64,000 nt of DNA from positions 50,571,918-50,635,917 of the forward strand of contig CM055102.1 of the NCBI GenBank assembly GCA_029204225.1, given 5' to 3'. This stretch comes from Diphasiastrum complanatum. Taxonomy: Eukaryota > Streptophyta > Lycopodiopsida > Lycopodiales > Lycopodiaceae. Every line of letters begins with the position of its first letter. Positions within the stretch are counted from its first letter, which is position 1. Of the stretch, positions 1-64,000 are shown piece after piece. The notes beneath the pieces were generated by a model. The model was not told the DNA's origin. It saw only the letters and a program-made list of their open reading frames with translations, and searched no databases. Made by a program: the position numbers and the translations under genes.

Positions 1-235
1 GGAAAGGGTTAGTGTTACAATTATGAATGGAGCGTTAAGCAATATGATAAACTCAGAGAGTCTTGATTTGAGTGTGCAGTCCAAAAATAATATTTGGTGG
101 TTGGCAACTTTCCAGGTTTAAATCTATTCTATTGAGTACTAGCAACTAATTCATTTCAAGAATTAATGGTTTTGTGTTTTAAGCTAATATTGTTTTGTTA
201 TTATTGTTCTAAGTTCAATTCTCCTAAAATAGTTC

Positions 236-1436
236 ATGATTTTGTGTTTCAAACAGGTTTTAAAAAAAGATCATGGCATCCTATTTTGGATTTTTAATAA
301 AACAGAATATTCAGATATAATTAAGAATCATATGAGCGACACACCACTCAAAGTTCCTGGAATAGGTGATTTTAAGGTGGAATGGCATTTGGCTGGAGGC
401 CTGAAGTCATTGAAGTGCATGTTCAACGTCTCACATGGAGCAAATTCAAAACATCCATGCCTCTATTGCATGAAAACTACACATGACATGTCGAGGAGCA
501 CGAGAGTTTCAAGGGATATTGAAGATCCGACTTGGAAACCAGTATTACTGATTCCGCTTAAAAATGTTCACATTTGTACACTACATGGAGAGGTTAGAAT
601 CATCAAAAAATTGATATACCTTCATATTTGGTTTGCTTGGAATACTAAGCCAGAGTCATTAGCCAAAAAGGCAATAGCTCGATTGGAAGAAGTTTTATCA
701 AAAGCGAGACTTCATAAAGGACACGTTAAAATACAAAAGGACGAGAAGCTTTCAGGAAAAACGGAAAACATCCCATGCAAACCAAGTATAGGAGGATCCA
801 AAGCTCATCGTTTCTTATCAAATCATTCCAGAAAACCAACTAAAATCCAGTACTCAATTTGGATAGATGTACTCAATGCCACAAAGGATTTTGAAGAAAA
901 AGGAACAACGAAAATCAAAAAAGTTGAAGTCTGGACAAAGCTTGACAACATGGTCAAATTGCTCAGAAAAGATAAACTATCTGATACTGATGTCCTACTA
1001 ATCGAGAAATCAACAATTGAGTTTGTGGATGCAGTTAAAGACGCCTGGGGTGAAGATCATACTACGCATTACATGGTAAACCTCTTTTCAATGTAACTAA
1101 CTCTTCGATTTATAATCTCATTGCACATATGCTAGATTTAAAATGATTAATATGACAATATTTGTATCTCTGATATTGCAGCACATTTTACGACATCATG
1201 CATCATTTTTTGCAAAAGCTTACGGCAGTCTAAGTATTTGGTCATCACAAGGAATGGAGAAATTGCATTGGCAGCATTTCATCGAAATACAGAACAGGTG
1301 GAACATCTCAAAATTCAATGGTTCTACAGGCGTATTCAAATCCGATATAAAACTAGATCAACAAATTATCAGAAATTTAGAAAGGCGTGCAAATTTATAG
1401 ACGAAAATAATATTGATGCAAGACTCAACCCATAGT
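236..1436 (+). pseudogene. Transposase-like gene fragment, two exons
   Basis: This is the 3' part of an intron-containing gene that probably starts before the window. An acceptor AG at 255-256 suggests the first visible exon starts at 257. A GT-AG intron (1076-1181) joins in phase 0 to a second exon. The protein has a CxxC pair in HPCLYC, a LHGEVRI stretch, a Lys-rich middle, and HYM/HILRHH then SSQGMEKLH across the splice. From memory these motifs recur in an unnamed family of eukaryotic transposon-associated proteins; I cannot name it precisely. The frame shifts near 1265-1280: the continuation AAFHRNTEQ is in another frame and runs to a stop near 1433-1435. The copy is therefore probably broken. 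Confidence 0.5.
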
Positions 1437-1559
1437 AATTTTCATGATATCAGACGAAAAAAGTATATGTATTATATCGCATCATGTGTAGTACAGTGCA
1501 AGGAAAAATCATTGTTTCTCTTTGTCTTTAATGATTTGCTTTGTTGTGTGGTCATGAAT

Positions 1560-3002
1560 TTTTTTTTTCCTATCATATGGATCTAGAAAATCAATCAATC
1601 TTCTTTTGCTCAAGTCAATGTATCCAGAGAAAACAGCTAAGGAGGAAGACCTTTTTGGAACTTCCTCAGCTACATAGCCAAATACTTTTATGGCAATGTC
1701 TCTCTTTGCAAAAATAATTTTATATGTATTCAGAGGGTATAGGATAACGCTTTAATTGCCATTATTATTGTCGCAGCATCTGAAGAAAATTTGTTATAAT
1801 GAATGCAAATCTCTTTATTTACAAATCACTTCAAATAATTGGACAGGGATGAATCCTTTTGTCGTGATCCCTGGCCTTCCCTCAAATATCCCTGCCTTGT
1901 TGCAAAGGCATCCACCTCAACAGTAGCTTGTAAAATACGAGCAAAGGTCACATGTCTTGAAAAACAAAATAACTATATTTGAATAAAAAATTCATTAAGA
2001 TAAAACCAAATTTACCTACCAGATCACGCTCATCAGCTTCAATAAGTGCAGCAGTATGTAGATCATGACCAACAACAATGGTCGTCGAAGCACTGGATGC
2101 ACTAGTTTCCGAAGACTGTGACACATATCTGCTCCGGATTTTCGGGGCAAATTTGCCTGGTATGCCCTGCTTTCAGACATGATTGACTACAGTGCTTCAG
2201 TCCCATCCATCCATTCATCTCCGTATTTGTAATCAATGGAAGCACGTAGATCATCATCACCATCGAGATCTATGAAGTCCCCGAATTCTTTGATGAAATT
2301 AGACAAAATTGATAATATTTCGTCCTCCCTCAAATCAAGAACATCTCCAACATCATTCAGTGAGAGGTATGCGACACTATTCATGTAATACACTGGGAAA
2401 TCGAGGAGAGTCTTGGTTTTGTCATATGGATTCACGTCAGATAAGAAAGAAATGGACAATGCACGAGACTCGGCTGGGTCGTACATTGATGCCAATCTTG
2501 CCTCCTCGTCAGCACCCAAGGCGTCATCAACAATAGCTGACTCTGATATCACAGAATCAGTTGATGATGAGGCACCCTCAATGCTAAGCCTCGAAGTTCT
2601 TGCCTCATCAAGAATAAGAGCAGAAAGATAAAACACAAAGCCCATGCCTTCCTGCAAAAAACGACATGATCGATTATGCTGGTCACAATGGACCACACGT
2701 TTAAAATCACTCACGATTTTTGTGAATCGTCGGTTGTGGCTTTGCTTTGAAGATGGTTGGGCAACTAGGTCATGGAAATGGATAAATCGTAGATTATCCA
2801 TTATCAACATAGACTGATTCAGACTATCATAATACTCTTTATACAACACTAGAAAATAGGATTTATGTTCTGATCCAAACCTCCCAATATCAAAAGACAT
2901 ATTGAAATACGTCTTATGGTGACCTATATAGTTACCAACACCGGATTCAACGAGGAAGGCGTGCAATGCAGAATCAAAAGTTTTAGAGGATGAGGCGGCC
3001 AT
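1560..3002 (-). CDS. Unrecognised multi-exon gene
   Basis: The first exon starts at an ATG at 3002 (MAASSSKTFDS) and stays open to a stop at 2187-2189. The end is acidic (DLDGDDD, then DEWMDGTEAL). Coding-like sequence continues downstream on the same strand: a Ser-rich segment with VVGHDLHTAALIEADERDL before a donor-like GTAGGT near 2018, a second around 1800-1960 (ATVEVDAFATRQGYLREGQ), and a third around 1580-1700 (GYVAEEVPKRSSSLAVFSGY). The exon joins after 2187 are uncertain and that stop may be a break. No known domain was recognised. It is convergent with the transposase-like gene to its left and divergent from the CENH3-like copy, with a TATA box at 3264-3271. Confidence 0.45.
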
Positions 3003-3262
3003 CTCGAAAGTATGACCAGTATGGCCGAGTATCGTTACGATGCGGGGTGACAAGGAGTCAGAAGACAATCAGGGTTCCCTCTCGTGATGGCGATATTGGC
3101 GAATGACCTGATATTCGAACGATGCGAGAGATCTTAGATCGTCTAGAATCTTTGAAAGATTCTTGCGTGGTAGCGATATTGCAAAGAAATAGTACTGTTC
3201 ACACACAAAGAGATACAGGGAGAGAAAATCCAAAACTAAATGTTTTAACTGATCAAACAACA

Positions 3263-3738
3263 TTTATATAGCTAAAACCAAGAAAATCCAAGCCGTACAC
3301 TGTCAATCCAACAACAGATCAGATCTATGGCGCATAGTACAACCGTCCACATGTGCGAGACCACACGTGCTACAATACGCGTCAATTTGCCATTCGCCCA
3401 CGTGCCCACATGTGCGAGATCACACGTGCGAGAACACATGTCACCAAACCATTCGACCACATGGCCACACGTGCAAGTTTCACATGTGCGGATACAAAGG
3501 TGTAGGTCCCACACGTCAGGTACTGATTGGGCCACGTGACCACACATGCGAGCCTATACGTGCGAGAACACATGTCACTGATCCATTCGGCCATGTGTCC
3601 CCATGTGGGATCCCACACGTGTTGATCGGGACGTGCAGTTTCACACGTGCATATACAGACGTGTGGTTTCACATGTCAGCTATTGACTGGGCCACGTGTC
3701 GCTGGTTTACACGTGCCAGTTTTTCTCCCCTATATAAG
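3263..3738. promoter_or_regulatory. Divergent promoter with ACGTG/CATGTG array
   Basis: A TATATAA box lies on the minus strand at about 3264-3270 and a TATATAAG box on the plus strand at about 3731-3738. Between them, roughly 3345-3720 holds about a dozen ACGTG cores, most written as CACACGTG or CCACGTG, mixed with CACATGTG and CATGTGG. ACGTG is the core of plant G-box elements bound by bZIP and bHLH proteins. The arrangement, with two TATA boxes facing outward from one dense motif array, reads as a shared bidirectional promoter for the minus gene (start 3002) and the plus CENH3-like copy (start 4040). The motif density is seen; function is inferred. Confidence 0.6.
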
Positions 3739-4039
3739 TCCATTCCTGGGGATTGTACAGGTTTTCACACAATTCGCTGTCACGTTTGATTGCATCCATA
3801 CGAAATGCATTCGTGATATCGCCATCATGTGAGCGACCTCCTCCCCATGCCTGTTCCTTACACCCTCTCGCATCATAGCGATATCGGCTTTACTTTCCCA
3901 GGATCACCATCATGCGAGCCCCTGCCTCTCCCTGCCTGACTCTGCCACTCTCTTGCATCATAGCGATATCATCGTTAGAGTTCTCAGTGTCTCTTCTGCT
4001 GTGTCTCTGTCCTCGCGTAGTTATAGATATTCGGCCTCA

Positions 4040-4450
4040 ATGGCTCGGACGAAGCAAACCGCTAGGCTTACCAGTTTTGTTCAACCATCCCATCCCCAGA
4101 CATCTGAACCCGTACGTCCGCAAGGATGTGGTAGACCTCGCCATCCATGGTTGAGGGACATCAGGGCCTTGCAGAGGAGCACCAAACTTCTGATCCCCAA
4201 AGCAGCCTTCTACCGGACTGTGAGGGAGGTTACACAAGACATGACCACCCATCTACCCTATGTAGTGAGGTGGAATATCACTGCATTGGAGGCCCTCCAT
4301 ACTGCATACGAGGACTTCTAGACAAAATTGTTTGAGGATTCGATGTTGTGCTCCATTCATGGCAAGAGGGTGACACTGATGCCCAAGGACATGCCAGGGG
4401 ATCCGTGGATGAGGTTACAGTGCTCGAGGATATGCCTCAGGCACCTTTGA
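4040..4450 (+). pseudogene. CENH3-like histone H3 copy with in-frame stop
   Basis: The ATG at 4040 begins the exact histone H3 tail MARTKQTAR. The tail then diverges into a Pro-rich stretch. The core follows: LRDIRALQRSTKLLIPKAAF, VREV, and RWNITALEALHTAYEDF. A TAG at 4319-4321 stops translation at 93 aa. The same frame continues for 24 codons with LFEDSMLC-IH-KRVTLMPKD, which is histone-fold helix alpha2 to alpha3. After 4393 the expected LARRIRG end is lost, apparently by a small indel; the frame stops at 4448-4450. The LLIPKA, RW-x-ALEAL and LFEDSMLC features resemble centromeric CENH3 more than canonical H3. There is no intron, so it may be a retrocopy, although it sits next to a good TATA promoter. 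The upstream in-frame codons from 3953 are probably 5' UTR. Confidence 0.8.
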
Positions 4451-4942
4451 TTGAAATGTAAATAGTGTCACATAAGTTCCGACAGACACATAGAAATATA
4501 TCATCACATGATGATCCATAGGACAATAGATAGGCAAATAGAAAGTAGGCTATTACTGAATGCCACAAATATATTATATCGATTTAAAAAACAATGTACA
4601 TTTTTCAAAATACTAAATACAAACTGTTCAATGAAATCTTGAAGTCATTTGAGACTTCTTTGTATTCCTTTTTTTTTTTGAAAAAGTACATTGATGCTGC
4701 TCGTCTATCATCCCAATGTTTATGCGGTTTCAACAATTTCTACGCTTCTATTTAAGTCCTTGCACTCTATGTGACTTTCTTGTCTTGGTCTTATCTATAC
4801 ATCAAAGAAACTTGTTAAACAATATCAACATTGAGATTATGTCAAATGAAATATTGCAATACCGAAAACACTGAAACATGTTTAAATAAAATCATTGAAA
4901 GTCATTTCAAATGTGTACTGAAATAAATACACATACACCTAC
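4451..4942. other. AT-rich spacer, no feature seen
   Basis: No convincing coding segment or repeat was seen. It lies downstream of both the histone copy and the minus-strand gene. It may contain the last small exon or 3' UTR of the minus gene, because a donor-like GT sits at 4942. Confidence 0.4.
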
Positions 4943-6133
4943 CGATCTCTCATTGACTCGAAAACAGAAGTGTTTAAGAATATCATATTGCAGCAATGTA
5001 AGCTCTGATCGAATGTGATCGAGTGTCCAATCTTCTTCCACCTCAATTGTTGTAAGAGTTGAATTATTTTTCCTCACTTGAATTTCTATTTGATCTTGAT
5101 GATTGACTGTAAAATCCTGATCCAATGCTTTCCATCCATTGCCAACTTTGGACCATCTTCTATAATAAAATGTTAAAGAAAGCACTTGTTTTTTTATAAG
5201 ATATCTAAATTTCATTGACGATCTATTAACTACGCACTCGATATTGCCATTACTCTTTTTATCCCAATGATCATCAAGGAGGCTTGATAACATTTTGTCT
5301 GTTAAATCACTACAAAAAAACATTGTCACTATTTTACGAATATTACATTCAACAAAAAAATCAACAAAAATTGCAATAGGCAAAAACCAGTGCAATCTAT
5401 TGTTTTTTGAACCTGTGCTAATGATTTCATAGAGTTTTGAATGTCCATAAAAAACCTTGAACGGAAGCTCTCTGCTATGGTGGAATATGGAGGAATCCAT
5501 TCTTCACTTGAGAAAGAGGGTAATGATATCACCTCTAATTTTCCACCTAAACTAGATGGTGTGTAAAATGAATCATAGAAGAAAATACAAGAATCCAAAA
5601 GTGATCTCGTGGAATGGTTCTTGTATTGCAGAAGACCAATATCAGAACAAATAACGTCCATGATGCCGACAAGAGATTGTATAAGTTGCCATTCGATTAT
5701 GCTTGATGGATACAAATCTGCACAAATCCATAAAATTATATGTCATTTAAATACTCAGATACACGTCTAAATGATTAATGCAAAGCTCAAAGCAAAAAAT
5801 TCTCCAAAACTTACAATTGCATTTGAGTCTGTCATTTGAACTTACGCCTTCCACTCTAATTTCCTTATGCATGTAGACATGTTGAATCAAGACCTCTGAA
5901 ATGGATCGAACACCGGGTGAAACTTTGAAGTTTAAAATTCTACCTTTCCAAAACTTCCTATAATCCATATTTGATTTTCTCTTTTTACAAAAAACATCTC
6001 TTGATGAGGGATGCATGAGAACCCAGTGAAATTTTCTATAGATACGTGGTATCCAAGAGACATCAGAGTCTTTTTCATTACAAACAGAAACTGAGACAAT
6101 ATTGCTTCGTGGTCCACGGCTTCCGGAAGCCAT
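4943..6133 (-). pseudogene. Unrecognised intron-containing gene, frameshifted
   Basis: Exon 1 starts at an ATG at 6133 (MASGSRGPRS) and runs to 5815. A 97-bp GT-AG intron (5718-5814) joins in frame to exon 2 from 5717 (YLYPSSIIEWQL). In exon 2 the good reading frame changes near 5500, from one ending in SEEWIPPYSTIAE to one with LPFKVFYGHSKLYEI, so there is a 1-base break or a sequencing error. The second frame runs on through LPIAIFVDFF to a segment with IEVEEDWTLDHIRSELTLLQ and FRVNERS, ending at a donor-like GTAGGT near 4942. That last segment has a feel of a ubiquitin-like fold, which is only an impression. Further exons beyond 4942 are likely but were not found. Confidence 0.45.
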
Positions 6134-6737
6134 TGCAAAGCTAAAAGAAGATGAACAACAGAGTCTGAAACAAAATGTAGTTGAATCAGTATGAAAATAA
6201 ATAACCAAATTTGTAGTAAATTTTGGCGGTCTTTCGTAAATCATATATGTTACTCTAACTACGGTTAGATCAAAATAAACTTACTTTAACCACAAGTGTT
6301 ATGTCCCGGGCACTCAGGAACTCACGGGCAGCAATTACAGTCCAATCACAAGTCAGAACCCTGCCCCGCGGGAGTTTTGAATTGTATAAAAATATGACCG
6401 GAAAGTTCCAAAAAAGAAATCGACCGGCAACAATGTTACGGTCTTTCACAGGTGTAAATATATAACTGGGCCAAGTGTACGTCGAATAGTTGAAGAGTCA
6501 AAAACAGCATCTTCAGAGTTATAAAAAATTGTTTTTGATCAATAGTTTCTTATTGTCTAAATAGTCGTAAATTGTCTCTTACTTCCACATATAATTTTCA
6601 CACGCATATTCAATCGGGACTAATACTATTCTATTAGTACATAGATCAGATACAATCGCGATTGAAGACACTGATATTAGTTTGATTTATTCAAACTTGC
6701 ATCATGTTTTCTGTGGAAGAATAATTACTATTTTTTC
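6134..6737. other. Spacer upstream of the minus gene
   Basis: No gene is supported here. A short GC-richer stretch around 6300-6380 (CCCGGGCACTC, then CCCCGCGGG) stands out from the AT-rich surroundings. It could be promoter or a small old insertion. Confidence 0.3.
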
Positions 6738-6744
6738 CTACATT

Positions 6745-7020
6745 ATTGTCATGGGGAAAGCTGCTATGTGGATCATTGTGTAGGCAAAGTGATTCAAACA
6801 ACCAATCCAGAACGAGTTTAAGATTGACAAAACAAATTTCAGAAAAAGCCCATCAATTGCTTCAGTGAATTGTCGCCTTAATGAATGGATCTTTGTTGCA
6901 TTCAAGATCATTGCTTCTCCCCATGGAAAGCTGCTGTTGGGAGGATCATCGATAGCCGCTTCATTCAAAATCATTGCCTTGCCCCATGCAATGCTATTGT
7001 GTGGATGATTGCAGGTAGCA
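6745..7020. repeat. Imperfect tandem repeat, about 55-110 bp units
   Basis: Phrases of the type CCCCATGGAAAGCTGCT followed by GGATCAT recur at about 6750, 6918 and 6975, each preceded by ATTCAAGATCATTG or a close variant in the later copies. The copies are too degenerate to define a period by eye. No coding function is apparent. Confidence 0.4.
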
Positions 7021-7435
7021 ACAACTCATGGAGGTAGATGAAAGAGTCAACATTTGTGTGGAAAAATGGATGATCACTGCTTCCTAGTCACACTCATGGT
7101 CCTCTCACAGACTCTTGAAAAGCCTCTTCTTGTAGGAACTAAGCTAATCCAAAGATGCGGAGGAATCAAACCTCCACCATCCAAACGGTGGGCCTAGATT
7201 CCAAGGTGGAAAGTGAGGCCCATGGTACTCTTATGCCCTCCGTAATGCTCATGCTCAGAGTTCGTGTGTATTTTGGAGGCACCTCCTCCCACAAATTTTT
7301 CAAGCAGACAGTTTGTAATGCCACAATATGCAAAATGCCTGTGACAACTGGATAACTAGCCTTTTCTGCCGGAATGATGGATCTGAAAGCTGGCTTAGTA
7401 GTCCATTCTACAGGAATCTCACCCTTCGCATGCAC

Positions 7436-7560
7436 CCTTCGCATTGAGCATTACGCAGGGCAAGGCCCGGGCCATCGGGCCTTCCGTGCAGTTTGGGGCC
7501 TGCCCTCGGGCAACGGCCCTCCCAGCACAGAAGGCCCTCGGGCAGGGCCTTCCCTCCCAC
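7436..7560. other. GC-rich GGCC/GGGC low-complexity patch
   Basis: About 120 bp are rich in GGCCC, GGGCC and GGGCCTTCC phrases and partly self-complementary. This is sharply more GC-rich than the flanks, and short ORFs on both strands through it follow from the composition. It may be a decayed insertion or part of the upstream region of the TFIIA-gamma gene. Confidence 0.4.
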
Positions 7561-7681
7561 GAACTACTTAAAAAAAAGAATTGTTTTATAGAATGCTCCC
7601 ATTCTAATTTTAACACTCTTGAGAAATTTATTTTTCTAACTATTTGATTGAAAGATTTGAAATGTAACACGCGGGGAAGGA

Positions 7682-7827
7682 CCAGGCCCCACGGTCACCG
7701 TAACGCGTCACCGTAACGCCAAACCTCCGCCAATCAGGAAGGGACCTGGGTCACCCGTAATGCCAAACGCCATCGTGTATACAAAGTTGTAGCCAATGTG
7801 ACCAAGGCGGGTGGGTACCTATATAAA
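7682..7827 (+). promoter_or_regulatory. Promoter of the TFIIA-gamma gene
   Basis: A TATATAAA box lies at 7820-7827, about 60 bp before the ATG at 7887. Upstream, GTCACCGTAACGC occurs twice in tandem around 7694-7720, and a variant GTCACCCGTAATGC lies near 7751. CCAAACC or CCAAACG follows the second and third copies. The repeats and TATA spacing are seen; a regulatory role is inferred. Confidence 0.6.
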
Positions 7828-7886
7828 GCACAGACGCTGGCCCAATTGCAACAACCAACAAGAAAAGAAGAAGATTTATCGCTCTC

Positions 7887-8321
7887 ATGACGAATAGAAG
7901 GAGAGGGAGAGGGAGAGGGAGCGGAAAAGCGAGAGATGGAGATGGAGATGGAGATGGAGATGGAGATGGAGGGCGAGAGGGAGAGACGACTCTCGAGCTT
8001 TATCGCAAGTCCTCGATCGGGAGGGGGCTGGTAGAGGCCCTGGATGAGATGGTGTTCAACGGCACCATTTCGCCGCTCTTGGCCGCGAAAGTGCTGAAGC
8101 AATTTGACAAATCCATTATCGAAGCGCTGCGGACAAAGGTGCACTCCAAGATCAGGTTCAAGGGCCATCTTGACTCTTACAGGTATTGTGACAGCGTTTG
8201 GACCTTCGATTTGAAGAACGCTAGCTTCAAGACGGACAATGGTGACGTGCAAGCAGTGGATCGTGTCAAGATTGTGGCCTGTGATGCAGCCTGCGCTGCG
8301 ATTAAATCACGGCAGCTGTGA
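7887..8321 (+). CDS. TFIIA small (gamma) subunit
   Basis: This 144-aa protein is the gamma subunit of general transcription factor TFIIA, which with the alpha/beta chains stabilises TBP on TATA-box DNA in the nucleus. Residues from about 36 follow the family closely: LELYRKSSIGRGLVEALDEM, NGTISPLLAAKVLKQFDKS, KGHLDSYRYCDSVWTF and RVKIVACD. The family is normally about 105-110 aa. Here a 34-residue N-terminal extension is added: an Arg/Gly tract from GAGAGGGAG repeats, then (Asp-Gly)5 from GGAGAT repeats. The ATG at 7887 is the only Met before the core and sits about 60 bp from a TATA box. The gene is uninterrupted, without introns, and GC-richer than its surroundings. It could be an expressed retrocopy. 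Confidence 0.9.
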   Translation: MTNRRRGRGRGSGKARDGDGDGDGDGDGGREGETTLELYRKSSIGRGLVEALDEMVFNGTISPLLAAKVLKQFDKSIIEALRTKVHSKIRFKGHLDSYRYCDSVWTFDLKNASFKTDNGDVQAVDRVKIVACDAACAAIKSRQL

Positions 8322-9059
8322 GCGTCGCAGCAAGTGCTTTGGGGGGAATTCATTAACTAGGTTTATGATTTTGTTTCGAGCGATAGACACGACGGATTAA
8401 CGGAAGATGAATTATCGACATCTTTCAAGCAAATTTCTGAGAGTCATTTTTGTGGTTGCGTATATACCTGGTTAGAGAATACGGACCTGAAACAAGCTAT
8501 TATGAATCGTGATATCAGCTCAAAGTTGCTTCTCGAAGTTTATGAGTCTTTTCTCTCCTCTTGACCTAGAATAGACCCTATGTGAATGAATTCTGCACGA
8601 TTTTGATAATTTGTTTTTAGTTTACACGTGGCATGTACTTTGTTTATGTTTTAGCTGAGCCTAGCTTGTCAGACTGGTAACGAGATTTTTCTCAGAAAGA
8701 TTTTGTGCCTATGAAATCTGAAATGTGCCATCTGCATCCCATCTTAAAGTTGGCCAAGTTTGTGAGTTTTAGCATCAGATTACTGTCACAACATACATCA
8801 AGTGTCACATTCTTAGGGAACAACAAGAATTAATATGAAGGAGATCGTTCCATAGACTTACAAACATAACATTAAAGGTGTGATAATGAAGGGAGATGTG
8901 TCGATCAAGCCCAAGTACACTTTGTTAGTAAGCAACTGGCAAAGCAGGTCAACAGGCAATTCACACATTGCTAGAAGCCTAGAAGGTACTTAGATGAATT
9001 TTATTTTATGCTATTAAGTACTCTACATTATTTAAGGAGAGAAATCTTAATCTTGAAGG
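8322..9059. other. 3' flank of TFIIA-gamma, nothing recognised
   Basis: This AT-rich sequence has no supported ORF. The first few hundred bases presumably include the 3' UTR of the TFIIA-gamma gene. Confidence 0.4.
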
Positions 9060-9700
9060 TGCAAAGAATTTCAGATTTGTGATCGGGCAAAGAGTTTCAA
9101 TTTTGTAGCTCCCTTTTGATGTTCACAGTCTCTACAAGTGGAAGATTATTTAAGCTTTGCATGTTTCAAAGAAAATTTGATTTTTGATAAAGCAATAATT
9201 TATTATCGGTTTATCTCAAATTCTGTACAGCTCTAAAGTGTGGTAAGGGGAGTGTTATAATATTTTAGTAGTAGTCACTTCAACATGATTAGGAACCAAG
9301 AGCCTTGACTTTCAAAGAAGAACAATGTTGATTCAACCATTTTTCCTACTATTATCACTATTATATACAAGAAGACTAAACCTTAAAACTTCAAAGAAGT
9401 GCAAAGCTGTGATTTGACAAAGAGCATCAACTTTGTAGCTTGTAGCTCCCTTTTTCTTATGTTTAGGTTTAGGTGAGTTTCTACAATATGCGCGTGAAAT
9501 GGATCTCCTCTTTCTTTTGAGTAAATAGTACAAAGATTTTTGAAGTTCACTTCATTTCTACAAAATTGGACTTAAAGGAATGAAGAATAAAGTGTGTAGA
9601 AGTGGAGGATTATATAAGCTTCACATAATTGAGAGAGAAGTTTCACATAATTTGATCCTTGATAAATTAGTTCAATCCATTTATAGCAAGAGGTTGTATC
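9060..9700. repeat. Diverged direct duplication
   Basis: Two diverged copies of the same sequence lie head to tail. GTGATCGGGCAAAGAG then TTTTGTAGCTCCCTTTT near 9080-9120 matches GTGATTTGACAAAGAGC then TTTGTAGCTCCC near 9410-9455. AAGTGGAAGATTATTTAAGCTT near 9137 matches AAGTGGAGGATTATATAAGCTT near 9601. No coding content is seen. Confidence 0.45.
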
Positions 9701-10440
9701 ATAGATGGCCCAGATGTTCGAGACTTTGGGAAACACATTAACAGCTCACGAGAAGGTATGTCTGGTAGACCTCTTGCAACCAAAATGTTGTCTAATGTAG
9801 CTCGTAGTTGCCTAGTTCCTCAATTCCTTTGTCAAAAGCAATCGACCTCCTTAATGAAGGTCTTTGGAAATATGTGCGATTAGGTTCCCTAGAACACCCC
9901 ATCTCATCTCCATCTTAATGACCAAGTTGATGCCAGCTCAGTTGTTGCTTTAAGCTCGGATCATTGCTTAGGGCCTCCCTTCTCTTTCATGGAGGTACTT
10001 CCTTCCCTCCTTATAATGCATTCCCCAGTGAGTGACTTTTGTGCAAAGTGTTCCAAAATTGGCACACTAAGAGGAAAAGGATGTGTAAGGGGCAAGGAAC
10101 CCTTAAGTAGTTCACAAGGTACATGGGCCATTCAAAAAAACCATACAAGGCTTCTTAAGGAGGTGTAAGGGGAGGGCACAACCCCATTATAGTCCATAAG
10201 TCACTTGTTTAGGTAGTTGTCCTCCTTGGCCATTTGCCTTGGGATTTAGGGTCAACTCCTAGTATTTTTTAGGGAGAGAAAGATAACCACCATTTATAAA
10301 ATCTCGATTTTTCATGTGGAAAATTCGGCTAACATTGGCAACTTCACTGGGTAGTATGGTCCCCATATAGTGGACCCAAAGTCTCTAGTTTCAAATGGTG
10401 GTTTTTGATTATATTTTGCGCAACTATAGCTTTGAAATTC
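9701..10440. other. Unassigned sequence before copia relic
   Basis: No convincing ORF or repeat is present. It may be decayed upstream sequence of the copia relic that follows. Confidence 0.3.
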
Positions 10441-10740
10441 AATATTGTTTGCTACTATTGCAAAAAGATAGGGCATATATATTATGGTTGAGGATGTATA
10501 AAGCTACAAGCAAAGAAGAAGAGTCAACAACAAGTCAATATGGTTGACGCTGATTCAGAAGAATCAAAGAATCTAGAGAATGCTTTCATGGCAAGACATG
10601 AAGATACTCGAAATCTTGGATTTTGGTACCTAGATTCCAAGGCAACACGACACTTGACTAGTCATAGAGATTGGTCTGTTGAATACATTTAGAGTGTTTT
10701 AAGTAGATTTGTACAAGTTGGAGATAGCTTAGTCTACACC
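10441..10740 (+). pseudogene. Copia Gag-protease relic
   Basis: One frame reads a zinc-knuckle remnant CYYCKKIGHIYYG followed by a stop codon and GC, then an acidic linker, then WYLDSKATRHL. The latter corresponds to the copia protease active site, normally D-S/T-G-A, with Gly replaced by Lys. The stop in the knuckle and the lost catalytic Gly show a dead copy. No LTRs were found around it. Confidence 0.7.
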
Positions 10741-12120
10741 AGATTGATGGTGAGCACTCTTTGGTGGGGTGATGCTAACCAAACTTTTTGTAGATCAGTT
10801 ACTAGCACGTCTTCACATGTCTTCTATAAATATGGTACTTTCATCCCTGCAAAACAACCACATTCTTCTCCTCCTGCTTTTGGCACCCACTCCTATCAGT
10901 GTTGGAAAATAATGCCCATCTTCAGACCCATGCATATGATGGCATGTAGATGCAGATTTCGGTGTTTGGAAAAACACATGTATGCATAAGGTTAGCAATG
11001 TGTCTAACATGATCAAATTGATATATGTGTAGATATATTGTGGTGTATTAAAGTTGGAAGAAGTTTTGAAGCATAACATGAACAATGTTCCTCTTTTCTC
11101 TCTATAAGATCCATTTCACGTACAATCCATGCTTGATAAGGATTTTGCACAAAGGGCAATCAATCTAAGCTATGAATTCTTGCCTATCAAGATTGACTTT
11201 ATGGGAGGCGCATCCCATGATACATCTGATGATAATGATGGTAGAGATGGATCTTCTTTTAGAAATGTCTAGTGTAATTTTTCTCAATATCTTTCATGGA
11301 TTGCAAAATCTAATGAATCAACTTAAATGGATCTAGATAGAGATGGATGCTTTCCTATGATTTGAGAATGTAAATGGGTTTAACATTTGATGACATCCAC
11401 TTATTCGCATATCGCTATACTTGTCCACACAAATATGTTTGCAATATTTCTTTTCCCAATGTTCGCTCTGACTCCCCTTATGCTTCTATATCAACCAAAC
11501 ACATGCTCTTTACAACAAAGCAAAAGCTATGTCTCCTTTTTTTTTTTTCTTTCAAAGATGATATAATGCAAGATTATGGATGTAGTTAGGATGCAATCAA
11601 TCAAGCTTGCAACAAATGTTTCAATCACACCATGTCCTACAATGCATCGGTTGTGGTGGGTACAAATGAAGATGACATTCTTCTTCATATTGTTTACCCA
11701 GAATTGATCTTGTTATAAAGGAATTCATCATGAGCGTCAATCCTAGTTCGTGATCCTTTTTGACATACCCGTATGTTTGAGTATACAATAGGTGGCCAAG
11801 AGAATTTTTTTTTGTCATTTAAAACTATCCAATGGCGATGATTATTGTTTTTTCTCTTCTCTAGTTGCTTGGATTTTTTCTTTCTAGTCATACTCTTTCT
11901 TATAATCATGGCAAAATCTTGATCTTGGAATTAAACTTACTGTTCGACACTTTGATAAATATATATATATAATATAAGAGACAAGGATATCTCTATTTCT
12001 TAGTCATTGTAACTCTGCGACTAGTTGTGCTTTAAGTAGTTCGGCATCTATCAATAAAGAATTGAATTGGGATTATAGACTTGGTCACCTTAATCATGTA
12101 TCAATAGGTATATATATTTA

Positions 12121-12125
<5 letters not shown>
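10741..12125. other. Decayed sequence, no gene recognised
   Basis: Several short ORFs exist but none has recognisable motifs. The stretch probably includes more of the copia relic in unreadable form. It is AT-rich with homopolymer runs. Confidence 0.3.

Positions 12126-12211
<86 letters not shown>
12126..12211. repeat. (TA)n microsatellite
   Basis: About 86 bp are uninterrupted alternating TA. The alternating Tyr-Ile ORFs read through it are artefacts of the repeat. Confidence 0.97.
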
Positions 12212-12215
<4 letters not shown>

Positions 12216-12764
12216 ACTTTTACAAGTAGAGGTGAGGAAGTCCTCCAAATCCAAGGTAGAGCCTCCAAAATGTCCTCCAAGCAACTTGCAAGCTTCAAGA
12301 TGCTCCCCAACTCCAAGCTAGGATACCTCCACCTACAAGTAAGAATCTGCAAGCTTCCAAGGATCTCTTCTCCACCTGTGTCTCTACTCTTTAAACACAA
12401 AGATAGATAACAAGTTGGCCTGAAGTATTCACCACCCAACCATAGCTAGATCCAAGCTCCAAGCAAGACCTATCTAGCACCCCCTTGCTAACCATAAACA
12501 AATCACAAGCATACCACAACTATAGCATACTCAAGATCCAAACCCTACTTATGTCCAATACCATAAGCAAGATCCAGCCCTAAGCATACTACACACAAGA
12601 AAGTATTCTACACACTAGTAGCAACACGAGCATAAGCAGAGCAAGCAAGAGAGATCTCTCCTCCCCCCAATAAGCGCCCTACTAGCCTTATATAGATGGC
12701 TCATGGACCCCTCCAGTGCACTATGGAGCTCCATGCCCATCCAATGAGAGAGAGAGAAGCCTAG

Positions 12765-12766
<2 letters not shown>
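12212..12766. other. Spacer between microsatellites
   Basis: The stretch is rich in AAGCTTCCAAG, CTCCAAG and CAAGCA-type phrases, suggesting an old repeat. No coding function is supported. Confidence 0.3.

Positions 12767-12835
<69 letters not shown>
12767..12835. repeat. (CA)n then (TA)n microsatellite
   Basis: Alternating AC from about 12767 to 12820 passes directly into alternating AT to about 12835. Confidence 0.97.
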
Positions 12836-14349
12836 ATGTCTTTTAAATTTATCGACAATGGAAGATGAATTCTATATTTTTTTAATAGATGTATACACCT
12901 TAGTGATGACCAATGAGTCCAACTTTGATTCAACTTGGCCTTTCATTTCCTATTTGGTTTTGGTTGTGACCTTTTAGGTAGTTTGTTAGATTTGTTAGGT
13001 AGTATAGGTGATGATGTTGGAATGTAGAGATGTTTTAAGACGGTGACATATATGATACATACGATTCTATTAAAAATTTCATCTTTGGCTAGTAGAAGTC
13101 TTTTCGCAAGTCCTACTTATGCCAAAACACAAAACTTCGCGCTTAATTGTACCATCATGTAGCACATATGTATTTCCATCTATCCAAGGTCCATTTTTTA
13201 TGAAAATGTTTGTTGTTGCACATTTATTATACATGTTTCTAGTTCCTGCCATAAATGACTGACATATGATTAAATCTTACAAGGTCATTTTAATAAAAGG
13301 TAAAGAGTGCTACAAATTTTATAAAGGAAATTTGATTAATCTCCTATTTGCTAAAGAGGATCAACCACTTGATTAGTAGCTTAATATACCAGACCTTATA
13401 ATGAATTCCCACATGGCCTTACGATCTCTTATATCAAATCAATTGCAAAGATATTTTAGAGGGTGATGACCAATACACAACATAAACTTCATGAATAAAC
13501 ATAATATTGTCAAATTTTAAGCATAATGTTTGAGAATAATTTAATATGTTATGTTTGAAACCCACTAATTTTTCCATCTACTTTACAACGCACAGTTTAT
13601 CTGAATCCGCAATCACTAAAATGGGATTGAAACAGTTAAATCTTTGAGAGCTCGAAAGCTTTCATCTAGCTATGTTCATTACAATAGTACTAGGCCTTCC
13701 TTCATACTTCTCACCATGTATAGAAGCGAATGGAAGGTGAAAATTAGGCCCATCAAGTGGACTATTCTTGGCACCCATGGTCAAGGCCTAGTCAGTTGGG
13801 ATTACCCCGAGACGTAACATCTTAGCAAATACTGCTCAAGGATGAAATAACCATTCAAATCTATGCAGTATATCGTATATACAATTATAGATCATTCTAC
13901 ACATAAAATTGCATGCAATCACAAGTAATTCCTTCAGATACCAAAGGGCCATTTTAACAATGCACTCTACAAAAGGGTCGAAAGACTTTATGGCCAAGCA
14001 ATTCTCATAGTTGTTTTTTAATGACTTGTAGCGTTTATCGACTACAAATATGGTGTTTGGTGCATTGAACTCTGGCCATAATTTCTATACCTCCCGTAGG
14101 TTCTTCAAAAAAATCGGCACCCTTCACGAATCTTCACTGATGTAAGGAACTTCCTTGAAGTCTTTAAGCCACACCTCACACTTATTTTGGGCAAAAATAT
14201 TTGCAGAAACAAAAGGTAAATATCAGACATTACCAGAAACTACCCAAACTTAAGGAGCATATAAACAGTACCAAATTGATACCAAAACAGAGGCAATAGG
14301 TACTAAACATTACAAACTGATATCCAAAATAGCTCGTAAAAGTTTTCGC
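12836..14349. other. No gene recognised
   Basis: This AT-rich sequence has no ORF above background and no motif I can assign. Confidence 0.3.
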
Positions 14350-14445
14350 TTGGTGTCAAAATAGTACCAAACAGTACCAAAATTGAGGCAGTTGGTGTTG
14401 GTGTCAAAATAGTACCAAACAGTACCAAAATTGAGGCAGTTGGTA
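14350..14445. repeat. 48-bp tandem duplication
   Basis: A 48-bp unit beginning TTGGTGTCAAAATAGTACC occurs twice, at 14350 and 14398, nearly perfectly. Looser ACCAAAACAG/GTACCAAA phrases continue on both sides (about 14270-14530), so this is the best-preserved part of an older array. Confidence 0.85.
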
Positions 14446-15448
14446 CTAACATAGCACGAAATAACTAGTAGAAAGTCTCAAATAGTCTTGGGTTGGTACT
14501 GACATAGTTTCAAAAAGTACCAAAAAAGATTGATAATTTATTTTGCGGGTGGTGCTGGTTTCATTGTGCTGGATTGTTGAATACATTGTTGTTAGTTAAT
14601 TGAGCTCATATGCTTTAACAATCTTGACATTGTTGTTGACAATGTGATAGCAAGTGTTAATGTGAAAAATTTTGAGCTACCTTTGAAAAAACTTTGTTCC
14701 ATTTCTTCATGGAAGTAGGTCTGCAATATTTTCATGACCTTCAGATATCTCATGCTACTTTATATAATGATGTGCACTCTCGCTTCAGCTAGTTTCTTCA
14801 AAAACATCCTAGCCCGGGCCTCAGAAAACAATAGCAGATATCATGCACTTGAATTATGTTTCTTTTAAAGAATCTTACAAATGGGCCATCCGGTTTTGTT
14901 TTGTAAGTGTTCAACAACACCCCATTTACATTGAGGAAGACCAATCTACTGGCCCTAGCTAGAATGTCTTTAGTGTCAAGGGGACCTAGTCATTGTTGGA
15001 GTCTCATCTTTTCACCAAGGGGTGGGTGCTACAAACACATAAGAACAAGAAAATGACATCACCATAATCCAATTCACATTGAGGAATAGAAAAAACAAGT
15101 GCCTTGTTTCTCTTTTAATGTCTTCTTAACATTGCAGATAGTGGTGATACTGATCACTCGGTAAATTTGGTCACACTTCATGACACAATAGGTAACATTA
15201 TTCTACACTAAGTGCAATAGAGTGTGCATGTGTTACATCTTGCATGCACGAGTTTTAATGTTATTGGGTTTGGGCGCCTATCTTTTTAAGGGGATAGAAC
15301 TCTGATAACAAAGTATCGTCACACAAATCTTCACTTGTCTCAGATTCAAAAGTGTGCAAAGTTACATCCTTTTCTACCCTAGCCTTCTCCCTCATTTTTT
15401 TCTCTTTTTGAGGCCCTTTAGCTTTATCAGGCCCTTTAGCTTCATCAC
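14446..15448. other. No gene recognised
   Basis: No supported feature is present apart from the fading edge of the 48-bp repeat. An ORF on the minus strand at 15261-15482 reads Lys/Glu-rich (DEAKGPDKAKGPQKEKK) because of a short GGCCCTTTAGCTT duplication. I do not consider it a demonstrated gene. Confidence 0.3.
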
Positions 15449-15688
15449 TTGCCCCTTCATTTTTCACATCTACCACATGCACCTCCTCCTGCTCTTCCTC
15501 CTCCTATTGGTCATGCTCTGTCTGGTGGTCCTGTTGGTCCTATTGTGCATGGTCTTGCTGCTCTTCCTCATGGTCCTGCTCTAGCTGGTGGTCCTACTCT
15601 TCATGGTGGTATTGTTGGTCCGGTTCTTGGTGCTCCTATTGGTCCCGCTCTTCCTCCTTATCTTCATCAAGCTCGTCTATGTCAATAG
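15449..15688 (+). other. Short-repeat ORF, Gly/Pro-rich
   Basis: Imperfect repeats of GGTCCT, CATGGTC and GCTCTTCCTC encode, in one frame, a run such as GGPVGPIVHG and GAPIGPALPP. The periodic composition explains why frames stay open. It resembles a fragment of a Gly/Pro-rich structural protein but has no supporting start or context. Confidence 0.3.
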
Positions 15689-16129
15689 TGATTTTTGCCT
15701 TGCCTGCAAAAGAATCTTCCCTCCTGCCCTCTTCATTCTGATCGTGGTTCAACTATATTTTGGTATGTATGATAGAAGAAACTTGGTGTTTTAGCACCAA
15801 AAGGTGAAGTTTTTGCTGGTGAGCCGCTGATTGATGTGATGAGAGTAGGACTGGATCAATACGCAGTAGTATGATGAAATGGAGTGGATTGGAAGTCATG
15901 TGCATAAAAAATCGCTAGAATCGGATGTCTGATAATTTTTGTTGCAAACTTCATAAAACCATCATAATTACAAATGAAATAATAATTCAAGAGAACAAAT
16001 GATTTTTGAAACTCGAAATCCCATTGAAATACAAAATAGCTTAAATTATATTTGTACATTCTTTTTTTTTAAAGTATATCTTGTAAGGAAATTTCACTAA
16101 TGCCTCTCAATTCAGAACTTGACATATTC
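15689..16129. other. Possible left flank of the 16-31 kb element
   Basis: Sequence 3' of the minus-strand putative transposase gene. No terminal inverted repeat matching the right flank near 30.6-31.4 kb was found by eye. Confidence 0.3.
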
Positions 16130-16570
16130 TCAACACTCGTTTTCAGCTGATGAAGTGGAAAACCCGTCTTCTTCATCAGAGTCAACTGGCATGTCTTCCT
16201 CAGAATCCGCATCTAATGTTGACAAAAAACCTTGTAAATTAGCTTTTCTCTGTTGATGACGAGTGGAGGATGATGGTTTTTCAAGTAATCCAAGTCTTTT
16301 TCTCAATATAGATATTGTTGACTTTCGTAGATGATTGGTCATTGTTAATTCAAAATTAAATGCCAAAACATCTCCATCCTGTAGATTCAAATCGTCGACT
16401 CTTGGTTGATTTTTTGGCAATCTCTTTCTCTTGCCCTTTGGATCTACTTGCAACATTTCGAGTTCGTACATTCTAAAAAAAACATTCGTTAAAGTGGTGT
16501 GCAACCAATGGACACGTAGTACTTTTGTTTGATTGCTATTTTGAATAAAACCAAGTACTTTGGCAATCAT
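16130..16570 (-). pseudogene. 3' part of DUF7869-like putative transposase gene
   Basis: This minus-strand segment starts in frame at IAKVLGFIQN, continues VLRVHWLHTT, then a basic stretch (KGKRKRLPKNQ) and an acidic Ser-rich tail (DADSEEDMPVDSDEEDG), and ends at a stop at 16130-16132. It continues the C-terminal domain broken off at 23116 (GSLVALLASENNEGHPF). Together they give a G-x-x-V-A-x-L...HPF...AKV...VHW pattern that I associate with the C-terminus of DUF7869-type eukaryotic proteins. The gypsy fragment 16571-23115 separates the two parts. The joining is inference, but the match of frame and motif order is good. Confidence 0.6.
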
Positions 16571-17063
16571 CACTTTATAGGCATAGGTTCCCCATTTCGT
16601 GGCAAATACTATCTTGTGCTGGTCCTGAGAGGCTATCTTCACCTGTTTGTAGCCGCTGAAGCCGTCTAAAAAATTGTAGGCCTTGGCGCCGCCTACTCTA
16701 TTGAGGACACTTTTCGTAAATAATAAAGAAAAATGATCTTTTTTGGTGACTGCATTTAGCGCCTTCAGATTCACACAAATCTGCATTTTGCCATTCTTCT
16801 TGGGTACTATAACTATCGGTGATACCCATTCTGTGTGCTCGATTTCATAGATGAAATCTGCATCCATCAGCTTTTGCAACTCCTGCTTGATCAGCTCAAT
16901 ATAATTCAGGTTGCAGCAGTAATAACGGCTTACCTTGGGGACTGCTCTGTCCACCAAGGGTATGGTGTGTTGGACTACTGTTGGTGGAATGCCCTTCAGG
17001 TCACTGTAACTCCAGGAAAAACAGTCTTTATATTCCACCAACAACAATCGTAGTCTCTTGAAC
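16571..17063 (-). pseudogene. Gypsy A reverse transcriptase, N-terminal part
   Basis: The frame reads EYKDCFSWSYSDLKGIPP, IPLVD, DADFIYEIEHTEWVSPIVIV, PKKNGKMQICVN, LNAVTKKDHF and FLDGFSGYKQ. These are Ty3/gypsy RT motifs before the catalytic Y/F-x-D-D, which is absent because the fragment ends first. It is interrupted on its 5' side by insertion of the copia-type element at 17064; the frame resumes at 21643. Confidence 0.85.
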
Positions 17064-17764
17064 TGTGAAGAATTGCCAAAAATTGGCAAATCTAGCTTGA
17101 TCAAAAACCATGTAGAATAGTGTAAATTGTGTACACAAGTGGGTCCCACACATGTGAGGCCATGATGCCACATGGGAAACCCATCCTAATGTAGGTTAGG
17201 TCAAGTCAAGAGAGTTGGTCATGTCTATTTGGTGGTCATCCCTACTTTATAGGACCTACACCTAAGTTTAAGGTGAAAATTTGACCAACTACCTACCTAC
17301 CAAGCATAACTCTAGGAAATAGACTAGGGTTTCATTTTAGGTCAAGGAGAGTGAGTTAACTTCCTTATTACATGCTGGAAATCCACCTAACTTCAAGAAG
17401 GAAGTCGAATTTGCTATGTATTCCCTCTCTCCATAGTGAGAAGATAGAAAATTTTTGGAGCTCATTGGCAATCTCAAGCTAGTTCACTATGTACATTGAG
17501 TTTTTGTGATCCAAATGAAACCAAATCAATTTCTACTTGTTTCTCAGGTTGAAGGCCATACTACAACCTGTATTACACACGTGTGGGCTCGGATTTCAAT
17601 GTTGATCAATGCTTTTGATTGCTAATGCTTGTTGTTTGTCAAACTGCCAATCTAGATCAACTTTTTTGTGTCTAGTTTTTTGATAGATTATTAAGCAAGC
17701 ATCCAATCACTCTTGTGGATCTTTTGTAGATCCATTTATGGTCCTAAAGTACAGTACTTTCACA
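17064..17764 (+). repeat. 5' LTR of copia-type element
   Basis: This 701-bp copy starts TGTGAAGAATTGCC and ends TTTCACA, next to the primer-binding site. It contains the palindrome CACACGTGTG near 17576. Confidence 0.95.
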
Positions 17765-18200
17765 TGGTATCAGAGCCAAGTACAAGAGCATAAGCCATTG
17801 ATCTAATGCAAATCCATTTTTAACAAGTTTTGGTGCTAAAAACTAGTCTTGAGAGGGCAAGCTAGAATCTTGATTTTGGTGAGGAGATTTGATCCCAAAC
17901 TTGGTAGGGGTCCAAATCCATACTGTCCACATGTGTGGGCACCTCTGAACCTGCATTTAATGCATGGTATTTATTTGATCCAAAAAAATTCAATTTGTGA
18001 GCTATTGGTGTAATTTTTGGCGGAGATCCTAGGATAATCTACCAAGATCATTTGCCATTGATTAGATTTGAATTTGTTTCATGGAATCTAATTAATCTAG
18101 GCTGAGTTCAAGTCCTATTAAGGTTAAAAACAGGTCTTGAAAGTACACCAAGAAGGAAGAAAGAGATTAAGTCATTTTTTTGTCCAAAAATAGCCAAAAT

Positions 18201-18548
18201 TGGCAAGATTTGATTGTAAGTAGATTTCACATCATCTTATCTTCATTCCAACTTTGTGAGGGAGTGCTAGAACTGAGATTATAAGTCCATTTTTTGGATT
18301 AGAAATCTAATTTGAGTGAGAAACTACAAGAGAGAGACCTTAGTGAGTTTCTAGAGACAATCAAATCCATTTCTTGGCAAGATTTGTTTGAAAGTAGTTT
18401 TCACTTCATCTTATCTTCATTCCAACTTTGTGAGGGAGTGATAGAACTGTGATTATAAGTCCATTTGTTGGATTAGAAATCAAATTTGAGTGAAACACTG
18501 CAAGTGTGATACCTTTGTGAGTTTCAAGTCAATCAAATCTATTTCTTG
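18201..18548 (+). repeat. 173-bp tandem duplication in the copia leader
   Basis: Two units beginning TGGCAAGATTTG (18201 and 18374) lie between the primer site and the Gag start. They share CTTATCTTCATTCCAACTTT, GAGGGAGTG and ATTATAAGTCCATTT with scattered changes. Repeated leaders are also seen in the related element at 50.0-55.6 kb. Confidence 0.85.
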
Positions 18549-18569
18549 TTTGTAGAAGTCACTAGTGAG

Positions 18570-20492
18570 ATGGGATCTGCTGGAGCATACCTTCTAGAAG
18601 CTAGTGAGAGGTTGAATTCTACAAATTATGCTATTTGGAAGGCTAGAATGGAGTCACTATTGGTGCTCCAAGACCTTTATGAGTTCTTGATTGAAGATGA
18701 AGATGAACCTCTAGGTGCACAGGAGTTAGCTAGATACAAGAAGAGATCTAGGCTTGCACTTCATTGTGTGAAGATGAATGTGAGCAATGATTTGTTGAGA
18801 GAAGTATCAGCTTGTACTAATGCTAAAGAGGCTTGGGAGTCTTTAAAGTCAATCTATGAGTCTAGCAACACTTCTAGAGTTCTTATGCTTAGAAATCAAA
18901 TTTTGCAAAGCATGAGGAGAAGTGAGGAGAGTGCACAAGATTATGTACTCAGAATCAAGTCTCTAAATAGGGAGTTGGCTTCCATTGGACAGAAGATTCA
19001 TGATGGAGAGCTTGTACAAATTGTCCTTAATGGTCTAGGAGATGACTTTGCAAATTTGCTCCAAAGTTTTGCCATCCAAGACACTTTGCCAACTATAAAA
19101 AAACTTCACAGTGTATTAGTGGCTGAAGAGTGTAGGATGCTCCATGCAAAATCTAGGATGAGTTCCTTGTCATTGCAGGATGGTGATGAGAAAGCCAATT
19201 TCTCATTCAAGGGCAAAAAGAAGACCAATGGAAAGAAGAAGCATCCAAAGGAGGCCAAAGAAGAGGATGATGCATCAAGCTCAAAGGACAAGTCAAAGCA
19301 AAAATGCTTCTTTTGTGGAAAGAAGGGGCATTATGCATCTGAATGCTACAAGAGGCTAAGAGCACAAGTGGAGGAGGACAAACAAGGAAACCTTGCAAAG
19401 GAGGAGGAGGAGTATGAAGTAGATGTATTCTTGATGGCATCTACATCCTCACCAACAAGCAATAGCAATTCAAGAGACAATTGGTGGATTGACAGTGGGG
19501 CTAGCTCCCACATGTCTTGTGAAAAGGACTTTTTCTCAACCTTACACTCATTCAATGATGCTAAAAAGTTTGTCTTTACTGCAAATGATGAAGAGTGTAG
19601 GATAGATGGTGTTGGCACCATATCTTTGTGTGTAGAATCCTCAAAATGCATGGATCTAGAAAATGTCCTTTATGTACCATCAATCACCAAGAATATGCTT
19701 AGTGTTGGTCTACTCTTAGAAAGTGGTTTGGATGTCCACTTTAAGCATGGTGTTTGCTTCATCTTGAAGAATGATGTTTGCATTGCAAAGGGATTTAAAC
19801 ATGGAAGATTGTTTAAGTTGGAAGCTAGTGTTGCTTTTGAAAGAATGAGCTTGGCAAAGGAGGAGATCACTCAAGAGGAGATCTTGGCAAAGTGTGATTT
19901 TGCTTGCATTGAGGAGGAGCATCAAAAGGAGGAAGATCTTGAGGATCAGCCTCAAAGCATGAGAGTTCCAAGGGAGTCCTCAATGACAATGGCCGAGTCA
20001 TCAAATTGCATGCAAATTGTCCATTCAAGTGTGCATCTTGCAAGGGTGGTGAGCATTGGAGAGTCTACTATCTTTGAATACTTTTTGGAAAGTAGTAGTA
20101 GACATGAGGTGACTTGTTTCTTATCTTTAAGATCCATGGTGTTTATTACTTTGTATGACAAGACAATGAAATGGGATGCTTTGAAATCTACATTTGTTGT
20201 TGATAAAGCAATTTCATTGGATAACTATTTTTGTAATAGTTTGAATAGAGTCATAAGAGATGAAACATCATTTTTTTTGGAAATCTTTGTGTCCACATGC
20301 TTTGTGCATGATCATTCCAATGTAAGGACCAAAGATTATCCTATTTCAATGATAGGAATAATGGTAGTGTTTTGCTCTTCAAGTAGAGATTGTAGAATCT
20401 ACTTGTTTTCAGCCAAAGAATTTGTCAATGGTGGAAATGTGATCTTTCAAGAGTGGAAGATTTGTAAACTTGAAGAAGCACCTTTGGATTAA
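18570..20492 (+). CDS. Gag-protease polyprotein with unknown C-terminal extension
   Basis: Translation probably starts at the ATG at 18570 (MGSAGAYLLEAS); the open frame upstream to 18546 has no ATG. Residues 1-200 are a copia Gag (ERLNSTNYAIWKARMESLL, EAWESLKSIYE). A zinc knuckle CFFCGKKGHYASEC (CX2CX4HX4C) lies near residue 246. An aspartic protease site WWIDSGASSHM lies near residue 304, followed by the usual LENVLYVPSITKNMLSV. Where GAG-pre-integrase should follow, the protein instead continues for about 200 residues of Glu-rich and then hydrophobic sequence that I do not recognise. A second short frame (20517-20726) lies downstream. The protein is intact, and the protease keeps D-S-G. 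Confidence 0.9.
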   Translation: MGSAGAYLLEASERLNSTNYAIWKARMESLLVLQDLYEFLIEDEDEPLGAQELARYKKRSRLALHCVKMNVSNDLLREVSACTNAKEAWESLKSIYESSNTSRVLMLRNQILQSMRRSEESAQDYVLRIKSLNRELASIGQKIHDGELVQIVLNGLGDDFANLLQSFAIQDTLPTIKKLHSVLVAEECRMLHAKSRMSSLSLQDGDEKANFSFKGKKKTNGKKKHPKEAKEEDDASSSKDKSKQKCFFCGKKGHYASECYKRLRAQVEEDKQGNLAKEEEEYEVDVFLMASTSSPTSNSNSRDNWWIDSGASSHMSCEKDFFSTLHSFNDAKKFVFTANDEECRIDGVGTISLCVESSKCMDLENVLYVPSITKNMLSVGLLLESGLDVHFKHGVCFILKNDVCIAKGFKHGRLFKLEASVAFERMSLAKEEITQEEILAKCDFACIEEEHQKEEDLEDQPQSMRVPRESSMTMAESSNCMQIVHSSVHLARVVSIGESTIFEYFLESSSRHEVTCFLSLRSMVFITLYDKTMKWDALKSTFVVDKAISLDNYFCNSLNRVIRDETSFFLEIFVSTCFVHDHSNVRTKDYPISMIGIMVVFCSSSRDCRIYLFSAKEFVNGGNVIFQEWKICKLEEAPLD

Positions 20493-20936
20493 CACCTTAT
20501 TCAATTCATTGATGGTTTGGAGTCAAGTCAAGTGGAGGAGCAAGCTCAAGACCCAAGGACTCCAAGAAGAATCTTGAGTATCAAGATGGAGCCATCAAGG
20601 TTCAATCATATGGATCAAGCAAGACAAGTTGTCTTTGGCAACATTATTTATGCACTTAATATTTTAATTGATGTATCTTCAAGTGCACAAAATGCCTTGG
20701 AATCCATGGCTTGGCATGATGTTTAGTTTTGAAGTGTGCTACATGTATATAGATACATTTATGGAACATCTTGTAAGGGATCCTCTAAGAGGTGGTGAAA
20801 GATCCTTCATGGACATCATTCTCTATTGGAGTCTCAAAAGTTCCTTCTTTGTAGCTGGATTTTTTAGACACTTCTAAAAGCTTTCATTGATCTATCAAGA
20901 GAGTTGTAAATAGATCAAGCTAAATTTGAGGAGGAG

Positions 20937-21637
20937 TGTGAAGAATTGCCAAAAATTGGCAAATCTAGCTTGATCAAAAACCATGTAGAATAGTGTAAAT
21001 TGTGTACACAAGTGGGTCCCACACATGTGAGGCCATGATGCCACATGGGAAACCCATCCTAATGTAGGTTAGGTCAAGTCAAGAGAGTTGGTCATGTCTA
21101 TTTGGTGGTCATCCCTACTTTATAGGACCTACACCTAAGTTTAAGGTGAAAATTTGACCAACTAGCTACCTACCAAGCATAACTCTAGGAAATAGACTAG
21201 GGTTTCATTTTAGGTCAAGGAGAGTGAGTTAACTTCCTTATTACATGCTGGAAATCCACCTAACTTCAAGAAGGAAGTCGAATTTGCTATGTATTCCCTC
21301 TCTCCATAGTGAGAAGATAGAAAATTTTTGGAGCTCATTGGCAATCTCAAGCTAGTTCACTATGTGCATTGAGTTTTTGTGATCCAAATGAAACCAAATC
21401 AATTTCTACTTGTTTCTCAGGTTGAAGGCCGTACTACAGCCTGTATTACACACGTGTGGGCTCGGATTTCAATGTTGATCAATGCTTTTGATTGGTAATG
21501 CTTGTTGTTTGTCAAACTGCCAATCTAGATCAACTTTTTTGTGTCTAATTTTTTGATAGATTGTTAAGCAAGCATCCAATTACTCTTGTGGATCTTTTGT
21601 AGATCCATCTATGGTCCTAAAGTACAGTACTTTCACG
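20937..21637 (+). repeat. 3' LTR of copia-type element
   Basis: This 701-bp partner of 17064-17764 is preceded by a purine-rich tract. The terminal base pair is CG instead of CA. Confidence 0.95.
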
Positions 21638-21642
21638 TGAAC

Positions 21643-23115
21643 TGTGTGGGTGTTAACTACTCTCGCACATGCACTAGCTTGTCTTCTTCACCTGGTTCGA
21701 CAAGATTCATTGGTTGTGTTCGTGCAGGTCTCTCAAAGACTTGTTCCGCTGGTGCCTGACTTTGATCAGGTTCTCTTTGGGTTTGTGGCATCATGATTAC
21801 CACGTCGTCCAAGGTGTAAATCTTGAAAATCTCAGGCATCTCATGAATTGGCGCTCGTCGAGATTCCTCTTTTAGCATATTGATCTTAGCTTGAATGGTC
21901 ATTTTTTGATTTTCTGTCACCTATGTAGAATATGACATTGTATCTGAGTCTATCTGGATTGACTTCATGGAATCCAACATTTTCTTTTAACCCATTTTTG
22001 TCATTTCGATGGATTCATCCTTGTTGTCTTTCACCGGGACTGCCGTGACATTCGCCTCATGGTTGCGAATATCAAAATCCACTATAGCTATCGCCTCTTC
22101 AGGTAGATCACTCCATCAGATCACCTGGTTGTAGTGTTGCTTCAACTGATTCTTCTTATTCGCAGGTGCCTTGGGTGGATCGATTCTTGAGACTTTTGCC
22201 ATAGCAGACTTTTGTGGTGGTTGAGTTGGTACTTTCTTGGTTCTGTAACAATCTGGGTCCATAAGATGTAGGACCTGTTCATCAGTCAGCTCAATCTCCT
22301 TACTATAAGTTAGAGCATGTTGCCAAGGGACTAGATCATCGTTCATTGGGTTCTCAATAGGCTCCGCTGACAGCCATGCTACGTTTATCATATTCACCCC
22401 AAATGTGATTGGTGTGTCCATGGTGTAACATTTGGGTGAAGATGTACTAGGTTCTGAATCTGATTCATATTGACATGTCTGGTAGTCAATAGTTGCTAAT
22501 GCATCTGTCCATATCACAACATCCATCTTTGAATCATAGTGACCTCCCTTGGCTGGCCTTGGGCGATCAATCGTGTGATCTGTCGTGGATGATCCGTCAT
22601 CAGCTTTGGGTGCAATAAGTTTCACTGCCCATGTGGCTGGATCAACCTTTACAACCTGTTCTCTATTCTTGAAGGTGAGTTTTCCCATACCCCAGTTGTG
22701 TATTACTTGCGCAGTCGTCAACCACGATCTTCCCAGTAAAACATGGTATGTAGATGGAGATTCAAGTATATCTATGACTACAAAAGTAATCACATACTGC
22801 ATGGCTGCTATCTTTACAGGGATATCGGCAACTACACCTTTTGGTTTCACACATGATTGATCTAGCAGCTTGATGGCAAATCTTGTTGGCTTCAACCCTT
22901 GCAAACCCCATTTTTCATATAAAGTGGTGGAGATCAAATTGACACCCGATCCTCCATCTACCACTACTGCCTCGTCCTCGTATCTCTTGTGTTTCATGGG
23001 CAAAGTGATGTTGTGTTCCTCACTTTCTCATGCTGCTCCGATTTGGAGGACATTACTTGTTTCTTCATAGCCCGTACAATATATGGGCTCAGGCGCTACT
23101 GGCTCCTCATCCGCT
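21643..23115 (-). pseudogene. Gypsy A protease and linker region
   Basis: The frame 22116-23003 starts with HKRYEDEAVVVDGGSGVNLIST, the gypsy retropepsin site with D-G-G instead of the usual D-S/T-G. VLLGRSWL and VIHNWGMGKLTF follow. Downstream come a Pro/Ser-rich linker and a segment with YTLDDVVIMMPQTQ (21657-21920) that leads into RT at 17058. A few stops separate the frames, so the copy is dead. Confidence 0.8.
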
Positions 23116-25823
23116 TAAATGGATGTCCTTCATTGTTTTCTGAAGCTAGAAGTGCAACAAGGCTTCCAATTTGGATTTCATTCAAATCACCGCGCCATTT
23201 CATTTTTGCAGCTTTTACACTTTGTCTATTCTTCCTTGAGCCCACATAAATTTCACATTCCTCACCTTGCACAAGCTGCAGGAAATCATTATCTCGAGGA
23301 AGATCTGAAGGTTCGACATTCGTAGTTGATGTTCCTAATTTATGAGGCCAATGAAATTCATCAGTTGTTGATGTATGTTCGAGATTGAGCAAACTGATTT
23401 TTTGTTCCTCGAAAAAGTCCATCCACCAATGCTGATCAAACTCATCAAAAAAATAATAAGCTGCTTGAATACTTGATTCCAAAAAATTTAATGAGGCAAA
23501 TGGATCAATCTCACGATGTTCTCTTTGCGCCTTTTGTTTTTCTAGCAAGGACTTCAAGGGAGACAACACAACAAGCTTGACTTGAGTCGATGGAATGTTA
23601 AGCAAAAATCGAACTTCTTCAAGAGGTAGCCACGAAACTGAATTTGAAAATAGTTTGCCCCATAATAATATAATTTCTGATTCGTTACATTTGATTTTAA
23701 ATTGGTGCTGAAAGCTAATATCATTAATATTAGCTACGCATCGCTCTGTTTTGTTAGACGCCTTAACATAATCACGAAAATCATATGTGTGTCTGATTAA
23801 TGACACGTTTGGCTTTGGCACATACGATTCCTCAACAATGCTTTCTTGCGTCTCAACCTCTTAGAAAAGCAATTAAACATTTGATCAATTTGATCGTGGG
23901 TATGTCCTACCAACAAAAATCCTATTTTTACTTTTTTAAAAAAATTTCTCCACTAGCATTGACAAGTATGCCAAAACATTTTTATCTTTATTTTTCCTAG
24001 CAGTGTTGTCAAGCTGCAAATAAAGTATTTCTGGAAGATTTTCACCAAATTCGCAAATTATCTTATGTACAATGGTGATCGTCAAATTTGGATCATTTCA
24101 AACATTGGGATAAATAAAAAAGACCTTGGACTCCAAAGTGCCATTAAACACAAGTGCTCCAACGAGATGAACCTGAATAAAATCTACCTCGTTCAAATTG
24201 TTGGGTACTCTGACAAAATGAGGCAACATTGTTTTCTTCTGATCCATGCCATCAATAACAAGTCCCAGATATTTTTGTGGACATTCCAAATATTTCTTTT
24301 GATGCTTGGCCAACTTTTGTCTTTCAATTGTTTGTTGATCTCTGTGCAGTGAAGAGCTTTTGTAGCATCCACTGAAAATACAATGATTCACTTATTCAAT
24401 AAAATAAAGATCATACCATAATGGTGTTCAAAAAGACTGCAACATAATGGTGTTAAAAAAGACTATTACATAAATTTTTTCAAAACAGAAAGCATTAAAA
24501 TGAATGACAAATTTGATTAATATTTACCTTTCTTGTCATTGGTCTTTGCAAGTTGTTTTGCAGACTTTAACAACTCGCAAGTGGAGCATACTGTCATTTG
24601 TGATTTTTTGGGAATCTTTACCAGTCCAAAATCTCTTTTCCAAATTCTAAGAAAATATGAGTAACTCAAATAGGGAACATTTTTTGTTTTTGCAAACACT
24701 TTGTACATCAAAATATTTCTAATTTTGTAAAATTATCCGGCAAGTGAAAATATAAGAAATTAGGCAATTTTTCTCCGTGCACATCTATGAAATACTTTAG
24801 CCAAGCAATTGGATTTAAAGCATCTGGAGAAACAGTTTGACCCTATAAGGATCCTCGTAATGTTGGGTCTTTCTGAAGTCATGCATGCATTCATTAAAGC
24901 CGTGAGTTTCCGATTGCGTGAACTGCTTTGTAAGCTTTGTGACAAACCTCCAAAGCATTTAAAAAATACGAAAATGAATTTTTGTCCGGCCTCACTATTG
25001 TACACAAATAGTAATTTCTCTCATCCTTACTTCGTGAAAATAAGTTTGATCTTAATTCTTCAATTCCTCTGATATTCAGCTTTTGCAAACAACAGGATGA
25101 GCAGCAAATAATATTCTGTACCTTTCAAATCTCAGATTTTGTAATCAATTGTTTTTGACGATTCCTTAAATTAGGTGAGGATCTCAAGTTTCTCTTGTAT
25201 TTTTCTTTTTGTTTTGAGTCTGATCTATAAATTGAACTTGTGACACTAGTAGGTACTTGAACTGGTTGAGAAGGTCGTGGAATTTCATGACTGGGAATTC
25301 TGGCTCCAACCCCAAGATATTTTGGACCCTCAGAAGGCTCTAAATTTTCAACGAATATAGCCCTTGTAGATTTAACACGACGAACATCACTTTGAGAAGG
25401 TCTCCTACGAACATGAGAAAAGCTTGAACGTCGCAGATCAACAGACTTACGTGGATCTGTTGATTTACTAGAATCAGTAACTGAGTGAATTGAAGCTTTT
25501 GACTCACCACTCAATGATTCAACTTGTTCAAAATAACAATGTTCTAGTTGTGCTGAGTCTGTATCTGAAGAGGAGGACGAGGTTGAAAGATTTGATACAA
25601 GCTGAGTTACAGACGTCATTTCTTGAAAAGTACTTGCTTGAGGAATTTCAGATGATGAACGGGTAAATGATGACGATGCCACATCGTTTACCAAAATATG
25701 TTCAGATTCAGGAGTGGCTTTATAAAAAAAGCTTTCATTGGGAATGTCAGATGAAGATGTTGCACTTGTTGCAACATATTGAGTTACAAGTACTGGAATA
25801 GAAGAGGTAGAACTACTTGACAT
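23116..25823 (-). pseudogene. 5' part of DUF7869-like putative transposase gene
   Basis: Exon 1 (start 25823, MSSSSTSSIPV) encodes a Ser-rich, probably disordered N-terminus with Arg-rich patches. Later exons carry motifs I associate with the uncharacterised DUF7869 family: IAWLKYFIDVHGEKLP with HLPDNFTK (about 24720-24830), YLSYSYFLRIWKRDF then CSTCELLK (24540-24700), IDGMDQKKT (about 24250), LYLQLDNTARKNK (about 24010), and VGHTHDQIDQMF (about 23890). A GT-AG intron of 156 bp lies at 24372-24527. The D-x-x-D, LDNT and GHTH-x-x-ID motifs suggest an RNase H-like fold acting on DNA. Breaks seen: a TGA near 24085, a shift in the A/T tract near 23935, and another near 23865. It then ends at the gypsy insertion. 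Confidence 0.65.
24372..24527 (-). other. Intron in DUF7869-like gene
   Basis: The donor GTAAATATT follows DKKG, and the acceptor TTTTCAG precedes the exon carrying IDGMDQ. The length of 156 bp is typical of the introns in this window. Confidence 0.7.
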
Positions 25824-26338
25824 CGTAACCTCAAAAAAAAATAGCTAAGCATAGAATCGTTCAAATAGTTAACACCACACTAAATGTGCTCCTCAAACAT
25901 AGCTGCAACCTATGCTGGTCATAGAACAAATAAAATCCTATGCGAACCTCAATAGACGTACACAGAAAAACCAACTAAATGCAAATGAGCAACAAGCCTA
26001 AAAAGTAACTGGTTAATAAAAATTTCCGGCGGCTACCATGCCTTAGATACTATTTGGCAGCATTTTTAGGGCTAGGGTTAGGGTTAGGTTTGGACTGTCC
26101 AGACTAATACTCGAGGTCAGCGTGGGGTGAGGTGAGTTTGGCAACTTGGTCCCGAAGTAAGCTGGAGGATTGGTGTGAGACGGGGGTCTCGAAAAAAAAT
26201 TATTTAAGGACTATAGTCCAAGCATAACTCACCTCATTTGTGAATTCAGAAGCCCACATGCTGCCAGAATATCGCTACGACCAAGTCACGGCTTTCTATA
26301 AGATTTTGCATACGTTCTCGCTTCCAGATTTCTTGACG
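25824..26338. other. Divergent intergenic region of the two-gene element
   Basis: This separates the minus putative transposase gene from the plus ParB-like gene. It holds degenerate palindrome half-sites (TAAGCATAG near 25845, CCTATGCTGGTCATAG at 25909) and a short GGGTTAGGGTTAGG phrase near 26077-26090. A possible plus-strand leader exon ends at a GTAAG donor at 26339. Confidence 0.4.
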
Positions 26339-26451
26339 GTAAGATTATTGTTATTTTCTAGCTTTACTCTATGCTTAGCATGGATAAGAAATTCTTGCAT
26401 TAGAAAATATTCATATTTTAATTTGTATTCATCTTCTTGCAACATGGGTAA

Positions 26452-26922
26452 CCTATGCTCAGCATAGGTGCCTGCACCAGTCCTCTCCTTTAATCTATGC
26501 TGAGCATAGGTTGTGCTCGGGTCCTTAGTAATATCCTATGCTCAGCATAGAATTCCGGCGTTATTTCTTTATTCTTACCACGGTTCGACCTATGCTGAGC
26601 ACAAGTTGCATCTCTGGTCCTCTTCCAACCTATGCTTAGCATAGGTTAGCAAGCAAATAGCGAAGACGTCCTATGCTCAGCATAGGTTGGACAAGAGCGC
26701 GCGTGTAACGACCTATGTTGAGCATAGGTACTATGTTGAGCATAGGATGTCTTCGCAATTTGCTTGCTAACTTATGCTGAGCATAGGTTGGAACAGGACC
26801 AAAGATGAAAGCTATCCTCAACTTAGGTCGAAAGGAGGTTAGAATTGAAGAATCTCGCCTCCGTCCTATGCTAAGCATAAGTTGTTAGTAAGGACTCGAC
26901 CACAACCTATGCTTAGCATAGG
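26452..26922. repeat. Cluster of 11 palindromes CCTATGCTNAGCATAGG
   Basis: Copies start at 26452, 26494, 26535, 26589, 26629, 26670, 26712, 26730, 26771, 26865 and 26906. Each is an 8-bp inverted repeat around one variable base; five are perfect at all 16 arm positions. Further degenerate copies lie at 26369, 27541, 29273, 29327 and 29412, all inside the plus gene. Conservation of the palindrome while the spacers differ points to a protein-binding site rather than a simple satellite. Confidence 0.95.
26587..26832. repeat. Fold-back (inverted repeat), about 100-bp arms
   Basis: The left arm (about 26587-26686) and right arm (about 26731-26832) are reverse complements with scattered mismatches. 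For example, GTTAGCAAGCAAATAGCGAAG near 26644 pairs with CTTCGCAATTTGCTTGCTAAC near 26751. The spacer is about 45 bp. The arms carry several of the 17-bp palindromes. Confidence 0.8.
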
Positions 26923-27153
26923 TCGCTACTCGTATTTTCTTGTTTTACAACGCTTTGTCTCAGAAAAGTGATCCTTTTGAGATGTTTTAATAAGAAAATA
27001 TGTTGAATTTGTAGTTTTGTTTTTTAATTTTTTTTCACAAAAATGGCTTGTTTTATTAGAGTTTTCAGCATTTTCATTAAGATAGCATTTTAAATTTTCC
27101 TAAAATGTCTTTTTTTTTTTGCAGATTTTCAATTGTCTTTGATAATTTTCAAA

Positions 27154-30100
27154 ATGTCGAGGATTTCTTTTAAAATTTTGGGGAAATCTCAAGATATTCC
27201 GTTAATAGATAAGAAAAAATTCATGCACTATTTCACCAAAGGGGTCAACAACACAAAGCTTTCGGAGCTTTTTATTCATTTAGCTGAGAAGCCTGGCAGA
27301 GGAGACTCACAATTCAAAGTTCAAGAAAGATTGCTTGTTGATCAACCAGATGAGGATCAAGAAGAAGGTTTTGTGAATATACTGGTAAAGGAGACGGATA
27401 AATCTCATTCTATTTTCATTCTGAACAAGACTATGATAAAGATCTGACTTTGTCAGGATGAGGCCATCAAAGCCTATTTTGATAAAGCTCTAGTTACTTT
27501 GGTGAGTAATTATTAAATAAATTTTTAATCATGTTTGTTTCATGCTTAGCATAGTTGTTATTAGATATAAAATTATTTAAACTTTTAGATTTAAGCTTTT
27601 AGTCATTATATTTTAAACTTGATTTTTGTTTCTATCCAGAGCATGAAGCAATGCTTAAAAATGGTTTTAGCTGCTATTGCTGAGAATAAAGATCCGGTCT
27701 ATTCATTACGGAGTTCAAAAGGTGTATCTATTGGACCTCGCAAGCCCGCTTCTACCACTGCTCGGGTCACAAAGCCGGCCTCTGAAAATGTTGAGGATGA
27801 AACCGTAGCCGTCTCTCATCCCAAAAAAAAAAGATCTCATAATATTTCTGAGACTTTGCCCACTAGACCTAAGTCACGCCCAAAGACCATGGCTACACAT
27901 CGCCATAAGTCCATCCCTTCTGCTGAAAGCAAAAACGCCACCGAACCATCTTTGTCGCTACCTGGTGCATCCATCCGCCCATTACAAGACAGCTCCGAAC
28001 TTGCCAAATTAAGAAAGGATATCCATAAAACAAAAAAAAAAAAAAAAACAACTTTAATTTTAGACTTAAAACAGTGTGATAGGCCACCTGTAGACCCAAT
28101 AACAGGAGGAAGGCCAATGGAAGTTAGAGAGCCTAATGAAACATATGTACATAATTTAAAAATAAAATTTAAAGATCATACACAAGTCATAGTTACTCCC
28201 TTTGTTGTTTTGGTTGATCCCAACGAATGCAACGATGTTGCAAATTTTGATTTTTCTTTATTAGATTCATATCATTTTTTTGTTCTTGGGGGGATACACG
28301 GTTTACAAGCTCAAAAACAATTATCTCAAGAGTATCCCCATATCCCAAGCTTTCGAACTGTGAGTGTCATTGCATTTGCTGGCCTGAGAGTGGAAGAAGC
28401 GAAATTATTGGCTTGGGACCACAATATTGATCAACCGGATGAAGATGACCGTGATACAAAGATTTCGTTTTTTTCACAAAGAATACATGAGATTCTCGAA
28501 AGCAGGAGATGTGAATCAACTTGAGCTGAAAGCATTATGTGTTCAAGAGACAGGCCTGTCTTTTGATTCAAAAAATCCTATGTAGAGCCTTACTAAATAT
28601 GATAATTTTTTTCAGCTTGCTTTTCGCAGTGGCCATGTAATTTGTTTGGCTATGCTCGTCATGGAATGCTCTGGTCATAATATATGTTATAATTTTCTTA
28701 AATTTTTTTATCAGGCTACAATTTTGCACTCAATTTTAATATTGGTTAAATTCTTTATCAATTAAATTTTATTTTCTATTTCAGGTTTGGGCCCTTGTTG
28801 ATAAATTTTTTGATAAGTAAGAAACTTTTCAAATAATAGGCCAACCTGCTCAGGGTGTCTCAAAGTCCAAAAAAAAAGTTGTGAGCACTGAAACTCTGAA
28901 GCCAATCTCTACTGAAATTGAAATATCAGAGTGGAAGAATATGCAAGGGATTAGCTCTTCAGAGCTAATAATAAGTGTTCTTTCAAAAGTTGCCGATGTA
29001 TGGGAAAAGAATTTCAGAGGTAATAATCATAATTTAAATATCTATTTTCATGTTACCTTTTTTAATAAAATGATTTTCATAATTTGGTTGGATTTTTAAC
29101 AATTATATTTTTTAAATGCAGGCACAAATTATTTATGAAAGTTCAAGAAGCCCTTGTGAGAGGGTTAAATTGTCAAGATTTCGATGAGTGCCAAAGGCTT
29201 TATCCTCTGAGCAGCCGAAATAAAGCCCTAAGTCCATTTTTTATTTTGTTTAGAGACATGGTATTTATTTCACCCATGCTTAGCATAGGTGCTTATTAAT
29301 TGTTTCTTTTCTATATTCTATGTCTCTTATGCTAAGCATAGTTTTTTTTTTTATTTAATTATTATTTTTTGATAAGTTAAGTCTCCTATTCTATTTTATA
29401 TTTTTTTGTCTCCCATGCTAAGCATTGTTTTTTCCTTTTCAGTCTCTCGAAGACAAAAAAAAACAAAGTTCTGAGACATGTTCTGAAGGCAAAAACAAAA
29501 AAAAGGGACAGGAAGAGATTGGCACAAGGTGAAACCATTGCGGAGGAGGATTCATTAGAGACCTATCTTTCCAAAAGTGTTGGTGATCAACCATGCTTTT
29601 ACTCTGTTGAGGAGGGCGATTGCAGAGAAATTTCAAAATTTTTAAGAAAAAAGCCTTATACACTCTGCATCGTCTTTCAGATGAAAGAATTATTAAATGA
29701 TGATATTTTTTTCAAATTCACTGAAATCCATAGTTTATGCAGGGCTTTCTTGAAGTCACAACTTCTCCAATTTGGAGAGTTGTTATTTTTCATTCTTTTT
29801 GACAGTCAACATCAATACCTTTCTATAATGCGGGAATTGAGAATGTTGTGTGGTAAGTTCTAAAGTTCCTGATTAATCAAGTCATATTTTAATTCATAAT
29901 TTTATTTTAAATTTTCTATTTTAAAATTAAAATTTTAAATTGATTTTACTTGTAATGTTCCATGTCAAGTACAGGCCCAATGTCAAGAACTCGGGAGGAG
30001 CTCGACTTTGCAATGAAATAGAATACATAACCATCGGTTATTATTCTTTGGATAACAAACGTTCGATGTTGTATTATAACACTTCCGGACTGACAAGTTT

Positions 30101-30626
30101 TGGAAACTTGTTCCAATATCCAACTGTGACAAAGAATTAAAAAAATCCAATTACGGGTTCCGTGGCTTGTCCCTACCAAAAGCCACAACAATTAATTAAT
30201 CATTTAATTGATATTTTTTCTCACCTAGCTAATTGAGTTTTAGATTTATTTAGCGGTAGCGGCATACGAGCGCATATGCTATTCAGAAAGGCAGACATGT
30301 TTCTGTAGTAGATTTAGATACTAGTTTAGTTGATTTTTGTAAAAATGAGAATGAAATATCTTTCAATTTTGCCAAATGAATTATCTGAGATGGGAAAGAG
30401 TTTGGACAGCGAGGATACGATAATTCCCTTGTCCAAGGAACCTCAGCCTCTTGCTAGTGGAAACGTAGATGACACAGGAGAATTTGCTGATGTCTTGGTT
30501 AAAGATTACAATGTAGTAACTGTAGTCGAGGAAATTGTAGAAGAGGTGCCACTTGATAGTATAGTGGCTACTCAAAAAAAAGCAAAAGAAAAAGATGTAA
30601 ATGACATCGATGATTTTTCGGAATAA
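27154..30626 (+). pseudogene. ParB-like domain gene, decayed, multi-exon
   Basis: A first coding block (ATG 27154, MSRISFKILGK) leads to a 138-bp GT-AG intron (27502-27639, phase 0). The long block 27640-28490 follows: a basic, Pro/Ser-rich region with nuclear-signal-like PKKKR, then a domain with YHFFVLGGIHGLQAQKQL, IPSFRTVSVIAFAGL and VEEAKLLAWDHNID. That order resembles the ParB/sulfiredoxin-like fold (G-G/N-H-R...A, then D/E-E-A-x-x-L-A-x-x-x-N), although the usual N of GNH is Ile here. Later blocks lie at about 28510-28820, 28880-29020, 29130-29270, 29520-29850 and 30330-30626, the last an acidic C-terminus (VNDIDDFSE). Breaks: TGA 27445-27447, a shift near 28485, TAG 28583-28585 and TAA 28818-28820. 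It is divergent from the DUF7869-like gene. Confidence 0.5.
27502..27639 (+). other. Intron in ParB-like gene
   Basis: The donor GTGAGTAAT and an acceptor ending TCTATCCAG join the two coding blocks in phase 0. Confidence 0.7.
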
Positions 30627-31430
30627 AATTTTTTCTTTTGTTTTAAAAAATAATTGTGTTTTTATTTTTTGATGTATTGTGTTTTGAATTCTTTTTTATT
30701 GATTTAATATTTTTAAATTTATTTTTGAACGATTTAAAACTTAAAATTTGAAATATTTAAAAAAATTTAACATTGATAATTATTACCAAAAATTAAAATT
30801 GTAATGATTTGTCAAGTTTACAATATTTTAATTTTAGATGTATTTTTATAATATTTTTTGTAAAAAAAATATTGCTAAAAATTATAAGAAATGAAAAAAA
30901 AAAATTAGATTTTTTTCAGGGTGATTTAAATATTATCACAAATAATTTAATCACGAATATTGTGAACTAATTTTATTTGCGTTTATTTAATGTTTAAATA
31001 TCTAATAAACTTATGTGGGTGTAAGTTAAGATTTTCAAAATTTTAGAATTTCAAAAATTATTGATTCAAATTTTTAGCATAATTTAAAAAATATTATTTT
31101 TGATACAAGATTTGTAATTTAGAAAACTTTTTAAATTCAAAAAAAAAAACTATAACTTTTGTTTTTAGTAAGCAAATTTTTTTTTTAGGTATTTTAGTGG
31201 TTGTGTATCTAATGATTTTATTTTAAACAGTATTATTATTTAATATAACCTAATTTTAAGTTATTTATAAAAATCTATTGACCAAATTTTTGTAGTTTAA
31301 ATTATTTTTTGCAAAATACAGTATTTTTTGCAAAATACAGTATTTTTTTACCATTACAATATATTTATTTGAAGCATTTTAAATTTGGATACTTTTTAAA
31401 AAAAATTAATGAATTTAAAAAAAAATGGGT
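30627..31430. other. Very AT-rich noncoding stretch
   Basis: About 800 bp are dominated by A/T runs such as TTTAAAAAA and ATTATTTTT, without ORFs. It holds the 3' flank of the ParB-like gene and, if the element has a right end before gypsy C, that end. No inverted repeat to the left flank was found. Confidence 0.5.
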
Positions 31431-31439
31431 TATTGGGTA

Positions 31440-31856
31440 ATCTTGAAAGATGATCAGCCAAGAAATGTTGTAATCCTTTTCGAACAACTCCTCAAAAGTT
31501 GAATTCTAGAAGAATCAATAGCCATCGTGCAATTCTTCTTGTTTTACATGGTTTATTTAGTAGATACAGGAGAGTGTGATGGTCGGTATAAAAAACAAAG
31601 AGCTGGCCTACCAAATAATGACAAAATTGTTGAACCACATAGACCATTGCTAGTGCTTCTCTATCAGTTGTGAATGATTGACTGCAGCTGGAATCAGTTG
31701 ATGGCTTAGGAAACGGATTGGAAAATCCTTTTCGATCTCTCCGGGTTGCGTTAAAAACACACCAATGACATACTTACTAGCGTCCACGTGCTCCTTGTTG
31801 TAATCAGGCACGCGAAAAATTGGTGCGGTGGCTAAAAGCTTGTTTGAGGTCTTCAA
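31440..31856 (-). pseudogene. Gypsy C RNase H region
   Basis: The frame reads APIFRVPDYNKEHVDASKYVIGVFLTQ, then FPIRFLSHQL and NHSQLIEKH, followed by a decayed WVVQQF-like stretch. This is the RT-connection and RNase H start of gypsy Pol, with D-A-S and G-V-F-L-T-Q in place. Confidence 0.75.
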
Positions 31857-31918
31857 AGGCTTTAATGCGTTCTTTTGTCCACTTTGGATCAGTAACGATT
31901 TTGTATACTGACATTGCC

Positions 31919-32930
31919 TTATTGGCGTAGTGCTAGTAAAACATAAATTTCTTTCACGGTGTTTGGTAGCGGCATTTCCATAATTACCCTGACCTTTTCT
32001 AGATCAGTAACTATACCATTTCGAGAAATAATATGGCCCGGTACCACACCATGAGTAACCCAAATCTGACACTTTTCGGGATTCAATGATATTTCCAACC
32101 TTCGATAGTGAATTAATATTTTTTTAAGAGCATCGAGATGCTTATCTCCAGATGAATGTACACCAAGATCATTGACATAAATCTCTAAATTCTTGTGTAA
32201 AAGATCTTTGAAAGCGCATTGCATCACCCTTTGGAATGTTGATGGGGCATTGCAGATCTAATGGCATAACTATATACGCGAAGGTGCCAAACTTTGTAAC
32301 AAACACCATTTTGTAACGATCTTTAGGAACAATCTAGACTAAGAAATACCCACTAAAACCATCCAAAAAGCTAAAAGCTTCTGCTCCTACCATATCTTCG
32401 AGGATTTGTGTGGATAGAGGTAACGAAAAATGATATTTCTTTGTCTCATCATTGAGTTTTTTCAAATCTACACAGATACGGAGTTTGCCATTTTTATTTG
32501 GTACCACCACAATTGACGATACCCAACTTGTATGCTTGATTTCATAAATGAAACCAACATCAAGAAGCTTTTGAAGGTCTTCTCGGATCTTCTCTCTATA
32601 GACAGGGTTGGTGCGATAATATTTTGCTCTTATAGGTGTTGCACCATCTTGCAATGGAATCGTGTGCACTGCAATTTCGGGAGGTACCCCCTTTATTTAT
32701 TTATAATTCCATGCAAACACATATCTATATTTGCACAATAACTTTTCCAAATTCCATAACTGGGTTGGATTCACACAAGCCCCAACATCGTGCACAAAAT
32801 GATCTATATCCTCATCACTATTCTCGAGATTTAGAGGTATTATCATTGTAGGTCCCTCAAAAGAAGTTGATGGTGGTTGAGGTTCTTGTTTTGGCTTTAC
32901 CAGACTGAGGATCATGTCATCAGTCGGCAA
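31919..32930 (-). pseudogene. Gypsy C reverse transcriptase, inactive
   Basis: Motifs in order: HTIPLQDGATPI, GFIYEIKHTSWVSSIVVV, PNKNGKLRICVD, FLDGFSGYF, and then in another frame IYVNDLGVHS. The catalytic Y-x-D-D box has its first Asp changed to Asn. Frameshifts lie between 32227 and 32334. Confidence 0.8.
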
Positions 32931-34021
32931 CTTGGGGTAAAACCATTATTCTACAGATCACACGTCTTGGAGCTAGATTCAGCAAGATGTCCAGCTATGG
33001 CAACGGGGTACCAATGCGAGTATCCTTAAAATGTTGTGGAACATCATATATTGGATCATCAACTATCTTTGATGGAATTTTAGGAATGTCCGCTAATGGT
33101 TTGCTTTTAGATGATGAAGCTTGGCTAGAACATTTTGGGTTTTTTCATGCATTTGCAATTGCTTATCAATCAACCTTACATCAACTTTTGTTTTGTTTTT
33201 TAGCATGCGAGATGTTTGTGTACTCACAGTAGTAGGCATGCATAGATTTTTATGTGTTTTTTCTCAAACCAAGTCTTCGTTAATGGTGTTTAGGACTTCA
33301 TAGATAGACTTTTAACTTACACTTATATATAGAGAGTTTCTTGTTTTTAAATGTTCTACATGAGCCAAAGATGAAGGAAGTTTAATTTTCTTCGGTATAC
33401 GACATCTTCCTAATCGCTCTGGATCTAGTAAGTAGATAGTCTAGTCGTCAGATAACTCATCATCTTCCAATATAAAAATGCCATCCTCACTGGTGGATAC
33501 TTCAATAGCAAAAGTGTATTTAGGTATCCATTCAATAGGGAGTGCATTTATCATATACAAGGGTAAAATGAGAGTGTTGATATTGGTGGAGTTTATGGTT
33601 ACATTGACTGGGTCTTCTTCCTAAACTTCTTGTTCACAATGAGTGACGTTGACACAATCAATGGTTGCTAAAGCTTTTGACCCCAATTAATGATATTAGT
33701 GCTCTGCACATAATGACCCTTTATAGTTGTGTCGACACTTTCTGGGCCATCATAGGTAGTTGAAGACCAGTCATCTTCGGTTCGTGTAGGATTTATCTTA
33801 CCCGTGGCATCGACAAAGATTCTTCTATAATTATCTTATTTTTTTTCCAATCTTGCCATTTCTAACCAAGGTGTCCCAAAAAGAAATTTATAGGTGTATG
33901 GTTCATTAGGAATGTCTAGCACAACACACTCTATAGTGAATATCAAACCTGCAATTCTAATCGGCAAATTAGTTATGTGACCTGCAGGCGTCGTCATTCT
34001 TTGGTCTACCATTCGTAACTT

Positions 34022-34210
34022 CTACTTAGGCTTTTCCAATGTTGTTATTCCACATGCCTTTGTTGAGGATAGGGCAATAATATTCATGCCAAACCTAGTA
34101 TCCAGAATGGCTTGTACAGATGGATAAGAATTATAGTGCACAGGTAAGGTGATGTTGTTATCTTTAGCAACACCAATGTGAAGTAGGCTCATATCTACGT
34201 TATGACCCAC
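34022..34210 (-). pseudogene. Gypsy C protease fragment, inactive
   Basis: The segment reads ITLPVHYNSYPSVQAILDTRFGMNII, the retropepsin site with the Gly of D-T-G changed to Arg. The active site is lost. Confidence 0.65.
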
Positions 34211-34455
34211 TTCATTGTTTTCTACTTGCCTTAACTCATCTTGGATATCAGGCTGTTGGGAGCTCTACAATATGGCATCTCTCAGAGGCTTGGAAAACTT
34301 CACAGCCGTGTAGAAGGGCATAGTGATCTGAGCTTATAAGAGATTAGAATGAACTTGTCCAGGAATGACCCATTCTGTGATTGATTTTGAATACTTAGGC
34401 TGATGCATTTGGTGCTCAGCTACGTGCGCCTATTCTTGGCGGAAGTGCACTACAC

Positions 34456-35004
34456 TGTGTGTTTAAATTTTGCAGGACCTAGATACTCGACTACATATCA
34501 CAGACAATGTAACAATCAATCAATCAATCAATCAAATGCAGCTCAACAATTAGAGATGGACAAATAGAATGTATTTTGTATTTGATTGCAGAGTGAGTCG
34601 GTAGTGTCTCATTCGTTGGTGGCCTGACACTCCACTTACAAAATTTGCTATGTTGTATTTATGATCTATCATTCTAGTATTCTATCCTATACTTATGTCT
34701 CAATAGATGAGATTACAAGATAGATTAACTAGCTATTACAAGAGAGGTTTTAGCTAGAACATTGGTTAACTAGTTCTCTAGTAACATATCTTTTGGTGGT
34801 TGGGCATGATGGGCGGATAGTCTCATGTCCGTCAGCGGGAGGCCGATAGTTCAGCCTTGCCGTACAATGTCTTCTGTTCTTTGTCTTTGGTTTGGAGGTC
34901 CGATTTGTAGGCCTCTTCAGGAATGGCTGCTTTGTCGGTCACTTCGAGGACTTCAATTTCGGGCAACACCAAGTAATGGTTGCATGAGTTCATCATTTCC
35001 AGCA
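34456..35004 (-). repeat. LTR, same family as 48852-49534
   Basis: It shares GGACCTAGATACTCGACTAC, ATATCACAGA, GGTGGCCTGAC and the ending CATTTCCAGCA-CTCCCTC with the LTRs at 48.85 and 58.16 kb. It is shorter and diverged, and carries a small (CAAT)n expansion near 34512. Confidence 0.7.
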
Positions 35005-35125
35005 CTCCCTCTTACACGATGCAACCTTTTCTTTTCTTATTCAATTCCCATTGATTTTATGTGCTTTGTAAACAGTGGTTTGTCCAGCGGCTTTGTGAGC
35101 AGGTCTACAATCATTTCTTCTGATC

Positions 35126-35546
35126 TTATGAATTTAGGTGCATGAGCCTTCTTGTTCGATCTCTTTTAATTTGCAGCCCCATACATTTTGTTGCTTCTTT
35201 TAAATCTGTGATCTCATAACTTGCAGATATCTGACTCTTTGTATCATTGATTAACATCAAACAACTTCCTATCATTAAAGAGTCATTTGCAAAATTTTTG
35301 AAAATCAAAAATTTATTTTCTATACTACCAAGCTCGTGATGCTTGCTTGAGACCATAGATACATCAGTGTAGCCAACAGGCGTACTCTCGATTGTTCGGG
35401 TCTTCAAATCCTTCAGGTTGTTTCATGAAGATCTCTTCCTCTAGGTCTCCATGGAGAAAGACTGTTTTGACATCGATCTGGTGTACTTCCAAATCATATT
35501 TTGTTGCATAGGCAAGGATTAGTTGAATACTCACCATTTTGACCAT
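35126..35546 (-). pseudogene. Copia reverse transcriptase fragments
   Basis: Two frames read IQLILAYATKYDLEVHQIDVKTVFLHGDLEEEIFMKQPEGF and later CLMLINDTKSQISASYEITDLKEATKCMGLQI. Both are typical copia RT. The Y-V-D-D segment between them is missing, so the copy is dead. Confidence 0.85.
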
Positions 35547-36055
35547 AGGTGAGTATGTGTCGAAATAATCAACACCATACCTCTGCTGTAGTCCTTGGCA
35601 ACAAGTTTGGCTTTATATCATCCAACACTTCCATCTGACCTTAGCTTTCTTTTGTATACCTATTTGTAGTCGACGGTTTTCTTTCCTTCTAGAAGTGGCT
35701 CTAGTGTCCGCGCCTGATTCTGCTTCATCGACTCCATTTCTTCCAACATTGCTTGCTTCCAAGATTCTCCCTCTGGACTCAGGATAGCTTCTCGATATGT
35801 CGTCAGTTCTTCAGCGTAGCTGCAATATTCGACATATGTGTCTTCACTAAACTAAAGATTATCGGTGTATCGTTCAGGTTGTCTTCTTATTCTTGTCGAC
35901 CTTCTTGGTCCGACTTGTCCCTGCTGGTTTAGTTTTTCTTTTGTTTCTTCATCTGGTTGGTCTTCACCTTCATGCTCTGGAGTTTGTGGCTCGACATTTT
36001 GTGTCGATGTCTGTCCTCAATCTCCTTCTTGAATTGGCAGTAGTGTGAAGATTTC

Positions 36056-36879
36056 ATGACCTTTAATTTCCTTCGTTCTTCAAATGCAAAAAGAAGGATA
36101 GATCAAAGCTCAAGTGCTTATATTGTGGCATCAAACGACACTTTGCAAGTGAGTGTTACAAGAAGAAGAGAAATCAAGGAGACAAGCAATGTAATCTTAC
36201 TCTTGATGAGGATGGTTTGGATGTTCAAGATGCAAATGATGATGCTTTTGTGATATCTTCATGTATGCTTGCTAATGATGAAGAACTAGATCCTTGGTGG
36301 ATAATAAGTGGAGCAAGTTCACACATGATCTTTCAGAAAGAGTACTTCACTCCTTTGTTGGCATATGGAGATGACAAGAGACTAATCTACACGGCCAATG
36401 ATGGTGAGTGTGCAATCAAAGGGATTGGCACAATTCATATTTCTCTCTCTACAAATAGGAATGTTCATTTGGTGGATGTCTTGTTTATTCCATCTATTAC
36501 CAAGAATTTTCTTAGTGTGAGTCAAATGCTAAGTAAAGGCCTCAAGGTGGAGTTTGATGGAGATGATTGTGTGATCAAAAGGAAGGATGTCTTGGTTGGA
36601 AAAGGTGAAAGGCAAGGGAAGTTGTTCAAACTAGATGCTTGTGTTATTGCTAACCAAGTTGGATGTGTTGCATAAATACCTATTCAAGAAGTTTGGCATA
36701 AAAGGATGGGACACCTCAACTTCAAGTCATTTGAGGTAATGGCTAGAAAGAAGATTGTGATAGGTCTTCCAAGTTCCTTAAGTGGCATCAAACATGTTTG
36801 TGAGTCTTGTGCTTTGTCTAAGTCACATGGACTACCTTATACTAGATCTACATCTAGATCTACAAAGCCTTTTCAAGAG
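36056..36879 (+). pseudogene. Copia Gag-protease-preintegrase fragment
   Basis: A decayed zinc-knuckle region (36056-36180) leads into WWIISGASSHM, the copia protease with its catalytic Asp changed to Ile. FIPSITKNFLSV, then GHLNFKSFEVM and CESCALSKSHGLPY (GAG-pre-integrase) follow. It is cut at 36879 by an LTR. Orientation is opposite to the copia fragment on its left. Confidence 0.85.
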
Positions 36880-37658
36880 TGTCAGAATTGGTGAACTCCT
36901 GCAACTTTGTCGCAAAGCAAACAAGAAACGAAGGTCGAACGAGAACAATTCGTGACAGTCAACGTCCCTTGACTCAAAGCACAAACGATTCGCGAATCAT
37001 TCATGGATCATAAACACACCTCCAGGACCGCAAACCGCAAAGGGACCCATAAACAAAAACTATGAAAAGAAACAAAAGGAACGAAGACAAACGAAGAGAA
37101 ATCTTTCGCACTGCCAACTGGCAACACAACGGGCTTCACGCCTAGCTGAAACGAATAGCAACCATGGAGACTAACTAACTAGTTGATTAGCATTAACTAG
37201 TCGTGTGATTCTACATCTAGCTATCTTGTAAGACTCCACACAGTGGAGGTATAAATGATCCTCACTGGATCATAACTAAATATCAGAAAACAGAGCTCTG
37301 TAAGAGACAGAGAGAAACATAATGAGTAGAAGAGAAAAGCAAAATACTAGAGCTATGCATGAAAGTCTGCCAATGAGCTAAACACAGCGAAAAAGAGCAG
37401 AGTGTCATTCCACCAATGAGCAAGACAAGGACGATATCACTCTAAAACTAAATAGATAATACAGTTGCTCTATTTTTGTGTATCTCCTTGTCTTGTGCTG
37501 TGTGTCTTGATTGCTAGAATAGAATGTGTTCTGTGATGTGTATCACGTGTTTGGGATTCTGTGAAAGCTTTTGCGCAAAAGAAAGTTCAAAGAAAGAAAA
37601 TCGTTCACGAATAAGAAGAGAGAGAAGAAGAAAACAAATCACTCTCGCTTCCTCGACA
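36880..37658 (+). repeat. Isolated LTR at the junction of two elements
   Basis: It starts TGTCAGAATTGGTGAACTCC and ends CTTCCTCGACA. It is the reverse complement of the LTRs at 48852-49534 and 58162-58901. The 5 bp before it (AAGAG) do not match the 5 bp after it (CGTGG). The left flank is copia coding sequence and the right flank gypsy coding sequence, so it is not a simple solo LTR in one target. Confidence 0.8.
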
Positions 37659-38860
37659 CGTGGATCGTTCCTAGTGGTGGTAGATCAACAATGATCCTGA
37701 TTTTTGATAGGTCTGTGGCGATCCCGTGTCTAGATACTATATGGTCAAGAATCAAGCTATGTGTAACCCAAAATTGACATTTTTCTGGATTCAATGAGAT
37801 CTGGAATTTGCAACATTTTTGTAGCACCTTCTCCAGATTGGATAAGTGTTCAGAGTCTGGTCCATGCACGCATAGATCGTCCAAGAAAATTTTTAGAAAT
37901 TTCTACAAATACTCTTTGAATGTCGTCTGCATGACTCGTTGGAAGGTGCTTGCGGCATTACAAAGTCCGAATGGCATCACCTTATAGGCATAGGTTCCTC
38001 ATTCTGTGGCGAATGATGTCTTATGTTGGTCTTGGGGTGCTATCTTCACTTGGTTTTTTGGTGACAGCGTTTAGCGCCTTCAGACTCACACAGATCCGCA
38101 TTTTGCCATTCTTCTTGGTTACTATAACTATCAATGATATCCATTCAGTGTGTTTAATTTCGTAGATGAAATCTGCATCTAACATCTTCTGCAATTTCTG
38201 CTTGATCAGCTTCATGTAGTTCGGGTTGCAATGGTAGTAACGATTCACCTTGGGGACTGTTCCATCCACCAAGGGTATAGTGTGTTGGACTACTGTTGGT
38301 GGAATGCCTTTCAGGTCACTGTAACTCCAAGAAAAACAGTCTTTATATTCCACCAACAACGATCGTAGTCTCTTGAGCTGTGTGGGCGTTAATTGCTCTC
38401 CCATGTATACGATCTTTTCTTCGTCACCTGGCTCGGCAAGGTTTATGGGTTGCGTTCGCGCAGGTCCTCCAAAGACTTGTTTCGCTGGTGTCTGACTTTG
38501 ATCAGGTTCTTGCTGGGCTTGCGGCATCATAATTACCACGTCGTCCAAGGTATAATTCTTGAAGGTCTCAGACATCTCGTGAACTAGTGCTGGTCGAGAT
38601 TCCACCTTCAGCATATTGATCTTAGCTCGACTGGCCATCTTTTGATTTTCCGTCATCTGAGAAGAGGATGACGCTGTATCAGAGCTCATCCTGATTGACT
38701 CCAAAGAACTCAACACCTTCTTTTTGCCGCTTTTTGTCATCTTGATAGATTTGTCCTTGTTGTCTTTCTTCAGAACTGGCATGACATTCGCCTCGTGGTT
38801 GCGAATATCAACATCCATTGCAGCTAAAACTTCTTCGGGTAGATCACTCCATCGGATCAC
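37659..38860 (-). pseudogene. Gypsy B reverse transcriptase and linker
   Basis: 38021-38860 encodes a linker (TLDDVVIMMPQAQ) and the RT start (EYKDCFSWSYSDLKGIPP, HTIPLVDGTVPK, FIYEIKHTEW, KKNGKMRICV). A deletion removes the LDGFSGY region near 38050. The frame 37639-37884 resumes with the catalytic LDDLCVHG box and SLNPEKCQFWVTH, then breaks off into unrelated sequence at about 37675. Confidence 0.85.
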
Positions 38861-38879
38861 CTAGTTGTAGCGTTGCTTC

Positions 38880-39830
38880 AACTGGTTCTTCTTGTTCGTA
38901 AGTGCCCTTGGTGGATCTATCCTTGAAACTTTTGCCATAGTAGATTTTTGAGACGGTTGAGCTAATACTTTTTTAATTCCGTAACGATCTGGGTCCATGT
39001 GTTGTAGGACCTACTCATCAGTCAACTCAATCTCCTTGTTATAAGTCAGAGCATGTTGCCAAGGGACTAAATCATCATCCACTGGGTTCTCAATAGATTC
39101 CATTGATAGCCACGCTGCGTTTATCATATTCACTCCAAATGTAATTGGTGTGTCCATGGTGTATCACTTGGATGAAGATGTGTTGGATTTAGGATCTGAT
39201 TCATATTGACATGCTTGGCAGTCAATCGTTGCTAATGCATCCGTCCATCTCACGACATCCATCTTTGAATTGTAGTGACCACTCTTGGCTTGCCTTGGGC
39301 GATCTATCGTGTGATCTGTTGTGGATGATCCGTCATCAGCCTTGGGTGCAAGTGGTTTCACCGCCCATGTGGTTGGATTGACCTTTACAGTCTACTCTGT
39401 GTTCTCAAAGGTGAGTTTCCTCGTACCCCAGTTGCGTATTACTTGTGCAGTCCTCAACCATGGTCTTCCCAATAAAACACGATATGAAGATGGAGATTCA
39501 AATATATCCATAACTACAAAGGTGATCACAAACTGCATGCCTGCTATTTTTACAGGGATATCAGCAACCACACCCTTCGGTTTTACACAGGATTGATTCG
39601 CTAGCTTGATGGTGAATCTTGCTGGCTTCAATCCCTATAAACCTCACTTTTGATACGAAGTAGTGGAGATCAAATTGACATCGGATCCTCCATCTACCAC
39701 TGCTGCCTCGTCCTCAAATCTCTTGTGTTTGATTGGCAGGGTGATGTTGTGTTCCTCACTCTCCCATGTTGCTCCAATGTGGAGGACGTTACTAGTCTCT
39801 TCGTAGCCCGTACAATATATGGGCTCTAGC
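38880..39830 (-). pseudogene. Gypsy B protease region
   Basis: The frames at 39392-39631 and 39164-39361 carry VLLGRPWL, VIRNWGTRKLTF and DALATIDCQACQYESD. Just upstream (about 39660-39705) the same strand reads AAVVDGGSDVNLIS, the retropepsin site again as D-G-G. Sequence is collinear with gypsy A. Confidence 0.8.
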
Positions 39831-39831
39831 G

Positions 39832-41753
39832 TTAGTGGCTCCGCATCTGCTCTGGCCCATTATACCAGAAGGCTTTTAGATTGTGCTGCAATCCGCAGTA
39901 ATTCTCCGAGGGGTAAACTAACACGGCTCGCCAGCAGGCTTGTAAGCCTTTCAGTGGACAGTTCCTCGGGCTCCACCATGTGGAAATGTGGCTCATGACG
40001 ATGCAATCGATTGTTCTGATCAATGCGCAATGATGATCTCGTTCATGGTTCTCATTCGTCATTAGTAGGAGGTTACATAGGGTTCTTTTTTTCTTGCTCT
40101 GTTTCCTCCGCTTGTACTCTTTGTACCCACTGCCGTATCTTTTGATCTGTCTCCTTTCTTCCCTATGGCGCTGAAGTTGAGAGTTGGTCATCAGTGACCG
40201 ATGGTGGTGGTGAGGGAGCCACTTTCTTCCTCTTTTGTGTTTGCGTAACGGCTAACACAGGGGCATGAAAATGTTGTCTTTCCGGTGGCATCCCCGCTGG
40301 AACTATTGCCCGTTGTATTGCGATGAAGTTCAGTGGTGCGCTAGTTCCAGGTCTCAATGGAAAATTCTTGAAGTAGTGTCCATAACCACATTCTTGGAAA
40401 AAGGATGTACATTGTCTCTTGTAAGGACATTGAGCAATTCTGTGTTCTTCGCCACATCCGTAGCAGCCGTAATTTCTTTTGCCTTGACGCTGAGTTTGAG
40501 CTACATAGGCCGCAATATATTCATTTATGGAAGGATCCATATATGGTTCATCCGGCCCATACCATTTTTGGTGCTCAGATTGAGGTGGTATTGGCATCTC
40601 TGGTTCTGCTGCTGTCAAGTTTACGTGGGCCACTTGTTGATTGGCTGGCCCCGGTGGTGCAGGTAAGGCCATACGCTGTTGATTATTCGGTGTGTCGTAC
40701 CTCGGTGCCGCATTTGGTGCCCCTTGATGATATACAAAAGAAGTCTGATAAGGACTCCTTTTCTGTTGGACAATCCGGGGGTTAAATGTGCAAAATGCCG
40801 TATCGTGCGATGTTGCATTGCACAAATGACAAAATCTATGAGTCAGTCTCAGATTTTGCTTTAGGACCAAGCACTCATTTGTTGTATGGTTTTGTGTGCA
40901 TACTGAACACCATACATTTTTGCATCTGAGATATTGTAGCTGTTTTTGTTCTGGTAGATTTGGCGTTGCTGCTACAGCTCCTTGTAAGGCTTTCCGTTTT
41001 TTATCAAACTACGCCGTAAGCTGTTCCATCTGTTGTTTGTGTAATTTTGTCATCTGTTCCAGCAGCAGTTCTATTGATAGAGTGGAAGCAATTGATGATG
41101 ATGATGCTATCAAGGGAGTAGGAGTATGGGTGGATGGATATTCGTCGTCTGATCTCTCATCCTCTTCTTTGAAGAGTAGCGCACTGCTCCCATCGTTTCA
41201 GTTCTCTCCTAATGCTACGTGGTAATCCCGCAAATAACCACATGATCACCACATGATCTGGAGTTAGGGCTGCACTGCACTCGGATCATAGGTGTTTGAG
41301 CCATTCAATATAGTCCTTGACTCTTTCTCTTTTTCCCATCTTGACCTTGCTGAGCAGGAGAAATGGGTCTTCTAGGAACTTCCTTGGTTTAAAGCGTGTG
41401 ATGAGAGTCACTTTAACCGCTTCCCAAGTGGATTTTTCTTCCTCAAACAAATTGATATCTTGAGCCACCGCTACTAGTGACATGGGGAACAACATCAACT
41501 TCTCTGTAGGTGTCCGATCGCCGTAAATCTCACAAGCTTGCTCGTAGATCTGGAGGAAGCAGATGGGATCTAATGATCCGTCGTATTTTGGTATCTCCAT
41601 CCGAGGTGCCCTCCAGAGTGCTTGCAAGGGAGCGACAGGTACAGATTGACCCATTGGATCCATTGGCATTGGTTCCGATCTGCCTCTTGTTGCGCAACTG
41701 CTAATCTCGGAAGGTGTGGTGCTTGATTCACTGTCCTTCTTGCTACTGATCAT
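39832..41753 (-). pseudogene. Gypsy B Gag with zinc knuckle
   Basis: 41286-41753 reads PRMEIPKYDGSLDPICFLQIYEQAC, KLMLFPMSL and a retrotransposon-gag core (TWEAVKVTLITRFKPRKF, KMGKRERVKDYIEWL). 40163-40870 continues with a Gln/Pro-rich part and the knuckle CYGCGEEHRIAQC. Pieces are in different frames with a break near 40870-41280. Confidence 0.8.
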
Positions 41754-41959
41754 CTAGATCTCAGATTCATCCGATGGTGGAGTCCAAGATAGTTGGATCT
41801 TGCTTGTACAATGGGATGCACTCTGGATCTTAAGGATTTGATCAATTTGATTGGTCGGAAGTGAAAATTAAGTCCCTTACGGTGGTTTTCCTTGATAACT
41901 TTTTACTCCTTGGACTAATTGACCTGAGATTTTGACAGTAGTTGGATATGGTGTAGATC

Positions 41960-42775
41960 TTTCCACTTATATAGTCTGCGAGGGTTCTCTGGTGCGAGGG
42001 TTGGTTGTGCGAGGGTTATTTAGCTATTTTGTAGACAAAAAACTTTGATATCTCTCAAATCATTGGGAAGTAACTCTCGCAAGGATCACAGGAGCTAACT
42101 CTAGCCTGGCTCTGACTCTAAAAATCTCTACAAGAGTTAACTCTCGCATAAGGTGAAAACTATTTGCGAGGGTTCAAAACCATTAATTTGGCTTGATCTT
42201 CACCAATACTCAATACTAACTCTTGTAGGCCTCATCACTAATGTAAATTGTCATTTTGGATCGATTGGAGTGGTCTGCAAGAGTTCTCTCTGAATGGATT
42301 TGCTAGATCTTCATTTTTTAGTGATTTTTTAGCACTTAAACTCAATTTTCCTGCTCATTGGAATCAAACTATCTCTTGCAGGCTCTTCTGTATCTTGGTC
42401 TCACTGAGATGAAACTTCAGAATTCTCTACGAGGGTTCTTGCCTACTAGAACTGAAAATTTTAGTGTCTACGAGGGTTCTTTGGTATTTTTCCACCTTTT
42501 TTTCACTGGAAACTCTCACACAGGCACTTAGACAATGAACTAACTCTCGCAAGTCTCTTTGTGTCCTGGTCTCACTGAGATGGAACTTCAAAAGGCTCTG
42601 CGAAAGTTCTGGTGAAAATTTGCATTTTTTTGAATTTTTACAAGGGTTTTTTGAATTTTTTTATGGTTTTTCTCTGTTATTTTGCAAGCAGCTTGGAACT
42701 AGCAGGCTTCTATGCAGGTCTGGGACATTACCCTGGAGCTGCTGCCAGTCGTGCGAGGGTTAACTCTCACTAGGT
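41960..42775 (-). repeat. Reiterated TGCGAGGGTT / AACTCTCGCA motif in leader
   Basis: About 15 or more copies of GCGAGGGTT or its complement AACTCTCGC, some degenerate, are scattered over about 800 bp in both orientations (for example 41978, 41996, 42009, 42070, 42133, 42161, 42540, 42753). They lie between the gypsy B primer site and gag, within its 5' leader. Confidence 0.75.
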
Positions 42776-43053
42776 TTGGAGAAAACAAAATCTGATGGAA
42801 AATTTGGCTCTTTTTTCCTCCAAACTGCAAATTGGTGTGTCTTTTTGGTTTTTTTACTGGTTGGTTTAAATTTCAAGGCCTTAGAGACTGTTCAGGGCCT
42901 CCTCTACCCTCTCACACCTCCTCCGCTAGCTGTGAACAATCCAAACACAAAAATACAGAAAAACTCTAAACACCTAAAAATCAACCTAAAACTACTCCAA
43001 AAAGCAAGAAATAGCTAAAATGCAGCTATACTAGCTAGTGGATACCTATCCTT

Positions 43054-43066
43054 GGCAATGGCGCCA
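43054..43066 (-). other. Primer-binding site of gypsy B
   Basis: TGGCGCCATTGCC on the minus strand, one base inside the LTR end, matches the TGGCGCC-type site common in plant gypsy elements. Confidence 0.8.
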
Positions 43067-43067
43067 C

Positions 43068-43875
43068 TGTAGGGTTGAAGATCTCGCGTTGTAGTAGCCC
43101 TCCCACCTGTCAACAAGGGTTAGAACACTGGATAGGTGCCTAACTATAAATAGATGCTACTTTTAGATAGTTCTCTACTTTTTCTCTAACTCTATCATCA
43201 CTAACACTACACACCCCTAACTCTACTCCACTAAACTAACATTTATCATGATTTTAGAGAGAATGTGAAGAGAAGAGTAGAAGAAATAGAGGGGAGAAGA
43301 GAGAAAGGGAGTGAGGGTGGAGGTTAGCTCAAATGCTCCTTATGCTTGCGAATGCAAAAACTTTCACTATGGAAACCAGAAACTTGCAGACTTGAGAGCT
43401 AAAGGAAAACACAATCAAGCACATTAGCAGGTAGTGAATAGCAAGTGAGAATGCTTCTCTCCAAAATTTGGTAGAGTTTCCTCCTTCTGATTAAGCATGA
43501 AAATAGAGTACATGAGATGCCTTTTTATAAATGGGGAAGGCCCTTGCCCCAAAATACTATTGGCTAATATGTACACTAATCCTATCCATTCATCTTGGAC
43601 CCAACTTGATCCAAAGGTCTTAAAAAAGGACATTGGATTTCACATGATTCATGTGAGTCTCCATTTGGACCCAACTCTAAAATAATAGACTTATAAGTTT
43701 AAAATGAATTTGGGCCTCAAGTTTTATTTTAATTACAAGGGGCTCTTATTTCTATTTACAATCGCCTTGCGTGCTCATTGGGTCATGGGCTTATATGTGC
43801 ATGAAGCCATGCCCTCGCGACACATTTATTGACTCATTTTCTTATATTCGCTCTATGTTGGGAATACCCCCAACA
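43068..43875 (-). repeat. 5' LTR of gypsy B
   Basis: On the plus strand it begins TGTAGGGTTG after the primer site and most plausibly ends at the CCCCAACA at 43875; on the minus strand this gives TGTTGGGG...CCCTACA. The outer boundary is inferred because no partner LTR is in the window. Confidence 0.6.
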
Positions 43876-44698
43876 GCAAGAAGTCAAGCAAGCAATTAAA
43901 AAAGCAAGTAGAATTGAAAAAGATTCACAGAGAAAGACAAGTTCTACAGATGAAGAAGATTGTCATTTGACACGATGCCAAATGTTTGTTCAAATGTTTG
44001 CTATTTTTCTAACACTATTGTCAACTCTTTCTTCTTGTCCTCTCTCTCTATGCAATATGGTGGAAGTGTGCCCCGCCTGTCAGTTCTTTAGCACACTACT
44101 CGGACCTAGACTCCATCCTCACAATGGCAATGGAAGCTCAACTTCATTATCTGATCTATCAGGATTGTTCTATCTATTTTCTACAAATCTATTTTAGATC
44201 TTGATTTCTTGCTTATAGTTTGTAGATTATTTCTAAACTACTTCTACTCTACTGCGGACATGAAGCTATTCTAATGTACACAAGAAACTAATCTGTCCTA
44301 CTATTTAATCTACAAGACAAAACAACCTACAACTACGACATATGTGAATCCTACAAAGTGCTTACTATGATTATCACTCAAAAATTGTAGTAAAAACTTT
44401 TCAGGGAACCAAGCACAAAGAAGCATCGGATCTTAATGTTGAGCATGATCTGCCTCCAAGTCCTGCATCTCTACTTGATTCTAGTCACAAACCAATTTTG
44501 AAAAGGAAGAAGCACCAAACATATTCATACAAAATGTATCCAAACAAATGCATGAATATGGAGCACAAAATGGAAATGCAAGTAGAAAGGTCTTCAATTA
44601 GTTTTGCAACAGCATTTCAGTACAATTTTCATGCCCCAGAACCCATGGAGGAGGCTCCTTCATATAGCCATGAGCTAGTTAACTCCAATACATAACTT
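43876..44698 (+). pseudogene. Possible host gene 3' exons next to gypsy B
   Basis: A last exon seems to start after an acceptor TTTTCAG at about 44404: HKEASDLNVEHDLPPSPASL, KPILKRKKHQTYSYKMYP, and a stop at 44693-44695 after SYSHELVNSNT. Before it, immediately past the LTR, QQEVKQAIKKASRIEKDSQRK reads coding-like. I recognise no family. The idea that gypsy B landed in or beside this gene rests on position only. Confidence 0.35.
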
Positions 44699-44863
44699 TT
44701 GAGTTCCACCACTTGCTTTTTACTTTACAAGGAGGCCTCTTTCTTGAAAATACAACTCAAGTCTGGGAGGGCCCAAGTTACTAGCTCTCACATGCACCTT
44801 AGTCCTAACAACTAGTTCTCGTGCTCTCAGACTCGGCTCTCACCAACTCCACTGGAGACCCAT

Positions 44864-45715
44864 TTGGTGAGGAGGCACTGCATCGACACCTCATGGTTCA
44901 TGGAATTAGCTAACATTTGTTTTCTACAAAAGAGTTTTTATGGTCTTAAGCAAGCACCAAGGAGTTGGTATGCTAAGCTTAACTCTTTTTTACTTTCACA
45001 AAATTTCATGAGGAGTGAATATGATCATTCACTTTACTATGTATTTGTTGGAAATCAAGTTACTATCCTTCTAATATATGTGGATGACATCATATTGAGT
45101 GGAGGCAACAAGCAAGATATTGATGATATTAAGTTTGCACTCAAGGAGTTTGAGGTGCAGATGCTACATCTTGTAATACACCAATGGAGTCAAATTTAAA
45201 GCTAACTATAAGAGGTAATGAAAGATCCTTCAAGGACATTACTCTCTATAGGAAGCTTGTTCGTTCACTCATATATCTAACCATCACAAGACTTGATCTA
45301 AGCTACTGTGTTGGTACATTAAGTCAATTTATGCAAAATCTTAGTGTGGAGCATCAGAAGCTAGGCAAGAGGGTATTGAGATACATCTTGGGAACAAGAG
45401 ATTTTGGCATTGTTTATGGAGGATCATCATCTAGCTTGTTTGGATTTTTAGATTCAGACTTTTATGGAGATAAAAAGGATAGAAAATCCATGAGTGCACA
45501 TGCTATTTTCATAGGTGATTGAGCTATCTCATGGATGTCAAAGAAACAAGCTACTATCTCATTGTCATCTAGTGAGGCCGAGTACAAAGCTCTTACATCT
45601 TGCACAAAGGAGATGTTATGGATCACGAGGATGGTAAGTGATCTTCACTTGCTGGATTTTTCAGAGAGTTCAATCATCTCTTGTGACAACATTTTAGCCC
45701 AAAGATTGGAATAAT
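44864..45715 (+). pseudogene. Copia reverse transcriptase/RNase H fragment
   Basis: Motifs: LQKSFYGLKQAPRSWYAKL, then LLIYVDDIILSG with the catalytic Y-V-D-D intact, then RSLIYLTITRLDLSYCVG, HQKLGKRVLRYILGT, and ISLSSSEAEYKALTS with the RNase H Glu. Frame changes near 45190 and a TGA after GD at 45520-45522 break it. Confidence 0.85.
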
Positions 45716-45718
45716 CTA

Positions 45719-46178
45719 ACGATGTACTCCATGTTGGAGCCGCGTGGGAAAGTGAACAAAAGAATATCACTCTGCCAATACAAGATAGACAATTTTCTAA
45801 AGAACTAGCCATGATAGATGGCGGTTCAGGAGTAACGTGATTTCTACAAAGCTATGTACAAAATGGGGCCTTACAAAGATTATGCCTACTACTTTTGCTA
45901 TTAAGATAGCTGATCAAACAACAGTTCGTCCATGAGGAATGGTAGAAGATATACCTGTCACGATTGCAGAAGTACAGTTCGTCATTACTTTCGTCGTGAT
46001 GGACTTACCAGAAGCACCAAATGTCTACCGAGTTCTCTTAGGACGTCCATGGTTATGAGTTGTGCAAGTAATTCATAACTGGGGTACCGGAAAAATCACT
46101 TTTGAAAATCATGAGCAGTTAAAGTTGATCCTACGACTTGGACTATCAAGCCAGTGGTTCAAAAAGTGGATGACGATT
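45719..46178 (+). mobile_element. Gypsy protease fragment embedded in copia RNase H
   Basis: It reads LHVGAAWESEQKNITLP, MIDGGSGV, VEDIPVTIAEVQFVITFVVMDLPEAPNVYRVLLGRPWL and VIHNWGTGKITFEN across several frames, collinear with the gypsy A/B protease region. Copia RNase H sequence stops just before (SCDNILAQRLE) and resumes just after (PIFHARSKHIEV). No LTR and no clear target duplication are visible. Confidence 0.8.
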
Positions 46179-46400
46179 CAAGCAATCCTATCTTTCATGC
46201 AAGGAGCAAGCACATTGAGGTGACATATCACTTTATGGGTAAATAAGTCATGGCAAAGGAAGTGGAGCTTCAACGCGTTTCTTCAAGGAAATGTGTGGCT
46301 GATATATTCACCAAAGAATTGCAAAAAGACTTGTTTATGAATCATAGAACATCACTTGGTGTACTATCCAAATCTATGCTAAAACTTGTTGAAGAGGGAG

Positions 46401-47021
46401 TGTGAAAATTGTCAACTAGTCTCGACATTTTATTTGGCAATTTCGGAGGCCGAAATCTCAACTTAGAGATAGCTTTATATTTGTCAATAACGGCCTAAAT
46501 AGTGATATTACTATTTTTGGCAAGTAGATAAGTGGATGAGATCATGTTTGGACCCATTCTTATTGGCTAATTTTGGTACATTGCATTTGGATTAGAGATT
46601 CTAGGTTTTTGGTGAAGTACCTAGAAGTTGCCATTTTAGGGCATACTTAGGAAAAGTGGCTAATTGACATTTAGGCTGTTATAAATAAATGTACCTGCAT
46701 GAAAAAAAGATCATTGTATTCTCTTATGATGTGGAGAATTCACCTTTGTTGATTTTATGTCCATCTCTTATGGTTTTCTTATGATATCTTGATTTTCTTG
46801 TTGATCTAGCTTTCATATGTGTGGAGTACTATACTGTACCATTGTTGTACGAACAGTAATAGTACTAAGTCAGATCTAAGTGGTTATGATCAGATCTGAA
46901 TTCTAGCATGTATAAAGTAATGATTTCTATGTTGTTGATGAATCTAGATGTGTGATCCAAATTGGCTAAAGGTCATTGATGAACTAATAGTATTTTGATC
47001 TTTGATTTTTAGCTGTATACA
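46401..47021 (+). repeat. Probable 3' LTR of the copia fragment
   Basis: It begins TGTGAAAATTGTCAAC directly after the polypurine tract. The first 16 bases equal the LTR terminus of the element at 50040-55611 (minus strand). The end is uncertain; an ACACA at about 47024 is possible. Confidence 0.55.
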
Positions 47022-47840
47022 CATGCATAATTTTGTATGCGTCGAGGTTACCAAGATGGACTAAATAATGAGACTAGTAGAAATGCATGGTCACTCGACC
47101 CTAGTTATTTTAAAAAATTTAAAATTATCCTTCTATTATCTAAGGTTTCATTTATTGCTTCATTTTAAATCGCTTGAGTCATTCTCTTATGAGATTGTCT
47201 CAAGGGATTGCTTTGTTGAAGAAGAATTTGTTGATCCGTTGTTGACACAATCTGAATCGCCGCCTTGCAATTTTGAAGATTTCCAACGAAGCTCTATCAT
47301 AGAATAGCATTCGAATGAGGTTTCAACGAAGTTACAAGCAAGGTTCCAAAGCCCTGGTGGAGTTAGGGTTTAGGATCTAGAGGAGTGATGGTTTGGTCAC
47401 CAAATTCTAAGTTCATGACTTTATGAGCAAATGGTCATGGAATGTACACATGCATAACTGTTGTATGCATCGAGGTTACCAAGATAAACTGTAAGGGAAA
47501 GTATTAGAGAAACTAACATTTGGAGAGGTTTATTCTCAAATGTGGTACTTGAGTAGAGGCAATTTCACCCCAATGTACATGTTGTATAGAGATCAACATA
47601 TACTATTGAGACTACTAGAAATGCATGATCACTTAACCCAATTTTTATTTTTATTTTTTTTGAAATTATTATTAATCTTCTCTAAGGTTTCATTTATTGC
47701 TTCATATTAAATCGCTTGAGTCGTTCTCTTATGAGATTGTCTCAAGGTCTTGTTCCATTGAGGAAAAATTTGTTGATCTGTCAGTGACACAATCTAAATC
47801 GCCATCTTGCAATCAATGAAGCTCTGTCGTAGAATCGCAT
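47022..47840. repeat. Two diverged direct copies, about 425-bp offset
   Basis: ACACATGCATAA-TTGTATGC-TCGAGGTTACCAAGAT, GAAATGCATG-TCACT, TAAGGTTTCATTTATTGCTTCAT, AAATCGCTTGAGTC and CTTATGAGATTGTCTCAAGG occur at about 47022-47300 and again at about 47447-47830 with moderate divergence and indels. Confidence 0.8.
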
Positions 47841-48619
47841 AGTCATGATTGTTAAGTAGACATTACACATCTATGCATGGCTAGTTATGGGTATGAAATA
47901 CTTGAACATGAGCTAGAGTTTTATATCAAGCATCTAAGTTATGTTGGTTGATTGCACTAAAAGGTTTTATGGACACTAAAGACTTGGCAAAACAGTAACT
48001 GTGCCTACTCGTAAATGTCTATGATAACTGCCAAGTACTTCATGAGAGGTCCAAGGGTCCAAAGTCCCAAAGTAATTGTGTCAAAATCTAGCTCTGTTAA
48101 AAGCAAGCAGAGTAACTTGTGGACAATGTAAACGCCTGCTATGTTTTTTGGTTCTTGAAAAGAAATACCTTCCGATTAAACCGAAACTCATAAGTTTTTT
48201 TCTCGTTCGTATTCTTATTTCTAAAAAAAATGGAGATTGATCATCGGCTATTTTAAAATGATATGAAAGATATATATTTTTAGAGCTAAAATATTGTAAC
48301 TTGCATTGAGCACCACTAGCTAGCTTGTCTTTTCATAGCTATTACCTGGTGCTTTCTAAACTATGGAATCCAGCAAAGTGTCTTATATAGACGTGAAAAA
48401 AGACCCTAAGAAAATTTGCCCCAACGACACTTAAAAGCTATAAAGTTCATATGATTGAACTAAACAATTTTTTATTCTTTTAATCCAAAAGTAATTTCCA
48501 CTACTAAATGGACACTGGACAAGAAAAGATCACTTATGTATATGACTGCATTCTAGCCTTTAGCTTAGAGCAGCGGGTGCATGGGTGTTCGAGAAAACTT
48601 TCTCGGGACCCATGCTCTC
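47841..48619. other. No feature recognised
   Basis: AT-rich sequence without supported ORF or clear repeat. Confidence 0.3.
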
Positions 48620-48851
48620 TTAAGTGACATATAATTGAGCTATATATAAAAATAGACATCATATTTAAGCTATCTCAAGTGATATGCATGCACTCATCTC
48701 ACCATTGTCCATGAGCAACCTCAAGTGACAAGGGAAATAATTCACCCATCTCAAGTGATAGACATCACCTTTGATCTTTACCATAAGGTAGATGCCAATT
48801 CCATCAATGAGTAACCAAATTTGAGCAATCTAAATGTCCCAAGCTTGAGAT
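48620..48851. repeat. Degenerate satellite-like repeat, left of copia G
   Basis: It contains phrases ATCTCAAGTGATAGACATCA, CAAATTTGAGCAATCT and CCTCAAGTGACAAGGG, the vocabulary of the array at 60.9-63.1 kb. The same repeat resumes at 58902, so the copia element inserted into it. Confidence 0.75.
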
Positions 48852-49534
48852 TGTCACGAAACGGTTTCGTTTTCATTGTCGCGAATGATTTTGTTTCTTT
48901 TGAGTTTTCTTTTGTGCGGAAGCTTCACAGGAACCTAGACACTCGACTACACATCACAGAACAGATTCCATTCTAGCAATCAAGACAGTGTAAGACAAGG
49001 AGATGCACAAAAATGGAGCAATCAATTATTAGTTTAAGTTTTAGAGCGAGATCGTCAGTGTCTGACTCGTTGGCAGCCTGACGCTCTGCTCTTTTGCTGT
49101 GTTTTGCTCATTGGCAGACTTCATGCACAGCTCTTTCATTTCTAGTCTTTTTCTTTTTTCTGCTCTAGACTCACACACTCTCTGTATCTTACTGTCTTTG
49201 TTATGATCCAGAAGAATAGTTTATATCTCCACTATGTGGAGTTTACAAGATAGCTAAACAGAGAATTACAAGACTAGTTAATGCTAATCAACTAATCAGT
49301 TACTCCCCGTTTCAGTTGGGCGTGAAGTTTGAGACTCCAAGCCTATTGAGCTGCCAGCTGGCAACGCAAAAGATTCCCTTTCGTATTTTTCGTTTCATTT
49401 CATTTCTTTCATTTCTTTTCGTTTTGCGTCGCTTTGCAGTTGCAGTCCTGGCTTCGCGAATCGTTCGACCTTCAAGTTAAGGCTCGTTGACTTTCACGTT
49501 GCGACAAAGTTGCAGAAGTTCACCATTTCTGACA
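48852..49534 (-). repeat. 3' LTR of copia G
   Basis: It starts TGTCACGAAACGG and ends TTTCTGACA on the plus strand, with a polypurine tract just inside. It contains CACTCGACTACACATCACAG. Confidence 0.9.
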
Positions 49535-49549
49535 CTCCCTCCTGATCCT

Positions 49550-50034
49550 TGTAGCTTTGCATGTTTAATCCAATTGTCTTTCTTTGCTTGGCAAAGGGTG
49601 GCTTGTCGGGCGGCTTTATGAGTAGATCTACAATCATGTCTTCTAATTTTATATACTGGACCTAAAGCTCTCCTTTTGAGCATCATTTGTAGCCACACTA
49701 CCTCGTTCACCACCTTTGAAGCTGCGACGTATTCAGCTTCGCAAGAAGACTAAGCTACCAAGGTTTGCTTTTTGCATATCCAGCTGATTGCAGCTTCGCA
49801 TGCTATAGTATATCCTCCAGTTATGGACTTGATGTCGTCTTTGCAACTCGCCTAGCTTGCATCACTGTAGTGATGCAGCTCGAATCATTTTCTTTTGTTT
49901 TCAGCTCTATAGGCTAATCCAATATTCTGGGTATCCTTTAGATAAGGTAGGATTCATTTTGTCATTTGCCAATGTGCCATGCCAGGATTGGAAGAGAATT
50001 GGCTTAAGGCATAAATAGAGAAAGCTGGATTGGG
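49550..50034 (-). pseudogene. Copia G RNase H, split from RT by insertion
   Basis: Minus strand reads NPAFSIYALSQFSSNPGMAHWQMTK, HHYSDASWASCKDD, GYTIACEAAISWICKKQ and SSCEAEYVAASKVVNEVVWL. The frame joins to YSLYQM at 55617 across the inner element. Stops show decay. Confidence 0.85.
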
Positions 50035-50039
50035 TCTGG

Positions 50040-50686
50040 TGTGAAAAATACAGATCCTAAGTGGATCTAAACTCCAAGATCATTGGCTTGAATGCTTGCA
50101 CTCCAAACTACATAAGCTAGGAATTGGCAACACATTCTATGCTACCTAGAATGCAAAGAACTTGATCAAAAAGCATTTATCACAAATGGAAACTTCCATA
50201 AACATCAAGTGCGGCCCAAAATAGCATTATACAGTCCATAATACATCAGCCTATCACTTTTGGAAAGCACCTAAGATCATACACACAAAGCTTGAACTCA
50301 ATCACTACACAATGCCAACAATGGAAGGAGAACCCAATAGAAAAATCTCTCATTAAGCAAATGAATACAATGGATCTGCTCCAACCTGTTTCTCCACGGC
50401 CTACCTGCTATATATAGCTGAGAGAGATGACTCTCTCTCCTCTCTCTAGACCCTCCTTACCTAAAATATGCCCTATATAGGTAAAATTGGCATATATGTC
50501 CAAAATACATGAAAATGGACTCATTTCGAAGGTCTTGAAGTTTGACACTTCTTCATACTGAAAAAATACACTTACTAAAAATATCTAGACCTGTTTCACA
50601 CGTGTGAAAAGTCAGATCCTAAACTATGTGCCATTTTTAGCAATTTTGGCCTAAAACTAGACAAGGAAATGTTGACAATTTTCACA
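50040..50686 (-). repeat. 3' LTR of young element
   Basis: This 647-bp copy holds the palindrome TTTCACACGTGTGAAA near 50595. On the minus strand it begins TGTGAAAATTGTCAAC. Confidence 0.95.
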
Positions 50687-50699
50687 CTCCCTCTTCAAC

Positions 50700-53600
50700 T
50701 TAACTTGCTAGTTTTACAACACTACTTTGTTCCAACTTAAGAATGATCTCCATCATCAGAATAGATCTCTTCTCAAGGATCCTAATATGTACAAAATAGG
50801 ACACAACATAATTGATATAGATAATAGTGTCCATATAGGATGCTTCACTATTTCTTACATCAATTTTACATAGAATCATAAAAATGGTACATGTAAAAGA
50901 ACATAGAATCTCAATTAATGAATTCCTCCATGTATCCATCTCTGGTTTCTCTGTAAAATAGCAGCAAACAAGTTTTAAATGAAAGTGATCAACAAGTGTT
51001 TGCATGCCTCCTCCACATTTCACTATACATATAGTGAATGCAACATGTATCTCCATGAATGAACTTCCATCACCACCTTGCCTTTGTAGATCTTCAATCC
51101 ATGAAAGCCTTTGAGTGAATGAATGCCAAAAAGATGTGTTCCCTACTCCATTTGAATGACCAAAACCTGAACTTGAAATACTTGAAGTACCTCCACAAGA
51201 TTTGCACACAACGCTTGATCCTACAATGTCAACAAGTTGCCAATTTGCCAACACTAGAATACTAGATCTTGAACTTTGTTCAAAAGAAAACATATTGACC
51301 ACTTCAATACCTTTCAAGATCTGAATGAATTCATGTACTTGATCATACAAACCAGCAATGATAACTATTCCATCTCCAAGATCCAAAGGATGCAAAACTA
51401 TGGAACTAGTTTTATTGAAATTTGACAATTTCAACACATTGACATAACAATGTTCATACATGAGATTAGGCAAGTGAGGTAGAGTAAGAAGACACTTCCT
51501 TGCAGCTCCAAAGACCTTACTTGAACCTTCAAGAACCTGTAAAAACAGATCCAAAATGCCTTGACCATTTGTCTCTTCTTTGATGCTTTTCACTAGCTTC
51601 GAATTGCCACTTGTCTCTTGGTGTTGATGAAGCAATCCAAGATCAACCTCTTGATCTTCCAATAAGACATCAAAGATCTTGCATATGTGAACATCTTCAG
51701 ATCTGAAACTCTGAAGATACTCCCTCTCAAACACATGATTAAGATCCCACAAGATCTCATCAATGCTCAAATTTGACCCTTCACTATAGTTAGTGAAAAC
51801 AATGCCACCATCATAAACCAAAAGATAGATTCCAACATTTCCATTTAACATGAAGTAGAGTAGGTGAAGATGAGTATCAAACCTAATCAAAACAGCCCTC
51901 TTGAGTTCATAACAAACCTCAATAAGCTCACCAATGATATCTCCCTTGCCTTGAAGAAGTTGCCACTTGAGTTGCTCCATGTAGTCTTCTTCAACCAACC
52001 TTTTGCCATCTTGACCATGAATGAACAATCCACCACAATCATAGAATGCTTTGAGTTGATGAAGAGATGTTAGATCCATGCTTTGGATCTTCCCAAGAAC
52101 CACTCTTCCATTGCCCTTTCCTTCACAAGACTCCCTCTTAATGCTAGCACCACAAAAGTTAGAAACCTCCCTCTTGATAGTTGCACCATAAGAAGTAGAA
52201 GACTCTTGAATATTAGAAGCCAAGAAAAGAATCCTTAGTACCTTCAACATAAGAGTGATTGAAGTACTCTCTCTTTTCAAACATGAACTTCTACTCAATG
52301 ATTTAGGTAATGAGTCATATGATAATGATTCTTCCTCACTATCGTTCATAAAAACATCATTCAAAGTACATCCTACTTTGAACACTTCACATACTTCTCT
52401 TCCTTTTGACTTGTGATCTCCCTCACCAAGTCTCATGATAGAAACCTTTGATCTACTCTTTTTATGAAGAAATGTGACACCACTTGTTGCACAAATGACT
52501 TTATCACAAAAAGATGTAAAAGAACCATTTCCTTCAAGCATGCTCAAAGCACCATCATCTTTTCCCACATGATTACATACATCAATATGAAAAGAATTAG
52601 AAGAACAACCATCTTCTTGCAAAGAATGACACTTAGCATCTCCATCTTTTTCCATATGAACAAACAAGTCATTAGCAACAATCACTTCCAAAGAAGAATC
52701 TTCATCAACTCCATTGATGAAGTTAGCTCCTTCCTTACCTTTTCCATTTTTGCACTTGCCATCTAGCACCATTGAAGAACCAACAAGCCTTGGAAGTCCA
52801 TGAGTAGAAGAGTACAAACATGATGCTAATTTAGCTCCACATGACTCCATATGACTAGTAGGTAACACTAGTGCATCTTCAAGATCCAATGGATCCAAAA
52901 AATTGACCATAGATTCACCAAAGCTTGCCAAGTTAGCACAACAATTATCATCTCCAAGAAGTACATTAGATCTCAACCTAGATCTAGCATTTTGTTTCTT
53001 ATGGCATTCATTTGCAAAATGTCCTTTTATCCCACAATAAAAGCACTTGAACTTTGACTTATTGTTCTTAGTAGAAGAGGAAGAGGAAGAGTGATCATCA
53101 TGATCAAAGTTACCACCTTTGGACCATTTCCCTTTGCCTTTACCTTTGCCCTTGAATTTGCCTTTTGTGAAGAAAGCCTCTTCACCTCCACCTTGCAAGG
53201 ATGCACCATCAAGCTTTGATTGCAACCTATGTTCTTCAGCCAATAAGATTTCTTGCAAGTCAACCACACTTGGCAAGACTCTTTGAATGGCAAAACTTTG
53301 CACAAGGTTAGCATGTTCATTTAGCAAACCATTCAACATAACTTGGACTATTTCACCATCTTTTATGTTCTCATCAATGCATGCTAAATCATCACTTAGG
53401 GACTTAACTCTCAAGATAAATGCATGAGCACTTTCACCCTCTCTTTGCCTACTAGAAAATATTTGTCTCCTTAGGGTCAATACCCTAGATGTGGACTTTG
53501 ATTCAAAGAGCTTCTTTAAGGCATTCCATGCCTCACTTGCACTTTGACACTTTCCAACTTCCTTGAGAAGTTCATTTGTAACATTCATTTTAATGATATG

Positions 53601-53792
53601 AAGAGCCCTTTTGGCCTTCTTATCAAACCTTTGTTGCTCTTGAAGTGTGAGAGGTCTCTCTTCAATTTCTGCAACTATGTCCATGAGTTCATTCAACTCA
53701 AGTAAGGACTCCATCCTCACTTTCCAAGTAGAGTAGTTTGATGAACTCAACCTTTCACTAGACTCTAGCATGATCCCACCATTGGAAGCCAT
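50700..53792 (-). CDS. 1030-aa Gag-like protein with unknown C-terminal region
   Basis: The ATG at 53792 gives MASNGGIMLESSERLSSSNY. Residues 1-200 are a copia Gag related to the one at 18570 (YSTWKVRMESLLEL, EAWNALKKLFESKS). A Gly/Lys run follows (KGKGKGKGKW), then a zinc knuckle CFYCGIKGHFANEC near residue 249. The remaining 765 residues have no D-S/T-G, integrase or RT motif and match nothing I recognise. They include Ser- and Asp-rich parts, a Cys-containing stretch (VVCKSCGG), and a hydrophobic C-terminus (CSFTCTIFMILC, YINYVVSYFVHI) that could be membrane-seeking. The stop (50700-50702) abuts the polypurine tract. An open frame this long in a young copy argues for selection or very recent origin. 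Confidence 0.88.
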   Translation of the reverse strand: MASNGGIMLESSERLSSSNYSTWKVRMESLLELNELMDIVAEIEERPLTLQEQQRFDKKAKRALHIIKMNVTNELLKEVGKCQSASEAWNALKKLFESKSTSRVLTLRRQIFSSRQREGESAHAFILRVKSLSDDLACIDENIKDGEIVQVMLNGLLNEHANLVQSFAIQRVLPSVVDLQEILLAEEHRLQSKLDGASLQGGGEEAFFTKGKFKGKGKGKGKWSKGGNFDHDDHSSSSSSTKNNKSKFKCFYCGIKGHFANECHKKQNARSRLRSNVLLGDDNCCANLASFGESMVNFLDPLDLEDALVLPTSHMESCGAKLASCLYSSTHGLPRLVGSSMVLDGKCKNGKGKEGANFINGVDEDSSLEVIVANDLFVHMEKDGDAKCHSLQEDGCSSNSFHIDVCNHVGKDDGALSMLEGNGSFTSFCDKVICATSGVTFLHKKSRSKVSIMRLGEGDHKSKGREVCEVFKVGCTLNDVFMNDSEEESLSYDSLPKSLSRSSCLKRESTSITLMLKVLRILFLASNIQESSTSYGATIKREVSNFCGASIKRESCEGKGNGRVVLGKIQSMDLTSLHQLKAFYDCGGLFIHGQDGKRLVEEDYMEQLKWQLLQGKGDIIGELIEVCYELKRAVLIRFDTHLHLLYFMLNGNVGIYLLVYDGGIVFTNYSEGSNLSIDEILWDLNHVFEREYLQSFRSEDVHICKIFDVLLEDQEVDLGLLHQHQETSGNSKLVKSIKEETNGQGILDLFLQVLEGSSKVFGAARKCLLTLPHLPNLMYEHCYVNVLKLSNFNKTSSIVLHPLDLGDGIVIIAGLYDQVHEFIQILKGIEVVNMFSFEQSSRSSILVLANWQLVDIVGSSVVCKSCGGTSSISSSGFGHSNGVGNTSFWHSFTQRLSWIEDLQRQGGDGSSFMEIHVAFTICIVKCGGGMQTLVDHFHLKLVCCYFTEKPEMDTWRNSLIEILCSFTCTIFMILCKIDVRNSEASYMDTIIYINYVVSYFVHIRILEKRSILMMEIILKLEQSSVVKLAS

Positions 53793-54003
53793 GATTCTAA
53801 TGTTTCTTCAACTTTTAGGTTTTGTCCTAAAGCACTTAGCACTCACTTTTCTCTCAACAAATGATAGATAAAGAGATCTATGAAGATTTAGGACCCTAAA
53901 ACACTTCTATCTTGAACCTAGATGGTTTCCAAGCATAGAAAGGAAGATTGAAACACATGCAACACTTTGCACACACTAAGAATGGATTACAAAATCAAAC
54001 CAA

Positions 54004-54460
54004 CCTGAACACACTCTTGCTTAAGCTCTCAAACTTTCCAGCAAGTGACCAAATCAAGTTATGGTGTGAAGAGTTACTTGCATTCTTAGAAAATACCCAA
54101 AACTAGGATGCCAAGATTACCTAGTAATGAACAAACTTGATCAACATATGATCAACACACTAAGATATTGATTCAACCTGTAAAACCACATGTAAACCAC
54201 ACTTCTAAAAGTTTATAAACTCCAGCAAGTGATAAATACAAGATTTAGAGGTGAATGAATGAGCACACTTAGTGAATCACAAGACTAGCTTCACTATCTT
54301 GTCAAATCTTGGTGTTTAGATGTAGATCTAAGATCACTTCACATGAGAATGTTCCTCAACCTGTTAAGAACCTGAAAACACACTTGCATAATGGTTAACA
54401 CCTTCCAGCAAATGCTCCAATCAAATTACATAAGGAGAGTTACTTACATGCTCAACAAAG
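54004..54460 (-). repeat. Diverged tandem repeats in the leader
   Basis: CCTG-AA-ACAC-CTTGC, TTCCAGCAAGTG or TCCAGCAAATG, and GAGAGTTACTTGCAT-type phrases recur from about 54004, 54178 and 54369. The spacing of about 175-190 bp is similar to the 173-bp duplication in the leader of the element at 17064. Confidence 0.65.
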
Positions 54461-54964
54461 TACACCAAAATTTATGCCAAAATTGATGACAATCTTTACA
54501 ATATGCTCTTCACAATGGAGCTTACAATATGTTCACCCAAAAAAGGGGATCTTTCATCCAAATGGGAACTTTGCTCAGCCTTTAGGAGAATTACAACTCA
54601 CTCAAAAGAGCATTTGTCATCCACTTAAGGAGAAGTTTCATCCACTTAAGGAGAGTGTTCATCCAAGAATGGAGATTGTCAACAATAGGATTGAAAAGAA
54701 CATTGTTAGTATTGAATATGCACAAGCCTCACAATCACAAATGATTAGGTGTTATGATCTGATCCAAAATAGTTTCTTTTCAGCCTCTGATCTTCAATAG
54801 ACCTGAAATATGCTTTTGATCCACAAGTTCAACTCACAAAACAAAGGTTAGTAAGATTTGATCAACAAAGCAATGCAAAATCATGCTAGAACTTGATCAA
54901 ACATCCAAATATCACCAAAAATGGAATACTTACTGTAAATAGAAGCCAACCAGCTCTGATACCA

Positions 54965-55611
54965 TGTGAAAAATACAGATCCTAAGTGGATCTAAACTCC
55001 AAGATCATTGGCTTGAATGCTTGCACTCCAAACTACATAAGCTAGGAATTGGCAACACATTCTATGCTACCTAGAATGCAAAGAACTTGATCAAAAAGCA
55101 TTTATCACAAATGGAAACTTCCATAAACATCAAGTGCGGCCCAAAATAACATTATACAGTCCATAATACATCAGCCTATCACTTTTGGAAAGCACCTAAG
55201 ATCATACACACAAAGCTTGAACTCAATCACTACACAATGCCAACAATGGAAGGAGAACCCAATAGAAAAATCTCTCATTAAGCAAATGAATACAATGGAT
55301 CTGCTCCAACCTGTTTCTCCACGGCCTACCTGCTATATATAGCTGAGAGAGATGACTCTCTCTCCTCTCTCTAGACCCTCCTTACCTAAAATATGCCCTA
55401 TATAGGTAAAATTGGCATATATGTCCAAAATACATGAAAATGGACTCATTTCGAAGGTCTCGAAGTTTGACACTTCTTCATACTGAAAAAATACACTTAC
55501 TAAAAATATCTAGACCTGTTTCACACGTGTGAAAAGTCAGATCCTAAACTATGTGCCATTTTTAGCAATTTTGGCCTAAAACTAGACAAGGAAATGTTGA
55601 CAATTTTCACA
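54965..55611 (-). repeat. 5' LTR of young element
   Basis: This 647-bp partner of 50040-50686 lies next to the primer site. The two differences seen are near 55150 and 55461. Confidence 0.95.
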
Positions 55612-55616
55612 TCTGG

Positions 55617-56772
55617 TACAAACTGTAAGGTACATCGATCAAGTTTTGGTAGGGTATAATCTGCCATCTTCTGTTCTTCCTCTTCCATTTTTGGTCAATC
55701 TTGGCTTCAGCTATCATTGGTGTGGCCTTTTCTTTGTAGTCCATCATGTGATACTGCTTGAGCACCTTTTTGGCATATTCTGACTGACTCAAGTGCATTT
55801 CGCCCTTTGTTCGATCTGTTTTGATCTCCAGCCCGAGGCATTTCGTTGATTCTCCTAGATCTGTGATTTCATATCTTTCAAAAATCTGACTCTTCGTGTC
55901 CTTGATCAGCATCAATGGCCTCTTTCATCTTTTAGTCTAGGGTATGTGGACTCATTGAACTTCACATCTCTACTTGAAACAATATTTTTCGTGGTTGGAT
56001 CATAGAGTCTGTACACTTGTGATCCATTTGAGTACCCGACCATGATCGTTTGCTCTAATTTGTCATCAAGCTTGCTTCTTTTTTCTTTTGAAATGTGTTT
56101 GTATGTTGCACATCCAAACACACACATGTATGATAGATTAGGCTTCCTACCTGTCCACATTTCATACGGCGTCTTATCTTCCAGTGTTGTCATTGTGGGT
56201 CTGTTCTGCAAGTGGACTGCTCCAGCTATTGCCTCAGCCCAGAATTGACTTGGCAATCGAGCCTGTGCCATCATGCATCTGGCTCTTGCGACTTCTTCTT
56301 TCTATGACACCATTATATTCTGGTGTGTATGCAGGAGTGAATTGGTGTTCTATCCCCTATTCTTGGCAGAATTTTGGAAGTTCTTTGCTTTTGTATTCAC
56401 CTCCATTGTCAGATCTGATGATATGAATCTTCTTTGAGGTGTGTCGCTCTGCAAATTCCATGAACTTCTTGAAGGAATCAAATACTTCAGATTTTTTTCT
56501 TTAGGTAGTAGATCGTAGTCATCCGGGTATAGTCATCTATGAACGTCAGAAAATACCTCGAACCTGAGAGTAGAATCCATCTTCATCGGTCCACAAACAT
56601 AAGAGTGGAAGAGCTCAAGAACTTTCTTGGCTCTTCGTGTGAATGGATTCCGATGTTGTTTGCCTTTCTGACAGGCTTCGCAGAACTCAGTTTCGGGCCT
56701 TGATATCTTGAGACCTATGACTATGTCTTTTTTGCACATGTCATACAGGCTCCTCATGTTCAGATGATACAT
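55617..56772 (-). pseudogene. Copia G integrase and late RT, deletion-fused
   Basis: 56533-56772 reads HLNMRSLYDM and CEACQKGKQHRNPF (GAG-pre-integrase). 55912-56274 reads RLPSQFWAEAIAGAVHLQNRPT, KTPYEMWTGRKPN and VFGCATYKHI (integrase end), then SSRDVKFNE. At about 55914 this passes directly into MLIKDTKSQIFERYEITDLGE, the RT region after Y-V-D-D. The whole RT core, including the catalytic box, is deleted. Confidence 0.85.
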
Positions 56773-56801
56773 TCTTTTGTGCCAGAGCTGATCTTATTTT
56801 T

Positions 56802-58100
56802 TTATGCATTTAATATGATATTAAAATTGTTGATTATCTTGGCCTGGTAGAGGTTTCCTTCTCTGCATCTGACCGTCAACAATTTGTTTGTCGTTTTCTC
56901 AATCATGCGGCATGTGTTGCCATCGAACAAGACTCGAATGCCAAGATCTACCATCTTGGAGACTGATAGCAGATCTTTTCTTAGTGAAGACACATAGAGT
57001 ACTCCTGGTAGCTCTGCTTGGCCTGATAGTGTTCGCAACTGTAGAGTGCCGATGCCTTTGACATTGTGTCTGCACCCATCACCTAGAATCACTGCTCTGT
57101 TATTTTTGAGTTCTCTGAAGTCGATCAAGATTTTCTTGTTGCAGGTGATGTGAGACGTCGCTCCTGAATCAATGACTACATCGTAGTCTTGTTTGGTGTA
57201 GCTCGTTGAAGCTTCATCAAGTATCATGAAGGCTTTGTCACCTCTATCTGCATCCTTGGATGACTTTGCAACATTAGTCTTCTCAGATTTGTTCTTTCTT
57301 TTTGGGTTGAATCTGCAATCGTATACAGAGTGCCCCTTCTTCTTGTAGTGCATGCAAGGTATTGCTGGATTGAACCAGCATTTGTTGGCTATATGGCCTG
57401 ATTTGTGACAATGATCACAGGAAGAAGACTGTTGATTCGTGGACTTCCTCCTCGAATCTGGGTTTGTTCTTGTTTTTCTTCTTTCCTTTCGTGAAGAGGG
57501 CCTTCTCTTGATCACTACTTCCTTCTCCTTTGTCCCTCATCAGTCTCTCATCAGCGACAAGACTGATTGTTTTGTCGAATGTCATATCTGGTAGACTCAG
57601 TATGAGCATTCTCAAAGGCTGATAGGATGTCGGTAGAGACTTCATGAAGTACATTAGCTGCTATGGTGTTGGGACCTGGTGCTCCTATCCTGATGCAGCG
57701 AGTTGAGCGAAGATCGTTTTGATCTTTTGAACGTGCTGATCTAACTAGTTGTCATCCCATCGTATGGATTGCAGCTGATTGTGAAGGTGCATGACTGAAG
57801 CTGCAATGCTCACTTCATACTTCTATTTTAATCTTTACCATACTGCATGGTTGCTTTCGTAGTCTTCAATCTACATGAGTAGATCTTTGTTTATGGACAA
57901 AACGATGATCGTCATTGCACGCTCATCTTTTCTGATCCATTCAGCTCTACTCGGTCTCTTTCTGGAGGCTGCACCTCTGAGAGTTCGGTCACCGACCAGA
58001 TGCCTTGGCCCTTCAGAAGTGTTTTGATTTTGAGTTTCCATATCCTGTAATTTGCTCCATCAAGACTGATTGCTACTCTTGTCTGGATCGTTGTAGCCAT
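56802..58100 (-). pseudogene. Copia G Gag and protease, frameshifted
   Basis: 57912-58100 is the Gag start (SLDGANYRIWKLKIKTLLKG). 57415-57654 continues it (MYFMKSLPTSYQPLRMLILSLP). 56802-57515 has a zinc knuckle CDHCHKSGHIANKC, then the protease site VVIDSGATSHI with D-S-G intact and LPGVLYVSSLRKDLLSV. Frames change near 57450, 57660 and 57900. Confidence 0.85.
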
Positions 58101-58161
58101 ATTGTGTTGTCTAGAAAATCACTGCCTAGATATCAGTAGTGATAACCTGGCTCTGATACCA

Positions 58162-58901
58162 TGTCGCTTTCGTTTTCATTGTCGTGAACGATTTTGTTTC
58201 TTTTGAGTTTTTTTTTGTGCGGAAGATTCACAAGAACCTACACACTCGACTACACATCACAGAATGGATTTCATTCTAGCAATCAAGACAACGTAAGCCA
58301 AGGAGATGCACGAAAATAGAGCAATCAATTATCAGTTTAATTTTTAGAGTGAGATCGTCAGTGTCTCGCTTGTTGGCGGCCTGACGCTCTGCTCTTTTGC
58401 TGTGTTCTGCTCGTTGACAGACTTTCATGCACAGCTCTTTCGTTTCTAGTCTTTTTTTTTTTTCTGCTCTAGACTCACCTGTATCTTACTGTCTTTGTTA
58501 TGATCCAGAACAATAGTTTATATTTCCACTATGTGGAGTTTACAAGATAGCTAAACAGAGAACTACAAGACTAGTTAATGCTAATCAACTAATCAGTTAC
58601 TCCTTGGGCGTAAAGTTTGAGACTCCAAGCCCGTTGAGCTGCTAGCTGGCAGCGCGAAAGATTCCGTTTCATATTTTTTGTTTCCTTTCGTTTCTTTCGT
58701 TTCTTTTCGTTTTGCGTCGCTTTGCGGGTTTTGCGGTCCTAGAGGCATGTTTACAATTTGTGAATGATTCGTGAATCGTTCGTCCTTCAAGCACGTTGAC
58801 TTTCGTGAATTGTTTGATTTTCGTGAATTGTTCGACCTTCGAGTTAAGGCTCGTTGACTTTCACATTGCGGCAAAGTTGCAGGAGTTCGCCATTTCTGAC
58901 A
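58162..58901 (-). repeat. 5' LTR of copia G
   Basis: It starts TGTCGCTTTCG after the primer site and ends TTTCTGACA before the GAGAT duplication. It is about 57 bp longer than its partner because of extra CGTGAATTGTTCG-type repeats near 58745-58850. Confidence 0.9.
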
Positions 58902-59045
58902 GAGATTGATCGAGTGCAGTCGTCGTTGAGTGATAAGGACCAAAATCACTTGCCATACATCAAATTTGAGCCATCTTGACTGATGGAAATCGAATTTGAG
59001 CTATCTAAATTTCATAAGCTTGAGAATTTCAGCCACTCTAACTCT
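58902..59045. repeat. Degenerate satellite-like repeat, right of copia G
   Basis: GAGTGATAAGGACCAAAATCAC, CATCAAATTTGAGCCATCTTG and GAATTTGAGCTATCTAAAT continue the repeat interrupted at 48851. Confidence 0.75.
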
Positions 59046-60929
59046 AACAATCTAAGGGCATTTTGTTGCAAAGAACTGATGCACAAGGTTATGCATCCTT
59101 GTTTAACAAGCACAGGTGCCAATGCCATAGTGTGAATGTAATTTGACTAACTCTTTCTAAAGCAGAGTAGTCTTAACAAGTAATGCAAGGGTAATTGCAA
59201 AAGTTGGAAACATGGAACATAATTACATAATTATGTCAAAGACATGACAAACTACATGAAGAACGAACTATACACAGCTCATTCTCAGCTCGCACACACA
59301 CCGATTTTAATGGAACAACATGCCCATGGACGAAGAAGAAGCAAGCGATTCTATTTACCATTATCTTCATTGACATACGTTTCTGTTTCTCATGATCTTG
59401 ATTAACGCTCCTCTTATTTAGCAGTATTTTCATTCACCTACGTTTCTATTTTCCCTTACCTTTGCAATGTGTACCCACATAGTCTCAGGCTATAATCTTG
59501 GGCTGAACCATGAGAGATGCGGGATGGGTGGATGATCTATAGAAAAGAAAAAATATTTTTGAAGTTGTGTCAGAATATCCACTCGTGTCTCAATGTGTCC
59601 ACACTCTCTAACAGCTTTTCCTGACTAAGAACACACAAGAAGGGCTTGCTGGTTCTTTCTGATGAGCAGCTGTCGTTCAACATATCGATCAATGAAAGAG
59701 TTGAGAAAGGAGTGATCAACCTGGGAAGTTGCAGAGGCGCTTGTTGTGAGTGAATCGCCCACGCAAATAGTCAAGAAGGATGCCAGCAAATCGGTTGAAG
59801 ATGAGATAGCCTTCAATCTCCAATTCTTTGCTTGCATCGTGGGTAATCACCGCGTCTTAATCCTCAGATTGATGGCCTCACTAGGAATGAGTCTAACCCA
59901 TTATCTACAACAGACCCCAACTGCCCAAAAAGTATTCGTAAGCGATGGGGCAAGATGTGTGGATCCAGCTGATCCGGATCACTCTTTTCAAGCTAGCCCG
60001 GCCCCCATGAATGGCTTTGCACAGGACAATCTATGACAAGCACATAGCGAGAAGAACGGGAGAGCGCACACCAGTTTACCGCCGACTTTGATCATTAATG
60101 ACAATGCCAGGCCACTAGTAAAATCAATATCCAATAGTAAAATCAATATCCAATGGTTGGCTTTGGTTACCTTGGCATCCAAAGTTTCTTTAGACTAGGT
60201 TGAATTCCCATTGCGTTTCTAAATCAAGGTTGAAGCCCCCATTGCATTACTAAAATCATGGTCATATGGCCCATTGCTAAAGTCGTGGTCATATGGGCCA
60301 ACTAAAAAAGTTGGGGCTCTTTTATTGCTTGATAAAGTTTAATGAACTTCTTGCAACGTCACCATCAACGACAACTGTCGGCATCAACACAATTTGAAAA
60401 CTAGATCGAATCATTCTATTAGTAGGAGCTATGTGTGGTCTTTTCTAGGGGGGAGGGACGTAGTCAACATCCGTCCCCTTTGAAGGAGCCGTTACTGAAA
60501 ATTCTAGTGCAAAGTGACGTGGTAGTTGTTAGTGGTGAAACTAGCTCTGGAAAAACTACACAAGTATGGTCTTAGTTAATACTATCCAGATCCTTGTTTT
60601 AGCCTAAGGAAGCTTTATATGTGATCTTCATCCTTGTTTTTTTAATTGAAAAATGGTGTTAGCCCTAATGGAAGTCTCATTGGCAATCTAGTCTTGGTTT
60701 GTGTGCTAGAAATGACCAAGGTTGAATATAGAACCTAAAGACCCTAGAAAAACAAATCCATACTAGTTAAGGAATAAATTCACAAAGACTCCAATTGCAA
60801 TTCTTTAGAACTTTCAAGGGAGCAAAAATTTTAATGGCAAGTGCTCAATCATTCAAGTATTATGATTATTTAGGGTATTAAAGAGTAGGAGTGTCAAAAT
60901 GTGCTGGTTGATGATCGAATGATCGGATG
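59046..60929. other. Unassigned, possible decayed exon on the minus strand
   Basis: The minus frame 59625-59837 reads LLASFLTICVGDSL and FIDRYVERQLLIRKNQQALL, which looks coding-like, but I cannot name it and no supporting exons were found. The rest has no recognised feature. A CATGGTCATATGG-CCCATTGCTAAAGT short duplication lies near 60256-60300. Confidence 0.3.
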
Positions 60930-63095
60930 TCCAAAGGAGAAGCTCCGGATTGATTCATTCAGAGATGAATACTCCGAGTTATAGGCAGTGGAATGTGATA
61001 ACGCGAGCTGTGGTTGGATCGGTAGTGTGTCAGATAGCTAGTAAGATTAAACAGAGATTTGATCAGTACATCAATGCAAGAAAATTTTTTGTTTAGAAAT
61101 TACCATTTATTTGATTGTCACAATGATTTACATCAAACGATAGACATCAAATTCGTTACGGGTGAGTTCCATGAAAAATGGATTGAACTTGAGTTGTTTG
61201 AATGTGCTCAAATAAATATTCCTTTGAATTGATCACTCAATCGGCAACCTCAAGTGATAAGGGCCAAATTTGAGATATTTGAAGTTATAGACATTAAATT
61301 TGACCTATCTCATGTGTTAGAGACCAATTCAATTGATCTAAAGTGGAACTTGAGGACTCTAAATGGACAAGATTTTTTTGTTTGATCACTCAATGGACAA
61401 TCTCAACTAATAAGGGCCATATTTGAGCCATCTCAATAACATCAAATTTAAGCTATCTTGTTTGATAGGGGTCAATTCCATCACTAAGGGCTGAAAGTCA
61501 AGCAACTGGAATATTGGTTTGAATTTGATCACTTGATGAGCCATCTTGAGTGATGAGGACCAAACATTGAGCTTTCTCACATATAGGAATCAAATTCAAG
61601 CTATCTCAAGTGACAGAAATGAAATTTGAGCCATCTCGAGTGTAGGGGCAAATCATCAGTAGGGGTAGACTGAACTCAAGTGATTTGAGTGACAAACTTG
61701 AGATTGATCGAGTTTGGATACTCAATGAACTATGTCGAGTGATTAGGACCAAAATCATATGTTAGGCATCAAGTTTGAGCTAGCTTGAGCGATTAGGATC
61801 AAATTTGAGCTATCTATAATTTATAAGCTTGAGATTTGATGAATTTGATCACTTTGGGAGTAACTTCTAATGATAAAGGCCAAAATTGAGCCATCTTGAT
61901 TGATACACATCAAAGTTGAACTATCTCGTGATAGGGGCCAGTTCCATCCACAAGGAAGCAAACTCAAGCAATCCAATTTTCCTAAACTAGAAATTCATCA
62001 CGTTTAATTTCTTGATGAATTATGTCAAGTCATAGAGACTAAAATGGCATGTTAGACATCAAAATTGAGCTATCCCGAGTGATAGGCATCAAATTTGAGC
62101 CATCGGATTTTTTTTAGGGTCGAGATTTCTTTAATTTTACCACTCTCTGAAGAACCTCAATTTATAACAGCCAAAACTAAGCTATTTCTATTGATGGATA
62201 TTAAATTTGACCTATCTCTTGTGATATGGGTCAATTCCATTGATAAGGAGTCACATCTGCACATACCATACATAATAATATTGATCAATTTTGATCACTC
62301 AATGAGCCACATTGTCGAGTGATAAGGACTAAAATTGCATGTCAAACATCAAATTTGAGCTATCTCATGCAATAGACATCAAAGTTGAGCTATCCGAATG
62401 TCCTAGACTCAAGATTCCACTACTTTACGTGCTTAATGAGCAATTTCAAGTGAGAAGAGAAAATTGAGCTATTTGAGATGACAGACATCAAATTTGATGG
62501 GGATGATTTCCATAAAAAATGGATTGAACTTGAGCTATTTGAATGTGCTAAAGTAAATATTCCTTTGATTTGATCGCTCAATCAGCAACCTCAAGTGATA
62601 AGGGCCAAATTTGAGATATTTGAAGTTATAGACATTATATTTGACCTATCTCATGTGGTAGGGACCAATTCAATTGATCTTTGAGGACTTTGAATGAATG
62701 ATTTTGGTCAATTTTAATCATTCAATAAGTCACGTCTAGTGACGAGGACCAAATTTGTTATTTCTCATATTTGGAGTCAAATTCAAGTTATCTCGAGTGA
62801 TAGACACCAAGCTTGAGTTATCTATAGTGATAGGCATCAATTTGAATCATATCAAATGATAGGGGCCTATCATATGAGATCAATCTGAATGTTCTAAAAT
62901 TGAGATTGGTTGCACTTGATGAGCCATGTCTAGTAATAAGCACCAAACTCAAAGCATAAGCGACAAATGTGAGCTATTGTGAGTGGTAGACATCAAAATT
63001 GAGCTATTTGAACAATATCCTAGACTGCATATTCCTCTAATTTGATCACTCAATGGGCAATTCTGAGTGATCATGTCCAAAATTGAGCTCATGGA
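60930..63095. repeat. Degenerate satellite-like repeat array with higher-order copy
   Basis: Variants of AAATTTGAGCTATCTCGAGTGATAGACATC and GATCACTCAATGAGCCATCTC recur dozens of times at irregular spacing of about 30-60 bp. A longer block at about 61150-61345 recurs at about 62495-62690 with roughly 85-90% identity, an offset of about 1.34 kb, indicating a higher-order duplication. No ORF is supported. Confidence 0.8.
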
Positions 63096-63490
63096 CCATG
63101 GATGATATGATGTGAAAGGCTAGTAACGTCCATCTTGATCATGTAAATCAATTTCTAAAAGTACTCAGTATTCTCCTACATTAGTAATGCAAACCAAGGG
63201 ACATTGAAGATGGGTATTTTAGATTCCCTTCACCCCATATGGATTTCTATTATGATTAAAAAAGATTAGGTTCTCAAAAATTTCTATGACCAATAAAGAC
63301 TATCTTAGGATAAGTGGTGTTTTGTAAATGTATTGACAGTAAAGTCCTCATCTTGAGCATACATTTTTTTGTTAAATAGAATCGTCATGAAAGGCTATAA
63401 AATATTATAAACCCGAGGGATTTTTTACAATGTATCAAATCTCTTTTCATGATGATGTATCAACTGAAAATTGAATGTACTCAACAAGTT
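63096..63490. other. Spacer, nothing recognised
   Basis: AT-rich sequence between the repeat array and a gypsy pol remnant. Confidence 0.3.
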
Positions 63491-64000
63491 GGCCTACTTA
63501 AGATGTTTTTATTTGATCAATTGCTGAGTAAGAAAGTAGCAAAGACTTTGATGATTCTTCTTAAGTCAAACCATTGCATAATAGATTGTGCTTTTGTATG
63601 TTTAGACGACAAGCAAATCTCTGCATAGATGTTGTAAGGCAATTCAACCTCTTGTAACTTCATAATTTCATATACTATTGCATGCCCTTCTTGATTTATG
63701 ACAATATCAATAAAATCTTAGTTTGCGTATGACCTTTAAAGGTAAAAGAGAATAAGAACTAGTTTTGTACTTAAAACATGTTTAACTTTTTCAAATGGAT
63801 CTTGTTCTATCTTATCCCAAAAGAATTTGACCACCTTTTTAGTAGATTCATATAATGGACAAACAACATGAGCAAATTGTCATATGAATAGATTATATTA
63901 AGAGCATAAACCAATAAATGACCTAACTTCATGCACCTTTTTGGGAATTGGGTAGTCTTGCATCATTTGAAGATTTACAAGATCTACGTTTTCCACCTTT
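63491..64000 (-). pseudogene. Gypsy pol (RT to RNase H) remnant
   Basis: Minus-strand frames read LPNSQKGA, then VCPLYESTKKVVKFFWDK, PFEKVKHVLSTKLVLI, and TFKGHTQTKIL. These follow the gypsy RT-RNase H connection (FxW-x-x-x-C/D-x-x-x-F-x-x-L-K). Stops and frame changes are frequent. It runs off the window end. Confidence 0.55.

Follow-up and report, generated by a model that had tools for sequence, protein, structure and literature searches.

A probable decayed DNA transposon of the club moss Diphasiastrum complanatum with divergent DUF7869 and ParB-like methyltransferase genes around a palindrome array

Two decayed divergent genes flank a cluster of palindromes

The window (the whole stretch of 64,000 nucleotides that was analysed) holds two intron-containing genes that point away from each other: the minus strand carries a DUF7869 gene and the plus strand a gene for a fusion of a ParB-like domain with an N6_N4-type methyltransferase. 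They flank an array of a 17-bp palindrome (Table 1). The presumed start codons lie at about 25823 (minus) and 27154 (plus), and the 11 palindromes of the array fall between them. A sequence-only reading of this DNA had described the two divergent genes and the clustered palindrome, and both observations stand. The palindrome has 13 matches with at most two mismatches, all of them in 26452-29342, against 0.01 expected from 100 shuffles, and the divergent layout recurs elsewhere in the genome (see below). The same reading took both genes to be decayed, in agreement with the frame breaks, the stops and the split by retroelements that we see here.

Table 1. Features of the element in the window (positions are those of the window)
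Feature	Position	Strand	Basis and remarks
Transposon remnant	15936..31430		blastn homology to the copy L038 (947-9491) stops at these bounds
3' part of the DUF7869 gene, past the retroelement insertion	16136..16567	-	tblastn of P0004 residues 721-850
Nested retroelements within the DUF7869 gene	16568..23116		copia-type element inside a piece of another retroelement
DUF7869 transposase-like gene, 5' part	23117..25823	-	spliced read matches DUF7869, E 5e-39; tblastn with P0003, P0004 and further queries
Array with 11 copies of the palindrome CCTATGCTNAGCATAGG (up to two mismatches) and one degenerate site at 26811	26452..26922		pattern count in the window
ParB-like DNA methyltransferase gene, decayed	27154..30623	+	in-frame stops; shift of frame near 28460-28490; no methyltransferase motif IV
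Five further palindromes (1 to 5 mismatches)	27539, 28649, 29273, 29326, 29412 (27539..29428)		all inside inferred introns of the plus-strand gene
Exon with ParB-like domain (core about 28048-28482)	27640..28636	+	homologue P0001, E 1.3e-49; hhalign against phage ParB proteins
Methyltransferase exons, motifs KP..L / DLFSGSG / GR...VD (X and I)	29443..30350	+	N6_N4_Mtase, E 2.7e-5; match to M.RsrI, E 0.017

The minus-strand gene encodes a putative RNase H-like transposase

The motifs IDGMDQ, LYLQLDNT and GHTHDQID, by which the minus-strand gene had been recognised as DUF7869-type, are all present, and the profile search agrees with this identity: the spliced read scores 134.3 bits on the DUF7869 profile (PF25273), against a cut-off of 26, while the unspliced piece 23099-23860 alone remains below it (17.6 bits). 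The 5' part of the gene has introns and frame breaks. The gene is split by the nested retroelements, of which the copia-type one has 700-bp direct repeats (17064-17763 and 20937-21636, 98.7% alike), and it resumes beyond them, which explains where the sequence-only reading let its feature begin.

That the gene encodes an RNase H-like transposase is supported by the structure model of its relative P0004, whose predicted fold resembles the cores of integrases and mariner transposases. The best Z-score of this model is slightly above the 7 to 8 reached by models without a clear Foldseek match; before realignment, a plain Foldseek search of the model in the PDB had no hit with E below 0.001, nor had the search of a viral fold library. 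The motifs IDGMDQ, QLDN and GHTH...D have conserved acidic residues, which we take, by inspection, as putative catalytic ones. The likeness to Mos1 mariner and retroviral integrase lies in the predicted RNase H-like core of P0004; DUF7869 differs from them in sequence (about 10% identity), in forming a family of its own and in the ends of the element. The P0004 model also gave a Foldseek hint of a BAH-like domain (E about 0.1), without a Pfam match. A scan of viral contigs with the DUF7869 alignment found no relatives.

The plus-strand gene joins a ParB-like domain to a methyltransferase

The spliced read of the plus-strand gene gives a protein of about 900 residues. It contains the GGIHG and VEEAKLLAWDHN motifs for which the gene had been called ParB-like, and the relative P0001 carries GGSH and VEEAKLLAWDHN. 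This assignment is weakly supported. An hhalign comparison with phage ParB proteins scored above all 100 column-shuffled decoys, yet its probability is 2.05%, and default settings aligned only 20 columns round GGxH. The exon had no match in Pfam, NCBIfam, PHROGs or the PDB; ParB_N (PF02195) was found neither in the exon nor in the spliced read or P0001; P0001 had no match in Pfam or PHROGs, and a two-row profile had none in the PDB. Because there is no Pfam match and the hhalign signal is remote, we name the domain ParB-like, a weak assignment by distant sequence similarity. The structure model of P0001, built on two sequences, has a pLDDT of 30.9 and no usable fold.

The relatives of this domain were sought more widely. 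None came from scans of viral and genome contigs with the ParB alignment or from a further protein search based on an alignment, and tblastn of P0001 against phages returned only matches with E 3 to 7. Two comparison proteins were set aside: SopB of the F plasmid was too distant to serve as a ParB yardstick, and ORF13 of phage MM1 is a C5-cytosine methylase.

The earlier reading overlooked that the gene continues into a methyltransferase part. On the N6_N4_Mtase profile (PF01555), with a cut-off of 26.7 bits, the spliced piece scores 24.7 bits and a longer read 22.1. Motif IV, absent from the window copy, reads ADIPY in three genomic copies (L029, L037 and L038), and its DIPY core points to an enzyme of the adenine type.

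The element is present in further genomic copies

Allowing one mismatch, the palindrome occurs at 5,717 places in the 1.74-Gb genome of the host, and its reversed control at none. We analysed 11 stretches that hold all 50 exact palindrome places among the matches listed (1.6 to 22.8 Mb of one contig, C1), and 9 controls at round-number positions of the same contig, unmatched for repeat content; the association of genes and palindromes rests on these two sets. By tblastn, at least one gene of the element is found in 7 of the 11 palindrome stretches and in none of the 9 controls, and both genes lie divergently around the array in 4 of the 11. Three stretches (L028, L031 and L033) have another type of array, with different spacing and without these genes; in L031 it has tandem units. 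In a profile search, which took in 6 of the palindrome stretches and all the controls, one control (L045) had a DUF7869 relative but no palindromes. The sequence-only reading had named two outcomes that would speak against it, profile searches without ParB similarity and genomic copies of either gene lacking the partner and the palindromes, and these occur in part: plain profile scans give no ParB match, and L045 holds the DUF7869 relative just mentioned.

The layout of divergent genes with an array in the middle recurs in further copies, among them a full copy of 8.5 kb (L038), which sits in a TC microsatellite. Relative to it, the window remnant lacks about 170 bp at the left end and about 36 bp at the right end. 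No terminal inverted repeats were found from the window alone; they were recovered only from the genomic copies, as short inverted ends of 11 bp (AACAYGATGAC), from which the left end of L036 departs at 3 of 11 bases. A target-site duplication is readable in one copy only, L029, which has AATA on both sides. Of the marks of cut-and-paste transposition, inverted ends and several copies are seen, and a target-site duplication in that single copy. Taken as a whole, the reading that we somewhat favour is that the window holds a decayed copy of a multi-copy, cut-and-paste-type plant DNA transposon with divergent DUF7869 and ParB-like methyltransferase genes, whose palindrome array would serve as a site of binding and methylation.

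The palindrome array as a candidate binding site

The array largely coincides with an imperfect inverted repeat of 427 bp (26495-26921). Its palindromes are mostly spaced by about 41 bp, in an arrangement that is mirrored in the best-kept copies. Phasing is weaker once all 12 sites are counted (R 0.75 at 10.3 bp). One could regard the array as a structural or satellite-like repeat (a hairpin, a cruciform or a source of small RNAs) with no specific protein, as the inverted repeat itself, the tandem units of L031 and the comparison of the mirrored arms would suggest: there, the sites are not significantly more conserved than the spacers (70/84 against 84/108, p 0.37). We consider this improbable. 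The spacing pattern is maintained across copies, and the sites are 87% alike while the likeness of spacers in the same arm does not exceed chance (27%; 84 of 300 shuffles attained their gapped score), so that the array is not a simple tandem satellite.

If a protein binds the palindromes, it may be another than the ParB-like one. Short repeats to which the element's own proteins bind are common in plant transposons, and the sites could be internal or regulatory repeats bound by the DUF7869 transposase, the ParB-like methyltransferase acting elsewhere or without sequence preference. Degenerate sites at 4205 and 4275 of L038, immediately upstream of its DUF7869 gene, agree with this. We nevertheless find it unlikely, since the array lies in the middle of the element, away from the ends (4802-5238 of 947-9491 in L038), and the further sites of the window fall in inferred introns of the methyltransferase gene (5 of 5, where introns make up 20% of the gene, a count made after the fact). 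The position of the array between two divergent starts would also suit operators of a bidirectional promoter, read by a transcription factor of the host or the element, with the methyltransferase modifying the element generally; a plant telomere-like stretch at 26068-26088, of a kind that can serve as a promoter motif, fits such a role. This we regard as quite unlikely, because the same palindrome forms the gene-less arrays of L028, L031 and L033, which a plain promoter element of the transposon leaves unexplained. A search of viral contigs with a pattern of two palindromes found no relatives.

In the reading that we prefer, binding and methylation of the palindromes by the element's own protein, the DUF7869 protein would be a DDE/D-type transposase acting on the element ends, while the fusion protein would bind the palindromes, perhaps cooperatively, through its ParB-like domain and methylate DNA at the array through its methyltransferase domain, which would be of the adenine type. 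If the array is a control region common to both genes, binding and methylation would set their expression, label the transposon's DNA as its own or work against silencing by the host; the likely use would be self-recognition and control of the transposon. It is also conceivable, though we think it doubtful, that the enzyme loads on the mirrored array and methylates the element while the gene-less arrays exploit or respond to it in trans, the thousands of sites forming one transposon-run epigenetic system.

Relation to known systems

In bacteria, parS sites are short palindromes near the gene of ParB. The plant element resembles this in its cluster of short palindromes close to a gene with a ParB-like product, but no partition role is implied for it, and no ParA-type ATPase was found among 17 stretches of the window scanned with Pfam.

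The closest arrangement is that of Sola1-1_Ec32, a giant transposon of Ectocarpus. According to the accessible part of its description, the transposase gene and a gene for a protein with ParB-like and N4C/N6A-type methyltransferase domains lie on opposite strands, as here, and its authors suggest that this protein binds and modifies its own transposon (PMC12477816). The kind of accessory gene is therefore already known from algal transposons. The two elements differ in host (a brown alga against a club moss), size (21.5 kb against about 8.5 kb) and in the name under which the transposase is classed (Sola1 against DUF7869). Palindromic target sites are not described for Sola1-1_Ec32 in the part of that paper available to us, where self-binding is a suggestion only (PMC12477816). 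Our literature search, made mostly without full texts, found no palindromic target sites of a transposon ParB-methyltransferase, and the name DUF7869 did not occur in the literature searched. The land-plant host, the DUF7869 partner and the conserved palindrome array look new, and a ParB-methyltransferase accessory gene is now probably placed in a vascular plant. A conserved array beside this gene, recurring genome-wide, would provide a concrete candidate recognition sequence, for which binding, methylation and effects on silencing would be directly testable.

Outside eukaryotes, a methylase of Wolbachia phage WO (L005) matches both Pfam families, ParB_N and N6_N4_Mtase. It is a protein of 409 residues in one open frame, whereas the plant protein, encoded by an intron-containing gene, is more than twice as long and far diverged; the order of the two domains is the same in both.

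The palindromic array and its association with element genes

The sequence-only reading had placed the palindrome CCTATGCTNAGCATAGG in a cluster between the two divergent genes. Searching the window at up to two mismatches yields 13 matches (0.01 expected from shuffles), most of them in a single array (see table), as proposed. The outlying palindromes of the plus gene (5/5, a post hoc count) all lie in predicted introns, which make up 20% of that gene; at five mismatches, chance matches also arise elsewhere in the window.

When one mismatch is allowed, the palindrome occurs at 5717 places in the 1.74-Gb host assembly (5176 contigs), and the reversed control at none. Fifty listed places gave 11 stretches of one contig, all fetched (10 kb each), alongside nine control stretches, all nine free of the palindrome. 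Element genes were detected by tblastn (E 1e-4) in 7 of the 11 palindrome stretches and in 0/9 controls (one-sided p 0.004). Both genes, directed away from the array, are present in L029, L036, L037, and L038 (4/11, p 0.07), where the proposed pairing recurs. By tblastn, L030 and L032 show the ParB-like/methyltransferase gene (ParB-MTase) alone and L035 the DUF7869 gene alone, and the control L045 has a DUF7869 relative without palindromes, found by the more sensitive profile search. The transposase family is therefore wider than this element. L034 holds a remnant of the element-type array. In L037, two element-type arrays within 4 kb, each adjoining a piece of the ParB-like gene, have the look of two nested or duplicated copies.

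The 10-kb stretches L028, L031, and L033, where neither gene was found, carry a second type of array in which spacings of ~28 bp are common; that of L031 consists of tandem units (repeat offsets 191, 376, 538, and 721 bp). Such arrays would be compatible with use of the same protein in trans and also with an independent repeat.

Features of the window and of the fetched stretches
Feature	Stretch	Position	Remark
Palindrome array	window	26452-26922	11 of 13 CCTATGCTNAGCATAGG matches
Outlying CCTATGCTNAGCATAGG matches	window	29273 and 29326	<=2 mismatches
Looser palindrome sites	window	27539, 28649, 29412	3 to 5 mismatches
Plant telomere-like stretch AGGGCTAGGGTTAGGGTTAGG	window	26068-26088	adjoins the array, between the divergent genes
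Nested retroelements	window	16568-23116	copia-type element inside another retroelement piece
Sequence like the outer retroelement piece	window	37975-39851	80-88% alike
Full-length element	L038	947-9491	8545 bp
Element-type arrays	L037	2986-3436, 6692-7132	
Second array type	L028, L031, L033	around 4500-5400 in each	
DUF7869 relative	L045	2983	no palindromes

Array geometry and conservation

In the left part of the window array, mean identity is 87% among the seven palindrome sites and 27% among the spacers, which show no excess over shuffled spacers (observed score reached by 84/300 shuffles). The array's intervals are ~41 or 54 bp. Phasing near 10.4 bp is seen for the left seven sites (R 0.92; p 0.0016 with free spacing and 0.017 with a stricter null) and is weaker over all 12 sites of the array (R 0.75 at 10.3). 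The inner intervals of L036 and L038 (41, 54, 40, 41, 42, 41, 40, 54, 41) form a perfect mirror. Relative to this pattern, L035 is off by a few bases and the window array has an additional site at 18 bp; the right half of the L032 array is not mirrored. Across 100 sites from eight loci and the window, the palindrome core is near-invariant and its centre base free, an invariance partly due to the choice of sites at <=2 mismatches. Sites and spacers have decayed similarly between mirrored arms, which counts against selection on the sites.

Element ends and state of the copies

The homology of the copies stops at the same points, which delimits an 8545-bp element in L038. The two ends carry AACAYGATGAC as inverted copies. 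This sequence is matched exactly at the left ends of L029, L035, and L038 and at the right ends of L029 and L030, whereas the right end of L038 deviates at one base and the left end of L036 at three; eight more one-mismatch matches occur away from element ends in the 20 stretches. The L029 element is flanked by AATA on both sides. L038 is the sole full-length copy among those fetched, with split reading frames; the others lack parts, and the window copy has lost both extreme ends. In the window, the copia-type element has 700-bp direct repeats that are 98.7% identical.

The ParB-like and methyltransferase parts of the plus gene

The ParB-like assignment is weakly supported. The motifs GGxH and VEEAKLLAWDHN of exon 2 recur in its homologue P0001 (555 aa, source 'ena'; E 1.3e-49). 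Exon 2 had no match in Pfam, NCBIfam, PHROGs, or PDB, nor P0001 in Pfam or PHROGs, nor their joint profile in PDB. This two-row plant profile was compared by hhalign with a phage set made of the first 135 residues of L005, a Wolbachia phage WO methylase, and ten related phage proteins; L005 is the one member of this set checked for ParB_N, which it matches at E 7.2e-6. The score of 19.84 was reached by 0/100 column-shuffled decoys (largest 17.61), but the probability was 2.05% and the default alignment was confined to 20 columns around GGxH.

The later exons match N6_N4_Mtase at E 2.7e-5, slightly below the curated cut-off, M.RsrI at E 0.017, and the phage ParB-methylases by hhalign at 19% probability (E 0.0012). 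Motif IV is absent from the window copy; its position reads ADIPY in L029, L037, and L038, and DLPY in the phage protein L002. A D-x-P-Y motif indicates adenine rather than N4-cytosine methylation. Separately, P0002, a club moss (D. complanatum) ion-channel gene model, ends in a piece of the transposon methyltransferase exon (82% identity to the window, 74-86% to L029, L032, and L038), and is either an annotation chimera or an exonised transposon. These identities make a club moss the probable source of the window.

A possible mechanism and its precedents

What the sequences show directly is the anatomy, the copy number of the palindrome, the geometry of the array, and, within the sampled stretches, its association with element genes. 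These data suggest a scheme, with confidence falling at each step, in which DUF7869 would act as the transposase, the ParB-like domain would bind the palindromes, the methyltransferase might modify adenine there, and the outcome could be self-marking together with control of both divergent genes. The architecture joining a ParB-like domain to a methyltransferase is already known (L005; PMC12477816, in algal transposons). The pairing with DUF7869, a vascular-plant host, and, most notably, a conserved array of palindromes as a candidate target did not turn up in searches of the open-licence literature.

P0004, a DUF7869 relative, resembles BAH-domain chains by Foldseek (prob 0.97-0.99, E about 0.1), with no Pfam match to a BAH domain. 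The BAH-like region probably lies at C-terminal residues about 705-794, which is a guess; if true, a transposase bearing a chromatin reader would be notable.
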